A stretch of 64,000 nt of DNA, taken from positions 6,235,001-6,299,000 of the forward strand of contig NZ_CP015136.1 in the NCBI RefSeq assembly GCF_001618865.1, read 5' to 3'. The notes beneath the pieces are model-generated. The model made no database searches, had not been told where the DNA came from, and saw only the letters and a list, made by a program, of their open reading frames with translations. How positions within the stretch are numbered: position 1 is the first letter of the stretch; each line of letters begins with the position of its first letter. The translations under genes and the position numbers were made by a program. Shown one piece after another: positions 1 through 64,000 of the stretch. The stretch is from Luteitalea pratensis (GTDB lineage Bacteria > Acidobacteriota > Vicinamibacteria > Vicinamibacterales > Vicinamibacteraceae).

Positions 1-396
1 ATCATGTCCTCGCTCGACCTGACCCCTTCGCCTGAGGCAGATCAGGTGATCCTGGGCTTTCGCGCAATCGCGCTGATCGGACTTGCCGCGATCCCGTTGC
101 ACTACGCCGTCCTCAAACGGCTGCTCGCGATTGTCGAGACGGTTCGGGCGGGCGACCCGTTCGTCGCCGCGAACGCGGGGCGCCTGCAGGCGATTGCGTG
201 GGTGCTGCTTGCGCTGCAGCTTCTCAGCATCGTCATCGGCGCAATCGCCAGGTCCATGTCGACCCCGGCACATCCGATCCACCTGGATGCAGGCTTCTCG
301 ATCAACGGTTGGCTCGCGGTACTGCTCACGTTCCTGCTGGCGCGCGTGTTCGCCCAAGGCGCACTCATGCGCGACGACCTCGAAGGGACGGTGTGA
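1..396 (+). CDS. DUF2975 family membrane protein, probably 5'-truncated by the window edge
   Basis: The frame is open from the first base; the first visible ATG is at 4 and gives 130 residues. Three hydrophobic segments are visible (about residues 18-38, 62-83 and 102-118). The conserved stretch reading RLLAIVETVRAGDPF is typical of DUF2975 proteins, which normally have about 150-170 residues and four membrane helices, so the true start is probably upstream of the window. The stop is followed after one base by a small XRE-type regulator. DUF2975/YozG-like pairs are common in bacteria, the membrane protein presumably influencing the regulator. Function unknown. Confidence 0.75.
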   Translation: MMSSLDLTPSPEADQVILGFRAIALIGLAAIPLHYAVLKRLLAIVETVRAGDPFVAANAGRLQAIAWVLLALQLLSIVIGAIARSMSTPAHPIHLDAGFSINGWLAVLLTFLLARVFAQGALMRDDLEGTV

Positions 397-397
397 C

Positions 398-655
398 ATG
401 GCGATCGTCGTCATGCTCGACGACGTCCTCCACGACCGGCGGATGACCCTGACCGAGCTCGCGGATCGGATCGGCCTCACGCTGGCCAACCTCTCGATCC
501 TCAAGACCGGGAAGGCGCGCGCCATCCGCTTCTCGACGCTCGAGGCGATCTGCGAGGCGCTCTCGTGCCAGCCTGGCGACATCCTCCGGTTCGCGGCGGA
601 GCACGGAGAGCGCGAGGACCCGCAGCGTCGAACCCAACGGAGCGCAAGCCGATGA
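398..655 (+). CDS. XRE-family (YozG/Cro-C1 type) transcriptional regulator
   Basis: An 85-residue protein whose first 65 residues form one Cro/C1 helix-turn-helix: MTLTELADRIGLTLANLSIL followed by KTGKARAIRFSTLEAICEAL is the usual helix 2-turn-helix 3 and dimer-helix pattern, and CQPGDIL is the characteristic end of the YozG group. The start at 398 is chosen because it lies one base after the DUF2975 stop; longer upstream readings overlap that gene. The C-terminus (from about residue 70) is charged and low in complexity. Likely a DNA-binding partner of the preceding membrane protein; targets cannot be inferred. Confidence 0.85.
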   Translation: MAIVVMLDDVLHDRRMTLTELADRIGLTLANLSILKTGKARAIRFSTLEAICEALSCQPGDILRFAAEHGEREDPQRRTQRSASR

Positions 656-798
656 ACGAAGCGCCTGCCCAGCCGCCGTCTGTCGCGTTCCCGTCCTGCC
701 GATATACTTGGCGCCGATGCGCGACGCGGCCGCTCATTCGTTGACCACCATCGGCGTCCACGGACGACCCACCGCAGGAGCCGAGCCCGGGAGGGCCC

Positions 799-1755
799 AT
801 GATTGCTCGCGTCGCATACGGCGTCGCCTTGATGCTCGTCGCTGTCGGCTACTCGGCAACCCTCGCACAGTCACCCAGCGCATCCGATGCGCTGCTGGAC
901 CGCTGGGACCTCGTCGTCCAGCGCGGCACGCAGACGTCGCCATCGTGGCTCGAGGTGGAACGCTCCGGCACCGCGACCCTGGTGGGACAGTTCGTGGGGT
1001 CGGGCGGCAGTGCGCGCCCGATCGGCAAGATCGAGTTCACCGGCGGCACCTTCCGCTTCGCAATCCCGCCGCAGTGGGACAGCAATCCTCGCGACATCAC
1101 GTTCGAGGGACGCCTCGATGGCGATCGCATCACCGGGTCGATGACGATGGGAGACGGCCAGACGGTGACGTGGTCCGGCGCTCGGGCCCCGTCGTTGCGG
1201 CGCGCAGGAGCGCCGGCCTGGGGCACGGCGGTCACGCTGTTCGACGGCAAGTCACTCGAGGGCTGGCAACCGCTCGGGCGCCGCGACAGCAAGTGGAGCG
1301 CGGTCGGCGGCATCCTGAAGAACGCCGACAGCGGCTCGAACCTGGTGACGGCGCAGAAATTCGACGACTTCAAGCTGCACCTGGAGTTCCGCGTGCCCAA
1401 GGGCGCCAACAGCGGCGTCTACCTGCGCGGCCGTTATGAACTGCAGGTCGACGACGCCGCCGGGCTCGAGCCATCGTCACATCATCTCGGCGGGCTCTAT
1501 GGCTTCATCGCGCCGAGCGAGAGCGTGGCCCGCGCCGCGGACGAGTGGCAGACGATGGATGTCACGCTCGTCGGCCGGATGCTCACGTTCACGTTGAACG
1601 GCACCACGGTCATCTGCAACCGCGAGATCCCGGGGATCACCGGCGGCGCGCTCGACAGCGCCGAGGCGGACCCAGGCCCGTTGCTGCTGCAGGGCGATCA
1701 TGGCCCGGTGGAGTACCGCAACATCGTGATCACGCCGGCGAAGAGCGCGCGGTAG
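799..1755 (+). CDS. Secreted DUF1080 (3-keto-disaccharide hydrolase-like) protein
   Basis: A 318-residue protein with an N-terminal signal peptide (hydrophobic residues 3-22, likely cleavage after the LAQS region). The first half (about 30-130) is a beta-rich segment without a family I recognise. Residues about 145-315 form the DUF1080 jelly-roll/LamG-like domain: GTAVTLFDGKSLEGWQPLG, then LEFRVPKGANSGVYLRGRYE and a closing GPVEYRNIVI strand are hallmark positions. Some DUF1080 members hydrolyse 3-keto-glycosides; others are only carbohydrate-binding-like, so activity is uncertain. GGGAGGG lies 4-10 bases before the ATG. Probably monocistronic; a convergent permease remnant follows. Confidence 0.8.
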   Translation: MIARVAYGVALMLVAVGYSATLAQSPSASDALLDRWDLVVQRGTQTSPSWLEVERSGTATLVGQFVGSGGSARPIGKIEFTGGTFRFAIPPQWDSNPRDITFEGRLDGDRITGSMTMGDGQTVTWSGARAPSLRRAGAPAWGTAVTLFDGKSLEGWQPLGRRDSKWSAVGGILKNADSGSNLVTAQKFDDFKLHLEFRVPKGANSGVYLRGRYELQVDDAAGLEPSSHHLGGLYGFIAPSESVARAADEWQTMDVTLVGRMLTFTLNGTTVICNREIPGITGGALDSAEADPGPLLLQGDHGPVEYRNIVITPAKSAR

Positions 1756-1777
1756 CTCGCCGCAGCCTCTGCCCCGT

Positions 1778-3115
1778 TCACTCCATCCGAAGCGCGATCA
1801 TCGGATCGAGGCGTGAGGCTCGTCGTGCCGGGATGTATGCCGCGCACGCAGAGACGGCTGCGAGCACGCCGACTGCTGTCCCGTACGCAACGGGATCGAA
1901 CGGAGTGGTGGCGTACAACAAGCCGGCCGCGGCGCGTGCGGCGGTGAAGGCCAGTGGCAGCCCGATCGCTCCACCCAGCAGCACCGACAGCAGCGCCTCG
2001 CGCACGATGAGCCACTGAACGGCGGCGCGGTTGGCGCCGAGCGCGATGCGAATGCCCAGTTCGGCAGTGCGACGCCTGACTGCGTACGACACCGTGCCGT
2101 ACAGGCCGAGGCATGCCAGGCCGAGTGCCGCCGCACCGAACGTCATGGTCAGCCAGCCGAGGAGCCGCTCGACGCCCATCGATCTGACGATGCCTTCGTC
2201 AAGCGTTTCGATCGCGCCGATGGCAAGGCGCGGCTCCGACTCGCGCAGGGCGCTTCGAACCGCATTGATCACGGCGGCCGGTTCGCCGCTGACGCGCACC
2301 TGCACGTGGTTGGCATATCGATCCGATTGCGTCGCCAGCAGATACGTCATGTTGACCGACTCGGTCCTCACGTCGTTGTAACGAGCATCCTCCACCACGC
2401 CAACGATCTCGTATCCGTCTGCGTCGAAGTTCGAACTTCCCCAACTCAATCGCCTGCCGATGGGACTCTGATTGGGGAAGTACCGCCGCGCCATGGTCTC
2501 GCTGATGACGCCGACCCGCCGGGTGGTTGCCGAGTCCTCCGCGCCAAACGCGCGTCCCTGCGTGATGGCCAGTCCCACGGTCTCGAAGTAGTCGGACGTG
2601 ACCCAGTTCTTGCGCGTTTCCATTCGCTCCGCTGAAGCGGGCACGTATCCCTCGACCAGGAAATTGCCTCGATTCCGCCCGGTGAACGCGCCAGTCCAGG
2701 ACAGGCTGACAGCGGCCACGCCTGGCACGCGACCGACACCGTCGGCGACACGCGTGTACAACGCTGGCAACTCGGCCACGGTGTAGCCAGACGAACGCGG
2801 GTCGATCCGCGCCACCAGCACGTGGTCTCGATCGAATCCCACGTCCACGTTCACCAGGGCCTGCAGGCTCCGCATGAACAACACCGCGACCAGCAGCAGG
2901 ATGGCGATCGCCATCTGACCCGCTACCAGGATCTTGCCGAGCGGGATGCCTGCGGCGCGGCCCTCGACTCCAATGACACCGCGCGACTGCTCCTTGAGGC
3001 TTTCGGCCAGCGGCACCCGAGTGCCGCGTATCGCCGGGAGCAGGCCGAACGCCAACGCCGTGGCCGCCGATGTCGCGAACGTCAGGCTCATGACGCGCCA
3101 GTCGGGCCTGACGTC
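1778..3115 (-). pseudogene. 5'-deleted ADOP (MacB/FtsX-like) permease remnant, C-terminal half only
   Basis: The frame matches the second half of ADOP permeases: the end of the first FtsX domain, the periplasmic MacB-like domain (EGYVPASAERMETRKNWVTS, GVVEDARYNDVRTESV) and the last FtsX domain ending in DPMIALRME. Homology begins at about 3115 with IDVRPDWRV, which matches IHVDWRV in the middle of the intact neighbour at 3174-5792. A TGA at 3143-3145 closes the frame just upstream, so the N-terminal half and the normal start are missing. The ATG at 3091 lies inside a conserved helix and is not a real start. It probably arose by deletion between tandem ADOP genes. A residual polypeptide from 3091 cannot be excluded. 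Confidence 0.75.
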
Positions 3116-3173
3116 GATGCATACCCAGGGTACTCTCGACCGTCAAGAGGAGGGCGGTTGGCTTGACGCCGTC

Positions 3174-5792
3174 CTACGACCCTTCCCGCAGGACCACCAG
3201 GGGCGACTTGACCGCCGCGCGCAGTGCGGGCGCGAGCGACGCCACCACCGCGAGCACGGCCACGATGGCCGTCGAGTAGATGAACGGCGTGGTTCCGCTC
3301 GCGACCGCGTCGAAGACACGACCAAGCACGAAGACACCGACGATCGCGACCACGCCGCCAGCCACCATGCCGTACGCCGCGAGACGCAGGCCATCGCCGA
3401 GGACGAGTGTCAGCACGTCCTGTCCGGACGCCCCGAGGATCATCCGCATTCCGATCTCCATGGACCGCTGCCGGACGGCGTATGCGATCACCCCGTACAC
3501 GCCGAGCATCGCCATCAGCAACGCGGCACTCGCGAAGAACGTCGCCAGGAAGGACACCGCCCTTTCGAGGGTCATCGTTCCCTGGATGATCTCGCGCATG
3601 GTCGCCACCGCGTGGACCGGCTGCGCGGCGTCGACCCGCCTGACGGCCTGGCGGATGTCTGGCGCCAGTGACGCGACGGGACGCGTCGAGCGCACCACGA
3701 CGTACATGCTCTCGACGGGGTAGGGGAAGACGAGCACGTAGACTTCGGGAGACGTCGGCACGTCCATCCCCTCGTTCTTCACGTTGCCGACGATGCCGAC
3801 GACCTGGAAGCGTGGCCCCTGGCGATCGTCGAACGTGCCGTGAGCACCAACCGCGTCACGCTCGCCCCAGTAGCGCCGGGCAGCCGCCTCGTTGAGGACT
3901 ACCGGCACGTCGCCCGGACGAGCGTCGAGGTCGGTCAGCAGGCGGCCGCGGTGCAAGGGAATCCGCATGACGTCGAAGTAGCCCGGGCTCACGGCCATCA
4001 GGCGGCTCGTGCGATGCGCCGCGTCGGCGTCCGGAGCGCCTTCCGGATGGATCGACGTCACCCGGCCCCAGCCGGTGAGCGGCAGCTGGTTCGCGAAGGC
4101 CACCGCGTCGACGCCAGGAATCGCGCCGATCGCCGCCACCAGGCGCTTCTGGTTGGGGATGCGTTGATCCGGATCGAACGCGATCGTCCCGGGCACACTG
4201 AGGATGAACGTCAGGAGGTTGTCGGCGTCGAAACCGGGCGACGCGTGTGCCAGGTGCCTGACGTGGACGATCAGGGCGGCGCTCACGGTCAGCAGGCCGA
4301 AGGCGAGCGCGACTTCCGCAATGACCAGCGACCGCGACGCCCGACGGCTCTGGCGCCCAGCGGACACCCGCACGCCGTCTCCGAGCGCCGCGGCCGGCGT
4401 CGTGCGCGCGGCCTGGCGCAGCGGTGCCAGGCTGGACAGGATGCCCGCGACGGCTGCGGCGCCGAGGGCAAAGCCCAGGACTCGCCAATCAACGTGAATG
4501 TCGTCGGGTCGCGGGAGATAGTCGCCCGCGAGGGACACGACGGCCGGCGTCACCACGAGGCTGAGCGCGATGCCGATGGCAGCGGCGGGGAGCGCGATCA
4601 GCAACCCCTCGGCGACGTACTGCATCGCGAGCTGGCCGCGGCTGGCGCCGAGCGCCACGCGCATCGCGGTTTCGCGGGCCCGCGCCACCGACCGGGAGAG
4701 CAGCAATCCGGCGGCGCTGGCGCACGCGATCAGGAACAGCAGCGCGGCGGCCGCAAAGAGCAGCAGAAGCGTAGGACGGACCCGCTCGATGACGGTCTCG
4801 TGCAGGTCGCGCACCCGCGCCGTGGAGGTCAGCCGGCGCTTCGGGTTCTCCGCCACGAGTGCGGCAGCCACCCGAGTCACATCGGCCGTCACCGCGGCGA
4901 CGCTGACACCCGGCTTGCGCCGCGCGTAGACGAGGTAGCAGCAGCCATCGCGCTCGGCGATGTCGAGCGGCGTCCAGACATCCACGCGGTCGGCAGCCGC
5001 GGTCTGGCCGGTCACCGGCAGGTGAAAGGACGCGGGCATCACGCCCGCGACCGCATAGGCACGGCCGTCGAGCGTGAGCCCCTGCCCGACGATGGCAGGA
5101 TCGGCTCCGAGGCGCCGCCACAATGCGTGCGAGATCACGGCGCCGCTGTCGTCGTCGAACCAGCGGCCGAGCGACGGAGCGACACCGAACTGGTGCACCA
5201 GCGGGATCGTGACGGCAACGCCCTTCACGTGCAGCGGCTCGACGCCGTGCATCAGGTTCTTGCCGCTCTCACGAAACCAGCCGAACGCATCGAAGGTCGT
5301 GGTCCGCTGCTGGTACTCCTCGGCGTCCCGGTAGGAAAGGTCTCCGCAGCGCTCCGTGTCGATGCGGTCCGATTCGCACAGCGCCACGAAGCGGTGGCCG
5401 TCGCGGTACCCCAACGGCTTCAGCATCACGCCGTTGACGACGGTGTAGATCGCGGTGGCCGATCCGATGCCGACGGCCAGCGCGAAGGTGGCCAGCAGCG
5501 CAATGCTCTTCGCGCTCCGCCACGATCGCCATGCCTGTGAGAATGCCCGTGTCACGGCCTCGGCACGTGGCAGCCCCCGAGCCTCACGGTGCAGCACCTT
5601 CGTCGCGGTCAGCCCGCCCATCTGCAGGACGGCCTGGCGGTGCGCCTCCTCCGGAGACAAGCCGCGCTGCACGTTGCGGTGTGTCAGCAGGTCGAGATGA
5701 GCGGAGAGCTCTTCGTCCAGTTCCAGATCGAGCGTGCGCTTCCGGAAGATCGCCATGAGACGGGCCAGCGCTTCCTGCGCGTACCGCATCAT
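3174..5792 (-). CDS. ADOP-type ABC transporter permease (MacB/FtsX family)
   Basis: An 872-residue permease with the acidobacterial ADOP layout: an N-terminal cytoplasmic helix pair (residues 1-75, with the ELDEELSAHLDLLTHRN and SPEEAHRQAVLQMGG signatures), TM1 near residue 100, a large periplasmic MacB-PCD domain, an FtsX domain of three helices (about 335-470), a second TM plus MacB-PCD domain (485-700) and a final FtsX domain (745-870) ending PLVVLREGS. Such proteins are thought to pair with a MacB-like ATPase for efflux or lipoprotein work, but no ATPase is encoded nearby. The ATG overlaps the stop of the PadR gene (TGA at 5789-5791), which implies co-translation and PadR control. Confidence 0.88.
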   Translation of the reverse strand: MMRYAQEALARLMAIFRKRTLDLELDEELSAHLDLLTHRNVQRGLSPEEAHRQAVLQMGGLTATKVLHREARGLPRAEAVTRAFSQAWRSWRSAKSIALLATFALAVGIGSATAIYTVVNGVMLKPLGYRDGHRFVALCESDRIDTERCGDLSYRDAEEYQQRTTTFDAFGWFRESGKNLMHGVEPLHVKGVAVTIPLVHQFGVAPSLGRWFDDDSGAVISHALWRRLGADPAIVGQGLTLDGRAYAVAGVMPASFHLPVTGQTAAADRVDVWTPLDIAERDGCCYLVYARRKPGVSVAAVTADVTRVAAALVAENPKRRLTSTARVRDLHETVIERVRPTLLLLFAAAALLFLIACASAAGLLLSRSVARARETAMRVALGASRGQLAMQYVAEGLLIALPAAAIGIALSLVVTPAVVSLAGDYLPRPDDIHVDWRVLGFALGAAAVAGILSSLAPLRQAARTTPAAALGDGVRVSAGRQSRRASRSLVIAEVALAFGLLTVSAALIVHVRHLAHASPGFDADNLLTFILSVPGTIAFDPDQRIPNQKRLVAAIGAIPGVDAVAFANQLPLTGWGRVTSIHPEGAPDADAAHRTSRLMAVSPGYFDVMRIPLHRGRLLTDLDARPGDVPVVLNEAAARRYWGERDAVGAHGTFDDRQGPRFQVVGIVGNVKNEGMDVPTSPEVYVLVFPYPVESMYVVVRSTRPVASLAPDIRQAVRRVDAAQPVHAVATMREIIQGTMTLERAVSFLATFFASAALLMAMLGVYGVIAYAVRQRSMEIGMRMILGASGQDVLTLVLGDGLRLAAYGMVAGGVVAIVGVFVLGRVFDAVASGTTPFIYSTAIVAVLAVVASLAPALRAAVKSPLVVLREGS

Positions 5793-6142
5793 CGGTTGTT
5801 CCCTCCGACGCCCGTGGCCAGCACGCGGCCAATCACTGTCGCCAGGCGCGTCCAGTTGGTCGTCTCCGCGGTGAGCGCCTTTTCCCCGGCACGCGTCAGC
5901 GAGTAGTACTTCGCACGACGATTGTTCTCGGACGTCCCCCAGGAGGTCTTGATCAGCCGGCGCTGCTCGAGGCGCACGAGCGAGGCGTAGATGGTGCCCT
6001 CGTTCATCGCCAGTTCGTCACCGCTGGTCTGCTCGAGGCGACGGGCGACGCCGTAGCCATGCAGGGGACCCATCGACGACAGGATCTGGAGCACCAGCAG
6101 ATCCAGTGTGCCCTTCAGGAGGTCGATCTTGTCTTCGGACAC
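5789..6142 (-). CDS. PadR-family transcriptional regulator
   Basis: A 117-residue winged-helix regulator starting VSEDKIDLLKGTLDLLVLQI. The PadR core is complete: LKGTLDLLVLQIL, GPLHGYGVARRLEQTS, MNEGTIYASLVRLEQRRLI, and NNRRAKYYSLTRAGEKAL for the wing. The GTG at 6142 is preferred because family members begin a few residues before the LLKGTLD motif and AGAGGAG lies just upstream; a longer reading to 6265 adds non-conserved sequence. It overlaps the downstream ADOP gene, the usual acidobacterial PadR-ADOP pairing. A perfect 9+1+9 palindrome overlaps its ribosome binding site, suggesting autoregulation. Confidence 0.9.
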   Translation of the reverse strand: MSEDKIDLLKGTLDLLVLQILSSMGPLHGYGVARRLEQTSGDELAMNEGTIYASLVRLEQRRLIKTSWGTSENNRRAKYYSLTRAGEKALTAETTNWTRLATVIGRVLATGVGGNNR

Positions 6143-6150
6143 GCGTGGCT

Positions 6151-6169
6151 CCTCTGTTACTAACAGAGG
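6151..6169. promoter_or_regulatory. Perfect palindrome over the PadR ribosome binding site, probable PadR operator
   Basis: CCTCTGTTA, one central base, then TAACAGAGG: a 19-bp perfect inverted repeat. It ends 8 bases upstream of the GTG at 6142 and its minus-strand AGAGG is part of the Shine-Dalgarno. The position fits an autoregulatory operator. The sequence is unlike the ATGT-N8-ACAT PadR/LmrR half-sites, so it is inferred from symmetry and position only. Confidence 0.55.
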
Positions 6170-6258
6170 TAGACTAGCATGCCTTCTCTGCGACTCGCAA
6201 AGGAACTTGGGACGGTCGACGGTCACTGCCGGGCTTCCGTTCGCCATACACTTACGCG

Positions 6259-6897
6259 ATGCCAAAGTCGTCCCGCACGTCGCACCTCGCCCACGATCGC
6301 CGGCTCATCGTCGCCGCGCTCACGGGCCTGCTCGCGACCGGCTTCGCTGCCTGCGCCGCCAGAAATGGCGGACCCCAACCGGCCAACGTCGCTGCTCCGA
6401 CGTCCGCTGCCGATGACCGGCAGGCCGTCCTGCTCTTCCGGCGAAAAGTGGAGGACTACGCCGCGCTGCATCGCCGACTCGCACGCTCCATGCCGACGGT
6501 GTCGGCACAGGCCTCGCCGGCAGACGTCCATGCGCAAGAGCTGGCGTTCGAGAAGCTGATCGCGAGTGAACGCCGGTCGAGCAACGCCGGCGATCTCTTC
6601 ATCGTCGAGATCCAGCCGCTGATACGGCGTGTCGCCGGGGAGCTGCTGTCGGGGCAGGCCGGCGCGCCGCTCCTGGACACCATCAAGGAGGAGAGCACCG
6701 AGGGGCGCGCCAGCGCACGGGTAAACGCACGCTATCCAGACAGCGTGCCGCTGTCCAGTGTGCCGGCGCAGCTGCTCGCGGCGCTGCCGGCGCTGCCCGA
6801 AGAACTCGAGTACCGCTTCGTCGGGCGGGACCTCATTCTCCTGGACACGAAAGCGAGGCTGGTCGCCGACGTGATGCCGCTCGTCCTGCCGAGATGA
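6259..6897 (+). CDS. Putative lipoprotein of unknown function
   Basis: A 212-residue protein with a basic N-terminus, a hydrophobic segment at residues 16-31 and a possible lipobox reading GFAAC (Cys 32), suggesting a lipid-anchored or periplasmic protein. The rest is mainly helical (FRRKVEDYAALHRRL resembles an amphipathic helix) and ends with PEELEYRFVGRDLILLDTKA, a tail shared by many uncharacterised acidobacterial periplasmic proteins. No catalytic motif is seen. The stop overlaps the ATG of the phosphoesterase gene by four bases (ATGA), so the two are probably co-translated. No convincing Shine-Dalgarno precedes the ATG. Confidence 0.65.
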   Translation: MPKSSRTSHLAHDRRLIVAALTGLLATGFAACAARNGGPQPANVAAPTSAADDRQAVLLFRRKVEDYAALHRRLARSMPTVSAQASPADVHAQELAFEKLIASERRSSNAGDLFIVEIQPLIRRVAGELLSGQAGAPLLDTIKEESTEGRASARVNARYPDSVPLSSVPAQLLAALPALPEELEYRFVGRDLILLDTKARLVADVMPLVLPR

Positions 6898-7808
6898 CCA
6901 TGAGACGACCGGCCTGCCTGGGTGCGAGCGTCCTCGCCAGCGCCCTGCTGTTCACGTTCCCGGCGGCCCCCGCAACGGCGCCGTGGCCAGAGTTCACACA
7001 AGCGGCTGCACCTGCACGCGAGTTCTCGCTGCCGAACCGGTCGTCGTCGCTGAAGTTCTTCGTGCTCGGTGACTTCGGCACGGGCAGTCGCCAGCAGTAC
7101 GCGCTGGGCGAGCGCATGGCGACCGTGCACCGCGTGTTTCCGGCAACGCTGGTCATCACCGTCGGTGACAACATCTACGGGGGCGAGCGTCCCCAGGACT
7201 TCACGAAGAAGTTCGAGGAGCCGTACCGCGAGTTGCTGGAACGCGGCGTCAAGTTCCACGCCTCGCTTGGCAACCATGACGCGCGCGAACAGTCGCACTA
7301 CGCCCCGTTCAACATGGGCGGTCGCACGTACCACAGCTTCGATGCGCCTCGCCAGGACGTGAAGTTCATCGCGATCGAAAGTGACTATCCGACGCCAAAG
7401 CAGATCGCGTGGCTGAAGGAGGAACTGGCCAGCCGCGACGACTGGATCATTCCGTACTTCCATCACCCACTGTATTCGTCTGGCCGCCGTCATGGGCCGC
7501 ACCTCGACCTGCGTGCAACGCTCGAGCCGCTGTTCCTGGCAAGCAACGTCACCGTGGTCTTCGCCGGCCACGAGCACTTCTACGAACGGACGAAGCCGCA
7601 GCGGGGCATCACGCATTTCATCGTCGGCTCGGGTGGGCAGCTGCGCAAGGGCAACCTCGATCCGCGCAGCAGCGTCACGGCCCGGGGCTTCGATACGGAT
7701 CGCGCGTTCCTGGCCGTGGAGATCGATGGCGACGAACTGTTCTTCAACGCGATCGATACGGCGGGCGCCGTGGTCGACTCGGGACAGATCGCACGCCGCA
7801 AGCGGTAA
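6894..7808 (+). CDS. Secreted metallophosphoesterase (purple acid phosphatase-like)
   Basis: A 304-residue protein with a signal peptide (hydrophobic residues 9-28). All five metal-binding blocks of the calcineurin-like/purple acid phosphatase fold are present: GDFGTG (59-64), GDNIYGG (91-97), GNHD (126-129), YFHHPLY and AGHEHFYER. The small size and the LGDFGTGSRQQ motif resemble tartrate-resistant acid phosphatase-like monophosphatases. It should hydrolyse phosphomonoesters in the periplasm or outside the cell. Its start overlaps the stop of the preceding lipoprotein gene. The exact substrate cannot be read from sequence. Confidence 0.85.
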   Translation: MTMRRPACLGASVLASALLFTFPAAPATAPWPEFTQAAAPAREFSLPNRSSSLKFFVLGDFGTGSRQQYALGERMATVHRVFPATLVITVGDNIYGGERPQDFTKKFEEPYRELLERGVKFHASLGNHDAREQSHYAPFNMGGRTYHSFDAPRQDVKFIAIESDYPTPKQIAWLKEELASRDDWIIPYFHHPLYSSGRRHGPHLDLRATLEPLFLASNVTVVFAGHEHFYERTKPQRGITHFIVGSGGQLRKGNLDPRSSVTARGFDTDRAFLAVEIDGDELFFNAIDTAGAVVDSGQIARRKR

Positions 7809-7880
7809 TCCAGGGGAGGACCAGGCCTGGCCGAGTCGCAGCCCGCCGGACTGCCCGGCGTACGACATCGCGTACACCGC

Positions 7881-7905
7881 CCGGCCCGGCCCGGCCCGGC
7901 CCGGC
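7881..7905. repeat. Perfect tandem repeat, CCGGC x5
   Basis: Five consecutive CCGGC pentamers in the 122-bp gap between the phosphatase and the glycosyltransferase-like gene. A simple repeat; no hairpin beyond its own self-complementarity. Confidence 0.9.
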
Positions 7906-7930
7906 ATGCCACGGACCACTGAATCGACCC

Positions 7931-9754
7931 ATGCCCCTGCAGATCAGTGAACATTTCAAGAGGCTGCTGCCGATCGCCCTCGTGCCCCTGTGGTGTGTGG
8001 CAGCCGGACTGACAGCGTTCTCCGCCCTGTACGGCGAGTCGCTGCCGTTGCCTGGCATCCAGGTGTCCCTGCGGAATGCGAGCCGGCCGTTCCTGCTGCT
8101 TGCGGTGCTGACGTTGCTGCTCGTGCACCTGCGTCCGGCGCGTGCGCTTCGCATCAGGGACGGCGTCCGGCGCGTGTCGGCCACGGTGCCGGCATGGTGC
8201 GTAGCCATAGCGCTGGCAGTTCTTGTCGGCGCGGTCGGATGCCGTTTCGGCTCCGACGTGGCGGCCGGGGCCGACAGCTACGGCTACATCACTCAGGCAG
8301 AGATGCTGTCAACTGGTCACCTGCAGCGACCAGAATCAGCGCTTGCTGCCGGAGCCACGTGGCCGAACAGCCGGCCGAGCCTCGCCCCTCTCGGCTGGCT
8401 GCCCGTCGAAGCCGGTTCGTTGGCTCCGGTGTATCCCCCTGGCTACCCGTTGCTCATGGCAGGCCCGCGCCTGATCCATCCGCGGTGGATGTTCGCCGTC
8501 GTGCCCCTCGCTGGCGCAGCGACACTCGTGGCTCTCATCGTCCTGGCCCGCGCAATCGGGCGCGCCGACGTTGGCGTCGCGGCGGCAGCACTGCTCGCCT
8601 CGAGTCCGGCTTTCCTGATGTCGCTCGTGGTGCCGATGTCCGACCTGCCGGCGACCGCCGCGTGGGCCGTGGCCGCCACGCTCGCCCTTGGCCGCAGCCC
8701 GCGCGCCGATCAACGCGGAACGCCGAACGCCGACCGCAGCGGAATCGGCCATGCGTGGTCCGCGATCGGCGCTGGTGCGGTGGGCGGCCTGGCACTCCTG
8801 ATCCGCCCCAACCTGCTGCCGTTGTCGATCGGGGTCCTCGTGCTGGCGACGATGCAAGACTCGGACAGGCGACAACGATATGCCCGCCTGCTGATCGTGG
8901 GCTCCGGTTTCGCCGCGGGTGCACTTCTGGTGGCGGCATTTCAGTCGGCGTACTACGGCTCGCCGACGGCAAACGGCTACGGCCGCTTGACCGATCTGTT
9001 CGCCTTTCGCCACTGGCGGACAAACGTGCTGCAGTTCGCGCATTGGCTGTTCGAGACTCACCCCACGGCCGTCCTCGTGGCGTCTGTCGTTGGCGCCATG
9101 TCGACCCTTCGTCGAAGTGCCGCGCCAGCCTCACGCCTGTTGTGGCTGCCAGCACTCACGCTCGCCTGCTACGTGCTGTACCTGCCCTTCGACAACTGGA
9201 CCTACCTGCGTTTCCTGTTGCCCGCATTCCCGTTGATGATGCTCTGGGCGGCCATCGGCATACGCCACGTCGTCGGCTACCTTCGCGAGCCCATGCCGTC
9301 ATATGCGTTTGCGCTGACGGTGGCCTGGTGTGCGCTGGCCGGCGTTCACGAGGCCAGGGTGCGCCATGTGTTTGCCAACGCCGCGAGCCTCGAACGGTTC
9401 CGGTCCGTGTCGATCGAGGTGGCGAAGGTCATCCCGCCGCGGAGTATCGTCATCACCCGTGAGTTCAGCGGCAGCTTGCAGTACTACGGGCATGTCGACA
9501 CGGTCCGATGGGATTGGCTGGATGCGGCCGGGCTCGAGCAGGCCGTCAGGACGCTGCAGTCGCAGGAGCGACAGGTATTTGCGTTGCTCGACCTTAGGAG
9601 TGAGGTTCCCGAATTCGAGAGGAACCGCCCTCCCGGTGGTACCTCCCTGCGCCTCGAACAGCTTCAGACATTCAGCGGCACCGTGGAGCGTGTCGCCCTG
9701 TACCGGGTCATGGGCGACGTACCTGGCGCGACCGGGCCCGTCAGTCGCCCTTGA
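7931..9754 (+). CDS. Polytopic membrane protein, GT-C (ArnT/PMT-like) glycosyltransferase fold
   Basis: A 607-residue protein with about 11-12 predicted membrane helices. After the second or third helix, GADSYGYITQAEML and YPPGYPLLMAGPRLI resemble the acidic catalytic loop and the PPLYP-like segment of GT-C enzymes, which transfer sugars from polyprenyl phosphates on the periplasmic side. The C-terminal 130 residues are soluble. The start at 7931 is chosen because residues 1-30 form the first helix; the frame is open upstream only as a shadow of the phosphatase gene. A heptamer repeat encodes RGTPNADRSG inside a loop. The 3' end overlaps the convergent ADOP gene by 14 bp. Acceptor unknown. 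Confidence 0.7.
   Translation: MPLQISEHFKRLLPIALVPLWCVAAGLTAFSALYGESLPLPGIQVSLRNASRPFLLLAVLTLLLVHLRPARALRIRDGVRRVSATVPAWCVAIALAVLVGAVGCRFGSDVAAGADSYGYITQAEMLSTGHLQRPESALAAGATWPNSRPSLAPLGWLPVEAGSLAPVYPPGYPLLMAGPRLIHPRWMFAVVPLAGAATLVALIVLARAIGRADVGVAAAALLASSPAFLMSLVVPMSDLPATAAWAVAATLALGRSPRADQRGTPNADRSGIGHAWSAIGAGAVGGLALLIRPNLLPLSIGVLVLATMQDSDRRQRYARLLIVGSGFAAGALLVAAFQSAYYGSPTANGYGRLTDLFAFRHWRTNVLQFAHWLFETHPTAVLVASVVGAMSTLRRSAAPASRLLWLPALTLACYVLYLPFDNWTYLRFLLPAFPLMMLWAAIGIRHVVGYLREPMPSYAFALTVAWCALAGVHEARVRHVFANAASLERFRSVSIEVAKVIPPRSIVITREFSGSLQYYGHVDTVRWDWLDAAGLEQAVRTLQSQERQVFALLDLRSEVPEFERNRPPGGTSLRLEQLQTFSGTVERVALYRVMGDVPGATGPVSRP
8716..8736. repeat. Heptanucleotide tandem repeat (CGAACGC-type) inside a coding region
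   Basis: About three imperfect copies of the 7-bp unit CGAACGC, read as RGTPNADRS in a loop of the glycosyltransferase-like protein. The same unit occurs at 23717-23755 and 42660-42686. Confidence 0.6.
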
Positions 9755-12422
9755 GCACTTCGATCGGGTCCACGGCCGATCCACGCTGCGCCGATACGTA
9801 ACTGGCCAATGACGCGGCAACCACCAGCCCCAGCGCGACCGCCAGGTGTGTCGGCAGGTCCAATGGCGTGATGCCGAACAACTGCGACGCGATGAGGCGC
9901 GTCAGGCCCGCAGCCGCGCCGAGGCCGATCACGACACCGACGCCGACGAGGACCAGGGCGTGGCGGACGAACATCTGCGACACCTCGCCGCGCCGTGCGC
10001 CGAGGGCGAGGCGGATGCCGATCTCACGGCGACGCCGCGACACGCTGTAGCTGACGACGCCGTAGACCCCAATCAGCCCGAGGATCAGAGCCAGCGCACC
10101 AGTGATGCCGAGGAGCAGCAGCGTCATCGACGCGCGTCCCATCGACTGCCGATACATCGCGCCCAGCGTCCGGGGCTGGGCGATGGAGAGATCGCCGTGG
10201 ACCGAGGCGATGGCGCGACGGAGATCGACCAGGAAGTCGGCGTGCCCCGCGCGGACGCTGCGGACGACGAACGCCGCCGTCGGCACCGATCGCGGTGGGT
10301 TCACGATCAGCGCCGGTGCCGGCTGATCGAGCCCGTCGTGATGCACGTCCTCGACGACGCCGATGATTTCCGACCCGGGATTGGCTGGGAACGCGCTGAT
10401 CCGCCGCCCCAGCGCGGCAGCCGGCGATCCCCACTCCTTGCGGGCCAGCCCTTCGGAGACCAGCATCACCTGCCGTTGCGTGACGACGTCGTCCCAGGTC
10501 AGGCCACGGCCGGCCACGATGCGGGTCTGCATGGTCTCGAACAGGCCCGGCGAGGCATTCTGAATTTCCCAGGTGCGAGACAGTCCATCGGCAGCCGGCA
10601 CGCCGTCGACGTACGGGATGAGCGACACCTGGCGCCCGTCGCCGTCCAGTGGCAGGCCGTCGTTGCCCGACGCGAAGCCGGCCGACGTGACGCCGCCGAT
10701 CGCGGCGAGCCGATCGAGTAGCGCCCGCTGCGTGTTGAGCAACCGTTCGCGGTTGGCGGCATTCTCGTCGCCACCAAGCGGCCCGGTCCGAGGAATCGTG
10801 AGCAGGAATGTCTGCACCGCATCCGGATTGCGGAAGCCAGGGACGACGCGATGCAGCTCCAGGAAGGTCCGGATCATCAACCCAGAGCCGACCAGCAGCA
10901 CGAGCGCCGTCGCCACCTGCGCCACCACGAGTATCTGCCGTGTGCACAGACCGCCTGGACCGTCGCTCACCGAGCGCGTGCCGCGCAGCGCCTCGGAGTG
11001 CGGTGTACCCGTAGCGGACAGTTGCGCCAGCGGCACACCGGCAGCGATCAGGGTCGCGCCGACAGCCGTTCCCGCGGCGACGAGCAGCACCACGGGATCG
11101 ATGCGCACGGTCATGATCTGCGGCAGGTCGTCGACGCCGAGCGAGAGCAGGTACGGCAGGCCGGCGTACGCGAGGGCAACGCCGCCGAGGCCACCGATCA
11201 GCCCCACGACCGCGGCTTCGGCCAGCACGACGCGGGCGATGGCGGCACGGCCGGCGCCGAGCGCTGACCGGACGGCCAGCTCGGACCGGCGCGACTGCGT
11301 GCGCACGAGCATCAGGTTGGCGACGTTGGCGCACGCCATGAGCAGGAGCAGCGACATCGTGCCCATCAGGATCCACAGCGTCTGTCCGAGGTCGCCGACG
11401 ACCTTGTCCTTGAGCGTGCGCAGCGCCGGCCTGATTCTCGGCAGCGGCCCCTGGAAGCCGGGATTGAACTCCCGGATGAGCAGCGGCAGCATGCGTGCAA
11501 CGTCGGCATTGGCGGCCTCTAACGTCACGCCCTTCTTCAGCCTCGCGATCGCACGGCCATCTCCCGAGGGGAACCGGGCATCGGCGCGGACGTGCTGCAG
11601 CGGATAGAAGACGTCCGCGTCGTAGTCGAAGAACCGGAACGACGAGGGCAGCACGCCGATGATCTCGCGCGCCACGCCCTCGACCATCAGGGTTTGCCCC
11701 ACAGCCGGCGTCGCGCCGAAGCGACGCTGCCAGTATCCGTGCGAGATCACCACCGTCGGTGCCGCTCCGGTGCGATCGTCCGCGGCAGTGAAGGTGCGCC
11801 CGGCCACCGGCGTCGCGCCCAGGATCTGCAACACCTCGTGTGTCATCTCGAGGCTCGTGACCGACTCGGGCTCGCCGTCGCCGCTGACCGTCACCGGGGA
11901 GCTGTCCCAGTCCCAGTGGCCAATGGCGTCGAATGTCCGGTTGTGATCGCGATAACCGAAGTAGGCGGCCGGCGACGCAAGGAGCTGGCCGCCGTTGGCG
12001 CCCTGGTGGACGATCTCGACGAGACGATCCTGGTCGGGATACGGCAGCGGCCGAATCAGGATGCCGTAAACGACGCTGAACATCGCGGTGGTGGCGCCGA
12101 TGCCGAGCGCGAGCGTGATGACCGCGACGGCCAGGAAGGTCGGGGCTCGCTGGAGGGCCCGCCACCCGAAACGTACATCGCGCGCGAGATCCTCGAGACC
12201 CGTCGCGCGGAACTCGTCGCGCGTTCGCTCGCGCACCTGCTCCACGCCGCCGAAGCGCAGGAGTGCCTGACGTCGTGCCTCGTCGGGCGGCATCCCGGCA
12301 CGACGGTTCTTGTCGGCCTGGCTCTCGACGTGAAAACGAATCTCGTCCTGGAGTCCGTCCTCGAGTTCCTGCCGCTGCAGCGTCGAGCGAAGTCGTCGCC
12401 AGCCTTCACGCAGTAGGCCCAT
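9741..12422 (-). CDS. ADOP-type ABC transporter permease (MacB/FtsX family)
   Basis: An 893-residue complete ADOP permease: N-terminal cytoplasmic domain (QELEDGLQDEIRFHVESQAD, PPDEARRQALLRFGGVEQ), TM1 near 100, periplasmic MacB-PCD domain (110-330), FtsX domain with MACANVANLMLVR and RRSELAVRSALGAGR (370-520), a second TM/MacB-PCD unit and the C-terminal FtsX domain, where SRRRREIGIRLALGARR and DPIEVLKGD close the protein. It lies 8 bp downstream of its PadR gene, forming a second PadR-ADOP module. It is diverged from the 3174-5792 copy, so this is an older paralogue. No cognate ATPase is in the window. Confidence 0.9.
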   Translation of the reverse strand: MGLLREGWRRLRSTLQRQELEDGLQDEIRFHVESQADKNRRAGMPPDEARRQALLRFGGVEQVRERTRDEFRATGLEDLARDVRFGWRALQRAPTFLAVAVITLALGIGATTAMFSVVYGILIRPLPYPDQDRLVEIVHQGANGGQLLASPAAYFGYRDHNRTFDAIGHWDWDSSPVTVSGDGEPESVTSLEMTHEVLQILGATPVAGRTFTAADDRTGAAPTVVISHGYWQRRFGATPAVGQTLMVEGVAREIIGVLPSSFRFFDYDADVFYPLQHVRADARFPSGDGRAIARLKKGVTLEAANADVARMLPLLIREFNPGFQGPLPRIRPALRTLKDKVVGDLGQTLWILMGTMSLLLLMACANVANLMLVRTQSRRSELAVRSALGAGRAAIARVVLAEAAVVGLIGGLGGVALAYAGLPYLLSLGVDDLPQIMTVRIDPVVLLVAAGTAVGATLIAAGVPLAQLSATGTPHSEALRGTRSVSDGPGGLCTRQILVVAQVATALVLLVGSGLMIRTFLELHRVVPGFRNPDAVQTFLLTIPRTGPLGGDENAANRERLLNTQRALLDRLAAIGGVTSAGFASGNDGLPLDGDGRQVSLIPYVDGVPAADGLSRTWEIQNASPGLFETMQTRIVAGRGLTWDDVVTQRQVMLVSEGLARKEWGSPAAALGRRISAFPANPGSEIIGVVEDVHHDGLDQPAPALIVNPPRSVPTAAFVVRSVRAGHADFLVDLRRAIASVHGDLSIAQPRTLGAMYRQSMGRASMTLLLLGITGALALILGLIGVYGVVSYSVSRRRREIGIRLALGARRGEVSQMFVRHALVLVGVGVVIGLGAAAGLTRLIASQLFGITPLDLPTHLAVALGLVVAASLASYVSAQRGSAVDPIEVLKGD

Positions 12423-12430
12423 CGTTTACC

Positions 12431-12772
12431 TCAGCTCGCGTTGGTCGCCCGCAGGACGAGCGTGATCGCGCGCGACATCCGTTCCCACTGTGCCAGCGAG
12501 TCCTGCAGGTACCGGCGTCCACTCGCTGTCAGCGCGTAGTAGCGCGCCCGGCGGTTGTTGTCGGTCACGCGCCAGTCCGAACGGACGAAGCCTTGCCGCT
12601 CGAGGCGGTAGAGCGCGGGATAGAGCGTGCCCTGACCGAGCTGCAGCACCTGCTCGGACCACTGCTCGATGCGTTCGGTGATGCCCCAGCCGTGCATCGG
12701 CTCGAGTTGAAGGGCTCTCAGGACCAGCATGTCCAGCGTGCCCTGCATGACGTCGCTTCGCTCTTTGGCCAC
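12431..12772 (-). CDS. PadR-family transcriptional regulator
   Basis: A 113-residue winged-helix protein. VAKERSDVMQGTLDMLVLRA starts the PadR core, followed by PMHGWGITERIEQWSEQVL, QGTLYPALYRLERQGFV and NNRRARYYALTASGRRYL. The GTG at 12772 has AAAGGAGA six to thirteen bases upstream; a longer frame to 13027 runs into REP elements and is not conserved. It sits directly upstream of the ADOP gene, the arrangement in which PadR usually represses the permease and itself. No strong palindrome is visible upstream, unlike the first PadR gene. Confidence 0.9.
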   Translation of the reverse strand: MAKERSDVMQGTLDMLVLRALQLEPMHGWGITERIEQWSEQVLQLGQGTLYPALYRLERQGFVRSDWRVTDNNRRARYYALTASGRRYLQDSLAQWERMSRAITLVLRATNAS

Positions 12773-12850
12773 GGTCTCCTTTCGATAGACGTAAGAAGTC
12801 TCGCAGGTGTTCCTTTCGACTGTCAAGGGGAAGCGACTGCGCACGAAGAT

Positions 12851-12927
12851 GGGCCGGGCTCGGAGAGCCGGCCCTACCGGCTCGCGGAAGCGCGGGTTTG
12901 GTAGGGCCCGTTCTCCGAACGCGGCCC
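12851..12927. repeat. REP-like element pair, family A (hairpin-CTAC ... GTAG-hairpin)
   Basis: The minus-oriented unit at 12851-12878 reads GGTAGGGCCGGCTCTCCGAG on its own strand and is identical over 27 bp to 24292-24318. A plus-oriented relative (GGTAGGGCCCGTTCTCCGAA) lies at 12900-12927. Each has GTAG beside an imperfect GC hairpin, and together they form a facing pair in the katG-PadR gap. Confidence 0.75.
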
Positions 12928-12984
12928 GTAGATTCTGGCAGGAGGACGCAGACCGGCCGCGTGGGCCGACCTGCGTCGGGGCAA

Positions 12985-15731
<2,747 letters not shown>

Positions 15732-15741
15732 ACGTCAGCAT

Positions 15742-15759
15742 TACTCAATTCTTTGAGTA
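15742..15759. promoter_or_regulatory. Inverted repeat upstream of fur-katG, probable Fur-family operator
   Basis: TACTCAA, four bases, TTGAGTA: a perfect 7-4-7 inverted repeat ending 11 bp before the GTG of the Fur-family gene. It is AT-rich against a GC-rich background, as Fur/PerR boxes are, but differs from the TTATAATNATTATAA Per box. Inferred autoregulatory site. Confidence 0.55.
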
Positions 15760-15826
15760 CTTCAATGGCGACCGCGCGCTTTCGGCGACGCCATCTCGTT
15801 CTCGGTCGTGCGCGCCCGCGACGCGC

Positions 15827-15856
15827 TTGACCCTCGTTCGAGTTCGTGATTAGAAT
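15827..15856 (+). promoter_or_regulatory. Candidate sigma-70 promoter of the bd-like/cytochrome c operon
   Basis: TTGACC at 15827-15832 and TAGAAT at 15851-15856 with an 18-bp spacer, upstream of the plus-strand respiratory operon. Transcription would start near 15863, leaving a leader of about 240 nt. Based on consensus match and position only. Confidence 0.4.
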
Positions 15857-16101
15857 CGCCGCCTCAATCAGACGGATTTCGGTCGGGCCCCCTGCGACAG
15901 GTGCTTTTTGCGGGCGCGCGGATGCGATATCACCGATCCCATCGCGAACTCGCGCTCTGGCCCGGTGTCCTTCCAAGCGCCCCCGGGAGTCCTCGCCGTT
16001 AGCGCACGTCCCCTCTTCGCCGGTTGAGCAAGCCTCCCGATCGTGCCCGACATCGCGGGCCAGGGGTGCGCCCGCAGCCATCGATTGAGGGAGTCGTATT
16101 G
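15857..16101 (+). other. Long untranslated stretch before the CydA-like gene
   Basis: With the fur-side upstream bases this is a 370-bp gene-free gap. I see the palindrome at 15742, the candidate promoter at 15827 and a Shine-Dalgarno (GAGGGAG, 16087-16093) before the ATG at 16102. I recognise no known riboswitch or sRNA in the leader. Confidence 0.4.
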
Positions 16102-18015
16102 ATGAACCTCAGACTGAAGGTCCTGCTCGGTCCCGTCGCCGTCATCGCGATGTTCGTGGCAGTCGTGACGATGGCCTCGGTCTTGGCGAGCCGCGCCTCC
16201 CAGGAACCATCCAGTACGCCCGCCGCTGCCGCAGCCCAGACGCCTCCCGCAACAGCCGAACCTGCCCCCGCGGCAGGCGAGGCTGCGCCCAAGGCAGAGG
16301 CGCCGAGTGCGGCCCAATCCAAGCCCTACGAGGAAGTGCCGTACCGGGCCGTCCCCAGGGTCGGCAGCCGTGTCGCCATCTGGATGGTCGCGCAGCTGCA
16401 CCTGTTGTTTGCGGCGTTCGTCCTGGCCATCCCGATCTTCGCGCTCATCGTCGAGGCGATCGGATACAAGACCGGCGACCGGCGATACGACCGGCTCGCA
16501 CACGAGTTCACGAAGCTCCTGTCAGTCTCCTTCTCGCTCACGGCGACGTTCGGTGCGGCGCTGACGTTCATGCTCATCATCCTGTACCCGAAGTTCACCA
16601 ACTACATGATGAGCGTGTTCTCCCCCACCTTCCTTCCGTACGTCCTGCTCTTCTTCTTCGAAGCCTTTTTCCTCTACACGTACTACTACGGCTGGGGAAA
16701 GTTCCACCCGCTCGTGCACCTCGGCCTCGGGCTTGGCCTGAACGTCGTGGGTACGGCGATCATGTTCATCGCCAACTCCTGGCTGACGTTCATGATGTCG
16801 CCGCGCGGGGTCAACAGTACCGGGGCGGTGATCAACGTCTGGGAGGCCGTCAACAACTTCACCTGGATGCCGATCAATGTCCACCGCATGATCGCGAACG
16901 TCGCGTTCGGCGGGTCGGTCGCTGCGGCGTACGCGGCCTTCAAGTTCCTGCAGGCGGAAACCGACGAGGAGCGCGCGCACTACGACTGGATGGGCTACAT
17001 CGGCAACTTCGTCGCGATCAGTGCCTTCCTGCCGCTGCCCTTCGCCGGCTACTGGCTGGCGAAGGAAATCTACGCCTACTCGCAGACGCTCGGATTGACG
17101 ATGATGGGCGGTGCCTTCTCGTGGCTCTTCATCATCCAGGCGGTGCTGATCGGCAACCTGTTCCTCGCCGCCAACTACTACCTGTGGCTCGGCATGGGGC
17201 GGGTCGAAGGCGCGCAGGGGTTCCAGAAGGTCATCAAGTACCTGCTGGCGGTGATCGTGCTCTGCTTCATGGTCTGGGCAACGCCGCGTTCGATCATCGC
17301 GACGGTCTCCGAGATCCGGGCGATGGGTGGGTCCTCACACCCGATCCTGGGCTTCCTCGGCGTCATGTCGGCCAAGAACACGGCCGTGAACATCCTGATC
17401 CTCACGACGTTCATGAGCTTCCTGCTCTATCGCCGGACCGGCAAGGTGGCAACGGTGGCGTGGGCGAAGAAGGGGCATGCGGCGCAGCTCACGATATTCG
17501 CGGCCGCTGCACTCTTTGTCATCTTCCTCGGCGTCTACGGCTACTTCGTCGAGGCGACGGTCCGAATCAAGCTCTCGGTGCCGCAGGTCCTCTCTGTCCT
17601 CTTCGCCATGGTGTCGATCACCGCCATCGACGTGTTCCTGTTCCGCCATGCGACGAGAACGGGCGAAGTGCGATGGGGGAAGATGCCGGTGATCTCGCAG
17701 TACGTGCTGATCTTCATCGCCGTCACGTTCACGTGGCTCATGGGGCTCATGGGCTACGTGCGCTCCGGACTTCGCCAGCACTGGCACGTGTACGGCGTCA
17801 TTCGTGATCGCTCACCGGACGCCTTCACGCCGACGCTCGGCTTCGCGACGCAGGTGGTGTCGGTGACCGTGCTCCTGTTCTTCGTCCTGATCGGCTTCGT
17901 GTTCTGGATCACGAGCCTTCACGACCGGCCCGATTTCGAGGAGCGAGGCCGCGTCCGGCACGGCTCCGACGATGTCACTCCGGCGGTGTCGAGTGGCTCG
18001 TCTGCACACACGTAA
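16102..18015 (+). CDS. Orphan CydA-like (cytochrome bd oxidase subunit I-like) membrane protein
   Basis: A 637-residue protein: an N-terminal helix (10-30), an Ala/Pro-rich linker (35-75), then about 12-13 helices. Residues 95-290 align by eye with CydA: VAQLHLLFAAFVLAIP places His 100 at the heme ligand of helix 1, LLFFFEAFFLYTYYYGWGK gives the conserved Glu 187, IANSWLTFMMSP matches the ANGWMQNP region, and NVHRMIANVAFGG gives His 261 at the second heme ligand. The quinone-binding GWxxxExGRQPW motif is absent and no CydB gene accompanies it. It leads a cytochrome c-rich operon, so it may accept or donate electrons through cytochrome c rather than quinol. Whether it reduces O2 is unknown. 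Confidence 0.75.
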   Translation: MNLRLKVLLGPVAVIAMFVAVVTMASVLASRASQEPSSTPAAAAAQTPPATAEPAPAAGEAAPKAEAPSAAQSKPYEEVPYRAVPRVGSRVAIWMVAQLHLLFAAFVLAIPIFALIVEAIGYKTGDRRYDRLAHEFTKLLSVSFSLTATFGAALTFMLIILYPKFTNYMMSVFSPTFLPYVLLFFFEAFFLYTYYYGWGKFHPLVHLGLGLGLNVVGTAIMFIANSWLTFMMSPRGVNSTGAVINVWEAVNNFTWMPINVHRMIANVAFGGSVAAAYAAFKFLQAETDEERAHYDWMGYIGNFVAISAFLPLPFAGYWLAKEIYAYSQTLGLTMMGGAFSWLFIIQAVLIGNLFLAANYYLWLGMGRVEGAQGFQKVIKYLLAVIVLCFMVWATPRSIIATVSEIRAMGGSSHPILGFLGVMSAKNTAVNILILTTFMSFLLYRRTGKVATVAWAKKGHAAQLTIFAAAALFVIFLGVYGYFVEATVRIKLSVPQVLSVLFAMVSITAIDVFLFRHATRTGEVRWGKMPVISQYVLIFIAVTFTWLMGLMGYVRSGLRQHWHVYGVIRDRSPDAFTPTLGFATQVVSVTVLLFFVLIGFVFWITSLHDRPDFEERGRVRHGSDDVTPAVSSGSSAHT

Positions 18016-18030
18016 GCGGATCACAACGTC

Positions 18031-18681
18031 ATGAGGATTCCGCACATCGTCCGCATCGGCGCGCTCGTCCTCGCCACGACGGGGTTCTATACCTATGTCG
18101 GCCAGATGGTGCCCCAGAAGGAGGTACAGCCTCCCGAGGACGCAGCCATCGGCGCCGAGATGACCACCGCCGACATGGTCAAGGTGGGCCGCCAGATCAT
18201 GAGCGGCAAGGGGCTGTGCCTCACCTGTCACACGGTCGGGAAAACCGGGGCGCTGCGGTTCCCTGATCTCCAAGGCGTCGCCGTCCGGGCGAAGACCCGC
18301 GTCCAGGGCCTGAGCGACGTCGAGTACTTCGCCCAGTCACTGTATGAACCCATGGCCTTCGTCGTGCCGGGGTTCCCGCCGGCGATGCCGCCCATGAACC
18401 AGCCTCCGTTCGGCCTCACGGACCAGGAGATTCTCTGTGTGATCGCCGCCCTCCAGACGTATGGCGGCACGCCGACGGTCACGCTGCAGACGACGCACCA
18501 TTATTCCGGCAAGGGCGCGGCCGCACCAGGTGGCACGGCCGCTCCGGATGCAGGCGCCGCGCCAGCCGGGGAGCCGGCACCGGCCGAACCGAAGAAGGGC
18601 GCCCAGCTGCGACCTGGCGGGAGCCCGAAACTGGTCGCGGTCCATCAGTCGGCGCGGCTCGAGGGAGCGGTGTCCCGATGA
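18031..18681 (+). CDS. Membrane-anchored monoheme cytochrome c
   Basis: A 216-residue protein with an N-terminal membrane anchor (residues 8-26) and one heme-binding motif, CLTCH (63-67), in GKGLCLTCHTVG; the distal Met is probably in the PPMNQPPFGLTDQEI region. The C-terminal 65 residues are Ala/Pro/Gly-rich and disordered. It starts 15 bp after the CydA-like gene and its last four bases overlap the next cytochrome gene, so it is co-translated with both. It probably faces the periplasm and passes electrons to or from the bd-like subunit. Confidence 0.85.
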   Translation: MRIPHIVRIGALVLATTGFYTYVGQMVPQKEVQPPEDAAIGAEMTTADMVKVGRQIMSGKGLCLTCHTVGKTGALRFPDLQGVAVRAKTRVQGLSDVEYFAQSLYEPMAFVVPGFPPAMPPMNQPPFGLTDQEILCVIAALQTYGGTPTVTLQTTHHYSGKGAAAPGGTAAPDAGAAPAGEPAPAEPKKGAQLRPGGSPKLVAVHQSARLEGAVSR

Positions 18682-19493
18682 AGATCCTCGTCGTCGTCGC
18701 CGTGCTCGTCGTGTTCGGGGTGCTTCGCCTCCGCCGGGCAAGCCTATTGGCGTGGGCGGGTGCGTGGTGGGTAGGGCTTTACGTCCTCCTGCGGTTCGGA
18801 TTCACGGCGCCGATTCCGTCCTCAGTCGTCACGATCTACATGGGCATCGTGACGCTCGCGATCCTCGCATACGTGACATCCAGCGAGGAGCGCCGGGGCG
18901 ACGTCTCCGGCCCGCTCGTCCGCTTCATGACGGAGCGGCGGTACACACCACTCCTCGGCGCGACGATCGTCGCCATCCCCGCACTCGCGGCGGCGAACGT
19001 CTACGTGCAGATGAACGTCCCGCTGCAGCCGCCGCTGTTCTCGCGCACGGTCCATCCCGCATCGCCTTCCGAGATCACGGTGCACGACGCCAAGATCAAT
19101 CTCGATACCGCAGAGAACACCTTCCTGCACCTGGAACGATCGAACGCGGCCGAGTACCGCCAGCACGTCGAGAACGGTCGCCGGGTCTACTACCGCAACT
19201 GCGTCTTCTGCCACGGCGACAACCTGTCGGGCAACGGCATGTTCGTGCACGGGCTCGATCCGATCCCGACCAACTTCACCGACGGATCGATTGCCGGGTT
19301 GCGCGACTCGTTCCTCCTCTGGCGAATCTCCAAGGGCGGGCCTGGGCTTCCCGAGGAAGGTGGGCCGTGGGACACGGCCATGCCCGCCTGGGAGAAGATC
19401 CTGAAGGAAGAGGAGATGTGGGAGGCGATCCTCTTTCTCTACGATTTCACCGGCCAGAAGCCACGCGCCAGGGAAGCGGGTGAGCACAAATGA
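18678..19493 (+). CDS. Cytochrome c with four-helix membrane domain
   Basis: A 271-residue protein. Four hydrophobic segments (about 2-18, 22-40, 48-67, 91-110) precede a periplasmic cytochrome c domain with one CVFCH motif (175-179) in NCVFCHGDNLSGNGMF; the axial Met is likely in DTAMPAWEKIL near residue 238. The fused membrane domain is unlike simple tethered cytochromes and may pack against the CydA-like protein in place of CydB, an inference from gene order only. Its start overlaps the preceding cytochrome stop (ATGA) and its stop overlaps the next start, so the three genes are tightly coupled. Confidence 0.82.
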   Translation: MKILVVVAVLVVFGVLRLRRASLLAWAGAWWVGLYVLLRFGFTAPIPSSVVTIYMGIVTLAILAYVTSSEERRGDVSGPLVRFMTERRYTPLLGATIVAIPALAAANVYVQMNVPLQPPLFSRTVHPASPSEITVHDAKINLDTAENTFLHLERSNAAEYRQHVENGRRVYYRNCVFCHGDNLSGNGMFVHGLDPIPTNFTDGSIAGLRDSFLLWRISKGGPGLPEEGGPWDTAMPAWEKILKEEEMWEAILFLYDFTGQKPRAREAGEHK

Positions 19494-21193
19494 CCCCTCG
19501 GCTGTTCACGAGCGGATGTGCCGTGGTGCTGATCGGCGTGGTGTGGGCCATGCCGATGCGATCGGTGAAGGCGCAAGGACCTTACGTTGGCACCGACGCG
19601 CAGCGGGAGTCGGGCAAGCAGCTCTATGGCAAGTACTGCGCGCAGTGCCATGGCGACAAGGGCGACGGCGAAGGCTACGCCACGCCGCACCTGTACCCAC
19701 GGCCGCGAAACTTCACGACCGGCAAGTTCAAGGTGCGGACGACTCCGAACGGTGCGCTGCCGACGCACCAGGATCTCGTCAACATCATCAGGCGCGGCAT
19801 GCCCTATACATCGATGCCCGCCTGGCCCGACCTGACCGATCAGGAGGTCGCGAACCTCGCGTACTACATCACGACATTCTCGCCCGATTTCACCAATCCG
19901 GAGAGGGCGCCAAAGCCGGTGGAACTCCCGAGTGCGCCGGCCGCGACGAGCGCGACCATCGAGCAGGGGAAGAAGCTCTACGAAGAGACCGGCTGCACGA
20001 AGTGCCACGGCACGCTCGGTCGCGGCGACGGCGCTTCGGCACCGACGCTGAAGGACGACTTCGATCATCCGATACGTGCGGCCGACCTTACGCAGAGCTG
20101 GACGTTCCGTGGTGGAGCGACGCGCGAGGACATCTTCCGGACGATGAGCACCGGGTTCAACGGCACGCCGATGCCGGCGTTTGTCGACGGGCTGTCGCCC
20201 GAGCAGCGCTGGGCGATCACCGACTACATCGCCTCGCTGTCAGGAAGCGAGGGACCGGGCTATACGAACCTCGTCGTCGCCAAGTACGTGAAGGAACCGA
20301 TCGACATGGCCAAGGGGGCAGCGAGTTTCGCTGCCGCGCCTGTGGCCCACTTGCCGATCGTCGGGCAGATCATGGAGCCCGGCCGCGCGTTCCACCCGCC
20401 CACGACATCGCTGAGCGTGCAGGCGATCTACGACGACACGTCGATTGCGACGCTCGTGCGGTGGCACGACAGGACCGCGGAGAAGACCGGCCAGAACGGG
20501 CCGTCGCTTCCCGTGGCTCCCGAGGAGGAAGAAGAAGGCGGAGGCGCGGCCGAGGCGGCCGGCGGCAGCCCGTTCGGTGATGCGGAGGTGGCGCCAGGCG
20601 CCGCCCAGCCGGCCGAGAAGGACCCCTTTGCCGAGGCCGAGGCGCCGGCGGTGACGTCCGAGTTCTCCGACGCTGTCGCGATCCAGATCCCGTCGGAGAC
20701 ACCGGCGACGGCCCGCAAGCCCTACTTCATCTTCGGCGACGCGGAGAACTCGGTCGATCTGTGGTTCTTCGATCTGGCCCAGGCGGCCCCCGTGCAGTTC
20801 ACAGGCAAGGGAAGCGCGGACGTCGCGCCGAAGGACCCGACAGATGTGACCGGGGTCGCAAGCTACGCCAACGGAGAATGGTCGGTCATCTTCAAGCGGC
20901 CGCTTCGCCCGGCTTCGGCTGCGCCGTTCAGTCCGGGGGAGTTCCTGCCGATCGCCTTCTCGGTGTGGGACGGGTTCTCGCGCGAGCGCGGCAGCCGCCG
21001 CGGCCTCACCTTGTGGTATTCGATCTACGTCGAACCCCAGAACGTCCCGTCGGCCGTAGGTCCGATGATCAGGACGGCACTGTCCATCCTTGCCATCGAG
21101 CTGATCCTGGTCGGCTGGGTACGGTGGCGTTACGGCTCTCGTGCCCGCGGCGAGCTCGGCGATCCGAGTCGACCGGCAGCGACCCATGCGTGA
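19490..21193 (+). CDS. Diheme cytochrome c fused to an ethylbenzene-dehydrogenase-like heme b domain
   Basis: A 567-residue secreted protein anchored at its C-terminus. After a signal peptide (1-29) come two cytochrome c domains with CAQCH (50-54) and CTKCH (169-173), each followed by an axial-Met segment (TSMPAWPDL, GTPMPAFVDGL). Residues about 290-535 resemble the heme b-binding gamma-subunit domain of ethylbenzene dehydrogenase/DMSO-reductase family enzymes (ATLVRWHDRTAEKTG, SDAVAIQIPSE, NSVDLWFFDLAQ), interrupted by an acidic Glu/Ala/Gly linker (345-395). A final helix near 525-550 anchors it. It can carry three hemes. It starts in a 4-bp overlap with the previous gene. Confidence 0.8.
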   Translation: MTPRLFTSGCAVVLIGVVWAMPMRSVKAQGPYVGTDAQRESGKQLYGKYCAQCHGDKGDGEGYATPHLYPRPRNFTTGKFKVRTTPNGALPTHQDLVNIIRRGMPYTSMPAWPDLTDQEVANLAYYITTFSPDFTNPERAPKPVELPSAPAATSATIEQGKKLYEETGCTKCHGTLGRGDGASAPTLKDDFDHPIRAADLTQSWTFRGGATREDIFRTMSTGFNGTPMPAFVDGLSPEQRWAITDYIASLSGSEGPGYTNLVVAKYVKEPIDMAKGAASFAAAPVAHLPIVGQIMEPGRAFHPPTTSLSVQAIYDDTSIATLVRWHDRTAEKTGQNGPSLPVAPEEEEEGGGAAEAAGGSPFGDAEVAPGAAQPAEKDPFAEAEAPAVTSEFSDAVAIQIPSETPATARKPYFIFGDAENSVDLWFFDLAQAAPVQFTGKGSADVAPKDPTDVTGVASYANGEWSVIFKRPLRPASAAPFSPGEFLPIAFSVWDGFSRERGSRRGLTLWYSIYVEPQNVPSAVGPMIRTALSILAIELILVGWVRWRYGSRARGELGDPSRPAATHA

Positions 21194-21219
21194 GCTCTCG
21201 CGGGCTATCCGGAGGATCC

Positions 21220-23271
21220 ATGTACAAGAGCATCTACGTTCCTGTCGATAACTCGGACCACTCGAACCGCGCCGTGTCCTGTGCCATCGGGCTGGGCAAG
21301 GCGTACTCGGCGAAGCTGGTGGGGTGCCACGTCTACGCGGCGAAACTGCACGACTATCGCTTCCGGCAGATGGAATACACCCTGCCCGAGGAGTACATCG
21401 ACGAAGTGGAACTGGAGCGCCAGCGCAAGATCCACGACAGCCTGATCACGATGGGGCTCAAGCTCATCTCTGACAGCTATCTCGATGGGATGTCGCGCAC
21501 CTGTGGCGAGTCGGGCCTGGAGTTCGAGCCGCGGATGATGGACGGCAAGCATCACATCGAGATCCTCAAGGATCTCGCCGGGTCACAGCACGACCTGGTC
21601 GTGATTGGCGCGGTGGGGATCGGCCGCGCGCGCGACAGCGTGATCGGCTCGGTCTGCGAGCGCGTCGCCCGCCAATCGGACCGCGACGTCTGGGTCGTCA
21701 AGCACGTCCCCGAAGCGGGCGAGGCGGATCGGGACACGATCCTCGTCGGGCTCGACGGCAGCCCGCAGTCGTTCGGCGCGCTCATGACCGCCATCGAGCT
21801 GGCCAATACGTTCGGCAAGAAGGTCGAGGCCATCGCGGTCTACGACCCCTATCTGCACTACTCGGTCTTCAACGGCATCGTCAACGTCCTCACCGAGCAG
21901 GCGGCGAAGGTCTTCCGCTTCGAAGAGCAGAACCAGCTCCATGAGGAGATCATCGACACGGGTCTCGCGCAGATCTATCAGTCGCACCTCGAAGTGGGCG
22001 AGCGGATGGGGACCGAGGTCGGCGTCTCGATCAAGAAGACGCTCCTCGACGGCAAGCCCTTCCAGAAGATCCTCGACCACGCACGCAAGACCAATCCCTG
22101 GCTCATCGTGATGGGCCGCATCGGCGTGCACAGCCCGAAGGACGAGGCAAGCCTGGGAAGCAACGCGGAGAACGTGCTCCGCTCCGCGGTGTGCGACGTC
22201 CTCCTGTCCACACGCGTCGAGGTCCCGAGCCTGGACGTGCGCGCCGAGGAGACCATCCGCTGGACGCCCGAGGCCGAGGCGCGCATGACGCACGTGCCCG
22301 AGCAGGTCAAGGGCATTGCCAGGACCGGAGTCCTTCGCCTCGCACTCGAGAAGGGACACTCGGTGATCACGAGCGCGGTGATCGACGAAGCGATGGATCG
22401 GTTCATGCCGAAGAGCGCGTCCAACGCGACCAAGGCCCTGGCCGAGGCCGTGGCGCTCGAGCGGGCCAGGTCTGGCCCGGTGTCGATGTGCCGGGCATGC
22501 GGCGTGGCGGCCACGCAGAGCGGCGCCGTCAAGTGCACCGTGTGCGGCGCCACCGATTTCGAGGTGATCTCGCGCGAGATGATCGAGCGGATCGCCGAGG
22601 TTGAAGGCGGTCTCCAGGAGGAGACCACGTACGACGGGCGCAAGCTTCGATGGTCGGAGGACGCGAGGAAGGGCCTCTGGACGATGAAGAACGCGTACCA
22701 GCGCCGGCGTGTGAAGGCGCGCGTCGAGAAGCGTGCGCGGATGATGAAGCTCGATGCGATCACGCTCGACTTCGCCCGGCAGGTGATCGAGGAGGAGACA
22801 GGGTCACCGCTCGAGATCCAGTCCCCCTCGGGCGGCATGGCTCGAGCGCGCGCCGCCGAGCCCGCCGAGGCGACCGCGGCAGGCGAGTCCCGGCTCGTTG
22901 CACGCGACGACCGCAAGAACCCGCTGATCTCGACGTTCGACTGGACCAGCGACGCCACGCAGCGGATCTTCCGCGTGCCCGCAGGGTTCATGCGCAACAA
23001 GACCCAGGAGCGGGTCGAGGAACTGGCGCGTGAGCGTGCCGTGACGTCGATCGATCTCGCGCTCGTCGAGGCTGGCATCGAGTTCGGCAAGCAGATGATG
23101 GCGGAGATGATCGCCACCTATTCCGGGCCACCTGCTCAGGGAGCCGTGAACCCGGGAGTCGGAGCGCCGGCGCGGGAGTCGGCTGCTCCGCCAACGGTCT
23201 CTGGCGCGCCGGCTCGCGAGGCCTCGGACACCGGCGGTGGCGGCTATCTCAACGAGGTGCGATCGCGCTGA
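21220..23271 (+). CDS. Tandem universal stress protein with zinc ribbon and three PCP_red-like domains
   Basis: A 683-residue cytosolic protein. Residues 1-162 and 172-335 are two USP domains (YVPVDNSDHSNRA, then LVGLDGSPQSFGA as the ATP-loop regions). Residues 346-397 form a PCP_red domain (RWTPEAEARMTHVPEQVKGI then ARTGVLRLALEKGH), followed by a rubredoxin-like zinc ribbon (Cys 424, 427, 439, 442) and two more PCP_red-like segments at 477-528 (LRWSEDARKGLW) and 573-628 (FDWTSDATQRIFRVPAGFMR). PCP_red is otherwise the last domain of light-independent protochlorophyllide reductase subunit B. GGAGGA lies just before the ATG. A role as a tetrapyrrole or metal chaperone for the upstream cytochromes is inferred. 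Confidence 0.78.
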   Translation: MYKSIYVPVDNSDHSNRAVSCAIGLGKAYSAKLVGCHVYAAKLHDYRFRQMEYTLPEEYIDEVELERQRKIHDSLITMGLKLISDSYLDGMSRTCGESGLEFEPRMMDGKHHIEILKDLAGSQHDLVVIGAVGIGRARDSVIGSVCERVARQSDRDVWVVKHVPEAGEADRDTILVGLDGSPQSFGALMTAIELANTFGKKVEAIAVYDPYLHYSVFNGIVNVLTEQAAKVFRFEEQNQLHEEIIDTGLAQIYQSHLEVGERMGTEVGVSIKKTLLDGKPFQKILDHARKTNPWLIVMGRIGVHSPKDEASLGSNAENVLRSAVCDVLLSTRVEVPSLDVRAEETIRWTPEAEARMTHVPEQVKGIARTGVLRLALEKGHSVITSAVIDEAMDRFMPKSASNATKALAEAVALERARSGPVSMCRACGVAATQSGAVKCTVCGATDFEVISREMIERIAEVEGGLQEETTYDGRKLRWSEDARKGLWTMKNAYQRRRVKARVEKRARMMKLDAITLDFARQVIEEETGSPLEIQSPSGGMARARAAEPAEATAAGESRLVARDDRKNPLISTFDWTSDATQRIFRVPAGFMRNKTQERVEELARERAVTSIDLALVEAGIEFGKQMMAEMIATYSGPPAQGAVNPGVGAPARESAAPPTVSGAPAREASDTGGGGYLNEVRSR

Positions 23272-24269
23272 TGGCGGCGTACCGATTCTGCCGATCGGAT
23301 GACATCGGGCTGCTCACCGACGCGCTGAACCGGTGCTGGTCGCCGTACTTTCCGGACGAGCCGGCGATGACGCCGGCCACGTTCAAGCAGTCGATCCGCG
23401 ACCGCCAGGTCTGGTGCAGCAGCTGCATGGTCGCCTTCTCAGGGGCCGACCCGATTGGCGTCCTGATCGGCGCGAAGCGTGCGTCCGGTACGCTCATCCA
23501 CCGGATCGCGGTGCATCCGGATCATCGGCGGCAGGAGCACGGCCGTCACCTGCTCACGTCGCTCGGGTCCAAGCTCGCGATTCTCGGCCCGCCACGCATC
23601 GTCGCCGAAGTCCCCGAGACGCTCGACGCCGCGTGCGGGCTCTTCAGTGCCAGCGGATATGTCGAGGAAGCGCACCTGACCGACTACGTCTTGTCCGGTG
23701 AAGAGCGCGATACGGACGAACGCCGAACGCCGAACGCCGAGCGCCGAATACCGAAGGAGAAAGCGCTCTTCGTGGACGACCCCGGGGCGGGCGAGATTGC
23801 GGCCGTGGTGCAAAGCGCGGAGGCGGACCGGTATGTCATCCCTGTCACGGTCGACGACCTCACCGCGAATGGCCTGCTTGAAGAGGGGAATCCCCAAACG
23901 TGCTGGAAGCGCTCGGTCGAGACCCTCATCGCGAGGAAGGAACACGTCGCGGGTCTCGCCGTCGCCTCCGACGAGCGAATCGAGGCCTACGTCCTGTACG
24001 AGAGATGCGGAGTGGATCCCGAGCGAGGCGAGGCGAGGGGGCAGTCTTCCGGTGCCCCCGACGTGGAGGTCGTGTCGCTCCGCTCCTTGATCGAAGACGA
24101 TGGAGCCTGTCTGAGGCAACTGCTCGATCGACTCAGGGGCCAGGGGTCGTGGACGTTGCGTTTCCCGAAGGTCCACCCGGCGGAGTTCTCGCCCGGGTTC
24201 CTGGAGACGCTCGGGTTCCGTCCTGCGGGCCGTCATCTCCTCTACGCCGCACACGCGCGGTCGAACTAG
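23271..24269 (+). CDS. GNAT-family N-acetyltransferase
   Basis: A 332-residue protein starting in a one-base overlap (TGATG) with the USP gene. The first 140 residues are a GNAT domain: HRIAVHPDHRRQEHGRHLLT is the acetyl-CoA-binding motif A (usually R/QxxGxG/A; here RQEHGR), and GLFSASGYVEE is motif B. The second half (about 175-330) looks like a degenerate second acetyltransferase-like fold ending LGFRPAGRHLLY. A heptamer repeat encodes the Arg/Pro/Asn-rich linker between the halves (DERRTPNAERRIPK). Substrate unknown; the operon position suggests it modifies or supports a component of the cytochrome system. Confidence 0.75.
   Translation: MAAYRFCRSDDIGLLTDALNRCWSPYFPDEPAMTPATFKQSIRDRQVWCSSCMVAFSGADPIGVLIGAKRASGTLIHRIAVHPDHRRQEHGRHLLTSLGSKLAILGPPRIVAEVPETLDAACGLFSASGYVEEAHLTDYVLSGEERDTDERRTPNAERRIPKEKALFVDDPGAGEIAAVVQSAEADRYVIPVTVDDLTANGLLEEGNPQTCWKRSVETLIARKEHVAGLAVASDERIEAYVLYERCGVDPERGEARGQSSGAPDVEVVSLRSLIEDDGACLRQLLDRLRGQGSWTLRFPKVHPAEFSPGFLETLGFRPAGRHLLYAAHARSN
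23717..23755. repeat. Heptanucleotide tandem repeat inside the GNAT gene
   Basis: CGAACGC three times, then CGAGCGC, CGAATAC and CGAA. The 7-bp unit is not a multiple of three, so gain or loss of one copy would shift the frame. The unit recurs at 8716 and 42660. Confidence 0.8.
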
Positions 24270-24291
24270 GCATCGGCCAGCGCGTGGCGCT

Positions 24292-24318
24292 GGTAGGGCC
24301 GGCTCTCCGAGCCCGGCC
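24292..24318 (+). repeat. REP-like element, family A
   Basis: GGTAGGGCCGGCTCTCCGAG then CCCGGCC; identical over 27 bp, in opposite orientation, to 12852-12878. It sits in the 72-bp gap between the GNAT and ATPase genes, so it would be transcribed within the operon as a hairpin. Confidence 0.8.
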
Positions 24319-24341
24319 TGTTCTGTGGAGGCTACGTCGAC

Positions 24342-25205
24342 GTGAAGAGCTATCACGACATCGCCGGCGACGGAGGGTCGCGGGTCCTCGAGCAGGTGGC
24401 CGAGCAACGCGCCCGCATCAGCGACGGGCTCGCGGGCGTGCGCCATCTCGTCGCCGTAGGCTCGGGCAAGGGCGGTGTCGGCAAGAGCACGTTGACGCTG
24501 CATCTCGCTGGTGCACTGCGTGCCCGTGGCCTCCGGATTGCGATCCTCGATGCGGACTTCAACGGCCCTTCGCAGGCGCGCATGGCCGGAGTCCAGGGAG
24601 CGCTGTTCGTGCCCGGGAGGGACAGGGTCGCGCTACCGCGGACCAGCAGCGGGATCGGCGTCTTCTCGATGGGCTCGCTCGTCCCGGAGACATCTGCGCT
24701 CGAGTTCGAGAGCACAGCGCAAGGCGAGTCGCACACGTGGCGCGCCACGCGGGAGTTCGCGCTCCTCGGCGAAATCCTCGGCGCCTTCGAGTGGGGTGAG
24801 CTCGACCTGCTGATGTTCGACCTGCCACCGGGAGCGGAGCGGACCGTGCAGTACGCCGATTTCCTCGGGCCGCGGACCTCGTTCGTGCTGGTCACGATCC
24901 CGTCCGAAGTGGCCCGCGGTGTCGTCGCCCGTTCGGTGGCGGCGCTGTCGAAGGGACCCAATCGCCTCCTCGGCTACGTCGAGAACATGAGCGGCTACTA
25001 CTGCCGCGACTGCGACGCAATCAAGCCGCTCTTCGTCTCCCGGAACCAGGCCGACCTGGGAATCCCCTGTCTCGGCACCGTTCCGTTCGACCCTGAGCTG
25101 GCGCAGCACTGCGATCAGGGACTCGCGCTGGCAGACATGCCCGACACACTCGTCGGCCAGGCGCTGGACCAGATCGCGCAGCGACTCATGGAAGGTCTCG
25201 ACTGA
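24342..25205 (+). CDS. Mrp/MinD-type P-loop ATPase (ApbC/NBP35-like)
   Basis: A 287-residue deviant Walker A ATPase: GSGKGGVGKST (41-50 region), ILDADFNGPSQARMAGV for the Mrp-type Walker A'/switch, DLLMFDLPPGAERTVQ for Walker B, and a late GYVENMSGYYCRDCD segment whose CxxC resembles the cluster-binding CxxC of Mrp/NBP35 Fe-S carriers. Start: GTG at 24342. It overlaps the next gene (TGATG). Mrp proteins transiently bind and deliver [4Fe-4S] clusters, so supplying the radical SAM enzyme downstream is a reasonable inference. A MinD-like partitioning role is less likely given the CxxC and context. Confidence 0.8.
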   Translation: MKSYHDIAGDGGSRVLEQVAEQRARISDGLAGVRHLVAVGSGKGGVGKSTLTLHLAGALRARGLRIAILDADFNGPSQARMAGVQGALFVPGRDRVALPRTSSGIGVFSMGSLVPETSALEFESTAQGESHTWRATREFALLGEILGAFEWGELDLLMFDLPPGAERTVQYADFLGPRTSFVLVTIPSEVARGVVARSVAALSKGPNRLLGYVENMSGYYCRDCDAIKPLFVSRNQADLGIPCLGTVPFDPELAQHCDQGLALADMPDTLVGQALDQIAQRLMEGLD

Positions 25206-25663
25206 TGAAATTCCTCTGTGTCCCCTGCGACACGCCGATGAAGCTGCAGACCGTCGTTCCGCCCGACCGCGGCTCGCTGTCGGTCGTCTACGCGTGCCCC
25301 GAATGCGGCTACGAGATCGCGATGCTGACCAACGCGTACGAAACGCAGGTCGTGCAGTCGCTCGGCGTGCGCATCGGTCCCGACCTCGGCACTGAAGCGG
25401 CCGCAGGCACCTCCGGCTCCAGTTGCCCGTTCGCGGCGATGCTGCCCGCGACAGACGGTGCACCGGGCGTTGAAGCGCGGCCCGGACAGCCCGAACCAGC
25501 CGCCGTCCAATGGACTGCTGCGGCCGAAGCCAGGCTCGCGAACATCCCCGCGTTCGTGCGCCCGATGGCAAAGACCGGCATCGAGACCTTCGCCCGGGAG
25601 CGTGGGGTCGTGCAGGTGGACGAGACGATCCTCGACGCGGCCCGCGACTTCTTCGGGATGTGA
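25205..25663 (+). CDS. Zinc-ribbon protein with C-terminal PCP_red domain
   Basis: A 152-residue cytosolic protein. Cys 5 and 8 with Cys 31 and 34 (CVPC ... CPEC) form an N-terminal zinc ribbon or rubredoxin-like knuckle. A linker (60-100) contains one more Cys. Residues 102-151 are a clear PCP_red domain (VQWTAAAEARLANIPAFVRP, then MAKTGIETFARERGVVQVDE), closely similar to the C-terminus of the radical SAM protein next door. It starts within the stop of the ATPase gene. Function unknown; probably a small partner in cofactor handling. Confidence 0.75.
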   Translation: MKFLCVPCDTPMKLQTVVPPDRGSLSVVYACPECGYEIAMLTNAYETQVVQSLGVRIGPDLGTEAAAGTSGSSCPFAAMLPATDGAPGVEARPGQPEPAAVQWTAAAEARLANIPAFVRPMAKTGIETFARERGVVQVDETILDAARDFFGM

Positions 25664-25689
25664 CCCGCCGTAGCTTCAGCGGCGGCGGA
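25664..25689. repeat. REP-like hairpin, family C (CCCGCCGTAGC type)
   Basis: CCCGCCGTAGCTTCAGCGGC followed by GGCGG, immediately after the stop of the zinc-ribbon gene. It shares CCCGCCGTAGC with 26865-26890. Confidence 0.6.
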
Positions 25690-25714
25690 CGCGGCAAAAC
25701 CCCGGTCCACTGAC

Positions 25715-27142
25715 ATGAATACGAACTCGTTCGCCAGGCCCTACGTCGTCTCCTGGAACCTCACCTACCGGTGCAATCTCGCCTGCGAGCACTGCTACCT
25801 CGATGCCGGCGGCAAGCCGCAGGTCGAGAGCGAGAACTTCGCCGATCGCAGCGAACTCGGCACCGAGGAATGCTTCCGGGTCATCGACGAGATCGCCACG
25901 TTCGCGCCTGAATGCCTGACGATCCTGACCGGCGGCGAACCGCTCCTGCGGCGCGACATCCTCGAGATCGTCCAGCGAGCGGCGGAGCGCGAGCTGTGGG
26001 TCGTCGTCGGCACCAATGGTGTGCGGATTACGGAGAACGTGGCCCGACGGCTGGCCGCAGCCGGAGCGCGCGGGCTCTCACTCTCGCTCGATGCGCTCGA
26101 TCCCGAGCGTCACGACCGCTTCAGGAACGTGCGCGGCGCGTGGCGCAACACCGTCGAAGGCGCGGAGATCCTCAACGCGACCGGCCTTCCCTTCATCGTC
26201 CAGACGACCGCAGGTTCACACAACATCGCCGAACTCGAAGCGATTGCCGACTTCGCGCACGAGCGCCTTGCCGCGAAGGTCTGGAACCTCTACTTCCTGG
26301 TGCCGACGGGACGCGGGCAGTTCGTGTCCGACATCAGTCCCGCGCAGTACGACGAGGTGCTCGCGTCGCTCTACCGGATCCAGCGGAAATACAGCGGCCG
26401 GATGCTCGTGAACGCGAAATGCGCCCCGCACTACATCAAGACGGTGCTGCAGAATGCCGCCGCCCAGGAAGATCCGGTCGTCGGGCAAGCCGAATCAACG
26501 TCCGTATCGTCGTTGCCCGGCCTGCCGGGGATCAGGACCTACTCGGGCGGTGCCGGCGGGTGTCCGGCGGGCACGCACTACATGGGGATCCGGCCAAACG
26601 GCGATGTCACTCCGTGCCCGTACTTGCCCGTCTTCGCGGGGACGCTTCGCACCGCGAGCCTGGCGGACCTGTGGACGTCCTCGGAGCTGTTCACCGACAT
26701 CCGTCGCCGCAACTCGCTCGGCGGGCGATGCGGTGAGTGCGAGATGAATGGGCACTGCGGCGGCTGTCGAGCCCGCGCGTTCGGCATGACGGGCGATCTG
26801 ATGGCCGAGGATCCCCTCTGCACCCACACGCCTGGTACGTTCGCCGCGTCGCCTCTCCTCCTTGCCCGCCGTAGCGCTGGCGAAGGCGGGGCCGGCGGCG
26901 GACCCGCGTCTGTCGCGGGAAGACAGCGGCCCACGGTGCTCGAGTACGGCCCGGAATCGCCGTCGACTGTCGCGTGGGACGACGCAGCCACCGCACGCAT
27001 GAAGAAGGTGCCCGCGTTCGTGCGGGGGATGGTGATGAGAGCCGTCGAGGAGTCCTGCCGCAAGAGCGGCCTCGACCGCGTCACCGTCGAGGAGCTCGAG
27101 CGGATCCGTGCGCGGATGCCTACGCCGAAGATGTTCGGGTAG
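25715..27142 (+). CDS. Radical SAM/SPASM protein with C-terminal PCP_red domain (NirJ/AhbD-like)
   Basis: A 475-residue protein. YVVSWNLTYRCNLACEHCYL carries the CxxxCxxC motif (Cys 20, 24, 27) for the SAM-bound [4Fe-4S] cluster, and TGGEPLLR is the SAM-binding GGE. The C-terminal SPASM-type cysteines are visible (CPAGTHYMGIRPNGDVTPCP, then CGECEMNGHCGGC and DPLC) for one or two auxiliary clusters. The N-terminal sequence resembles the heme-modifying NirJ/AhbC/AhbD group and PqqE-like enzymes. Residues 419-475 are a PCP_red domain (AWDDAATARMKKVPAFVRGM) ending TPKMFG. An in-frame REP-like hairpin encodes part of the linker. It is the last gene of the operon; substrate unproven. Confidence 0.82.
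   Translation: MNTNSFARPYVVSWNLTYRCNLACEHCYLDAGGKPQVESENFADRSELGTEECFRVIDEIATFAPECLTILTGGEPLLRRDILEIVQRAAERELWVVVGTNGVRITENVARRLAAAGARGLSLSLDALDPERHDRFRNVRGAWRNTVEGAEILNATGLPFIVQTTAGSHNIAELEAIADFAHERLAAKVWNLYFLVPTGRGQFVSDISPAQYDEVLASLYRIQRKYSGRMLVNAKCAPHYIKTVLQNAAAQEDPVVGQAESTSVSSLPGLPGIRTYSGGAGGCPAGTHYMGIRPNGDVTPCPYLPVFAGTLRTASLADLWTSSELFTDIRRRNSLGGRCGECEMNGHCGGCRARAFGMTGDLMAEDPLCTHTPGTFAASPLLLARRSAGEGGAGGGPASVAGRQRPTVLEYGPESPSTVAWDDAATARMKKVPAFVRGMVMRAVEESCRKSGLDRVTVEELERIRARMPTPKMFG
26865..26890. repeat. REP-like hairpin, family C, inside the radical SAM gene
   Basis: CCCGCCGTAGCGCTGGCGAA then GGCGGG: a hairpin with CCCGCC/GGCGGG arms and GTAG, read in frame as ARRSAGEGG in the linker between the SPASM and PCP_red domains. 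Confidence 0.65.
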
Positions 27143-27149
27143 GAATCGC
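27086..27149. repeat. Direct repeat, copy A (3' end of the radical SAM gene)
   Basis: The last 57 bp of the radical SAM gene plus 7 bp beyond. It matches 30476-30537 with six substitutions and a 2-base gap, and similarity stops at the same base (AGGAATCGC) in both copies. The cassette-like genes begin immediately after. Confidence 0.75.
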
Positions 27150-27151
27150 CG

Positions 27152-27727
27152 TCATGCGTGGTCCTTCTCAAAGAAGAACCAACGATGGCCTTCGAAATCT
27201 TCCGCCCGGTATCGTCGCCCGGGTAGCCCCTCGTCGATGTCAGACAGGATCATCGCACCCGCGGCCTTGGCTCGTGCAAAGTGTCCATCGAGGTCGTCCA
27301 CGTGGACGAGGACACCGTCGATAATCCACGGCACCGTCGACCACTTGCGGGCCTGCTCGCACACTTCGCGATGGTGTTTCGGACTCCGGTACTCGGGTGT
27401 GGGAGACGCAAGCATGATCAATCCGTCGCCTGCCTCCATCTCGCCGTGTGACAGCTTGCCATCCGGCGTCGTGAGGCGCACCGTCTCGCGAAAGCCGAAC
27501 GCAATGCGAAGCCATTCCAATGCCGCGATCCCATCCTCATAGGAGATCATGGGAATGACCGACGGCCGGTTGGCAGCTGGCCGTGCGTCTTTTGCAGCAG
27601 CCGACGGTTTGCGCGTGATCGCCGCCGTGCGGCCAGTCGCCCGACGTTTCCCCGTGGAGGGCGCTTTCGTTGCTGCCGCCTGGCGCTTCCTGCTGACCGC
27701 GGTCTTCCGAGTTGCTGACGTCCCCAT
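27152..27727 (-). CDS. VOC/glyoxalase-like protein with a histone-like basic N-terminal tail
   Basis: A 191-residue protein. Residues 1-55 are Lys/Arg/Ala/Thr-rich (AVSRKRQAAATKAPSTGKRR), like histone H1-type tails. Residues 58-190 are a vicinal-oxygen-chelate domain of the glyoxalase/bleomycin-resistance type: MISYEDGIAALEWLRIAFGF, DGKLSHGEMEAGDGLIML and GVLVHVDDLDGHFARAKAAG are typical beta-alpha-beta segments, closing with FEGHRWFFFE (the final Glu ligand). AAGGAG precedes the ATG. Its stop lies 3 bp from the repeat at the end of the radical SAM gene, and an attC-like site lies upstream. The basic tail suggests nucleic-acid or polyanion binding. Confidence 0.78.
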   Translation of the reverse strand: MGTSATRKTAVSRKRQAAATKAPSTGKRRATGRTAAITRKPSAAAKDARPAANRPSVIPMISYEDGIAALEWLRIAFGFRETVRLTTPDGKLSHGEMEAGDGLIMLASPTPEYRSPKHHREVCEQARKWSTVPWIIDGVLVHVDDLDGHFARAKAAGAMILSDIDEGLPGRRYRAEDFEGHRWFFFEKDHA

Positions 27728-27773
27728 CGGTCAACTCCTTCGGCGTCATGAATCGTCTGGTCTGGCTAACGCT

Positions 27774-27853
27774 CGCGAGCCGCGCCCCGCTGCGACATGG
27801 TCGCACGAGTCTTCCGGCGCGCCGGCTCCATTCGGTGTTAGGCGCGGTCCAGA
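27774..27853 (-). other. attC-like recombination site 1
   Basis: GGCTAAC at one end, GTTAGGC at the other, 80 bp overall. Inner arms AGCCGCGCC and GGCGCGCCGGCT are imperfectly complementary, as in attC hairpins. It lies after the stop of the beta-helix gene and before the VOC gene. Confidence 0.65.
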
Positions 27854-27877
27854 ACACACGCAGGTGATTCGGTGGTC

Positions 27878-29020
27878 TCATGGACACACCGTGGTGCCGC
27901 GAGTCAGGACCGTTTTATCGCAGACGATCGTGCCGATCGTGATCCCCTGGAACGTCGCGCGCGTTCCGAACTTCAAGTTCACATCGGTGTCGTTACCGGT
28001 GATTTCGGACCCGTTCGGTGGGTCCGTCACGAAGCTCAGGAAGCTGGCGCCATCGGCCAGGATGCCGGTGCCGTTGTTCTGAACGGTCAGCTTTGCGGGG
28101 TTGACGAGGGCTGAACATCCTGCATCGAAGAACATGCCGATGCGATTGTTCCTGAGCACGAACGTGCCCCGCCCGAACGGGTCCAACAACTTGCCGCCGG
28201 CCGGGCAGAAAAGCCCGAAGCCGTTGTTCTCCGCGGTGATTGTGATCGGACCGAAGATCGAGAACAGGGAAGTCCCGATGCCGATCGCGGCGCCCCTGTT
28301 GTGACTCGCCGTGATCGTGCTGCCCCGTGAGGCCGTGAATGCGTAGACGACAAGGCGGCCGTCGGCGGCGGCGAACCCGAAATCATTGTTGCTCACCTCA
28401 ACGTGCGCCCCGCGAATCTCGATGACGGATCCGCCGTTGACGTCGGCGCCGTGGGACCGGTTGTCCCTGATGATGATTCGTCCCCGTAGGATCACGAGCG
28501 AGGCGTTGAGCACGTCGATGCCCTGCTGATTCCGTTGCAACGTCACGTCGGCGAGCTCGGCGGTCGAGTGGTCTGTGACGTCGATGCCCATGAAGCCGTG
28601 GCCCTGTAGCGTGGTGCTCTTCACCGCAAACGTCGCGGCATGGATGGCGAGAATGCCGTCGCCCGGCCCGTTCTGGATGGTGAGGCCTGTGATCGTCACT
28701 CCCCTGGCACCGTCGATCGTCACCACCCCTGAGAGCTCAGTCGGGGTACCTCCTCCTCCATCGAGGATCGTCCTGTCTTGCCCGTCGAGCGTCAGCCGGT
28801 CCGTGGTAATCGTGATTCTCTCGCGGCACGTTCCAGTGGCGCGAATCGTGTCGCCGGGGACGGCATCGGTCAGAGCCGTGGTGATCGTCTCACCCTTGGC
28901 GCAGTCCACGTTTCTGATTGCGGCGAGGGCCGGGCTGGCTGCCGCGAAGACGGCCAGTCCTAGAAACGTCGTCGGAACGGTCCTGGCGATGTGCCAAATT
29001 GTTCGTTCGGAAGTACTCAT
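27878..29020 (-). CDS. Secreted right-handed beta-helix repeat protein
   Basis: A 380-residue protein with a signal peptide (hydrophobic residues about 17-33, cleavage near SPALAA). The mature part is a parallel beta-helix of the pectate-lyase/NosD kind: repeated turns such as GVTITGLTIQNGPGDGI, AELADVTLQRNQQGIDVL and GTFVLRNNRIGMFF, with Asn-ladder positions. No catalytic triad of a known lyase is evident. It could bind or cut a polysaccharide outside the cell. It lies between two attC-like sites and has no clear Shine-Dalgarno, as is often true of cassette genes. Confidence 0.8.
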   Translation of the reverse strand: MSTSERTIWHIARTVPTTFLGLAVFAAASPALAAIRNVDCAKGETITTALTDAVPGDTIRATGTCRERITITTDRLTLDGQDRTILDGGGGTPTELSGVVTIDGARGVTITGLTIQNGPGDGILAIHAATFAVKSTTLQGHGFMGIDVTDHSTAELADVTLQRNQQGIDVLNASLVILRGRIIIRDNRSHGADVNGGSVIEIRGAHVEVSNNDFGFAAADGRLVVYAFTASRGSTITASHNRGAAIGIGTSLFSIFGPITITAENNGFGLFCPAGGKLLDPFGRGTFVLRNNRIGMFFDAGCSALVNPAKLTVQNNGTGILADGASFLSFVTDPPNGSEITGNDTDVNLKFGTRATFQGITIGTIVCDKTVLTRGTTVCP

Positions 29021-29038
29021 GGCCCGGCAGTTGGTTGC

Positions 29039-29095
29039 GCCTAACGTTCGAGTTTAACCGGCCCGCGGAGGGTCCGGTTGAACGAGGGGTCAGGC
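29039..29095 (-). other. attC-like recombination site 2
   Basis: GCCTAAC (29039-29045) and GTCAGGC (29089-29095) bracket TTTAACCGGCCC and GGGTCCGGTTGAAC, which pair as AACCGG/CCGGTT plus GTTC/GAAC. At 57 bp it is about the minimal attC length. The stop codon of the DUF1801 gene lies inside the GCCTGAC core. Confidence 0.7.
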
Positions 29096-29516
29096 GTCGC
29101 CGGGCTGCGGATACCGGCACCTGACTTCGGCGACCGACCCGGCAATGAGTGCCTCCAGGACCTTGACGTCGAGGTCCGCCAGGCCCTTGAAGTACAGGCA
29201 GACCTTACCCATCTTGTGTCTCCCGAGCCTGGCCAGGAGGTCGACCTGCTCGGGGTTCTCCGCGCAGACGGAGACGACCAGCTCCTTGCCGCGGACTGCG
29301 AAGCCCGTGAGAAATGCGTCGCCTGAGTGGCCACTCTCGTACCTGTAGGTGTACGAGCCTACGATGCTGGGCCCCCACATCTTTGGCTGCTGCTTCGTCA
29401 CCCTCTTGCACATGGCCATGATGGCCTTGCAGTCCGCCAGTTGCTCGGGACTGGGCTCTGGACGCGAGGTACGCGTCGACGCTCGCGCCCGTGGGTTTGG
29501 TTTTGGTCTCTGCCAT
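29090..29516 (-). pseudogene. DUF1801-family protein gene with a +1 frameshift
   Basis: MAETKTKPTGASVDAYLAS (from the ATG at 29516) is a typical DUF1801 N-terminus, but the continuation EQLADCKAIMAMCKRVTKQQ, PKMWGPSIVGSYTYRYESGH and QVDLLARLGRHKMGKVCLYF lies in another frame. The gene spans 427 bp, one more than a multiple of three, so a single extra base near 29455-29462 explains the break. The downstream part is well conserved, so the lesion is recent or an assembly error. DUF1801 has a YdhG-like fold of unknown function. Confidence 0.72.
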
Positions 29517-30373
29517 CGAGATTCCTGGTCAGCGGGGAGCGTAGGACCGTTGTGGGTGCGACGCCTGACGCGCAAGCTCACCTGCCGCGGCTCGGGGAGC
29601 TCGAACTCTGAGAAAGCCGACATGCCGCCGCGGTCAGGTGCAGCGCCTGGTTCGGCCGCTGCGGCGGTCCAAGTCACTTTGGCAAGGTACTCCTTGAGGA
29701 AGGCGGCGATGAGCCGCACCGACTCGTCGTAGTGCTTCGCGTCGGCGAAGAGGCCGTTGTGGCCGCCGTCGAAGTACACTGCCTTGACCGGTTTCCCTTC
29801 CCTCCGCAGCGCGTGCTCGAATTTCCGGGCTCGATCAACCGCCGTTCTTTCGGAGCCACCGTCAGCGGGGCTGTCCGCCTTGCCATGCAGCAGCAGGAGC
29901 GGAGCGCTGACCGCCCCAGCACGATCAACCACTTCTTGAGGGTACCCCGTCGAGTTGAGCACGGCGACCCACACGCCGCCTCGCTCGAATACGTAGTGGA
30001 GTGCGGCGCCGCCGCCGCGCGACTGGCCGAAGAGGGCAACCCGGTCGCCGCGCACTCCCGGACGTTCGCGTACCGCCGTTACGAGCGCACCGACGATCTC
30101 GAGTGCCTCATCGCTCGTAGCCGCCGGCGTGTCAGGCGCGTCTGGGCAAGCGATCGGCGTGACGAATTGCATTCCCGCACCCTGGCCGCCTCTGAACCAG
30201 CACCCCGCGACCGCGACGACAGCCGACTCGCGCGAGACGTCCTGGGCGAATCGCACGTACTCACGTGCGATTCCGTGGGTCCCGTGCAGGAGGACGAGGA
30301 CCGGAAACGGACCCTCGCCCGGCGGCCGCGCGACAGCGGCGGTCAGCGTCCCACCGGGTGCCGGCACGGGCAC
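29090..30373 (-). CDS. Dienelactone-hydrolase-like alpha/beta hydrolase; the open frame runs through attC 3 into the DUF1801 segment
   Basis: The frame gives 427 residues. Residues 1-235 are an alpha/beta hydrolase: FPVLVLLHGTHG, the nucleophile elbow GQSRGG, LLHGKADSPAD with the Asp, and FDGGHNGLF with the His. No stop occurs before attC 3, so the frame continues through the site (about 240-270) and, because of the +1 frameshift in the next gene, enters the DUF1801 sequence in frame. The expected N-terminal extension or signal peptide of such hydrolases is missing: conserved GVEWVPVP lies upstream of the GTG at 30373 with no start codon. The gene is probably 5'-truncated next to the radical SAM repeat, and activity is doubtful. 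Confidence 0.6.
   Translation of the reverse strand: MPVPAPGGTLTAAVARPPGEGPFPVLVLLHGTHGIAREYVRFAQDVSRESAVVAVAGCWFRGGQGAGMQFVTPIACPDAPDTPAATSDEALEIVGALVTAVRERPGVRGDRVALFGQSRGGGAALHYVFERGGVWVAVLNSTGYPQEVVDRAGAVSAPLLLLHGKADSPADGGSERTAVDRARKFEHALRREGKPVKAVYFDGGHNGLFADAKHYDESVRLIAAFLKEYLAKVTWTAAAAEPGAAPDRGGMSAFSEFELPEPRQVSLRVRRRTHNGPTLPADQESRWQRPKPNPRARASTRTSRPEPSPEQLADCKAIMAMCKRVTKQQPKMWGPSIVGSYTYRYESGHSGDAFLTGFAVRGKELVVSVCAENPEQVDLLARLGRHKMGKVCLYFKGLADLDVKVLEALIAGSVAEVRCRYPQPGDA
29563..29656 (-). other. attC-like recombination site 3
   Basis: GCCTGAC at 29563 and GTTCGGC at 29650-29656 with long arms ACCTGCCGCGGC and GCCGCGGTCAGGT, complementary except for one bulged T, an extrahelical base as expected in attC. 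94 bp, between the hydrolase-like and DUF1801 genes. Confidence 0.65.
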
Positions 30374-30475
30374 CCACTCGACGCCCGCGAGCCCCTCAGC
30401 GCCAGCCGGGGCGATCGGGCCCGCCCGCGCCGTCGTCTTGAAACACGGCCATGCCGGCCGGTCAAGTGCAACGCC

Positions 30476-30537
30476 GTCGAAGAACTCGAGCGCATCCGCG
30501 CGGATGCAGACACCGAAGATGTTCGGGTAGGAATCGC
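30476..30537. repeat. Direct repeat, copy B (displaced 3' end of the radical SAM/PCP_red gene)
   Basis: Matches 27086-27149 with six substitutions and a 2-base gap. It still encodes VEELERIRA in one frame and RMQTPKMFG-stop in the next. Weaker similarity may extend left to about 30400. It lies at the far side of the VOC-to-hydrolase segment. Confidence 0.7.
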
Positions 30538-30588
30538 TTACGCCTCAAATCGGCCGGATGGGTCCTCTCGGCGATCTTGAAGGGTGTG

Positions 30589-30882
30589 TCACCACCCGAG
30601 CAGGAAAACCGGTGCCATGGCCGCCAGGGCTGCGACCAACTGCAAACCCAAGATGCGGAGAGCCTGTCTAGGTGATTGGGGGAACCACTTGACTGCAAAG
30701 AAGGCGATGACGGGCACCTGGCAAACCATGAGCAGTTGCCAGATGTGGGCGGCCGCGCCTTCATCCGCCTGGGGCGCGGTTCCGTGCAACGCGACGTAGA
30801 CAGTGATGGTTGCGAGGGCAGCGAGCGACATCGCGATGGGAAGAAACGCACTCGGACGGCGGACCATCAGGATTGAAGTCAT
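30589..30882 (-). CDS. Small hypothetical membrane protein
   Basis: 97 residues with three hydrophobic segments (about 11-30, 47-62 and 75-95) separated by short loops; the last reads LRILGLQLVAALAAMAPVFL. I recognise no family. It is on the same strand as the next small membrane protein, 53 bp away, and the two may form one unit. No attC-like site separates them. Confidence 0.5.
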   Translation of the reverse strand: MTSILMVRRPSAFLPIAMSLAALATITVYVALHGTAPQADEGAAAHIWQLLMVCQVPVIAFFAVKWFPQSPRQALRILGLQLVAALAAMAPVFLLGW

Positions 30883-30935
30883 GTGCCACCTGTCCTCACC
30901 TCGCCCTGGTAAGCCTGTCGACAGTCAGTGGAGAT

Positions 30936-31280
30936 CTACCTATCCTGCTCCCAGTGGAACCTGTGCAGGAGACGATGCAGTATTGGCGCCAACACCAGAC
31001 CCGCGGCAGCCAGGAACACCAGGCCAGCATAGAGCGCGTAGAGACCGGCGAACACCTTGCCACCGTTGGTTTTTGGCGGGTCGACTGGCCCCATGCCGCC
31101 AATGAGCATTGCGGTGTTGAGAAACGCATCGCGCCACGGCAGGTCCTCGAAGTACTCGTAGCCCACCATGCCCAGGGCAAGCGAAAGGCTCAGCACTGCC
31201 AACGCCGCAGCGAAGTGCAACAGCACGCGCCTGACGAAACGCTCATGCGCAATGAGTGGATGTACCTTTGCTTCGTACAT
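30936..31280 (-). CDS. Small two- to three-helix membrane protein, ion-channel-like without a selectivity filter
   Basis: 114 residues. A helix at 21-43 is followed by a re-entrant-like loop, WRDAFLNTAMLIGGMGPVDP, and a second helix with GKVFAGLYALYAGLVFLAAAG. This arrangement and the GxxFAGLYALYxGLVF helix resemble the pore module of two-TM potassium channels, but the TVGYG filter is replaced by IGGMGPV, so K+ selectivity is not expected. The loop pattern recurs in uncharacterised soil-bacterial proteins. Function unknown. Confidence 0.55.
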   Translation of the reverse strand: MYEAKVHPLIAHERFVRRVLLHFAAALAVLSLSLALGMVGYEYFEDLPWRDAFLNTAMLIGGMGPVDPPKTNGGKVFAGLYALYAGLVFLAAAGLVLAPILHRLLHRFHWEQDR

Positions 31281-31307
31281 GGACGTTCGGCTGTCCTCGT
31301 TTCGAGC

Positions 31308-31352
31308 GCCTAACGATGCGCATCACCCGGCTCATGACGCTCCAGGTCAGGC
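31308..31352 (-). other. Degenerate attC-like site
   Basis: GCCTAAC at 31308-31314 and GTCAGGC at 31346-31352, with the zinc-ribbon gene's stop codon inside the GCCTGAC core exactly as at attC 2. Only 45 bp, and the inner arms pair poorly, so it may be a deleted site. Confidence 0.4.
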
Positions 31353-31568
31353 CGATGGTTTGGTCTCATGCGGATATTGGAAGGCTGCCCACCTGCATTT
31401 CTGACAGATGTAACCCTCCGCCTGATCCCCGAATAGCGTCCACCGACCGACCAGCCAGACCTGATCCTTCACAATCCCGGTCTTGCGGTCTCCGGGATAC
31501 CACGTGACGTTGTTGGGGAGAGTAAAATGCCCTCTCTCCATCTCCGCATTGCATTTTGGGCAGTTCAT
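31347..31568 (-). CDS. Small zinc-ribbon protein (DUF6487-like)
   Basis: 73 residues. MNCPKCNAEMERGHF supplies one CxxC knuckle and GYICQKCRWAAFQY the second, around a short beta-rich core with WYPGDRKTG. This is the layout of small PF20097-type zinc-ribbon proteins. Function unknown. The stop codon lies within the attC-like core sequence downstream, consistent with a cassette-borne gene. Confidence 0.65.
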   Translation of the reverse strand: MNCPKCNAEMERGHFTLPNNVTWYPGDRKTGIVKDQVWLVGRWTLFGDQAEGYICQKCRWAAFQYPHETKPSA

Positions 31569-31778
31569 GTTGAGGATGTTCGGCGAGGCCTGATCAGTCG
31601 GATCGATTGCCCGATGTTGCCGTGGCCGGCCCCTTGATTTGCGCCGGCGCCATGGCCAGGAGCCGGAGATAGGCCGAAGGCGCCATTCCCGCGTGACCGT
31701 CGCCGAACTCTACTCGAAAAGCCACGCGCTTGCCGATGCCGAAAGGTGTCGAGCGGGGCCGCAAGGTAACCGTTCGAT

Positions 31779-31842
31779 GGTAGGGCCGGCTCTCCTTGGG
31801 CGCCGAAGCACCTCGCGCCAAGGTGGCCGAGCGCGGCCCCGT
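31779..31842. repeat. REP-like element, family A, diverged
   Basis: GGTAGGGCCGGCTCTCCTTG at 31779-31798, with a GGCCGAGCGCGGCCC end at about 31825. The 277-bp gap holding it (31569-31845) has no gene I can support. Confidence 0.55.
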
Positions 31843-31845
31843 CGG

Positions 31846-32643
31846 TCAGCGGAACGGATCCGGGGCGCCCTGCTCCTCGATCTGCTGCGCCAGCCACTTC
31901 TCGAATGCCTCGGGGCTCTCGACGGTGACGAATCCCCGCATCCGGGCATGACCCAGCCCACACAGCTGCGCGCAGGCGATCTCGTACTGGAACTCGGCGT
32001 TCCCGGTCCTCGCGCGCATCTCCGCGGTGGTGACGTTAGGGATGAACCAGATGGGGATCGTGAGCCCGGGGATCGCGTCCTGCTTCACGCGGAACTCGGG
32101 CACGCCGAAGCTGTGGATGACGTCCTTGCTCCTCAGCCTGACGATCACCGGCTTGTTCGCGGGCAGGTGCAGCTGGTTGAGCGTCGTGACGTCGTCCTTC
32201 GCGGCCGGGTCATCTCGATCGAGACCGAGAGGGTTCGACTGCAGATCCAGCAGCTTGAGGTCCGTACGTCCGAATTTCCCGTCGGGGCCCGGATAGTGGA
32301 TGTTCCAGGCGAACTGCTCGCCCGTGACCTGGACGACGAGCGCCTCGCTCGGTGACGGCATGCGATCGACCCGCGCAGCCCAGAGCGGGACCGAGAACGC
32401 AAACAGAAGGACCGCTTCGACGACGGCGACGGCGATCTCGAGATAACTCGATGAATGCGACTTGACGCCGGTGTAGTTGGCCACCGGGTGCTGCGAGCGC
32501 CGGAAGCGCAGCAGGCAGTAGGCGAAGAACCCGCCCCACCCGATGAACAGGGCGAACATGAAGATGTGCGTCCAGCCGATCAGGCTGTCGATTTGCCCGC
32601 CGTGAGCCGCGGCGAGCGGTGGCAGTCCGAGCCATTCAGTCAT
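31846..32643 (-). CDS. coxB: Cytochrome c oxidase subunit II
   Basis: A 265-residue subunit carrying the CuA centre that takes electrons from cytochrome c. Two membrane helices (about 23-45 and 68-92) precede a periplasmic cupredoxin domain. The CuA ligands are seen in DVIHSFGVPEF (His 177) and CAQLCGLGHARM (Cys 224, Cys 228, His 232, Met 235). QFAWNIHYPGPD contains the aromatic patch Trp for electron entry. No fused cytochrome c domain is present. It is the last gene of the cox operon rather than the first, which is unusual; its ATG overlaps the stop of the small membrane protein upstream (ATGA). Confidence 0.93.
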   Translation of the reverse strand: MTEWLGLPPLAAAHGGQIDSLIGWTHIFMFALFIGWGGFFAYCLLRFRRSQHPVANYTGVKSHSSSYLEIAVAVVEAVLLFAFSVPLWAARVDRMPSPSEALVVQVTGEQFAWNIHYPGPDGKFGRTDLKLLDLQSNPLGLDRDDPAAKDDVTTLNQLHLPANKPVIVRLRSKDVIHSFGVPEFRVKQDAIPGLTIPIWFIPNVTTAEMRARTGNAEFQYEIACAQLCGLGHARMRGFVTVESPEAFEKWLAQQIEEQGAPDPFR

Positions 32644-32927
32644 GAGGTTCTCGGGGATTTCTGCAGATCCGACCATTCCTCGTCGAGGTCGGCGTCGGCC
32701 ATGCGCCTGGCGCGATTGCGGAGATAGAGGAAGAACGCCACGAAGCTGCCCTGCACCACCAGTGTGACCGCCAGCAGCACCAGCACGCCGAGCCTGGATC
32801 CGTCGATCATCGACGTCTCCTCCGCCCCGAAACATACCGGGCACGCGAGGAGTGTCCCGCTCCCGCCCACGAGAACCGCCGCCGCGGTCGCGACGGCGCG
32901 CCTGACCGCGCGGCTCACTGCCGTCAT
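32640..32927 (-). CDS. Small membrane protein of the cox operon with a CPVCFG motif
   Basis: 95 residues. An N-terminal signal-like helix (8-28) ends at LLACPVCFGAEE, followed by a second helix (42-62) and a charged C-terminal tail. The CPxC motif just after the first helix recalls small proteins seen beside oxidase subunits in Acidobacteriota and Planctomycetes, and could bind metal or form a disulfide. It overlaps coxB by four bases and the upstream gene by four bases, so it is co-translated. Function unknown; assembly of CuA is a guess. Confidence 0.65.
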   Translation of the reverse strand: MTAVSRAVRRAVATAAAVLVGGSGTLLACPVCFGAEETSMIDGSRLGVLVLLAVTLVVQGSFVAFFLYLRNRARRMADADLDEEWSDLQKSPRTS

Positions 32928-33124
32928 CGCAGCGTCCTCGTCGTGCGCAGGAACCACGAATCGTAGGCGAGCAGGCCGAACGAGACGGCGAACGAGGCAA
33001 TGGCTGCGAGCAGGCTTCCCACGCCCTCGCCGCGCCCGTACACGCCCAGACACCAGATCCCGAACACCACGGCAAGCGCGGCGGACATGAGGATCAGGAA
33101 CGCATGGACGAGCCTGAGGTTCAT
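32924..33124 (-). CDS. Small two-helix membrane protein of the cox operon
   Basis: 66 residues with two hydrophobic helices (about 5-28 and 36-55) and a short basic C-terminus. No family recognised. It overlaps the previous gene (coxD, by one base) and the next gene (by four bases), so it is translated as part of the oxidase operon. It may be an accessory or assembly subunit. Confidence 0.6.
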   Translation of the reverse strand: MNLRLVHAFLILMSAALAVVFGIWCLGVYGRGEGVGSLLAAIASFAVSFGLLAYDSWFLRTTRTLR

Positions 33125-33459
33125 CAGTGGATCCAGAAGCCGTTGTGATGGGTGATGACGGGCAGCGCCAGCAGCGGCAGGAACATGGCTGCCGTGATCG
33201 CGAGCACCGCGTAGATCAGCTTCTTCTCAGAGATCAGGTGCATGAAATAGCAGGCCACCAGCGATCCCTTGATCGTCGCGACCAGGACCGCCACGGTAAT
33301 GGCCATCGCCGTCGGCAGGTGCAGGTAGGAGATCGCCACGGTGATGAGCGTCAACGCCATCAGCGCGACGAACACGGTGATGTAGATCCGGACCTGCTTG
33401 TCGATGTCTGCGGCGTGGTGCATGCCTGCGTGGTCGAGAGACGAGTGGTCGCTGGTCAT
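33124..33459 (-). CDS. coxD: Cytochrome c oxidase subunit IV (COX4_pro type)
   Basis: 111 residues with a His-rich N-terminus and three helices. IYITVFVALMALTLITVAIS and VAVLVATIKGSLVACYFMHL are the conserved first and second helices of bacterial subunit IV (the KxxLVAxYFMHL motif is diagnostic). It lies 9 bp after coxC in the standard order coxA-coxC-coxD. It stabilises the oxidase and is not catalytic. Confidence 0.88.
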   Translation of the reverse strand: MTSDHSSLDHAGMHHAADIDKQVRIYITVFVALMALTLITVAISYLHLPTAMAITVAVLVATIKGSLVACYFMHLISEKKLIYAVLAITAAMFLPLLALPVITHHNGFWIH

Positions 33460-33468
33460 GGGATGCGC

Positions 33469-34059
33469 CTACAGCAGATACAGCGTCGGGAAGAGGAAGA
33501 TCCAGACGAGATCCACGAAGTGCCAGAAGAGGCCGGAGTTCTCGACGCGATTGGTGAACCACACCGGGTTCGTCTTCCACAGCTTCGCGCCGGGCCCGAG
33601 CAGATAGGCGTTGACCGCCATGCCGCCGAGCACGTGGAGCATATGCAGGCCGGTCAGCGTGAAGTAGATGGCGAGGAAGTTGTTGGTACGCGGAAAGAGC
33701 CCGTCGTGGAACTTGTGGCTGTATTCGAAGTACTTGACGACGAGGAAGACGCACCCCAGCAGGATCGTCACCGCCATGTAGATGCGGAAGGTGCTGAAGC
33801 GCTGGCGCTCCAGCGACGCCCAGGCCATCACCATGGTGACCGAGGAACTGATCAGGACGATGGTGTTGAACGTGGCGAGCGGCACGTTCAGGATCGTGTC
33901 ACCACGCGGCCAGGTCTGCGCGCCGGTGCGGATCAGGATGTAGCTCGCAAACAGGGCACCGAACAGCATGACCTCCGACGCGAGGAACAGCCAGATGCCG
34001 ATCTTGCCGTTGGTGAGGCCGGTGTCGCGGCGGACCTCTACGGTGTAGGGGATTTCCAT
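33469..34059 (-). CDS. coxC: Cytochrome c oxidase subunit III
   Basis: 196 residues with five helices, the short form of subunit III. KIGIWLFLASEVMLFGALFA opens the first helix with the conserved Glu, ANTFNTIVLISSSVTM-like sequence forms the second, and the last reads FWHFVDLVWIFLFPTLYLL, the hallmark subunit III ending. The start at 34059 (MEIPYTVEV) follows coxA by 5 bp; a longer reading of the frame lies inside coxA and is not real. Confidence 0.92.
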   Translation of the reverse strand: MEIPYTVEVRRDTGLTNGKIGIWLFLASEVMLFGALFASYILIRTGAQTWPRGDTILNVPLATFNTIVLISSSVTMVMAWASLERQRFSTFRIYMAVTILLGCVFLVVKYFEYSHKFHDGLFPRTNNFLAIYFTLTGLHMLHVLGGMAVNAYLLGPGAKLWKTNPVWFTNRVENSGLFWHFVDLVWIFLFPTLYLL

Positions 34060-34064
34060 CGCGA

Positions 34065-35828
34065 TCAGGCCTCGTGCTGCGGGGAGAAGTCCTTCGCCGC
34101 GCCGGGAACGCTGTACTCGTACGGTCCACGGTGGACGTGCGGCTCCTCCAGGAAATTGCCGTGCGGCGGCGGCGATGGAGCAGCCCACTCGAGCGTCGTG
34201 GCGTCCCACGGGTTCGCGCCGGTCTTCTCGCCGTGCCGGATGCTCCAGAAGAAATTGAAGATGAACGGAAGCTGGAAGAGCATCAGGATCCATGCCCCCC
34301 AGGACGAGACGACGTTCAGGTGGAGCACCGGCCGCGCGAACTCGTAGGCCTCGCCGCCGTCGAACAGGCGCCGCGACACGCCGGCCAGCCCCATCATGAA
34401 CATCGGCATGAAGATCACGTTCATGCAGACGATCGAGCCGGCAAAGTGGATCTTGCCCAGCGTCTCGCTCATCTTCCTCCCGGTGGCTTTCGGAAACCAG
34501 TAGTAGACCCCCGCGAAAAGGGCGAAGATCGTTCCGGGAGCGACCACGTAGTGGAAGTGGCCGATGACGTAGTAGGTGTCGTGCAGCGGAATGTCGGAGA
34601 CGTTCAGGCCGAGCGGAAGCCCGGTGAGCCCGCCGATGCCGAACATCGGCAGGAAGCCGAGCGCGAAGAGCATCGGCGTGTTGAAGCGGATCGCCCCGCC
34701 CCAGAGCGAGATGATCAGCGCCGTCAGGATCACGACCGACGGGATCGAGATGATCATCGTGGTCGTCTGGAAGAACGCGGCCATCGCCGTGCCCATGCCG
34801 GTCATGAACATGTGGTGCGCCCAGACGATGAACGACATGAAGCCGAGGAACACCAGCGAATAGACCATCGAGCGATAGCCCCACAGCGGCTTGCGCGTGT
34901 TGTTCGCGACGATCTCGGCGACGATGCCCATGGCGGGCAGGATCAGGACGTAGACCTCCGGGTGCGCCAGGAACCAGAACAGGTGCTGCCACAGGAGCGG
35001 GTTGCCTCCACCCGCCACCTGGACGACCTGGCCGCTCACGACCAGCCCGCTCGGCAGGAAGAAGCTCGTGCCAGCCACCCGATCCATGAACTGCATCACC
35101 GCGGCGGCCTCGAGCGGCGGGAAGGCCAGGAGCAGGAGAAAGGCCGTGACAAACTGCGTCCACACGAAGAAGGGGAACCGCATGAAGGTGAGTCCCTTCG
35201 CGCGGAGCTGGATCGTGGTGGTGATGAAGTTCACCGCGCCGAGCAGCGACGAGGTGATGAGGAAGAGCATCCCGAGCAGCCACACCGTCTGGCCCGTGCC
35301 CGCCAGGACCGAGAGCGGCGCGTAGGAGGTCCACCCGGACTGCGCGGCGCCGCCAGGTACGAGGAAGCTGGCAAGCATCGTCATGCCGCCGAGGAAGAAC
35401 AGCCAGTAGCTCGCCATGTTGAGGCGCGGGAACGCCATGTCCGGGGCGCCAATCTGCAGTGGCAGGACGAAGTTGCCGAACCCACCGACGGCGAGCGGCA
35501 CCACGCCGAGAAACACCATGATGGTGCCGTGCATCGCCCCGAGCTCGTTGTAGAACTCGGGAAGCATCGTCCCGCCCGGCATGCGCGCCTCGCCGAAGAG
35601 GCCGCCGATCACCGGCAGCGCCGCGCCCGGGTAGGCGAGCTGCCAGCGCATCAGCATCATCAGCGAGAAGCCGAAGAGCAGGAACAGCAGCCCGGTGATG
35701 GCGTACTGGATTCCGATGACCTTGTGGTCGACCGAGAACACGTACGCGCGCCAGAAGCCCAACGTCTCGTGATGGACTTCGTGCGCGCCGTGCGACTTCG
35801 GCGCGGCGACAACTACTGTCTCGCTCAT
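34065..35828 (-). CDS. coxA: Cytochrome c oxidase subunit I
   Basis: A 587-residue subunit with 12 helices that binds heme a and the heme a3-CuB site reducing O2. GAMHGTIMVFLGVVPL carries the low-spin heme His. FWFLAHPEVYVLILPAMGIV holds the CuB His and the crosslinked Tyr, with the HPEVY Glu of A-type K/D-channel oxidases. WAHHMFMTGMG gives the two further CuB His, and DTYYVIGHFHYV the high-spin and low-spin heme His pair. An ATG at 35828 (MSETVVVAA) fits; the upstream frame is non-conserved. It is the second gene of the operon, 16 bp after the cupredoxin-like gene. Confidence 0.95.
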   Translation of the reverse strand: MSETVVVAAPKSHGAHEVHHETLGFWRAYVFSVDHKVIGIQYAITGLLFLLFGFSLMMLMRWQLAYPGAALPVIGGLFGEARMPGGTMLPEFYNELGAMHGTIMVFLGVVPLAVGGFGNFVLPLQIGAPDMAFPRLNMASYWLFFLGGMTMLASFLVPGGAAQSGWTSYAPLSVLAGTGQTVWLLGMLFLITSSLLGAVNFITTTIQLRAKGLTFMRFPFFVWTQFVTAFLLLLAFPPLEAAAVMQFMDRVAGTSFFLPSGLVVSGQVVQVAGGGNPLLWQHLFWFLAHPEVYVLILPAMGIVAEIVANNTRKPLWGYRSMVYSLVFLGFMSFIVWAHHMFMTGMGTAMAAFFQTTTMIISIPSVVILTALIISLWGGAIRFNTPMLFALGFLPMFGIGGLTGLPLGLNVSDIPLHDTYYVIGHFHYVVAPGTIFALFAGVYYWFPKATGRKMSETLGKIHFAGSIVCMNVIFMPMFMMGLAGVSRRLFDGGEAYEFARPVLHLNVVSSWGAWILMLFQLPFIFNFFWSIRHGEKTGANPWDATTLEWAAPSPPPHGNFLEEPHVHRGPYEYSVPGAAKDFSPQHEA

Positions 35829-35844
35829 GCGGCTGGTCTCTCGG

Positions 35845-36573
35845 CTACTTCGCGCCGGGTGTGGCGAACTTGAAGTTCTGGGGCTTGGACTCGTTGGCGG
35901 CAACGGTGACCGACGCCGTCTGCGTCCCCAGCTTCTCGTGCCACGCCGTGATCTCATAGGTTCCGGGATCGAGACCCGAGATCGTGAACTTCCCGTCCGT
36001 GCCGCTCACCGAGAAGAACGGATGCGTGAACACGGCGACGTAGGCGCTCATCCACGGGTGCACGTCGCACTTGATGTGGAACACCTCCTCCGGCTTGCCG
36101 AACGTGGTGGTGGCCTCCTTGAGCGTCGCCGGCATCCCCTTGTTGAAGGCCGGGTTGACCTTGGGGAGGGTGTGGATGTTGTGCAGGACGCCGTCGGAGT
36201 TGAGGATCCGGTAGGTCTGGCCGACCATGATCCCCATCACGTGCGGCTTGTATTGGCAGCCGTTCTGGTCGAGGGTCACCGGCGTCTTTGGCACCGGGAA
36301 GGCCTTCCCCGCCGGGAGTCCTTTCGAGACCCAGACCAGGATGTTCCCCATCGTGTTGCCGCTGCCGAGGGCCAGCATCTCGTTGGCGACCGGCGCCGTG
36401 TGCTTCTTGGCACAGGCCGGGTCCGCGTCCATGGAGAGCGGCCTGAGCGCCGGAGCCTTGCCGGCGAAGGTGATGGTTCCCGTGACGGACGAGGCGGCCA
36501 TGGCGACGCCCGGATATATCGAAACCACGGCCAGCACGATCGCCAGCCGCAACGTATTCCCTGCTACCCGCAT
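35845..36573 (-). CDS. Secreted cupredoxin-like protein leading the cox operon
   Basis: 242 residues with a signal peptide (hydrophobic 8-26). Residues 30-190 form a cupredoxin-like fold of the methylamine-utilisation-protein type: RILNSDGVLHNIHTL supplies a His and FHIKCDVHPWMSAYVAVF the Cys-His-Met cluster of a type I copper site. Residues 195-240 resemble a carboxypeptidase-regulatory-like strand module (GKFTISGLDPGTYEITAWHE). GAGGAG lies seven bases before the ATG at 36573, which fixes the start. It may deliver electrons or copper to the oxidase encoded just downstream. Confidence 0.78.
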   Translation of the reverse strand: MRVAGNTLRLAIVLAVVSIYPGVAMAASSVTGTITFAGKAPALRPLSMDADPACAKKHTAPVANEMLALGSGNTMGNILVWVSKGLPAGKAFPVPKTPVTLDQNGCQYKPHVMGIMVGQTYRILNSDGVLHNIHTLPKVNPAFNKGMPATLKEATTTFGKPEEVFHIKCDVHPWMSAYVAVFTHPFFSVSGTDGKFTISGLDPGTYEITAWHEKLGTQTASVTVAANESKPQNFKFATPGAK

Positions 36574-36792
36574 GCTCGACTCCTCGGTCATGGTCGGCCT
36601 TCGACCCATGTCACGTCGACGTGCAGTACCCGGTTTGTGAATTGGGCCGACTGTACAACCGGGCGCACCGTTTGTGCAACCCGCACACGTTCGGGTTGCC
36701 CTGCTTTCCAACAACTCACGCCTCGCTCTCCACCTCGGACGCTGCCGCAAGCGCAACGGCCTGCGGGAGGACGGCGGCCCGACGCGTCCGTC

Positions 36793-37113
36793 TCACTCCG
36801 TATTCGCCAACTGGGCCAGGATCGCGTCGATGGGCGCCTTCGCACACGCGAACATCGGCGTGTCCCGCTGCATATAGAGGCTGGCCTCCGTATAACGCAG
36901 GCGCCCGACCAGATCGACAAACTCCTGCGGGTAGTCCGAGTCGAACGCCACGACGAAGTCCTGGTCGTCGATGCCGTAGCTGTAGCTCGTGTTCAGGTGG
37001 ACGCCCTTGAACGGCGCCGATGCCGCGATGTGCTCATCCATCATCCCCTGCCGCGCGTGGGGCGACAGCCGGTACCAGGACCGCGTCTTGATGAAGGGGT
37101 ACACGAACAGGGT
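36793..37113 (-). pseudogene. Chlorite dismutase/HemQ-family gene remnant, C-terminal half
   Basis: The frame begins in the middle of the family at TLFVYPFIKTRSWYRLSPHA, continuing GMMDEHIAASAPFKGVHLNT, YGIDDQDFVVAFDSDYPQEF and LRYTEASLYMQRDTP. A TGA at 37117-37119 precedes PTLFVYPF, so about 120 N-terminal residues are lost and the next gene begins directly beyond. The only possible start, GTG 37104, lies inside a conserved strand. Family members are heme enzymes (chlorite dismutase or coproheme decarboxylase HemQ). A deletion remnant. Confidence 0.72.
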
Positions 37114-37135
37114 GGGTCACCGGTCGCGCGAGCAC

Positions 37136-37621
37136 TCAGACCGACGGTACGTCTTCGACGTTCCAGGAGCCCCAGTAGTGAATCTCGTGCGCGTGCAGGC
37201 CCTTGAGAACGCCGAGCGCCCGGTCCTTCCCTTCCTTGTCGCGCCCGAACAGCGCCACGTGAATGCTGCCGTCCTCATCCTGGCGAATCAGGGGTCGCTT
37301 GTGAAGCCTGACGCACAGCAGGTTCGAGCCCTTGCGAAGCGCGTCGTCGATGCGATGGTTGGTCTCGCCCATGTCGGCGACCGTGTCTTCGAGCGTCCGC
37401 AGCAGACGGACGGCCCGGCCGTGGGAGCGCCCGAAGAGATCGAGGGCTTCGGCGCCCTTCTCACCGGTGAAGACGTCGATGTCTTCGGTGGCGACACCGC
37501 CCGCCTCCAGGGCTTGCACCGCCGCCATGACCTCGGCTTCGCTGTCCAACAGGCAGGTCACCCGGTTGGCGAGCGCGAACAGATGACCGCCCGCGTACGG
37601 ATCGGAATTGATGTGGGCCAT
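37136..37621 (-). CDS. YflT/GSP17M-like general stress protein
   Basis: 161 residues. Residues 15-80 match the YflT-type domain of heat-induced/general stress proteins: VTCLLDSEAEVMAAVQALEA then GVATEDIDVFTGEKGAEALD. The second half contains MGETNHRIDDALRKGSNLLC and ends HEIHYWGSWNVEDV. No membrane segments or catalytic residues are seen. The ATG at 37621 is the first start before the conserved region. It lies upstream (on the minus strand) of the truncated chlorite-dismutase remnant. Confidence 0.65.
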   Translation of the reverse strand: MAHINSDPYAGGHLFALANRVTCLLDSEAEVMAAVQALEAGGVATEDIDVFTGEKGAEALDLFGRSHGRAVRLLRTLEDTVADMGETNHRIDDALRKGSNLLCVRLHKRPLIRQDEDGSIHVALFGRDKEGKDRALGVLKGLHAHEIHYWGSWNVEDVPSV

Positions 37622-37970
37622 GCTCCCCCTCGAACCGCCATGACGCAGCCTGGCGCGAAGGCTGCCGCTGAGACTGTTCAACCCGTCTCCGGCATCAGTG
37701 CAGATGCAACGGAGCGAACGCCCGGACTTCCACTGGTCAGTTGGAGCGCCCTTATATAACAAGTCTCATCCTCGACGCACACATTTCTTCCGGGCCGTCG
37801 TTGGCCCGTGCGCCTACGCCGCGCGGGCCGTATCGGCCATCGCACGAGCTGAATCCCTCCGAATCCGGACCATGGCGTCTCGACCCTCGTGCAGCGGGCC
37901 GAATTCGGCAAGCTGCTGATGGTCAGCGGTTTATCGCCGATGGCACGTGTCTTGGATCAATAAATGAGGC
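37622..37970. other. 349-bp intergenic region between divergent genes
   Basis: It must hold the promoters of the stress-protein gene (minus) and the 3D-domain gene (plus). An AT-rich TTATATAA-like patch at 37752-37759 could be a -10 element, but I find no convincing -35 partner. Nothing else recognised. Confidence 0.35.
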
Positions 37971-38366
37971 ATGAACCGCTTCTTCAGAGGAGTACTCACC
38001 GCGACGTTGTTGCTGGGGTACGCCATGGTCGAGGCAACGCACGCAGAGGTCCGGCGCCCACAGATCCTGCAGGTCGAGGCCACCGCCTACTGCACCGAGG
38101 GCGAGACCGCCAGTGGCGAGCAGACGAGACGAGGCATCGTCGCCGCCGATCCCCGCGTGATCCCGCTCGGCAGCCGAATCCGTGTGGACGGCCTCGGACG
38201 CCGCCACAGCCGGACCTACGACGTCGAGGACACCGGCCGGCTGGTGAAGGGCCGCGAGATCGACATCTTCATGGCTGACTGCGACGCCGCGAAGGAGTTC
38301 GGCCGACAAACGGCCCGGGTGCGCGTGCTGAGGGCCGGCGACGGCGAGCGCAAGGCCGGCACCTGA
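37971..38366 (+). CDS. Secreted 3D-domain protein (RlpA/MltA-like fold)
   Basis: 131 residues with a signal peptide (hydrophobic 8-24). The 3D domain covers residues 32-120: VEATAYCTEGETASGEQTRR, GIVAADPRVIPLGSRIRVDG and YDVEDTGRLVKGREIDIFM, with the three Asp residues that name the domain (D in AADP, VEDTG and IDIFM). Such double-psi beta-barrels are found in lytic transglycosylases and resuscitation factors; the small stand-alone form probably acts on peptidoglycan in the periplasm. The Shine-Dalgarno is poor. Confidence 0.82.
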   Translation: MNRFFRGVLTATLLLGYAMVEATHAEVRRPQILQVEATAYCTEGETASGEQTRRGIVAADPRVIPLGSRIRVDGLGRRHSRTYDVEDTGRLVKGREIDIFMADCDAAKEFGRQTARVRVLRAGDGERKAGT

Positions 38367-38414
38367 TCCGCGGTGCAATCGCCGGCCGGAAACGGACCTG
38401 TTCGCCGGGGAGGG

Positions 38415-39116
38415 TCAACTGCCCGCGGTCGACGCTGTCGCGGGCGATCCGGTTACGGGGACCGCGCGCACGATGAACCGCTGCGGGGCCGGTCCCACGT
38501 GATAGAACGGGTAGCACCCGACGAGCGTCACCGCCCGACCGGGCGTCGCCTCGATCACGCTGACGTCGGTCGGGACGGTGATCTTGATCCACTCGACCCG
38601 GTATTGCTCGGTGGCCACGCGCGTTTCCAGCACCAGCTCGTCGCCTTCCTTGATGTCCTTCAGCGCCCGAAAGTAGCCGTCCCGGTGGGCCGCGATACCG
38701 ACGTTGCCTGGCGTCCCTGGTAGCGCCGTGTCTTCGATGCGCCCTGCCGCGAGATCAAGCACAGCATCGGACGTGCCGTCGTGTACGGGCACCTCCAGGT
38801 GGATACTCGGGATCTTCAGGATCGCGAGCGTGAGCGGCGTTGGCCGCTTCAGCGCGGCCTTGTAGGTCCTCACGCGTATCCCCGACCAGAGCTTCATGTC
38901 GACCTTGCCGCTCCAGGTCAACTCGCGCGGCGGAGGTGCCGGTGCGGCTGCCGGTACCGGAGCGGGCGCCGGAGCAGCCGTGCCGGCAGCTGCCCCGTCG
39001 GTGGCCGGAGTGGTGTCAGCGGCGCGCCCGCACGACGTCAGCGTTGCCGCAAGGACCAGCGCGACACCCAGGCCAGGAAGGATACGGTTCGAGCGAGACC
39101 GGTGAGGGCCCATCAT
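38415..39116 (-). CDS. Sortase-family transpeptidase (class D-like)
   Basis: 233 residues with an N-terminal hydrophobic segment (12-28, lipobox-like TSC) and an Ala/Pro-rich linker (35-68). The sortase beta-barrel covers 85-225: VGIAAHRDGYFRALKDIKEG holds the catalytic His, VTLVGCYPFYHVG the catalytic Cys and APQRFIVRA the Arg. LEVPVHDGTSDAVLDLAAG is typical of Gram-negative class D-like sortases. Whether a substrate with an LPxTG-like signal is encoded nearby is not evident. Confidence 0.85.
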   Translation of the reverse strand: MMGPHRSRSNRILPGLGVALVLAATLTSCGRAADTTPATDGAAAGTAAPAPAPVPAAAPAPPPRELTWSGKVDMKLWSGIRVRTYKAALKRPTPLTLAILKIPSIHLEVPVHDGTSDAVLDLAAGRIEDTALPGTPGNVGIAAHRDGYFRALKDIKEGDELVLETRVATEQYRVEWIKITVPTDVSVIEATPGRAVTLVGCYPFYHVGPAPQRFIVRAVPVTGSPATASTAGS

Positions 39117-39264
39117 TCACACCCCATTGCGATGTATCGAGCGTCGTCGCCGAGCACGCTAAATCGAAACCCGCACCATGATACGCCTCGGGCCGAAGCC
39201 ACCAATCCAGTCTCCCAGGTTGGCCCAGCTGTGTCCTGTGTCGCATCATAGGCTGACTCCGGAC

Positions 39265-40242
39265 ATGCTCATCAACTGCGTCGCGTACCAGAACGGCACC
39301 AAGCTGGCCGACATCAGCGTCGAAGCGATCTCGGACTACGTGGTCCGGCCCGATTGCTTTGTCTGGGTGGCGTTGTTCGACCCCAGCGATGAGGAACTCG
39401 AGCTGATGGCCGAGGAGTTCGGCCTGCACGAGCTCGCCGTCGAAGACGCGCGGAAGGGCCACCAGCGACCCAAGATCGAGGAATACGGGTCGAGCATGTT
39501 CACCGTGCTCCAGACGGTCGACATCGACCCGGCCAACCCGGACGGCGACTTGATCGTCGGCGAGGTGGCCGTGTTCGTCGGTCGCAATTACGTGCTGTCG
39601 GTGCGCCGCAAGACGCCGCAGGGCTTCCAGAACGTACGGGCACGCGCCGAGGCCGAGCCAGAGAACCTCGCGCGGGGATCGGGCTTCGTCCTCTACGTCA
39701 TCATGGACACGGTCGTGGACCGGTACTTCCCCGTGCTCGCCAGGCTGGAGGACGATCTCGAACGGCTCGAGACCGAGATCTTCCGCGGCACCCCCAGTGC
39801 GAAGAACATCGAGGCCTTCTACGACCTCAAGTATCGCCTGATGGTCCTCAAGCACGCGGTGGCCTCATTGATGGAAGCGACCGCGAAACTGTTCGGTGGG
39901 CGGGTGCCGTCGGTGTGCCTGGGCGCCCAGGAGTACTTCCGCGACGTCTACGATCACCTCCAGCGCATCAACGCCGGGATCGACAGTCAGCGCGAGATGC
40001 TGCAGACCGGCATTTCCGTGACGCTCGCACTGGTCAACATCGCCGACAGCCAGGTGACCAAGCGGCTGGCCGCGTACGGCGCCCTCATCACCGTGCCGAC
40101 ACTGCTCGCCGGCATCTACGGCATGAACTTCGACAACATGCCGGAGTTGAAGTCGGTCTGGGGCTATCCGCTGACGCTGACGACCATGCTGGTCATTGAC
40201 GTCTGGCTGTTCTTCAAGTTCCGCAAGAACAACTGGCTGTAG
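39265..40242 (+). CDS. corA: CorA-type magnesium/cobalt transporter
   Basis: 325 residues: a cytoplasmic alpha/beta funnel (1-260) and two C-terminal helices joined by YGMNFDNMPEL, the GMN motif essential for Mg2+ selectivity in homopentameric CorA. The protein ends in the basic FRKNNWL tail typical of the family. The ATG at 39265 (MLINCVAYQNG) is chosen over a start 87 bp upstream because conserved sequence begins there. Confidence 0.92.
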   Translation: MLINCVAYQNGTKLADISVEAISDYVVRPDCFVWVALFDPSDEELELMAEEFGLHELAVEDARKGHQRPKIEEYGSSMFTVLQTVDIDPANPDGDLIVGEVAVFVGRNYVLSVRRKTPQGFQNVRARAEAEPENLARGSGFVLYVIMDTVVDRYFPVLARLEDDLERLETEIFRGTPSAKNIEAFYDLKYRLMVLKHAVASLMEATAKLFGGRVPSVCLGAQEYFRDVYDHLQRINAGIDSQREMLQTGISVTLALVNIADSQVTKRLAAYGALITVPTLLAGIYGMNFDNMPELKSVWGYPLTLTTMLVIDVWLFFKFRKNNWL

Positions 40243-40277
40243 CAATCAGCCGCCGCACCCCGTGCTCCACGCGAACC

Positions 40278-40883
40278 TCACGGATGCGTGGTGGCAGGTT
40301 TCAGGGTCGCTCGCACTTCCACATCGATCTGGTTGCTGACGCCGACGCCGAGGTAGGTCGGACGCGCGATCTCGTACGCATCGATGCGAAGCGGGAACTT
40401 CACCTTCACGTCGAGGGCGTCGCCCTTGTACGAGACCTCGGCCGTGCCGGTGACCGGCTTCGCGTTGCCGTGAACCGACAGGACACCCTTGAAGCCGAGC
40501 GTGGCCGATCGGCCCCGCGCCGGTGGAGGCGCGTCGAGGACCACCTCACTGAGCACGGCCGTCTCGTACTCCGGACCGCGTGAGACTTCGAGGTAGTTGT
40601 CGCGCAGGTGCGTGTTGCGCAAGCCGATGCCGGTATCGAGCGTGCGCAGATCGACACTGAAGGAACCGTCGACATCGCGCGTGCCCTCGGGCATCGTCAC
40701 CTGGCCCTTGACCGCCGTCGTCTTGGCCTCGAAGCGACCCCCGACGGTCAGCGGGCACACGACTGTCACGCGCCCGTCGGCGACGTGCCAGGATTGCGCC
40801 GCGGCTGGCAGGACGCCGCCGCCAACCAGCAACATGCACGTGATCGCAAGAGTGCGGCACGCGGTCGATCGATCGTGTGACAT
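40278..40883 (-). CDS. Secreted YceI-family protein
   Basis: 201 residues with a signal peptide (hydrophobic 12-28, cleavage near AAAQS). The mature protein is a lipocalin-like YceI barrel: SVDLRTLDTGIGLRNTHLRD with NYLEVSRGPE matches the conserved D-x-R-D-x-H-L-x-S/D-x-x-F/Y-L region. YceI proteins bind polyisoprenoids, including quinones, in the periplasm. It lies 10 bp downstream of the CxxCH-bearing predicted beta-barrel protein on the same strand, so the two are probably an operon. Confidence 0.85.
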   Translation of the reverse strand: MSHDRSTACRTLAITCMLLVGGGVLPAAAQSWHVADGRVTVVCPLTVGGRFEAKTTAVKGQVTMPEGTRDVDGSFSVDLRTLDTGIGLRNTHLRDNYLEVSRGPEYETAVLSEVVLDAPPPARGRSATLGFKGVLSVHGNAKPVTGTAEVSYKGDALDVKVKFPLRIDAYEIARPTYLGVGVSNQIDVEVRATLKPATTHP

Positions 40884-40892
40884 GAATCGCTC

Positions 40893-42059
40893 CTAGTTCA
40901 CCGACTTCAGGAAGAGCTGGAGCACGAAGGCCGTGGACCGCTGCGATGGCAACAAGTACTGATCGCGAAGCGAGGCTGCGATCGTGATGTGCGGATTCAG
41001 GCGGGCGCTCACCTCGGGACGCAGATACCAGCGCGCGTCACTGTAGGGCGCATCCATCTGCAGGCGATCCGCGCTCAGCGACGTGACGAGCCAATCGGTC
41101 GGATAGAAGAACAGCTGCACGAAGCCGGTGTACTGATCGAAGCGGCGTTGTTCACCGCTGCGCTCGGCGCGCCGGACGACGTCATGCTCGGTCAGCACGC
41201 CCCATCGACCCATGCCGAAGCGGGCATAGACGCCGGCCAGGCGTTCATCGAAGGTCGTGTTGCGCGCCATGCGCAGTGCGATACCCGCGGCGAGGTGATC
41301 GCCGACCAGGTATTTCTCTGCCAGAACACCAGCGCCACTGCTGCGAAAGCCCGGCGCCTCTTGGCCGCTCGGTCCGTATACGTACGGCGCCACCTGGAAC
41401 CGCTCGGTCGACCAGAACAGCTTGGCCTGCGTCGGCACGTCGGTGAGGCCCTGGCCGTTGCGCGCGCGCACGTACGTGGCCTGGTCGGCGATCTCGACGC
41501 CGCTCGGCAACGTGTCGCGGCCAATCCCGATGTACACGTTCTTGTGTGGCGTGACCTCCAGGAGAGCCTGGCGCACGAATGCCTGCGGCTGCGACGGCTG
41601 CGGCTGCAGTTTCGTGACCTCCTGGGCCCGCGCCGGCGCGTCCACACTGAGCGTGCCGCTGACGCGCAACGTGTGGGACAGTCGGGTGGTGTTGCGGTAC
41701 CAGAGGCGGACGGCGGCCGAGGTCGCGCGCTCAGGTTGCTCACGCGCCTCTGACGTGAGCTGCGTCATCAGGCGGACATCGTGGAACAACCGCCGCCATC
41801 GATCCTCGTCGGCGTCATAGGCCCCGTGGCGCGAACTCTGCGCATCGTCGATGCCCTTGCCATACTCGGTCAGCAGGCCCCGGCCCTGCGGTGACAGGTG
41901 GCAGGCCTGACAGCCTGCGTAGCCGAGTCGGATCATTGCAGGAGACGCAGACAGCTGAGCCGCTGAACAGAGTGTCGCGAAGAGCACACCCACGACGACG
42001 CGGAGTTCCAGCAGTCGCGGTCCCACTCTCGCCGTTTCCGCAATAGCCGTGCCACTCAC
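40893..42059 (-). CDS. Predicted outer-membrane beta-barrel with one CxxCH heme motif
   Basis: 388 residues. A signal peptide-like segment (19-40) is followed by LGYAGCQACHLSPQGRGLLT, a single c-type heme motif (CQACH) near residue 50. The rest (about 90-388) alternates aromatic and polar residues in short strands ending in a hydrophobic TAFVLQLFLKSVN strand, as in porin-like barrels. No family name is certain. A heme at the mouth of a barrel recalls porin-cytochrome modules, though with only one heme. Start is a GTG at 42059; an in-frame GTG at about 42026 is possible. It is probably co-transcribed with yceI. Confidence 0.6.
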   Translation of the reverse strand: MSGTAIAETARVGPRLLELRVVVGVLFATLCSAAQLSASPAMIRLGYAGCQACHLSPQGRGLLTEYGKGIDDAQSSRHGAYDADEDRWRRLFHDVRLMTQLTSEAREQPERATSAAVRLWYRNTTRLSHTLRVSGTLSVDAPARAQEVTKLQPQPSQPQAFVRQALLEVTPHKNVYIGIGRDTLPSGVEIADQATYVRARNGQGLTDVPTQAKLFWSTERFQVAPYVYGPSGQEAPGFRSSGAGVLAEKYLVGDHLAAGIALRMARNTTFDERLAGVYARFGMGRWGVLTEHDVVRRAERSGEQRRFDQYTGFVQLFFYPTDWLVTSLSADRLQMDAPYSDARWYLRPEVSARLNPHITIAASLRDQYLLPSQRSTAFVLQLFLKSVN

Positions 42060-42280
42060 GGCCCTTGAGAGAACGCGCGTGACGCGCCGTACACGCCGAA
42101 GCGGCTTACGCGGCGCGTAAGCTCCTTACATCACACGTGGTGGGCTGGGGGTGCTCACTCCTCCCCGGTTCTTAGCTCTTCAGTAGAAGATGGCGACTCC
42201 CATCGAAGTTGTCGCCCGACCGCGCGCCAGGCGGGACGACCGTCTGACCTGCGCGCCTGGACGATCGAGGAGTCGTATAC

Positions 42281-42611
42281 ATGCCGTATCGCCGAGCGCA
42301 TGTCGCGGTGTGGTTGCTGCTCGGATTAACCCTGATCGCCTTCAGTCCGGGCTATTTGAGCCGACTCGGACACTCGCCCGTGGCAGCATCATTTCCATGG
42401 GTTGACGGCACTGGCCTGGATGCTCCTGCTCATTGCACAGAGCATGCTGATCGACCGGCGAGACCGTGTCCGTCACCGCTGGCTGGGGCGAGCCATGCTG
42501 GCGCTCGTCCCGCTCTTCTGCGCTTCGGGCTTCCGGGTCGTGCAGACGATGGTGCGTCGGACCGACGTGTTCCGCGCCACGATGGGTGATCGGTTGACGC
42601 ACGTCACGTGA
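42281..42611 (+). pseudogene. Frameshifted small membrane-protein gene
   Basis: MPYRRAHVAVWLLLGLTLIA and SPGYLSRLGHSPVA lie in one frame and HFHGLTALAWMLLLIAQSML with RHRWLGRAMLALVPLFCASG in the next, joined near 42390-42395. Together they make a plausible three- to four-helix protein, with GAGGAG correctly placed before the ATG. It ends early, just before a REP pair, so the 3' part is probably lost too. No family recognised; either a one-base lesion or a sequencing error. Confidence 0.5.
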
Positions 42612-42622
42612 CGCGCACGCCG

Positions 42623-42750
42623 GCCGTCGACCAAGGTCGACGGCTACCTTGAGAGAACGTCGAACGATGAACGCCGAACGCTGAAGGGCAAGGCCCGCTT
42701 CCCGATCCGCGATCCGCGATCTCGACGTAGGCGTCGAGCTTGCTCGACGC
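42623..42750. repeat. REP-like pair, family B, with an internal heptamer repeat
   Basis: A perfect 10-2-10 hairpin (GCCGTCGACC/GGTCGACGGC) at 42623-42644 abuts CTAC; GTAG at 42727-42730 abuts a 9-2-9 hairpin (GCGTCGAGC/GCTCGACGC) at 42731-42750. Between them, 42660-42686 carries CGAACGC-type heptamers. Hairpin-CTAC ... GTAG-hairpin is a facing pair. Confidence 0.75.
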
Positions 42751-42803
42751 ACACCGCTCCAGTGCTTGTCAGCGGCCGTGGATGACCGCTATCGTCCTCG
42801 CGC

Positions 42804-44090
42804 GTGACGCCGCGATCGTTTCGACCCCTCGCTCTCCTCTGTCTCCTCGTGTTCGGCGCCTCCTGCGCGAAGCGCCCGCCCACCGTCTCGACGCCGGCAC
42901 AACCCCTGATGCGGACCCGCACCATCTCCGCGCGGCAGTCGACGACAACCGTGCTGCCAGGCCTGGACGTGTTCCTCTCGAACCTGCCGCGTGCCCTGCG
43001 GGGCAAGCGCGTCGGGCTGATCACCAACCACAGCGCGATCGACAGGGCCGGAGTCTCGGCAATCGACAGGATTGCCGCTCACAAGCGGCTCACGCTCGTG
43101 GCCCTGCTCGCGCCCGAGCACGGCATCCGCGGCACCGCTGCCGAGGGCGTGACGGTCGGCGACGAAGTGGACGCGAAGACGGGCGTGCCCGTGTACTCGC
43201 TCTACATGGCCGAGGACCGCGGCCCGACACCCGAGATGCTGAAGAACGTCGACGTCCTCGTGTACGACCTGCAGGAGGTCGGCGGGCGCACGTGGACGTA
43301 CGTGTCCACGATGGCGCTGTCGATGAAGGCGGCCGCCCGTCGCGGCATCCCGTTCGTGGTGCTCGATCGGCCCAACCCGATCGGCGGCGAGATCGTGGAG
43401 GGCGCGCTCATCGCACCAGGCTTCACGTCGTTTGTCGGCATGTACCCGATCCCCGCCCGACACGGCCTCACCGTCGGCGAACTCGCGGCGTACTTCAACC
43501 ACGCGTTCGGCATCGGTGCCGATCTCATCGTCGCCCGCGCGTCGTCGTGGCAGCGCGTGCAGTGGATGGACGATACAGGGCTGCCCTGGGTGAACCCCTC
43601 GCCGAACCTGCGATCGCTGGCGGCCCTGTCGAGTTATCCCGGCACCGTCTACTTCGAGGGCACGAACCTCACCGAGGGGCGCGGCACCGACCGTCCATTC
43701 GAACAGATCGGCGCGCCGTGGCTCGACGCCCAGACGGTGGCCGCGACGATGAATGGGCTCTACCTGCAGGGTGTCCGCTTCGAGCCGGTGGTGATGCAGG
43801 TGCTATCGACCGCGTCGAAGTTCAAGGGAGAGAGCATCCCCGGGCTGCGCGTCGTGGTCACCAATCGGCAGACCTATCGTCCCGTGCGTACGGCCTTGAT
43901 CCTGATCGATGTGATCAAGGGTCAGCACCCGGAGCAGTTCCGCTGGGGCCCGTCGATCGATCGGCTCACGGGTTCGGACAAAGTCAGGCTCGCCATCGAC
44001 GCCGGCCAACTCGCGCCGCTGCTCGAGGACTGGGACCGCGAGGCCGATGCCTTCAGGCGCACCATCGCGCCATACCTGCTCTACCGCTGA
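42804..44090 (+). CDS. DUF1343 exo-beta-N-acetylmuramidase-like lipoprotein (NamZ family)
   Basis: 428 residues with a lipoprotein signal (LVFGASC, Cys 21). The DUF1343 core covers 50-428: GKRVGLITNHSAIDR, LVALLAPEHGIRGTAAEGV, DVLVYDLQEVGGRTWTYVST and VLDRPNPIGGEIVEG are signature blocks, with YFEGTNLTEGRGTDRPFEQI near the middle. Characterised family members are exo-beta-N-acetylmuramidases (GH171) acting on peptidoglycan sugar chains, so a role in wall turnover or scavenging is likely. The start is a GTG without a strong Shine-Dalgarno. Confidence 0.88.
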   Translation: MTPRSFRPLALLCLLVFGASCAKRPPTVSTPAQPLMRTRTISARQSTTTVLPGLDVFLSNLPRALRGKRVGLITNHSAIDRAGVSAIDRIAAHKRLTLVALLAPEHGIRGTAAEGVTVGDEVDAKTGVPVYSLYMAEDRGPTPEMLKNVDVLVYDLQEVGGRTWTYVSTMALSMKAAARRGIPFVVLDRPNPIGGEIVEGALIAPGFTSFVGMYPIPARHGLTVGELAAYFNHAFGIGADLIVARASSWQRVQWMDDTGLPWVNPSPNLRSLAALSSYPGTVYFEGTNLTEGRGTDRPFEQIGAPWLDAQTVAATMNGLYLQGVRFEPVVMQVLSTASKFKGESIPGLRVVVTNRQTYRPVRTALILIDVIKGQHPEQFRWGPSIDRLTGSDKVRLAIDAGQLAPLLEDWDREADAFRRTIAPYLLYR

Positions 44091-44119
44091 CGACCGTTGA
44101 GAACGGTGATCAAGGGGAC

Positions 44120-44153
44120 AAGGGACAACTTCTCTCCTTGTCGCTTGTCCCTT
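44120..44153. terminator. Hairpin between convergent genes, possible bidirectional terminator
   Basis: AAGGGACAA at 44120-44128 and TTGTCCCTT at 44145-44153 form a perfect 9-bp stem with a 16-nt loop, between the convergent NamZ and kinase genes. It lacks a long T tract, so termination is inferred from position. Confidence 0.45.
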
Positions 44154-44169
44154 GAACTGCGGCCACCCA

Positions 44170-44197
44170 CGCGCCGCGCCCGGAAACCGGGCCTACC
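44170..44197 (-). repeat. REP-like element at the 3' end of the kinase gene
   Basis: On the minus strand GGTAGGCCCGGTTTCCGGGC: GTAG next to a GCCCGG/CCGGGC hairpin. The TAG of GTAG is the stop codon of the kinase gene, so the insertion or its ancestor defines the protein's end. Confidence 0.65.
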
Positions 44198-46787
44198 GTG
44201 CCGGATTCGGAAGCGGGCCGGCGAGCTTCATCGAGGCGAGCAGCGCCGTGAACCTCGCGTCGTCACGCAACGGGTCGAACATCGGCTCCACCGCCGCCAG
44301 CACGAGGAGGAAGTCGCGTTTTTCACGAGCCCGCGCCAGCCACGAGAATGCCTTGTCCTTGTCGCCAAGCGCCGCGTGCAACACCGCGAACGTCGTCGGC
44401 GCCACGTACCGGCGTGTCGAGAGACGCGTCAGGCGCGCGATGAGGGCAAGCGCTTCGCTGCGCTTGCCGGCCAGTGCGTACGTGCGCGCGAGTTCAGCCG
44501 TTTCGTCGGGGCTGTCGCCGGAGAGGGGAATCGACCGGCGAAACGCCTCGGCGGCAGGTCCATAGCGGCGCTGCTCGAGCAAGGCTCGGCCGAGGCCCCA
44601 GTGACCGTAGCCGAAGTTCGGATCCATCGCGAGCGCCCTGCGAAACTGCACGCCGGCCTCCTCGTGCCGACGCGCAACGTGGAGGACGCCGCCAAGGCCG
44701 GCAATCAGGGTGGGCGACAGAGGATCGAGTTCGACGGCGCGGGTCGACTCCTTGATCGCGTCGTCATGCCTGCCCATCGCGCCAAGGTAGAAGCCGTAGG
44801 CCATGTGCGCATCCGCGTCGCCAGGATTGAGCTCGAGCGCACGCCTGTACTCGCGTTCCGCGGCGCCCCAGTTCCACCCGTGGAGAAAGATCGCGTCGGC
44901 GAGTGCCGCGTGGGCGTCGGCGAGGCCTTCGTCGAGCCGCAACGCCGTCTCCGCTGACTGCCGCGCCTTCGGAAACCCCTCGCTCGGTGGCCACGCATTG
45001 AAGCCGCTCAGGCTCACATAGGCCTTCGCCATCCCCGCGTGCGCCTGCGCGTAGGCCGGGTCCCTGGCCACGGCCTGCTCGAAGTAGTGCAGCGCCCTGG
45101 AGAACCCGTCGTCGGTCAGCCGAACCAGGTGGTATCGGCCGAGCAGGTACAGCTGGTACGCCTCCACGTCGGCCACGTAGCGCTTCTCGTGCGCCTGGTT
45201 GGCGGCGAGCCGAACTGTGAGCGCGGCCGACACGCGTTCTGCGACGGCGTCCTGCAGCGCGAAGATGTTGGTCAGCGGCTCCTCGAACCGTGATGCCCAG
45301 AGCTGCCGGCCGTCCGAGACATTCAGCAGACGCACCGTCACACGCACCCGATCGGCGGATGTCTGGATGCCACCGTCCACCACTGCATCGACTCGCTGCT
45401 CTCGCCCGGCCGCGAGCGCGTCCTGTTGGAGCCCGCCGTAGTTGCGGACCGCGCTGATCGGGCGCACGTCGAGCTCGGGTATCGTGCTGAGGCTCGCGAT
45501 CAGCGTGTCCGCCATGCCCAACTCGAGTGCCTCGTTCCTTTCGGTCGACACCAGCGACTTGAATGGCAGCACCGCGATGGAGCGGCCCCTCGGTGCGGCG
45601 GTCGCGACCTGTACCGGCTGCCCGGCCGGCCACACGGTGATGACGATGAGCGGCACTGCCACCATGGCGGCAAAGGCGAGCGCGAGGGCAGGCCCACGCG
45701 CGGACGCTCGCGACGCTGCGGGAGCAATGGCGTCGTTGTCGGCGATGTCGTGCAAGTCCACGCGCATGGCCTCGATCGACTGATAGCGATCGGCGGGATC
45801 CTTGGCGAGCGCGCGCTCGACGACGCCAGACACACGTTCCGGCAGGGCGGCGTTCAGTTCCGCAATGGGGGTCGGCCGCGTGCGCAGGACCGCTCTGACG
45901 ACCTCGGTTGGCGAGTCGCCGCGGAACGGCATCTGCCCGGTCGCCATTTCGTAGAGCACGACGCCGAACGAAAAGATGTCGCTGCGGTGATCCACCGCGC
46001 CGCCGAGCGCCTGCTCCGGCGACATCGACGCAGGCGTGCCGAATACCGCGCCGGGGATTGTCGCGCGACCCTGCGCGGCCACCTCGCCCTGCTCGCGCAT
46101 GCGTGCGAGCCCGAAGTCGAGCACCATCGCCTGCGACTGCGGCGTGATCATGATGTTGCAGGTCTTCACGTCATGGTGGACGATGCCGAGCGCGTGAGCG
46201 GCGGCAAGCGCCTCGCTCACTTGCAGGGCAATGGCGCAGAACTCATCGAATGCGAGTGGACGTCCAGCGATGCGATGACGCAGCGTCTCGCCTTCCACGT
46301 ACTGCATCGCGATGAAGAGGTGACCGTCGGCCTCGCCGACTTCGTATACCGCACACACATGCGGGTGGGAAATGGCGGACGCCAGGCGTGCCTCGCGAAG
46401 GAAGCGCGCTCGCGACGCGCCGTCGTCGGCAATCGCATCGTCGAGCAGCTTCAGGGCAATCCTGCGGCCCAACCTGATGTCGCGGGCGAGGTAGACCTCG
46501 CCGTTGCCACCGCTTCCGAGCCGTTGTTCCACGACGTAGTGGGCGATGCGGGATCCCGCGACTGGCTCGGAGTGGCCGTCGATGAACAGATCGGCCGCAT
46601 CCTCCAATGCGCTCGTTTCGAGGAAGCCCTGCGCAAGCTGATCGGCATCGAGCAGCGCCTCGACCTGATCGCGCAGGTCGGTGTCGCCCTCGCAGGCACT
46701 TGCGAGGAACGCGGAGCGCTCGGCGCCGGTGTGTTCGAGCGCGGCTTGCAGCAGCTCCTCGATCTTCGTCCACCGGTCGGGCCTCAC
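44193..46787 (-). CDS. Ser/Thr protein kinase with TolB-N-like and TPR domains
   Basis: 864 residues. A PknB-type kinase domain (about 84-345) has G-loop LGSGGNGEVYLA, Lys 113, catalytic loop IVHHDVKTCNIM (204-206 HHD) and DFG 224-226. A single helix near 388-408 anchors it. Residues 420-560 resemble the TolB/FlgO-type domain of acidobacterial kinases (RSIAVLPFKSL, VDAVVDGGIQTSADRVRVTV), followed by about seven TPRs. The GTG at 46787 overlaps the sigma factor's TGA (GTGA) with GGAGG upstream; a longer reading is internal to that gene. The HRD Arg is His, making it a non-RD kinase. The ECF/kinase pair probably forms a signalling unit. Confidence 0.9.
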   Translation of the reverse strand: MRPDRWTKIEELLQAALEHTGAERSAFLASACEGDTDLRDQVEALLDADQLAQGFLETSALEDAADLFIDGHSEPVAGSRIAHYVVEQRLGSGGNGEVYLARDIRLGRRIALKLLDDAIADDGASRARFLREARLASAISHPHVCAVYEVGEADGHLFIAMQYVEGETLRHRIAGRPLAFDEFCAIALQVSEALAAAHALGIVHHDVKTCNIMITPQSQAMVLDFGLARMREQGEVAAQGRATIPGAVFGTPASMSPEQALGGAVDHRSDIFSFGVVLYEMATGQMPFRGDSPTEVVRAVLRTRPTPIAELNAALPERVSGVVERALAKDPADRYQSIEAMRVDLHDIADNDAIAPAASRASARGPALALAFAAMVAVPLIVITVWPAGQPVQVATAAPRGRSIAVLPFKSLVSTERNEALELGMADTLIASLSTIPELDVRPISAVRNYGGLQQDALAAGREQRVDAVVDGGIQTSADRVRVTVRLLNVSDGRQLWASRFEEPLTNIFALQDAVAERVSAALTVRLAANQAHEKRYVADVEAYQLYLLGRYHLVRLTDDGFSRALHYFEQAVARDPAYAQAHAGMAKAYVSLSGFNAWPPSEGFPKARQSAETALRLDEGLADAHAALADAIFLHGWNWGAAEREYRRALELNPGDADAHMAYGFYLGAMGRHDDAIKESTRAVELDPLSPTLIAGLGGVLHVARRHEEAGVQFRRALAMDPNFGYGHWGLGRALLEQRRYGPAAEAFRRSIPLSGDSPDETAELARTYALAGKRSEALALIARLTRLSTRRYVAPTTFAVLHAALGDKDKAFSWLARAREKRDFLLVLAAVEPMFDPLRDDARFTALLASMKLAGPLPNPAR

Positions 46788-47377
46788 CGGTTCGCCTCCG
46801 GCGCCATCTCGCGATACAGCCAGAGGCGGGCGGCGCGCCATTCACGCTCGACGGTCGGCGTCGATACGCCGACGACATCGGCGGTCTCGTCGATGGTGAG
46901 TCCGCCGAAGTACTTGAGTTCGACGACCTGCGCCTTGCGCGCATCGAACGTCGCCAGCCGCTCCAGTGCCTCGTCGAGCGCGATCAGGTGGGCAGCGCGC
47001 TGCTCGGCCCGGCTCACGACATCCTCGAGGGGCACGCGTTGCGCCCCGGCGCCCCGCCTGGCGGTACGGCGTTGCCGCGCCCGCTCGACGAGGATGCGAC
47101 GCATCGCCTGCGCGGCAATCGCGAAGAAGTGAACGCGGTTCTCGGGCCTGACGCGCGTGTAGTCGACGAGCCGCAGGTACGCCTCGTGCACGAGCGCCGT
47201 CGTGTGGAGCGAGTGGCCTGGCCTCTCGCCGCGCATGTAGCGGCGAGCCAGGCGCCGGAACTCGGGGTAGAGCAGCGGAACGAGGCGGTCGAGCGCGCTG
47301 CGGTCACCGTTGCCCCACTCGAGGAGCAGGCTGGTGATGTCCCCGGGGCCTGGGTCCGCCATGGGCATGGGCGTCAC
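46784..47377 (-). CDS. ECF-subfamily RNA polymerase sigma factor
   Basis: 197 residues. Region 2 is RLVPLLYPEFRRLARRYMRG, HTTALVHEAYLRLVDY and FFAIAAQAMRRILVERARQR; region 4 is FDARKAQVVELKYFGGLTID and ETADVVGVSTPTVEREWRAA. This is the ECF group common in Acidobacteriota and Planctomycetes that is encoded with protein kinases. The kinase gene begins within its stop codon, so the two are co-translated and the kinase may control sigma activity. Start GTG 47377; ATGs at 47368 and 47362 are alternatives. Confidence 0.92.
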   Translation of the reverse strand: MTPMPMADPGPGDITSLLLEWGNGDRSALDRLVPLLYPEFRRLARRYMRGERPGHSLHTTALVHEAYLRLVDYTRVRPENRVHFFAIAAQAMRRILVERARQRRTARRGAGAQRVPLEDVVSRAEQRAAHLIALDEALERLATFDARKAQVVELKYFGGLTIDETADVVGVSTPTVEREWRAARLWLYREMAPEANR

Positions 47378-47428
47378 GCGAATCTCTTCGGGAAGCGGCG
47401 CGAGTATAGCACCGGGGCGGTCACGGTA

Positions 47429-47461
47429 ATGCCTGATGCCTGATGCCTCATGCCTGATGCG
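47429..47461. repeat. Heptanucleotide tandem repeat (TGCCTGA type)
   Basis: Four copies of a 7-bp unit, TGCCTGA with one TGCCTCA variant, in the 233-bp gap upstream of the sigma factor and the ScyD-like gene. Same unit length as the CGAACGC repeats but a different sequence. Confidence 0.75.
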
Positions 47462-47610
47462 TAGGCATTCGGGTCAGGGCCGACCGTCCTCGACCGAGGG
47501 TGATGGGAATTCTCCTCATCCAACGCCAACACGGTGAGAAGCGACACTGCGGCGGCGACCTCTCGCCGCCCTGCAGTGCCTCGTCGAGTGTTCACCATGG
47601 AGGAACGGCG

Positions 47611-48744
47611 ATGGACAAGCGCACAGTCTTCACGCTCGCACTTGCAATGACCGGGCTCATCACACTGCGGCCCGATGGCCTGCAGGCAGCCACCCAGGAA
47701 GAGGGCGGCCCCGTGGTCGCGGCAGGCCTGAACAATCCCAGGGGTCTCGCATTCGGCCCTGATGGCGCCCTGTATGTCGCCGAGGCCGGCAGCGGCGGTG
47801 ATGGACCATGCGCCGAGGGAGCCGAGGGCCTGCGCTGCCTGGGCACGAGCGGCGCGATTGCCCGGATCGACCTGCGGCGCGGTGCTCTGAGGCGCGTCGC
47901 GACAGGGCTGCCCTCGGCGGCGCTCGCCGACGGCAGCTTCGCCACGGGCCCCCACGGCATCGCGTTCAACGGGCGTGGTGGCGCCGACGTCACCATCGGT
48001 TATGGCGGTGATCCCGCCAATCGCACCGTCGATTTCGGTCCCGAGGGCGAGCAGTTCGCGCGCCTCGTGGCCGTGAGCCCGAGTGGACACTGGACCCTGG
48101 CAGAGGACCTCGGCAACTACGAGGCCGGAGCGAACCCGACGGGTGACGAGGTGGATTCCAACCCGTACGGGCTCGTGGCCCTGCCGGGACGCCTGGTGAT
48201 CGCCGACGCCGGTGCCAACGCGCTGAACGAGGTAGCGGCAAACGGCACCGTGACGACCCTGGCGACGTTTCCTGACGGGGTTGCCGAAGCGCCGGAGTTC
48301 CTGGGGTTGCCACCCGGAACGCTGCTCCCGATGGACACCGTGCCCACATCGGTTGCGCAGGGGCCGGATGGTTCGTTCTACGTCGGCCAACTCACCGGCT
48401 TTCCGTTCCCGGCTGGCCGCGCGAACATTTACCGGGTTCCGGCGCACGGCGGGCCGGCGGAGGTCTTCGCCGAGGGATTCACCGCCATCATCGGGCTGGC
48501 GTTCGCGCCCGACGGCTCACTTCTCGTCGTCGAGATCGCACGGAACGGGTTGGTGGCCGCGTTCCTGGAGAACGACTGGACCGGTGCGCTCATCCGCATC
48601 GCCCCTGACGGCGCGCGCAGCGAACTCGCGGCTGGCGCCCTCACTGCTCCAGGTGGCGTCGCCGTCGATCGTGACGGCGCGATCTACGTCACGAACAAGA
48701 GCATCTTCAGCGGAGCTGGCGAGGTCGTCCGCGTGGAGCCCTGA
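47611..48744 (+). CDS. ScyD/ScyE-family secreted beta-propeller-like protein
   Basis: 377 residues with a signal peptide (5-27). NHL/SMP-30-like blades follow: GLNNPRGLAFGPDGALYVAE, TGPHGIAFNGRGGADVTIGY, VDSNPYGLVALPGRLVIADA, SVAQGPDGSFYVGQL and LAFAPDGSLLVVEI, the pattern of ScyD/ScyE proteins named from cyanobacterial scytonemin loci. No such pathway is evident here, so a general periplasmic or extracellular binding role is more likely. GGAGG at 47600 sits well before the ATG at 47611. Confidence 0.82.
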   Translation: MDKRTVFTLALAMTGLITLRPDGLQAATQEEGGPVVAAGLNNPRGLAFGPDGALYVAEAGSGGDGPCAEGAEGLRCLGTSGAIARIDLRRGALRRVATGLPSAALADGSFATGPHGIAFNGRGGADVTIGYGGDPANRTVDFGPEGEQFARLVAVSPSGHWTLAEDLGNYEAGANPTGDEVDSNPYGLVALPGRLVIADAGANALNEVAANGTVTTLATFPDGVAEAPEFLGLPPGTLLPMDTVPTSVAQGPDGSFYVGQLTGFPFPAGRANIYRVPAHGGPAEVFAEGFTAIIGLAFAPDGSLLVVEIARNGLVAAFLENDWTGALIRIAPDGARSELAAGALTAPGGVAVDRDGAIYVTNKSIFSGAGEVVRVEP

Positions 48745-48802
48745 CCACCGCCCCGACGCCCACGCGATCGCCGCTCGCGTAGGATGGATCAAGGGGGCAA
48801 CA

Positions 48803-49048
48803 GTGGACGAGCAGACACGAGGCTTCGTCGCGGCCGTGTTGTGGGATCTCCGTGCGCGGTGCGAGGCACAACTGCGGTGGTTGGCCGAATCGCAGCGATC
48901 GCTCGCGCACGAAGACGACGATGCGGTGGGATTGCCGTCGCTGCGTGACCTCGAAGTCCGGGCCAGCCTGGAGCGTGTGCGCCAGGCTGCGCTCGACATC
49001 GCCGCAGAGGCCGCGGCGTCCATCGATCGGCTGACCGCATCCCCGTGA
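48803..49048 (+). CDS. Small hypothetical protein, helical
   Basis: 81 residues, GTG start with AAGGGGG six to twelve bases upstream. Predicted largely helical and charged (LRDLEVRASLERVRQAALDI), no membrane segment or known motif. It follows the ScyD-like gene by 58 bp and converges on the sensor kinase gene. Function unknown; the reading frame and ribosome binding site are the only support. Confidence 0.45.
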   Translation: MDEQTRGFVAAVLWDLRARCEAQLRWLAESQRSLAHEDDDAVGLPSLRDLEVRASLERVRQAALDIAAEAAASIDRLTASP

Positions 49049-49110
49049 TCGTCGGCGGCACCGTCGACAAGAAGCAGCGGCGCCGCGGCGGCGGCGGGAC
49101 GGCTCCGCCA

Positions 49111-50817
49111 CTATCGGCTCGAGCTCTCGCTCGCGGCCAGGGGCATGGCACTCGAAGTCGCCGGCACCGCACGCGGCAATTCGAGCACGAACGTCGCGCC
49201 CTGTCCCATGCCAGCGCTGGCAGCCCGGAGCGTCCCGCCGTGCAACTCCGCGAGGTGCCGCGCTATCGAGAGCCCCAGCCCCAGGCCATGTGATTGCCGC
49301 GTGGACGAAGGGTCTTCCTGGCGGAAGCGCTCGAATACGTGTGGCAGGAACGTCGCGGAGATACCGCAGCCGCTGTCGGCCACCACGAGGCGCACCGCGG
49401 CGTCGGAGGTCTGCACGCCCACCACGACATGGCCGCCTCCTGGGGTGAACTTCACCGCGTTGTGTACGAGGTTGAAGAGCACCTGCTGGAGCCGCCCGCC
49501 ATCGCCATTGACCAGCCCGCCGGAATGGGAGGCCTCCAGCGCGAGGCGCACCGTCTTGGCGTCTGCGGTCGGGCGCAAGGTCTGGACCGTGGATTCGGCC
49601 AGCACGGCCAGGTCCACGGGCTCGAGTTCCAATTGCACGTTGCCGGTCATCAGCCGGTTCATGTCGAGGAGATCCTCGATCAGTTTGGCCTGTGCGTGCG
49701 CGTTGCGATCGATGATCTCGAGGCGATTCTGGACGCCGTCAGGGAGGGAGGAGTCTTCCTGGATGATCGCGAGCCAGCCGAGCATCGCGTTCATGGGCGT
49801 CCGCAGTTCGTGGCTCAGCGTCGCCAGGAACTCGTCCTTCAGGCGGACCTGACGCTCGGCTTCGTCGCGCGCCTCACGCGCCTGCAGCAGCAGTTCCTCG
49901 CGCTCCCGCTCGGCCTCCCGCTCCCGTGTCACGTTGCGGGTCACGCCAACCATGCGGTCGCCCTGGCCGGACTCCTGCGGCACGATGCGGCCACGTTCGG
50001 TCAGCCAGGCCACGGACCCGTCGGTCCGCACCACGCGATAGTCGCAATCGTAGACGCCGGCCTGCAGCGCGTCGCGCAGGCAGGCGCTGACGCGTTCGCG
50101 ATCGTCGACATGGAGCACGCGGGTGGTGCGCCGCTCCGGCCCGAACGCTCCGGCGGGGAACCCGAAGAGTTCCTCGGGATCCGATGCCCAGGTCATTTCT
50201 CCGCTCGCGAGCTGCCATTCCCACGCGGTCATCTGCGCCACGTCCAGCGCCATGCGCAGGCGCGCCTCGTTCTCCTGGACGCCCTGGTGCGCTCGCGACA
50301 GCGCCAACGTCCGCTCCTGCACCCGGCTCTCCAGTTCCTGGTTGACGCGTTCGAGTGCCGCCTGCACACTCTGGCGTTCGACGACCTCCCGCTGCAACGC
50401 GTCGTTCAGGTCGGCAAGCGCCCGCGTCTTCCGGAACAACTCGATGAAGACCCCGACCTTCGAGCGGAGGATGTCGGGATTGACCGGCTTGCTCAGGTAA
50501 TCGACGGCCCCGACACCATAGCCGCGCAGGATGTCGCTGTCGTCGGCGGTGTGCGCGGTGAGGAACAGGATCGGGATGTGCTCCGATCGCTTGCGTTGCT
50601 TGATCAGTTGCGCCAGCTCGATGCCGGTCATCCCGGGCATGCGGATGTCGAGCACGATCGCCGCGAACTCGTGACGCAGCAGGCTGAGGAGCGCCTCGTC
50701 GGCCGACTGCGCGCGCACGAGGACGCACTCGGCAGGCGCAAGCATCGCCTCGAGGGCATCCAGGTTGCGGGGCTGATCGTCCACGATCAGCACCTTCGGG
50801 CGCTCGGCAATCACCAT
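49111..50817 (-). CDS. Response regulator-histidine kinase hybrid (REC-PAS-HisKA-HATPase)
   Basis: 568 residues, cytosolic. A receiver domain (7-125, phospho-acceptor Asp 57 in IVLDIRMPGM) is followed by a coiled coil (130-185), a PAS/PAC domain (190-300), HisKA (H-box LATLSHELRTPMNAML, His 336) and HATPase with the G boxes ADSGCGIS and HGLGLGLSIARHL. The N-terminal receiver makes it a phosphorelay intermediate, probably receiving phosphate from the large HAMP-array kinase just upstream, 8 bp away on the same strand. The start at 50817 is fixed by the REC N-terminus; longer frames lie in the neighbouring gene. Confidence 0.88.
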   Translation of the reverse strand: MVIAERPKVLIVDDQPRNLDALEAMLAPAECVLVRAQSADEALLSLLRHEFAAIVLDIRMPGMTGIELAQLIKQRKRSEHIPILFLTAHTADDSDILRGYGVGAVDYLSKPVNPDILRSKVGVFIELFRKTRALADLNDALQREVVERQSVQAALERVNQELESRVQERTLALSRAHQGVQENEARLRMALDVAQMTAWEWQLASGEMTWASDPEELFGFPAGAFGPERRTTRVLHVDDRERVSACLRDALQAGVYDCDYRVVRTDGSVAWLTERGRIVPQESGQGDRMVGVTRNVTREREAEREREELLLQAREARDEAERQVRLKDEFLATLSHELRTPMNAMLGWLAIIQEDSSLPDGVQNRLEIIDRNAHAQAKLIEDLLDMNRLMTGNVQLELEPVDLAVLAESTVQTLRPTADAKTVRLALEASHSGGLVNGDGGRLQQVLFNLVHNAVKFTPGGGHVVVGVQTSDAAVRLVVADSGCGISATFLPHVFERFRQEDPSSTRQSHGLGLGLSIARHLAELHGGTLRAASAGMGQGATFVLELPRAVPATSSAMPLAASESSSR

Positions 50818-50825
50818 GCTCGAGC

Positions 50826-57713
<6,888 letters not shown>

Positions 57714-57803
57714 GACGCTCCGAAGCAACTGCCGGAAGCTCGTCAGTTCTTGGACTGCGAGCCGACAAAAGCGCAGTTGTAGCACGACGGATGCCGTTGG
57801 GCA

Positions 57804-57830
57804 GGCAGGGCCCGCTCTCCGAGCGCGGCC
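57804..57830 (+). repeat. REP-like element, family A, degenerate
   Basis: GGCAGGGCCCGCTCTCCGAG then CGCGGCC, in the 227-bp gap upstream of the giant kinase. GTAG has become GCAG; the hairpin is retained. Confidence 0.55.
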
Positions 57831-57940
57831 AGCAGGCGGGTCGATCGCACAAGACCGCGTCAGCCGTCCCGGCCAAGGCAGGACGGCCTGCGATTCGCCA
57901 TCTTTGGTAAGGAGTAATTCAGGCAGGCGGTCGCGACCGC

Positions 57941-58927
57941 TCACCGGGATCCGAGGCGAGTCCAGACATCATCCTGCAGGCTCCAGAAGTCACCGAGCTG
58001 CTGGTCGTTGTACCCACCGAAGTAGAGAAGCCGGGCCCTGGCGCGGTCGTCGACGAGCGTCGCGCCTCCCCTCCCGGCCGGTACTGTCCGCGTTGGCAGG
58101 CTCTCGGTCCACTCCGTCCCGCTCCACGTCCATTGATCGGCGAGGTAGGGGCCATGCGTGCCGCCCTGTCCGCCCCGCAGCAGCACGCGCTGACGACGGG
58201 AGTCCCATGCGAGGGCATAGGTCTGGCGCACGGCGGGGCCGTGGGCGCCAACGTGATTCCACGCAGTGCCGTTCCACTCCCATACGCCCGCGTCCGGCCC
58301 GCCGAAGAGCACCGGGACGACCAGGACACCACGGCGATCGTCGAAGGCCGCCTGCGAGAATCCCGTCCGCCGTGGCCCATTGGCGTCGATGAGCCGCCAT
58401 TGCTCGTGCTGCCAGGCCCACAGGCGCCCCGCGCGCATCTGGTCGCCGCCAATGGCGGGCCCGTCGAGCAAGAGGAGGTGCCGGCGTCGCGTGTCGAAGA
58501 CGAGCGACGCGTTTCGGCTGCGCTGGCCGCTGCACGGACCGGTACTGATCTCCCTCCACGTGGTTCCGTCGTACTCCCACGTGTCGCACAGGGACGACGG
58601 CGGTGGCGACGTCATCCCGCCGTACAGCACCACCCGCTTGCGATCGGGATCGAACGCGAGTGTGTGTCCGGCACGGGCCGGGGGGCTGGCTCGGGCGTCG
58701 ATGGCCTGGCGCCATACTCGGCCATCCCACTCCCACGTGCCCGCGAGCCAACCGCCGGGCTCACGGCCGCCGAACAGGGCCAGCCGCCCTCGAGCCTCGT
58801 CCCAGGCGAGGGCCTCGCCGTGCAGCGGTGATGGGAGCGCCGAGGTCGGGCGCACGTCGGGGCATGCCGCCGGCACCAGCGCCATGACGGTGAGGAGGCC
58901 CGCGGCGGCGGCAGGGATGATCTGCAT
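57941..58927 (-). CDS. Kelch-like repeat lipoprotein
   Basis: 328 residues from the ATG at 58927, which is followed directly by a lipoprotein signal (hydrophobic 3-20, LVPAAC). Four to five blade-like repeats follow: [60 protein letters not shown] and [20 protein letters not shown] carry the paired Gly and spaced Trp of Kelch/galactose-oxidase-like propellers. A longer start at 59011 adds 28 basic residues and is less likely. Probably a surface or periplasmic binding protein. Confidence 0.72.
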
Positions 58928-59076
58928 CGCGCGATCGGCATGGTGCAGCCAGCGCGCGGATCCCCGGGCGGGAATGTGACGAGCCGGGCCGAACATTCCG
59001 CGCATCCTCAACGTCCTCCACTACACACACGACAACATCCCGTTTGTGGCCCGGCGATGGGCCGCGAGGTACGACC

Positions 59077-60189
59077 GTGAGAGTGCTGCGCCTGCTGAAG
59101 TGGACCCTGCTGGTCCTGCCGCTCGTGCTGGTGGCGATCTTCGCGATTGCCTGGTGGCGGTCCGACAACGACTGCGCGGCCCGCGCCAGTTCCACGCAGA
59201 AGGTGCCGATGCGTGCGCTCGTGTACTGCGACTACGGAACGCCCGACGTGCTGACGATCGCGCAGGTCGAGAAGCCGGTGCCGCAGGAGACCCAGGTCCT
59301 GGTGCGCGTCAGGGCCGCCTCGGTGAATCCCGTGGACTGGCACATGATCCGCGGCACCCCGTACGTGATGCGGATCGACAGCGGCCTGCGCAAACCGGCG
59401 GTTACGCGAACGGGCGTGGACTTTGCCGGGGTCGTCGAGGCTGTGGGCCGGCAGGTCAGCCGGTTCAAGGTCGGCGACGAGGTGTTCGGTGGCCGGACCG
59501 GGGCCCTGGCCGAGTACGTCGTCGTCTCGGCGGACCGCGCCATCGTTCACAAACCGGCCCTCATCACGTTCGATCAGGCGGCCGCCGTCGGCGTCGCCGG
59601 ACTCACCGCGCTGCAGGGGATCCGCGATCGCGGGGAGGTCCGGAAGGGGGAGCGCGTCCTGATCAACGGCGCATCCGGCGGCGTCGGCACGTTCGCGGTG
59701 CAGATCGCGAAACACATCGGCGCGGAGGTCACCGGCGTCTGCAGCACGCGCAACGTCGACCTCGTTCGTTCGCTTGGTGCCGATCACGTGATCGACTACA
59801 CGAAGGACGACTTCACGACGCGCACCGCCGCATACGACATGCTCCTGGACAATGTGGGCAACCGTCCGCTCTCCGCGTGCCGGCGAGTGCTCACGCCCAA
59901 CGGTCGCTACGTGCTCGTCGGCGGCGGGGGGCCCAACGACCACCGCATTGTCGGCCCGCTCGGCCGAGTGGCCTCCATCTACCTGATGAAGCCGTTCGTC
60001 CGGCAAGAGATGAGCATGTTCATCGCCGATCTGAATCGCCGCGATCTCGAATGGTTCGCCGACGCGATGGGGACCGGGGTCGTGTCTGCGGTCATCGACA
60101 GGCGCTACCCCTTCGCGCAGGCCGCCGAGGCGATGCGCTATCTCGAGTCAGGCCGTGCCCGCGGCAAGGTGATCGTGACAATGGACTAG
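59077..60189 (+). CDS. Membrane-anchored NAD(P)-dependent MDR oxidoreductase (zinc-free, quinone reductase-like)
   Basis: 370 residues. A single helix (5-27) is followed by an MDR fold: YGTPDVLTIAQVEKPVP, ASVNPVDWHMIRGT, GVDFAGVVEAVGRQVSRFK, and the Rossmann loop INGASGGVGTFAVQIAKH (198-204 GASGGVG) that binds NAD(P)H. The zinc-ligand cysteines of alcohol dehydrogenases are absent, so it belongs with zeta-crystallin/quinone-reductase-like enzymes. The N-terminal anchor is unusual for this soluble family. The GTG at 59077 follows GCGAGGT; a longer reading has no better support. Confidence 0.82.
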   Translation: MRVLRLLKWTLLVLPLVLVAIFAIAWWRSDNDCAARASSTQKVPMRALVYCDYGTPDVLTIAQVEKPVPQETQVLVRVRAASVNPVDWHMIRGTPYVMRIDSGLRKPAVTRTGVDFAGVVEAVGRQVSRFKVGDEVFGGRTGALAEYVVVSADRAIVHKPALITFDQAAAVGVAGLTALQGIRDRGEVRKGERVLINGASGGVGTFAVQIAKHIGAEVTGVCSTRNVDLVRSLGADHVIDYTKDDFTTRTAAYDMLLDNVGNRPLSACRRVLTPNGRYVLVGGGGPNDHRIVGPLGRVASIYLMKPFVRQEMSMFIADLNRRDLEWFADAMGTGVVSAVIDRRYPFAQAAEAMRYLESGRARGKVIVTMD

Positions 60190-60287
60190 GCCGTCCTGTC
60201 ACCTTCGAGCCGCGTGACCTGTCACCTTTTCGCTGTGTCGATGCTCTGAGGGAGTGCCGTCGTAGCCGTCGGACTCCAACGAATTTC

Positions 60288-60340
60288 GTAGGCGCGGGAC
60301 TTGTCCGGCGCGCTGCCCGCGGGACAAGTCCCGCGGCTAC
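60288..60340. repeat. REP-like double element (GTAG-hairpin-CTAC)
   Basis: GTAG at 60288-60291 and CTAC at 60337-60340 bracket a 13-bp inverted repeat (GCGGGACTTGTCC and GGACAAGTCCCGC at 60294 and 60322) with a 15-nt loop. It looks like two REP units in outward orientation. A weaker GTAG lies at 60262. Confidence 0.72.
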
Positions 60341-60413
60341 ACCTCCACGGATTCGCGCCGGCCGGTGGCGCGTGCGGCGCAACCCCGTGACGCGCAACTC
60401 CGTATGTACGGAA

Positions 60414-61208
60414 ATGCGCCACATCCACACTCGCAGCCTGCCCGTGAACTCACTCATCGCACGGAGTAACCGAGCCGCACTCGCGATCGGCGCCCTGGCC
60501 ATGCTGATCCTCTCGGACGCGCCACGCGCCCAATCCACGATCAAGCCCTACGCGCTGGAGTCCGCCGCAGGCCTCCGACTGCACAACGTGACGGCCGAGC
60601 CCGCCACGCTGGACGGCAAGCGTGGTCTTCGAGTGAGGTTCGACGAGGCGGTGCGCCGGCGCATGGAGGCGATGACGCCGCAGGAGCGCGAGGCGGCCCT
60701 CAAGTCCGGGGAGGTGAGCGAGCAGCTCCCCATCATCGACGGGCTCGAGTTCGGCAACGGGGTGATCGAGGCCGAGATCGCCGGCACGCCCAGGACCGAC
60801 GTCTTCAAGGACGCCCGCGGTTTCGTCGGGATCGCGTTCCGTGTGCAGGAGGACCTGCGCAGCTACGATGCGTTCTACCTGCGTCCGACCAACGGCCGCG
60901 CGGACGATCAGCTACGTCGCAATCACTCCGTCCAGTACATCTCGCACCCCGACTGGCCCTGGCCACGGCTGCGGAAGGAGACGCCCGAAAAGTACGAGTC
61001 CTACGTGGATCTGGTCCCCGGGGTGTGGACCAGGGTCCGCATCGAGGTGCGCGCCGCGCAGGCCCGGCTCTTCGTACACGGGCAGGCGCAGCCGACGCTG
61101 ATCGTCAATGACGTCAAGAGCGGGCCGAACGCCCGTGGTGGCGTCGCCCTCTGGATCGACGTCAGCACCGACGCGCATTTCCGCAACCTGACCGTGACGC
61201 CCGAGTAG
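60414..61208 (+). CDS. Secreted LamG/concanavalin-like protein of unknown function
   Basis: 264 residues with a signal peptide (hydrophobic 22-36, cleavage near RAQST). The mature protein is beta-rich: RVRFDEAVRRRM, FGNGVIEAEIAGTPRTDVFK, GFVGIAFRVQEDLRSYDAFY, and VDLVPGVWTRVRIEVRAAQA with GGVALWIDVSTDAHFRNLTV fit a DUF1080/LamG-like sandwich. Probably binds a carbohydrate or acts outside the cytoplasm. The ATG at 60414 is the first start after an in-frame non-conserved stretch; GTG 60442 is possible. Confidence 0.62.
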   Translation: MRHIHTRSLPVNSLIARSNRAALAIGALAMLILSDAPRAQSTIKPYALESAAGLRLHNVTAEPATLDGKRGLRVRFDEAVRRRMEAMTPQEREAALKSGEVSEQLPIIDGLEFGNGVIEAEIAGTPRTDVFKDARGFVGIAFRVQEDLRSYDAFYLRPTNGRADDQLRRNHSVQYISHPDWPWPRLRKETPEKYESYVDLVPGVWTRVRIEVRAAQARLFVHGQAQPTLIVNDVKSGPNARGGVALWIDVSTDAHFRNLTVTPE

Positions 61209-61235
61209 ACAACGCTTGATAGCAGTCGAGGCGTG

Positions 61236-61300
61236 CGTCGACCTGAAGGTCGACGCCTACGACGCGCTTCAACCCGTAGTCGCCGACCTTCCGGTCGGCT
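61236..61300. repeat. REP-like pair, family B
   Basis: A perfect 10-2-10 hairpin GCGTCGACCT/AGGTCGACGC (61236-61257) abuts CTAC; GTAG (61277-61280) is followed by a GCCGACC/GGTCGGC hairpin (61283-61300). It lies between the convergent LamG-like and GNAT genes. Confidence 0.78.
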
Positions 61301-61301
61301 G

Positions 61302-62087
61302 TCATCCTCGTTCGGCGCCCGGCGTCCAGGACGGGGGGATGGAACCGTTCAGGATGTGCGCGAAGGGCACGAAGCCGGCCTGCTGCAGGGTCCTGCGCGA
61401 TGCCACGTTCTCCGGGCTGCAGCGCGCGCACGGGACGCCCCCGAGCGCGTACGCGACGCGCTTCAGCTCCTGGACCAGGTAGCCGCCAAGACCTCGGCGC
61501 CGGAACGGCTCGGCCACCTCCATGTAGATGTCACCGTAGGGCACGTTGTAGTGGAACAGGATGCCGCCTGTCGCCACGGTCTCGCCGTCCAACTGGAGCT
61601 GCCACTCGGTTCCGCCCTGCCGCGCGGCGATGGCCGCCTGCACGTCGGTGTCTGGTGTCACCTGCAACAGCCGTGCGCCGTTGGCCTCGAGCGCGGTCGT
61701 GACGCCATCCTGGAAGACGATCTTCTCGCTCCAGACATCACGCGCGTACGTGTGCAGCATGGCCGCGAGCAGCGCGTCGTTCGACTGGATCTCCATCAGC
61801 CGCGCGCCGCTGACCTCCAGGAGGCACTCGAACAACAGGAAGGCGTGATTCCGGTAGGCGGGCAGCACGTGGAACTCGAAGATCGTCGGCTTGCCGGTCC
61901 ACGGCCCGCCGATGGCCACGGTCCCGAATCCGGCGTCCACCTCGTCGAGGCGCAGCGCATAGGCGCTCGTCCACCCCGCACGTCGATGAATCGAGTCGTG
62001 CACGATCTGGCAGTGCATTTCCTCCCGGTAACGCACCCGCAACGGCAGGATGGCTGCAGGTGTCGTGGCGATCGCGGCCGCTCGCAT
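61302..62087 (-). CDS. GNAT-family acetyltransferase
   Basis: 261 residues. The C-terminal half is a GNAT fold: ATGGILFHYNVPYGDIYMEV, then PFRRRGLGGYLVQELKRVAY (motif A with R-R-G-L-G-G, the acetyl-CoA loop) and ENVASRRTLQQAGFVPFAHI (motif B). The N-terminal half (1-140) resembles a second, degenerate GNAT-like domain. The ATG at 62087 is 10 bp past the stop of the upstream gene, so it may be the third gene of the AtuA unit. Substrate unknown. Confidence 0.75.
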   Translation of the reverse strand: MRAAAIATTPAAILPLRVRYREEMHCQIVHDSIHRRAGWTSAYALRLDEVDAGFGTVAIGGPWTGKPTIFEFHVLPAYRNHAFLLFECLLEVSGARLMEIQSNDALLAAMLHTYARDVWSEKIVFQDGVTTALEANGARLLQVTPDTDVQAAIAARQGGTEWQLQLDGETVATGGILFHYNVPYGDIYMEVAEPFRRRGLGGYLVQELKRVAYALGGVPCARCSPENVASRRTLQQAGFVPFAHILNGSIPPSWTPGAERG

Positions 62088-62097
62088 GGGCGCCACT

Positions 62098-62436
62098 CTA
62101 CCCGATGCCGCCACGCGAGGCCGGCAGGGAGCGGTCCGGCAGGATCATCTCCAGCAGCGCCGAACTGATTGACTTTCCGTGCGCATCCAGCGCAAGTGTC
62201 CGCGTGACGCTGTTGCCGGGCGGACGTGCCATCACGAAGTTCATCGCTCCCAGGGACGGGAGCAGGTAGCGCGCGACGTCTCCGTGAATCAGGTCACGCA
62301 GGTGCGCCTTCACGGCGTCTGCAGTCACGACCTCCATCAGGTACTCGAAGTCGCGCGGGTCGTAGGCGATGACCGAGCAGTTCACGAGCGTGCCCTTGTC
62401 CCCTGAACGGGAATGCGCCAAGTCGCGGAGCGTCAT
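62098..62436 (-). CDS. AtuA-associated small protein (AtuA C-terminal domain-like)
   Basis: 112 residues. TLRDLAHSRSGDKGTLVNCS and VTADAVKAHLRDLIHG are typical of the small ferredoxin-fold partner found after, or fused to, AtuA/DUF1446 proteins. It starts one base after the AtuA stop (TGA-C-ATG), so it is translationally coupled and probably forms a complex with AtuA. Confidence 0.8.
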   Translation of the reverse strand: MTLRDLAHSRSGDKGTLVNCSVIAYDPRDFEYLMEVVTADAVKAHLRDLIHGDVARYLLPSLGAMNFVMARPPGNSVTRTLALDAHGKSISSALLEMILPDRSLPASRGGIG

Positions 62437-62437
62437 G

Positions 62438-63781
62438 TCACGCCTCCCGCACGTCCACCTGGCAGCGAACCTGGTCGCGTGGAAGGAGCATCGACGTCAC
62501 CGCCAGGATCTGCCGCACGAGGCGGGTCGCTCCGGCGCCGCCGGCAGGACCGTTCGTGTAGAGCGCCTCCACTTCGTTTCCGATCCACGCCGCGGCCGAC
62601 GCGGACTGGGCTCGACCCGCCACGCGAACCCTGACCTCGTACGGCTCGCCTCGTGAGGCACCCAGTTTCCCATGAAGCGCATCGACGCCAATCAGATCGC
62701 ACCGCAGTTCCTCGATCGCGTGCCCGTACTCCGAAATCCGCGCGGCCACGATCTCCAGCGCCAGTTGTGCCCGCCGCCGCGCCCCGCCGCCCGCGTACGA
62801 GATCTGACCCTCACCGACGAATCCGTCGCGATAGCCGAGCGTCACCTTCAGGCATTCCGGCCTGGTGCGGCCTCGACCGCCCTGCACGCGCACGCGGTCC
62901 CTGCCTACCTCGGTCAACGTGACGGCAGTGAAGTCGGCGACGACATCGGGTGTGTAGTACGCGGCCGGGTCGTGGATCTCGTACAGCAACTGCTCCTTGC
63001 ACGTGGCCAGCGAGACGCACCCGCCGGACCCGGGCACTTTCGTGATCACCGTCGCGCCGTCTTCGCCAACCTCCGCAATCGGAAACCCGAGGTGCGCCAG
63101 ATCGACGACGTCCTTCTTCCCGGGCTCCGCGAAGTAGCCGCCCGTGACCTGGCCCGCGCATTCGAGCAGATGTCCCGTGACGGTGCCGGCTCCCAGCCGC
63201 TCCCAGTCGTCCAGGCGCCAGCCGAACTCGTGCACCTGCGGAGCGAGGAACAGGGAGGGATCGGCGGCTCGCCCGGTGATCACGACATCCGCATCCTGGG
63301 CAAGCGCCTCGACGATGGGCTCGACGCCGATGTAGGCGTTGGCAGACACGAGGCGGTCCGCGAGCGAGTGGACAGACTCGCCTGTTTCCAGGACGGCATC
63401 TTGGTCCTGCCGCACCTGCGCCAGCACGTCGTCACCCGTGACGGCAGCGACGTGAAGACCCGCGAGCCCGGCGTCCCTGGCAAGCGCGCGCACCGCGTCA
63501 GCGGCTCCCGCAGGATTGGCCGCACCCATGTTCGTGATGACGCGGACGCCGTTGGCGCGGCAAATGGGCAACACGGCGCGCATGCGGTCCAGCAGCAGCG
63601 GATCGAAGCCGGCGCGCTCGTCGCGTGCGCGCGCCTGCTGGGACAATGCGATCGTGCGCTCCGCGAGGCACTCGAACACGAGATAGTCGAGCTGTCCATG
63701 CGCGGCCAGCTGGACGGCCGGCTCGATCCGGTCGCCGGAGTAGCCGGCACCCGCGCCGAGCCGCAGCGTGCGTCCTTTCAC
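62438..63781 (-). CDS. AtuA-family (DUF1446) acyclic terpene utilisation-like protein
   Basis: 447 residues. RLGAGAGYSGDRIEPAVQLA opens the DUF1446 domain, with LDYLVFECLAERTIALSQ, CRANGVRVITNMGAANPAG and DVVITGRAADPSLFLAP as conserved blocks. AtuA is needed for citronellol/geraniol catabolism in Pseudomonas, but DUF1446 proteins are widespread and this locus has no other atu genes, so the substrate is open. The GTG at 63781 overlaps the stop of the upstream transporter gene (GTGA). The operon reads CitMHS transporter, AtuA, small partner, perhaps GNAT. Confidence 0.85.
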   Translation of the reverse strand: MKGRTLRLGAGAGYSGDRIEPAVQLAAHGQLDYLVFECLAERTIALSQQARARDERAGFDPLLLDRMRAVLPICRANGVRVITNMGAANPAGAADAVRALARDAGLAGLHVAAVTGDDVLAQVRQDQDAVLETGESVHSLADRLVSANAYIGVEPIVEALAQDADVVITGRAADPSLFLAPQVHEFGWRLDDWERLGAGTVTGHLLECAGQVTGGYFAEPGKKDVVDLAHLGFPIAEVGEDGATVITKVPGSGGCVSLATCKEQLLYEIHDPAAYYTPDVVADFTAVTLTEVGRDRVRVQGGRGRTRPECLKVTLGYRDGFVGEGQISYAGGGARRRAQLALEIVAARISEYGHAIEELRCDLIGVDALHGKLGASRGEPYEVRVRVAGRAQSASAAAWIGNEVEALYTNGPAGGAGATRLVRQILAVTSMLLPRDQVRCQVDVREA

Positions 63782-64000
63782 AGCGGAAACACTCCCAGCA
63801 CGACACAGGCGGCCGTCATCACGATCGTCGTCGCGAGCAGAAACGGGATCGAGAAGCGCTGGTGGTCGGCGAGATCAACGCCCGTGAGGCCGACGAGGAG
63901 GAACGTCGACGGCGTCAGGGGACTGACCGGAAATCCCGTCGTCATCTGGCCGAGCAACGCCGCCTGGCCCACCTGTACGCCCGGGATGCCAAAAGCCGCG
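63778..64000 (-). CDS. CitMHS-family citrate/carboxylate-metal symporter, 3' end only
   Basis: Only the last 73 residues lie in the window; the gene starts beyond 64000. VGQAALLGQMTTGFPVSPLT and PSTFLLVGLTGVDLADHQRF, then a final helix FLLATTIVMTAACVVLGVFP, match the C-terminus of CitMHS secondary transporters, which import citrate complexed with a divalent metal. Its stop overlaps the start of atuA-like by four bases, so transport and metabolism of the AtuA substrate are probably linked. Substrate not inferable from this fragment. Confidence 0.8.
   Translation of the reverse strand, partial: AAFGIPGVQVGQAALLGQMTTGFPVSPLTPSTFLLVGLTGVDLADHQRFSIPFLLATTIVMTAACVVLGVFPL

Follow-up and report, generated by a model that had tools for sequence, protein, structure and literature searches.

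A CydA-like oxidase type associated with PCP_red proteins in many phyla, and a possible heme-maturation cassette

The nitrite-oxidising Nitrospira are central to nitrification. Their respiration is believed to rely on bd-like enzymes of the OR-N kind, whose oxygen affinity is still unknown, and an ActB-like gene has been reported upstream in the ACIII-linked OR-N5 enzymes (PMC12342949, PMC10579370). In heme synthesis, organisms differ in the enzyme that decarboxylates coproheme, some using AhbD and others HemQ (review PMC7242693). Protochlorophyllide reductase subunit B carries at its C terminus a domain of 45-50 residues that is homologous to PCP_red (structures 2xdq, 3aek and 2kru). A literature search that did not cover subscription papers turned up neither PCP_red nor "PCP reductase" with the meaning used here, no paper linking bd-like oxidases with AhbD-type enzymes, and no report of the cassette described here.

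In this study, we have analysed a 64-kb stretch of DNA (hereafter the window) from a host genome of 7,480,314 bp in one contig. Our investigations demonstrate that the CydA type encoded in this window and PCP_red proteins have a conserved physical and genome-wide association in many phyla. We further infer, with a probability of roughly 0.58, that the locus encodes an OR-N-like bd-type respiratory complex together with a dedicated maturation cassette that places a non-standard heme in the CydA-like subunit, the chemistry being inferred.

The operon and its CydA-like subunit

The locus at 16102-27142 consists of nine consecutive plus-strand genes that lie close together or overlap, as the sequence-only reading had described; the spacings, in order, are 15, -4, -4, 26, -1, 72, -1 and 51 bases (range -4 to 72). 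A CydA homologue is followed by three cytochromes c and by five further proteins:

16102-18015, plus strand: CydA-like bd-superfamily subunit, 637 aa (PF01654 90 bits, AlphaFold, Foldseek, conservation)
18031-18681, plus strand: cytochrome c with one CxxCH, 216 aa (PF00034 26 bits, motif)
18678-19493, plus strand: membrane cytochrome c with one CxxCH, 271 aa (PF13442 33 bits, motif)
19490-21193, plus strand: di-heme cytochrome c with EB_dh (heme b gamma-subunit-like), 567 aa (PF00034 93, PF09459 66, TIGR03477 76 bits)
21220-23271, plus strand: USP-PCP_red protein, 683 aa (PF00582 137, PF08369 72 bits)
23271-24269, plus strand: GNAT-family acetyltransferase, 332 aa (PF13508/PF00583 32 bits)
24342-25205, plus strand: Mrp/NUBPL-type P-loop ATPase (ParA/NUBPL), 287 aa (PF10609 175 bits)
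25205-25663, plus strand: zinc-ribbon-PCP_red protein, 152 aa (PF08369 57 bits)
25715-27142, plus strand: radical SAM/SPASM-PCP_red enzyme, 475 aa (TIGR04545 296, TIGR04055 279, PF08369 50 bits)

No RNA families were found in the 64-kb window. The first protein belongs to the cytochrome bd superfamily subunit I by both homology and fold. Its match to Cyt_bd_oxida_I (PF01654, cut-off 26.2 bits) covers residues 89-326 only, which is the N-terminal half, and the best Foldseek matches of its AlphaFold model (pLDDT 87.5) are all cytochrome bd subunit I. Residues H100, H206, H261, H562, M335, M422, M547, M550 and E187 are invariant across 72 homologues. The sequence match to CydA is not full-length and leaves out the C-terminal part in which the quinol loop lies; the Pfam and solved-CydA alignments stop near residue 326. 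The locus also lacks the CydB partner of a canonical CydAB quinol oxidase, with no match to a CydB family (Pfam, NCBIfam) among the nine encoded proteins. The three cytochrome c proteins have four CxxCH motifs in total, and the putative complex would combine the CydA-like core with a four-heme cytochrome c relay. Oxygen reduction with a non-quinol donor is inferred, the donor probably being a cytochrome c or alternative complex III, not quinol.

By homology search, the host genome has a single CydA-like copy, and an ActB homologue is located elsewhere in it. At a threshold of E <= 1e-30, CydA-like homologues were recovered from 39 of 118 Nitrospirota genomes, with scores of up to 803 bits; there are often four copies, tandem pairs among them, and it is through these homologues that the relationship to Nitrospira-type bd-like subunits is established (NIDE0901 itself was not among the sequences compared). 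An ActB-like gene stands upstream of the CydA-like gene in 21 of 80 loci.

PCP_red domains and their association with the CydA type

Searched with PF08369 (gathering cut-off 32.5 bits), the whole host genome has exactly four matches over the cut-off, all in this operon, and none in the rest of its 7.48 Mb. All three proteins that the sequence-only reading had put forward for an HMM check with this family pass the cut-off. Its count of five PCP_red-like segments holds; four are individually significant, and the middle copy of the USP protein is degenerate, detected at a permissive threshold only:

22261-22392, plus strand: PCP_red, USP protein copy 1 (38.5 bits, over cut-off)
about 22645-22779, plus strand: degenerate PCP_red-like segment, USP protein copy 2 (hmmscan at permissive E-values only)
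22942-23073, plus strand: PCP_red, USP protein copy 3 (39.2 bits, over cut-off)
25511-25645, plus strand: C-terminal PCP_red of the zinc-ribbon protein (genome-wide PF08369 match, over cut-off)
26975-27106, plus strand: C-terminal PCP_red of the radical SAM protein (genome-wide PF08369 match, over cut-off)

Weak matches to copy 2 are also present at the equivalent position in homologues. Beside its three PCP_red segments, the USP protein has two USP domains and a zinc ribbon (C424/C427/C439/C442) that is invariant in seven aligned homologues. The small zinc-ribbon protein has two CxxC motifs, both kept in 52 of 54 homologues. As a P-loop ATPase (PF10609) with a C-terminal CxxC at residue 221, a motif present in 50 of 54 homologues, the Mrp-type protein has the features that define an Mrp/ApbC Fe-S carrier, and it does not reach the MrpORP and ApbC equivalog cut-offs. 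The GNAT gene is kept in the Acidobacteriota-type cassette and is present at 18 of 80 loci. An amidohydrolase and an MFS transporter lie between the USP and GNAT genes in one lineage; not being widely conserved, they were rejected as cassette members.

Across many phyla, PCP_red was found in the fetched flanks of 52 of 80 related CydA-like loci, and many of the other 28 are on short or truncated contigs. Nineteen genomes with the CydA-like gene were searched whole; all 19 had PCP_red over the cut-off, including 18 with none in the locus flanks. Homologous operons thus do not routinely lack the genes from USP to radical SAM. Their routine absence, or PF08369 scores under the threshold on all five segments, would have refuted the sequence-only reading; neither was seen. 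The notion that loci without a nearby PCP_red lack the system is rejected as far as PCP_red is concerned. The PCP_red genes are downstream of the CydA-like gene in Acidobacteriota and Bacteroidota and upstream in Gemmatimonadota and NC10, and such variation in gene order speaks against descent as a single block. Just ahead of a tandem CydA-like pair, one Nitrospirota genome (L202) encodes a protein with two PCP_red domains.

In random draws from three phyla, PCP_red was present in 58 of 58 genomes with the CydA type versus 43 of 493 without it (Acidobacteriota, 11/11 versus 3/138; Nitrospirota, 39/39 versus 23/79; Myxococcota, 8/8 versus 17/276). Chance association is excluded: PCP_red of any sort occurs in 14 of the 149 Acidobacteriota genomes, and 11 of these 14 carry the CydA type. 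Genomes inside one phylum are not independent, so that Fisher p-values are inflated. Among the 43 genomes with PCP_red and no CydA type, some have BchB-type or HemQ-like proteins and others were unchecked. As a general rule, PCP_red cannot be taken as a marker of phototrophy: the only matches of the host sit in this operon, and Nitrospirota genomes have up to 12.

What the cassette may do

The last protein is a member of the Radical SAM/SPASM superfamily (Radical_SAM 85, SPASM 38 bits), with a CxxxCxxC core and SPASM cysteines (C20/C24/C27, C236, C283, C301, C339, C342, C348, C351, C369) that are invariant in 45 sequences. The resemblance to NirJ/AhbD-type enzymes suspected from the sequence is borne out by its best NCBIfam families, AhbD (TIGR04545) and NirJ2 (TIGR04055), although at 296 and 279 bits it falls far short of the equivalog cut-off of 500 bits in each case (352 for NirJ2 at most among the relatives tested) and is well under every other NCBIfam equivalog cut-off. 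Several SPASM peptide maturase families match at 100-140 bits. Among the matches listed for its predicted model (pLDDT 83.9, pTM 0.86), the closest solved folds are PqqE, in first place, and SuiB and SkfB, which are peptide-modifying SPASM enzymes; no AhbD or NirJ structure is among them, and the fold ranking therefore has little weight. The host genome has no close radical SAM paralogue, the next best scoring 60 bits.

In some Nitrospirota genomes (L207, L208), PCP_red is fused N-terminally to a HemQ/chlorite-dismutase-like protein, which, as read by eye, has seemingly lost the usual heme-ligand histidine. Given this fusion and that of the radical SAM protein, PCP_red is joined to relatives of both AhbD and HemQ, the alternative coproheme decarboxylases (PMC7242693). 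In one lineage (L210/L211), the cassette has a protoporphyrinogen oxidase gene as its neighbour (304 bits, cut-off 97.85). Both observations support the tetrapyrrole inference drawn at the outset, and the cofactor made is still unproven.

We propose that the cassette probably modifies or delivers heme for OR-N-like bd-type oxidases, a chemistry that is inferred without a heme spectrum. PCP_red would be a small module for handling tetrapyrroles. As an AhbD/NirJ relative, the radical SAM-PCP_red enzyme would alter side chains of heme or of a porphyrin precursor, most likely propionates, and the zinc-ribbon and USP proteins could hold or hand over the modified tetrapyrrole. The Mrp-type ATPase may supply or repair Fe-S clusters, though what Mrp delivers is unproven. 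The product would be a non-standard heme, inserted into the CydA-like subunit.

Heme modification has against it the absence of chemistry or a heme spectrum, the missed equivalog cut-offs (296/500 for AhbD), PqqE as the closest solved fold among the matches listed, and the seemingly lost heme-ligand histidine of the HemQ-like fusion. The 43 surveyed genomes with PCP_red and no CydA type, and the non-independence of genomes inside a phylum, also count against it. The PqqE, SuiB and SkfB folds and the peptide maturase scores would suit a cassette that modifies protein instead, in which the SPASM enzyme would crosslink or otherwise modify a peptide of one of the oxidase or cytochrome subunits, with PCP_red serving as a docking domain. 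We regard this as unlikely, as the enzyme families with the highest scores act on tetrapyrroles, PCP_red is otherwise found on protochlorophyllide reductase and the HemQ/Cld-like protein, and the fold ranking is weak. A set for heme delivery and stress response (USP, GNAT, PCP_red carriers) that puts ordinary heme b into the CydA-like subunit, with the radical SAM protein as an alternative AhbD-type heme b synthase, seems to us no more probable. AhbD is indeed the top family match, and the adjoining protoporphyrinogen oxidase gene fits; however, the host encodes an intact HemQ (191 bits) outside the operon, without a PCP_red match, so that the radical SAM enzyme should be dispensable for ordinary heme b synthesis, the AhbD cut-off is missed, and the cassette tracks the CydA type and not heme b synthesis, which nearly all surveyed genomes should need. 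The radical SAM protein is thus unlikely to be the usual synthase of heme b.

Finally, the PCP_red genes and the CydA operon could be co-retained for ecological or phylogenetic reasons without any functional link. The sampled genomes are related, and the correlation of 0.87 between CydA and radical SAM protein distances fits this, as it would fit shared ancestry. Nevertheless, the tight overlapping operon in the window, the linkage at 52 of 80 loci in differing gene orders and the lack of a single exception in 58 genomes from three phyla make this highly improbable.

With heme modification as the preferred reading, the unknown active-site pigment of a bd-like oxidase may be a new one. We suggest, only tentatively, that an undescribed type of heme might be present in OR-N bd-like oxidases, among them the enzyme presumed to be the main terminal oxidase of Nitrospira; an AhbD/NirJ-like radical SAM enzyme would make this heme, and PCP_red proteins would carry it. 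The cassette gives PCP_red a role outside chlorophyll synthesis; if this suggestion were true, PCP_red would be a general tetrapyrrole-handling domain occurring well beyond that pathway. The cassette also offers named genes to test, and the prediction that follows from it is a heme that is either modified or delivered by dedicated proteins; it may also mark functional OR-N-type complexes in genomes more cleanly than CydA homology alone.

Comparison with known systems

The closest described systems are the OR-N oxygen reductases (NIDE0901-like OR-N2, OR-N1 and ACIII-linked OR-N5), which likewise have a CydA-like subunit without CydB and c-type cytochromes beside it. The differences are that their cited descriptions (PMC12342949, PMC10579370) mention no maturation cassette, and that the host genome, by homology search, has a single CydA-like copy with its ActB homologue elsewhere, whereas Nitrospirota often have four copies. 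AhbD, NirJ and NirJ2 share the radical SAM and SPASM domains and are the best NCBIfam matches of the operon enzyme, which differs in scoring below all equivalog cut-offs, in its extra C-terminal PCP_red and in its place in a respiratory oxidase operon. For the HemQ/ChdC coproheme decarboxylases, the shared feature is a Cld/HemQ relative that bears PCP_red at its N terminus in some genomes of Nitrospirota (L207, L208), but there is none in this operon, and the host HemQ, encoded elsewhere, shows no match to that domain. Subunit B of light-independent protochlorophyllide reductase (BchB/ChlB) has the homologous C-terminal PCP_red of 45-50 residues; unlike it, the operon proteins have no nitrogenase-like catalytic part, and their PCP_red domains belong to proteins of the USP, zinc-ribbon and radical SAM kinds.

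The operon and its products

The nine open reading frames (window 16102-27142) that the sequence-only reading had joined into one operon are real, and they run in the same direction and close together, the intergenic distances being 15, -4, -4, 26, -1, 72, -1 and 51 bases. The first protein is a bd-type CydA homologue (Pfam PF01654, 90 bits, the match being restricted to the N-terminal half), and its structure model is confident (pLDDT 87.5), with structural matches to bd subunit I. Across 72 homologues, four histidines and several methionines never vary; of these, H100 and H261 seem to match E. coli H19 and H186 in an alignment made by eye. Domain searches of the nine proteins found no CydB in the operon. 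Three cytochromes c follow, the first two with a single CxxCH each and the third with two (Pfam and motif); this third one also carries a fused EB_dh domain (Pfam). Next come, by Pfam, the five proteins of the accessory cassette: two USP domains with PCP_red (PF08369), GNAT, an Mrp/NUBPL-type ATPase that retains the CxxC typical of Fe-S carriers, zinc-ribbon with PCP_red, and radical SAM/SPASM with PCP_red. Five PCP_red segments had been proposed here: a genome-wide search returned four over the gathering cut-off, every one inside the operon, and the fifth is a degenerate copy, the second of three in the USP protein.

Neighbouring features in the window:
12985-15731 (-), catalase-peroxidase (KatG-like) and Fur-family regulator genes, by eye, directly upstream of the operon
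31846-35957 (-), CtaC/D/E-like gene cluster for a heme-copper oxidase, recognised by eye, 5 kb downstream from the operon
36795-37130 (-), solitary C-terminal half of HemQ/chlorite dismutase (PF06778 positions 92-187, 113 bits), adjoining the heme-copper oxidase (cox) cluster

Given the heme-copper cluster, at least two types of oxidase are encoded by the host. The half-protein is possibly a decayed copy; an intact HemQ is encoded elsewhere in the genome.

Co-occurrence of CydA and PCP_red

A true CydA orthologue (298 bits or more) occurs in 11 of 149 Acidobacteriota genomes, and PCP_red in all 11. Only three others of the 149 have PCP_red without it; two may, we guess, be phototrophic Chloracidobacterium with BchB, and the third has just a short fragment, possibly a relic of loss:
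L073 (locus of the third genome), 5987-6262, 91-aa frame whose only resemblance is to the C-terminal end of the radical SAM-PCP_red protein

That genome belongs to the same order as the host and lacks the CydA gene. The order cydA-c-c-c-USP, then GNAT-Mrp-zinc-ribbon-radical SAM, is retained in several genera, sometimes interrupted by inserted genes.

Scanning the CydA alignment against GTDB genome contigs gave 80 loci, labelled Acidobacteriota, Bacteroidota/Rhodothermales, Calditrichia, Fibrobacteres, Gemmatimonadota, NC10/Rokubacteria, Nitrospinota, Nitrospirae, Deltaproteobacteria, Myxococcota, Scalindua and others. PCP_red genes lie in the fetched flanks of 52, downstream or upstream depending on lineage; many of the remaining 28 are on short or truncated pieces. 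When 19 whole genomes were checked (18 with loci from these 28, plus that of L108, a locus already showing one PCP_red gene), all had PCP_red over the cut-off. In random draws, PCP_red was found in 39/39 Nitrospirota genomes with CydA versus 23/79 without, and in 8/8 Myxococcota genomes (one weak for both proteins) versus 17/276. Fisher tests are extreme in each draw, although they ignore relatedness, with no phylogenetic correction, and each draw's centre genome is itself positive. Many surveyed genomes are metagenome assemblies, some of which may be misbinned, and the counts cover PCP_red, not the entire cassette. Co-occurrence is not function.

Arrangements in Nitrospirota genomes:
L202 (genome G247), a two-PCP_red protein gene directly before a pair of CydA-like genes
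L205 (G247, second site), adjacent USP-PCP_red and radical SAM-PCP_red genes
L204 (G247, third site), Mrp and zinc-ribbon-PCP_red genes
L203 (a Nitrospirota genome), 7216-8220, 334-aa protein, mostly PCP_red repeats (four stretches, 153 bits)

A possible role in tetrapyrrole chemistry

Content, conservation and co-occurrence are observed; that the cassette is dedicated to maturing the CydA-like complex is our inference, with a probability of about 0.8. PCP_red shares homology with the last domain of protochlorophyllide reductase subunit B, and two Nitrospirota genomes encode it as a fusion with a chlorite-dismutase/HemQ-type domain (PF06778, 66 and 59 bits), in which the usual heme-ligand histidine is seemingly absent:
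L207, 5083-6117, PCP_red-HemQ/Cld-like fusion (2.6 Mb genome)
L208, 4240-5256, PCP_red-HemQ/Cld-like fusion (1.4 Mb genome)

About ten more Nitrospirota genomes have a single PCP_red match each, in a reading frame about as long. In two related genomes, a protoporphyrinogen-oxidase-like gene comes after the genes for USP-PCP_red and radical SAM-PCP_red; at one such locus, L211, where the oxidase-like protein scores 304 bits with TIGR00562 against a cut-off of 97.85, the CydA operon directly adjoins this group. Fusion and neighbour both point to a tetrapyrrole, the same direction as the subunit B homology, and we infer that PCP_red probably handles tetrapyrroles.

Among family profiles, AhbD and NirJ2 fit the radical SAM protein best, but it scores well under the cut-off of either; the cysteines of its radical SAM and SPASM parts do not vary across 45 sequences. 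According to a review, the coproporphyrin pathway is completed by AhbD in some organisms and HemQ in others, and NirJ, kin to AhbC and AhbD, replaces propionates (PMC7242693). Whether our enzyme modifies side chains is, as an inference, evenly balanced, and a heme type not previously described is the least secure of these inferences, at below even odds.

Relation to the OR-N oxidases

At L108, L128, L151 and L156, the CydA-cytochrome module occurs twice, as divergent copies next to each other, which suggests heterodimeric CydA/CydA' complexes in some lineages. In Nitrospira, the bd-like subunits of the OR-N oxygen reductase families are thought to form the main cytochrome c-oxidising terminal oxidase (PMC10579370, PMC12342949). 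We presume that the Nitrospirota CydA homologues of this survey are those very subunits. An ActB-like gene, so named by us from its domains, lies upstream at 21 of the 80 loci. This matches the ACIII link reported for OR-N5 (PMC12342949, PMC10579370); in L. pratensis the ActB homologue is encoded elsewhere, not at the operon.

Follow-up and report, generated by a model that had tools for sequence, protein, structure and literature searches.

The 3′ end of a radical-SAM gene occurs twice in the window (the whole 64-kb stretch analyzed here, C1:6235001-6299000 of its own genome), once in the intact gene and once on the far side of a 3.3 kb segment with integron cassette-like genes. An ordinary DNA insertion has probably left this pattern as its scar. 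As to its origin, we see about an even chance that a broken cassette-array fragment was inserted at the 3′ end of the gene and that 62-64 bases were duplicated in the process. The locus comprises the following features:

25715-27142, plus strand: radical SAM-SPASM gene whose 3′ end forms the near copy of the repeat and whose product carries a PCP_red domain at the C-terminus
27086-27149, plus strand: near copy of the repeat, made up of the last 18 codons, the stop codon and 7 further bases of the radical-SAM gene
27152-27727, minus strand: VOC/glyoxalase-family gene, a cassette without its attC; 2 bases separate its stop codon from the end of the near repeat
27764-27843, minus strand: attC site; its family is found widely in the order
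27878-29020, minus strand: right-handed beta-helix protein, intact frame
29039-29095, minus strand: moderately supported attC-like site (in simulated sequence, 0.3 such sites are expected per 64 kb)
29090-29516, minus strand: DUF1801-like gene in two pieces owing to a frameshift; its Pfam match is weak and falls short of the curated cut-off
29563-29656, minus strand: weak attC-like site (10.1 bits, E = 0.11)
29570-30475, minus strand: dienelactone-hydrolase-like gene without start codon or signal peptide, its 5′ end cut at the far repeat
30476-30537, plus strand: far copy of the repeat, its frame broken by a 2-base gap
30538-31845, minus strand: further strain-specific DNA
30589-30882 and 30936-31280, minus strand: two small membrane-protein ORFs in the strain-specific DNA right of the far copy
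near 31308-31352, minus strand: weak attC-like site outside the repeat-enclosed segment
31347-31568, minus strand: DUF6487 gene, likewise in the strain-specific DNA right of the far copy
31846-32595, minus strand: coxB (the part that served as query), which converges on the radical-SAM gene and forms the insertion's right border

PCP_red domains end two adjacent genes at this place (25205-25663 and 26975-27106), one of which has a zinc-ribbon-like N-terminus while the other is fused to radical SAM-SPASM.

Two copies of the gene end

In a position-by-position alignment the two copies differ by six substitutions, located at 27091, 27094, 27103, 27120, 27121 and 27124, and by one gap, bases 27108-27109 being absent from the far copy. 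The final 25 bases including the stop codon TAG are identical, and similarity stops at the same base (27149 and 30537, respectively), which confirms the repeat as it had first been described. The local score of the near against the far copy is 91, compared with at most 29 in 1000 shuffles, and one tandem array aside this is the only direct repeat with a score of at least 55 in the self-comparison of the window. That array (53575-57220) has a period of 276 bases and about 13 copies, as judged from multiples of 276 in the self-comparison; its unit corresponds to 92 codons in frame and probably encodes a repeat protein. Beyond the 62-64 bases no similarity was detected, either upstream (score 17, shuffle mean 18.8) or downstream (score 16, shuffle mean 15.7).

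When the end of the radical-SAM gene is compared with its own genome, a single contig of 7.48 Mb, the far copy ranks second among the matches (E = 4e-16); a third, weaker match of 41 bases at 83% identity lies at C1:3532777, and there is none elsewhere. The 7 bases 3′ of the stop codon are common to the two copies only and occur in none of ten close orthologs. Likewise, the 22-base shared end was found, among 285 loci compared, only in own-genome stretches at this place. With this confinement and a single weaker third match, a common unrelated repeat, which had been named as one of the findings that would undo the proposal, is unsupported as an explanation. An Rfam search of 20-40 kb gave nothing relevant.

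The original prediction had also considered that the far copy could be the remnant of a decayed second PCP_red gene. PCP_red domains do occur twice close by, at 25205-25663 and in the radical-SAM protein; we nonetheless regard this origin as highly improbable, since the search for longer PCP_red similarity around the far copy found none, the 7 post-stop bases match only this radical-SAM gene, and the adjoining DNA codes for the hydrolase from about 30412 downwards.

A cassette segment with broken edges

All genes assigned to the enclosed segment lie on the minus strand. The DNA at 27760-27844 matches many other genomes of the order, and from an alignment of such matches an attC family emerges that has core sites and long arms. 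Eight sequences of this family, the window site among them, were used for a covariance model, which detected the family in 34 of the 60 genomes searched, often with several sites in a row, and scored the window site at 71.5 bits (E = 1e-18). At least part of the block is of cassette nature. Of the "three good attC-like sites" noted in the enclosed 3.3 kb, the one at 27764-27843 is certain; support is weaker for 29039-29095 and 29563-29656, and a further weak site is located outside the segment. A candidate attC remnant of the small membrane ORF, from 30535 to 30589, reached 4.7 bits (E = 4.8) and is not claimed.

A search of the own genome for integron integrases (TIGR02249) returned 12 matches, all of them outside the window, and there is no site-specific integrase gene among the genes between the repeats. 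Besides the window, the attC model detects a run of sites from C1:2455202 onwards, upstream of which broken integrase pieces are located (C1:2451887-2452362); among solved structures, these match the integron integrase IntI4 best. As this run and these pieces show, the genome holds a decayed chromosomal integron away from the window, and the window segment is a stray cassette cluster. In the comparison of loci the corresponding stretch (L194, G000:C1:2451000-2462000) displays broken IntI-like pieces and, after them, no fewer than three attC sites that belong to the window's family. Judged by its sequence, the enclosed 3.3 kb segment is an integron cassette-array fragment without a nearby integrase, similar to a CALIN.

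Sequence is missing at both edges of the segment. The VOC homolog of G011 has an attC-core-like motif before it and an attC directly after it, whereas the VOC gene of the window has no attC at the near-repeat edge. At the opposite edge, the hydrolase frame of the window is open to 30475, has no start and meets the far repeat, while two homologs of 45-52% identity, in G029 and G101, start with signal-peptide-like sequence. Both ends thus look broken exactly at the repeats. Clean cassette exchange mediated by the integrase would leave the cassettes whole. Because they are cut at both edges, the block was most likely inserted by a route other than clean exchange by the integron integrase.

A direct repeat that covers the 3′ end of a gene and its stop codon is the usual layout of the att sites of integrated islands, and the repeat in the window is arranged in this manner. 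The block could accordingly be read as a genomic island or a cis-mobilizable remnant, integrated at the gene 3′ end by a tyrosine recombinase, with the two copies as attL and attR. We consider this distinctly unlikely, as none of the integrase-family matches falls in the window, the edges of the block are ragged, the far copy has gene-like sequence with substitutions left of the identical core, and no other genome compared carries a repeat at this gene end.

Empty sites in relatives and extent of the insert

A scan of the named genomes yielded 80 loci, of which 45 (L079-L122 and L127) were examined and 44 were scored to the gene end, L088 being left out since its match did not reach that far. 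In seven orthologous loci a convergent coxB lies within about 20-360 bases 3′ of the radical-SAM gene, and the gene end is single. In G038 the coxB reading frame ends 85 bases past the radical-SAM stop codon, and in six of the 44 scored loci coxB lies downstream on the opposite strand at a distance of 44 (L079), 105 (L081), 32 (L082), 22 (L083, the same locus as G050), 361 (L084) and 65 bases (L116). The gap between both genes contains 2.5 kb of other DNA in L085, which is G030, and another insert in L080, which is G055; in the remaining scored loci there is no coxB close downstream of the radical-SAM gene. No gene-end repeat like that of the window was detected in the 44 scored loci, the few hits being at most 48 bases long with E-values of 1.7e-4 or weaker. 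In the same-genus genomes G001-G004 neither the radical-SAM gene nor the coxB of the window has a close match, and the empty sites thus come from less close relatives.

The inserts of G030 and G055 (L045 6823-9300 and L042 5061-7250) differ from each other, and the gap between the radical-SAM and cox genes is therefore a variable spot.

In the window 4.7 kb separate the radical-SAM gene from coxB; strain-specific DNA extends from 27143 to about 31845 and includes the far copy, so that the insert is larger than the 3.3 kb first proposed. The stretch 30538-31845 is absent from the relatives' loci, and the right flank from 30538 onwards is not the native flank of any relative. Since this flank matches none of theirs, the state before the insertion does not appear to be represented among the loci compared. 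A dispersed repeat (31775-31838) adjoins the right border of the insertion and has further copies in the own genome at C1:5615783 (92%) and C1:189637 (89%) as well as in same-genus genomes.

The original prediction of an insertion at the gene's 3′ end holds insofar as the segment is missing from the seven orthologous loci, which have one gene end and not both copies, and needs amendment with respect to the length, about 4.7 kb rather than 3.3 kb. Given the broken edges on either side of the 3.3 kb, the copies are unlikely to be a clean site-specific mark.

A parallel in another genome and repeats at attC loci

Among 20 attC loci compared, one in G048 (C4, L216, 7703-9564) contains a cassette-like insert of about 940 bp with an attC (42.3 bits), the genes of which presumably represent a small toxin-antitoxin pair. 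On either side of the insert stands a stretch of 455-460 bases that comes from the 5′ part of an ATPase-like gene and is repeated at 90% identity. In G118, which belongs to the same genus as G048, the duplicated stretch is present as one continuous copy and the site is thus empty. With G118 as outgroup, the changes at codon positions 1, 2 and 3 amount to 2, 0 and 8 in the intact G048 copy and to 5, 2 and 7 in the remnant, a pattern that leans towards duplication in place.

Enrichment of direct repeats was analyzed in 40 attC loci and in 20 other regions, mostly of the same genomes. At a cut chosen after seeing the data (score of at least 85, identity of at least 85%, attC-attC matches left out), such repeats are present in 6 of 40 attC loci and 0 of 20 controls (P = 0.077, not significant), and repeats that flank an attC in 4 of 40 and 0 of 20 (P = 0.19, not significant). 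One of these four cases, L205, terminates in a motif resembling an attC core and could be a cassette present twice. At a score of 70 without identity limit the counts are 17 of 40 attC loci, attC-attC matches included, and 7 of 20 controls.

Origin of the duplication

In the proposed sequence of events, a broken cassette-array fragment (VOC, beta-helix, DUF1801-like and hydrolase genes, minus strand) would insert at the 3′ end of the radical-SAM gene, duplicating 62-64 bases from this end and leaving an intact gene to the left of the block and a remnant of the gene end to its right. The route would be break repair, end-joining, template switching or homology-assisted joining rather than the integron integrase, and we infer that duplication and insertion were one event. 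The DNA at 30538-31845 may have arrived either earlier or in the same event as the cassette block.

Against a single event with duplication stands the contrast between a divergence of the copies that has already reached 10% and a hydrolase frame that has remained open over about 800 bases; if both had been neutral since one event, a simple rate model gives P of about 0.02 for this combination. The lack of significant enrichment of flanking repeats at attC loci in general and a right flank, from 30538 onwards, that is native to no relative likewise count against it. Of the six substitutions between the copies, five affect third codon positions (P = 0.018), a bias that points to divergence as coding sequence. 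When the six sites are polarized with ten orthologs, the change at 27120 falls clearly in the far copy and that at 27121 probably in the near copy, the others being ambiguous or leaning weakly.

This pattern is accommodated by homologous capture, in which DNA of a related strain, carrying the cassettes beside its own radical-SAM end, would have been joined to the resident locus by a single crossover or by homology-facilitated illegitimate recombination, bringing together two diverged alleles. The third-position bias would then be expected, the hydrolase frame could still be open though the far copy has already gained a gap, and at 27121 the far copy indeed carries the base of six of the ten orthologs while the near-copy base occurs in none. 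However, the numbers are small, no donor genome is known, the gene is absent from the same-genus genomes searched, and the G048 parallel leans to duplication in place, its remnant being less biased than the intact copy. Capture is therefore a possibility of some substance, albeit on balance an improbable one.

Extending insertion with duplication beyond this locus is a larger step. That cassette-array fragments in this order enter chromosomes independently of the integrase, with long imperfect duplications of tens to hundreds of bases and an intact target gene as the outcome, seems unlikely to us at present; the window and G048 would be two examples if the reading is true.

Comparison with known systems

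Cassettes away from an integron are common, yet their way of arrival is rarely visible. They are reportedly inserted also at attG sites outside the integron, as Loot et al. (2024), cited in PMC12444791, are said to have described. The window resembles such insertions in that cassettes are placed outside the integron, but attC x attG exchange would not be expected to duplicate 62 target bases or to cut cassettes. Homology-facilitated illegitimate recombination combines one homologous with one illegitimate junction and could give the layout of the window; no donor is known here, and in this organism the mechanism is so far a candidate.

Beside fixed chromosomal genes, stray cassette clusters are described in PMC12444791, for Xanthomonas, and in PMC9024848; an acidobacterial attC model exists according to PMC8352920. 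Among the papers listed by a literature search, none deals with this locus or with such duplications at cassette insertions, which does not prove that there is none. While stray clusters are thus already known, the duplicated gene end is the less usual part. The window locus alone is one decayed insertion; with a gene stretch duplicated at two loci, one of which has an empty site in the same genus, this scar becomes open to systematic search.

One of the closest known categories is the CALIN, for which the default in IntegronFinder 2.0 is at least two attC sites, as given in PMC9024848; the window has one certain site, the others being moderate or weak. As in a CALIN, attC site(s) and cassette-like genes in one orientation are found away from any integrase: there is no integron integrase in the window, all genes of the segment are on the minus strand, and the G011 homolog of the VOC gene is placed like a cassette. 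The window differs from a CALIN by its single certain attC, by the broken ends of its cluster and by the duplicated gene end that flanks it.
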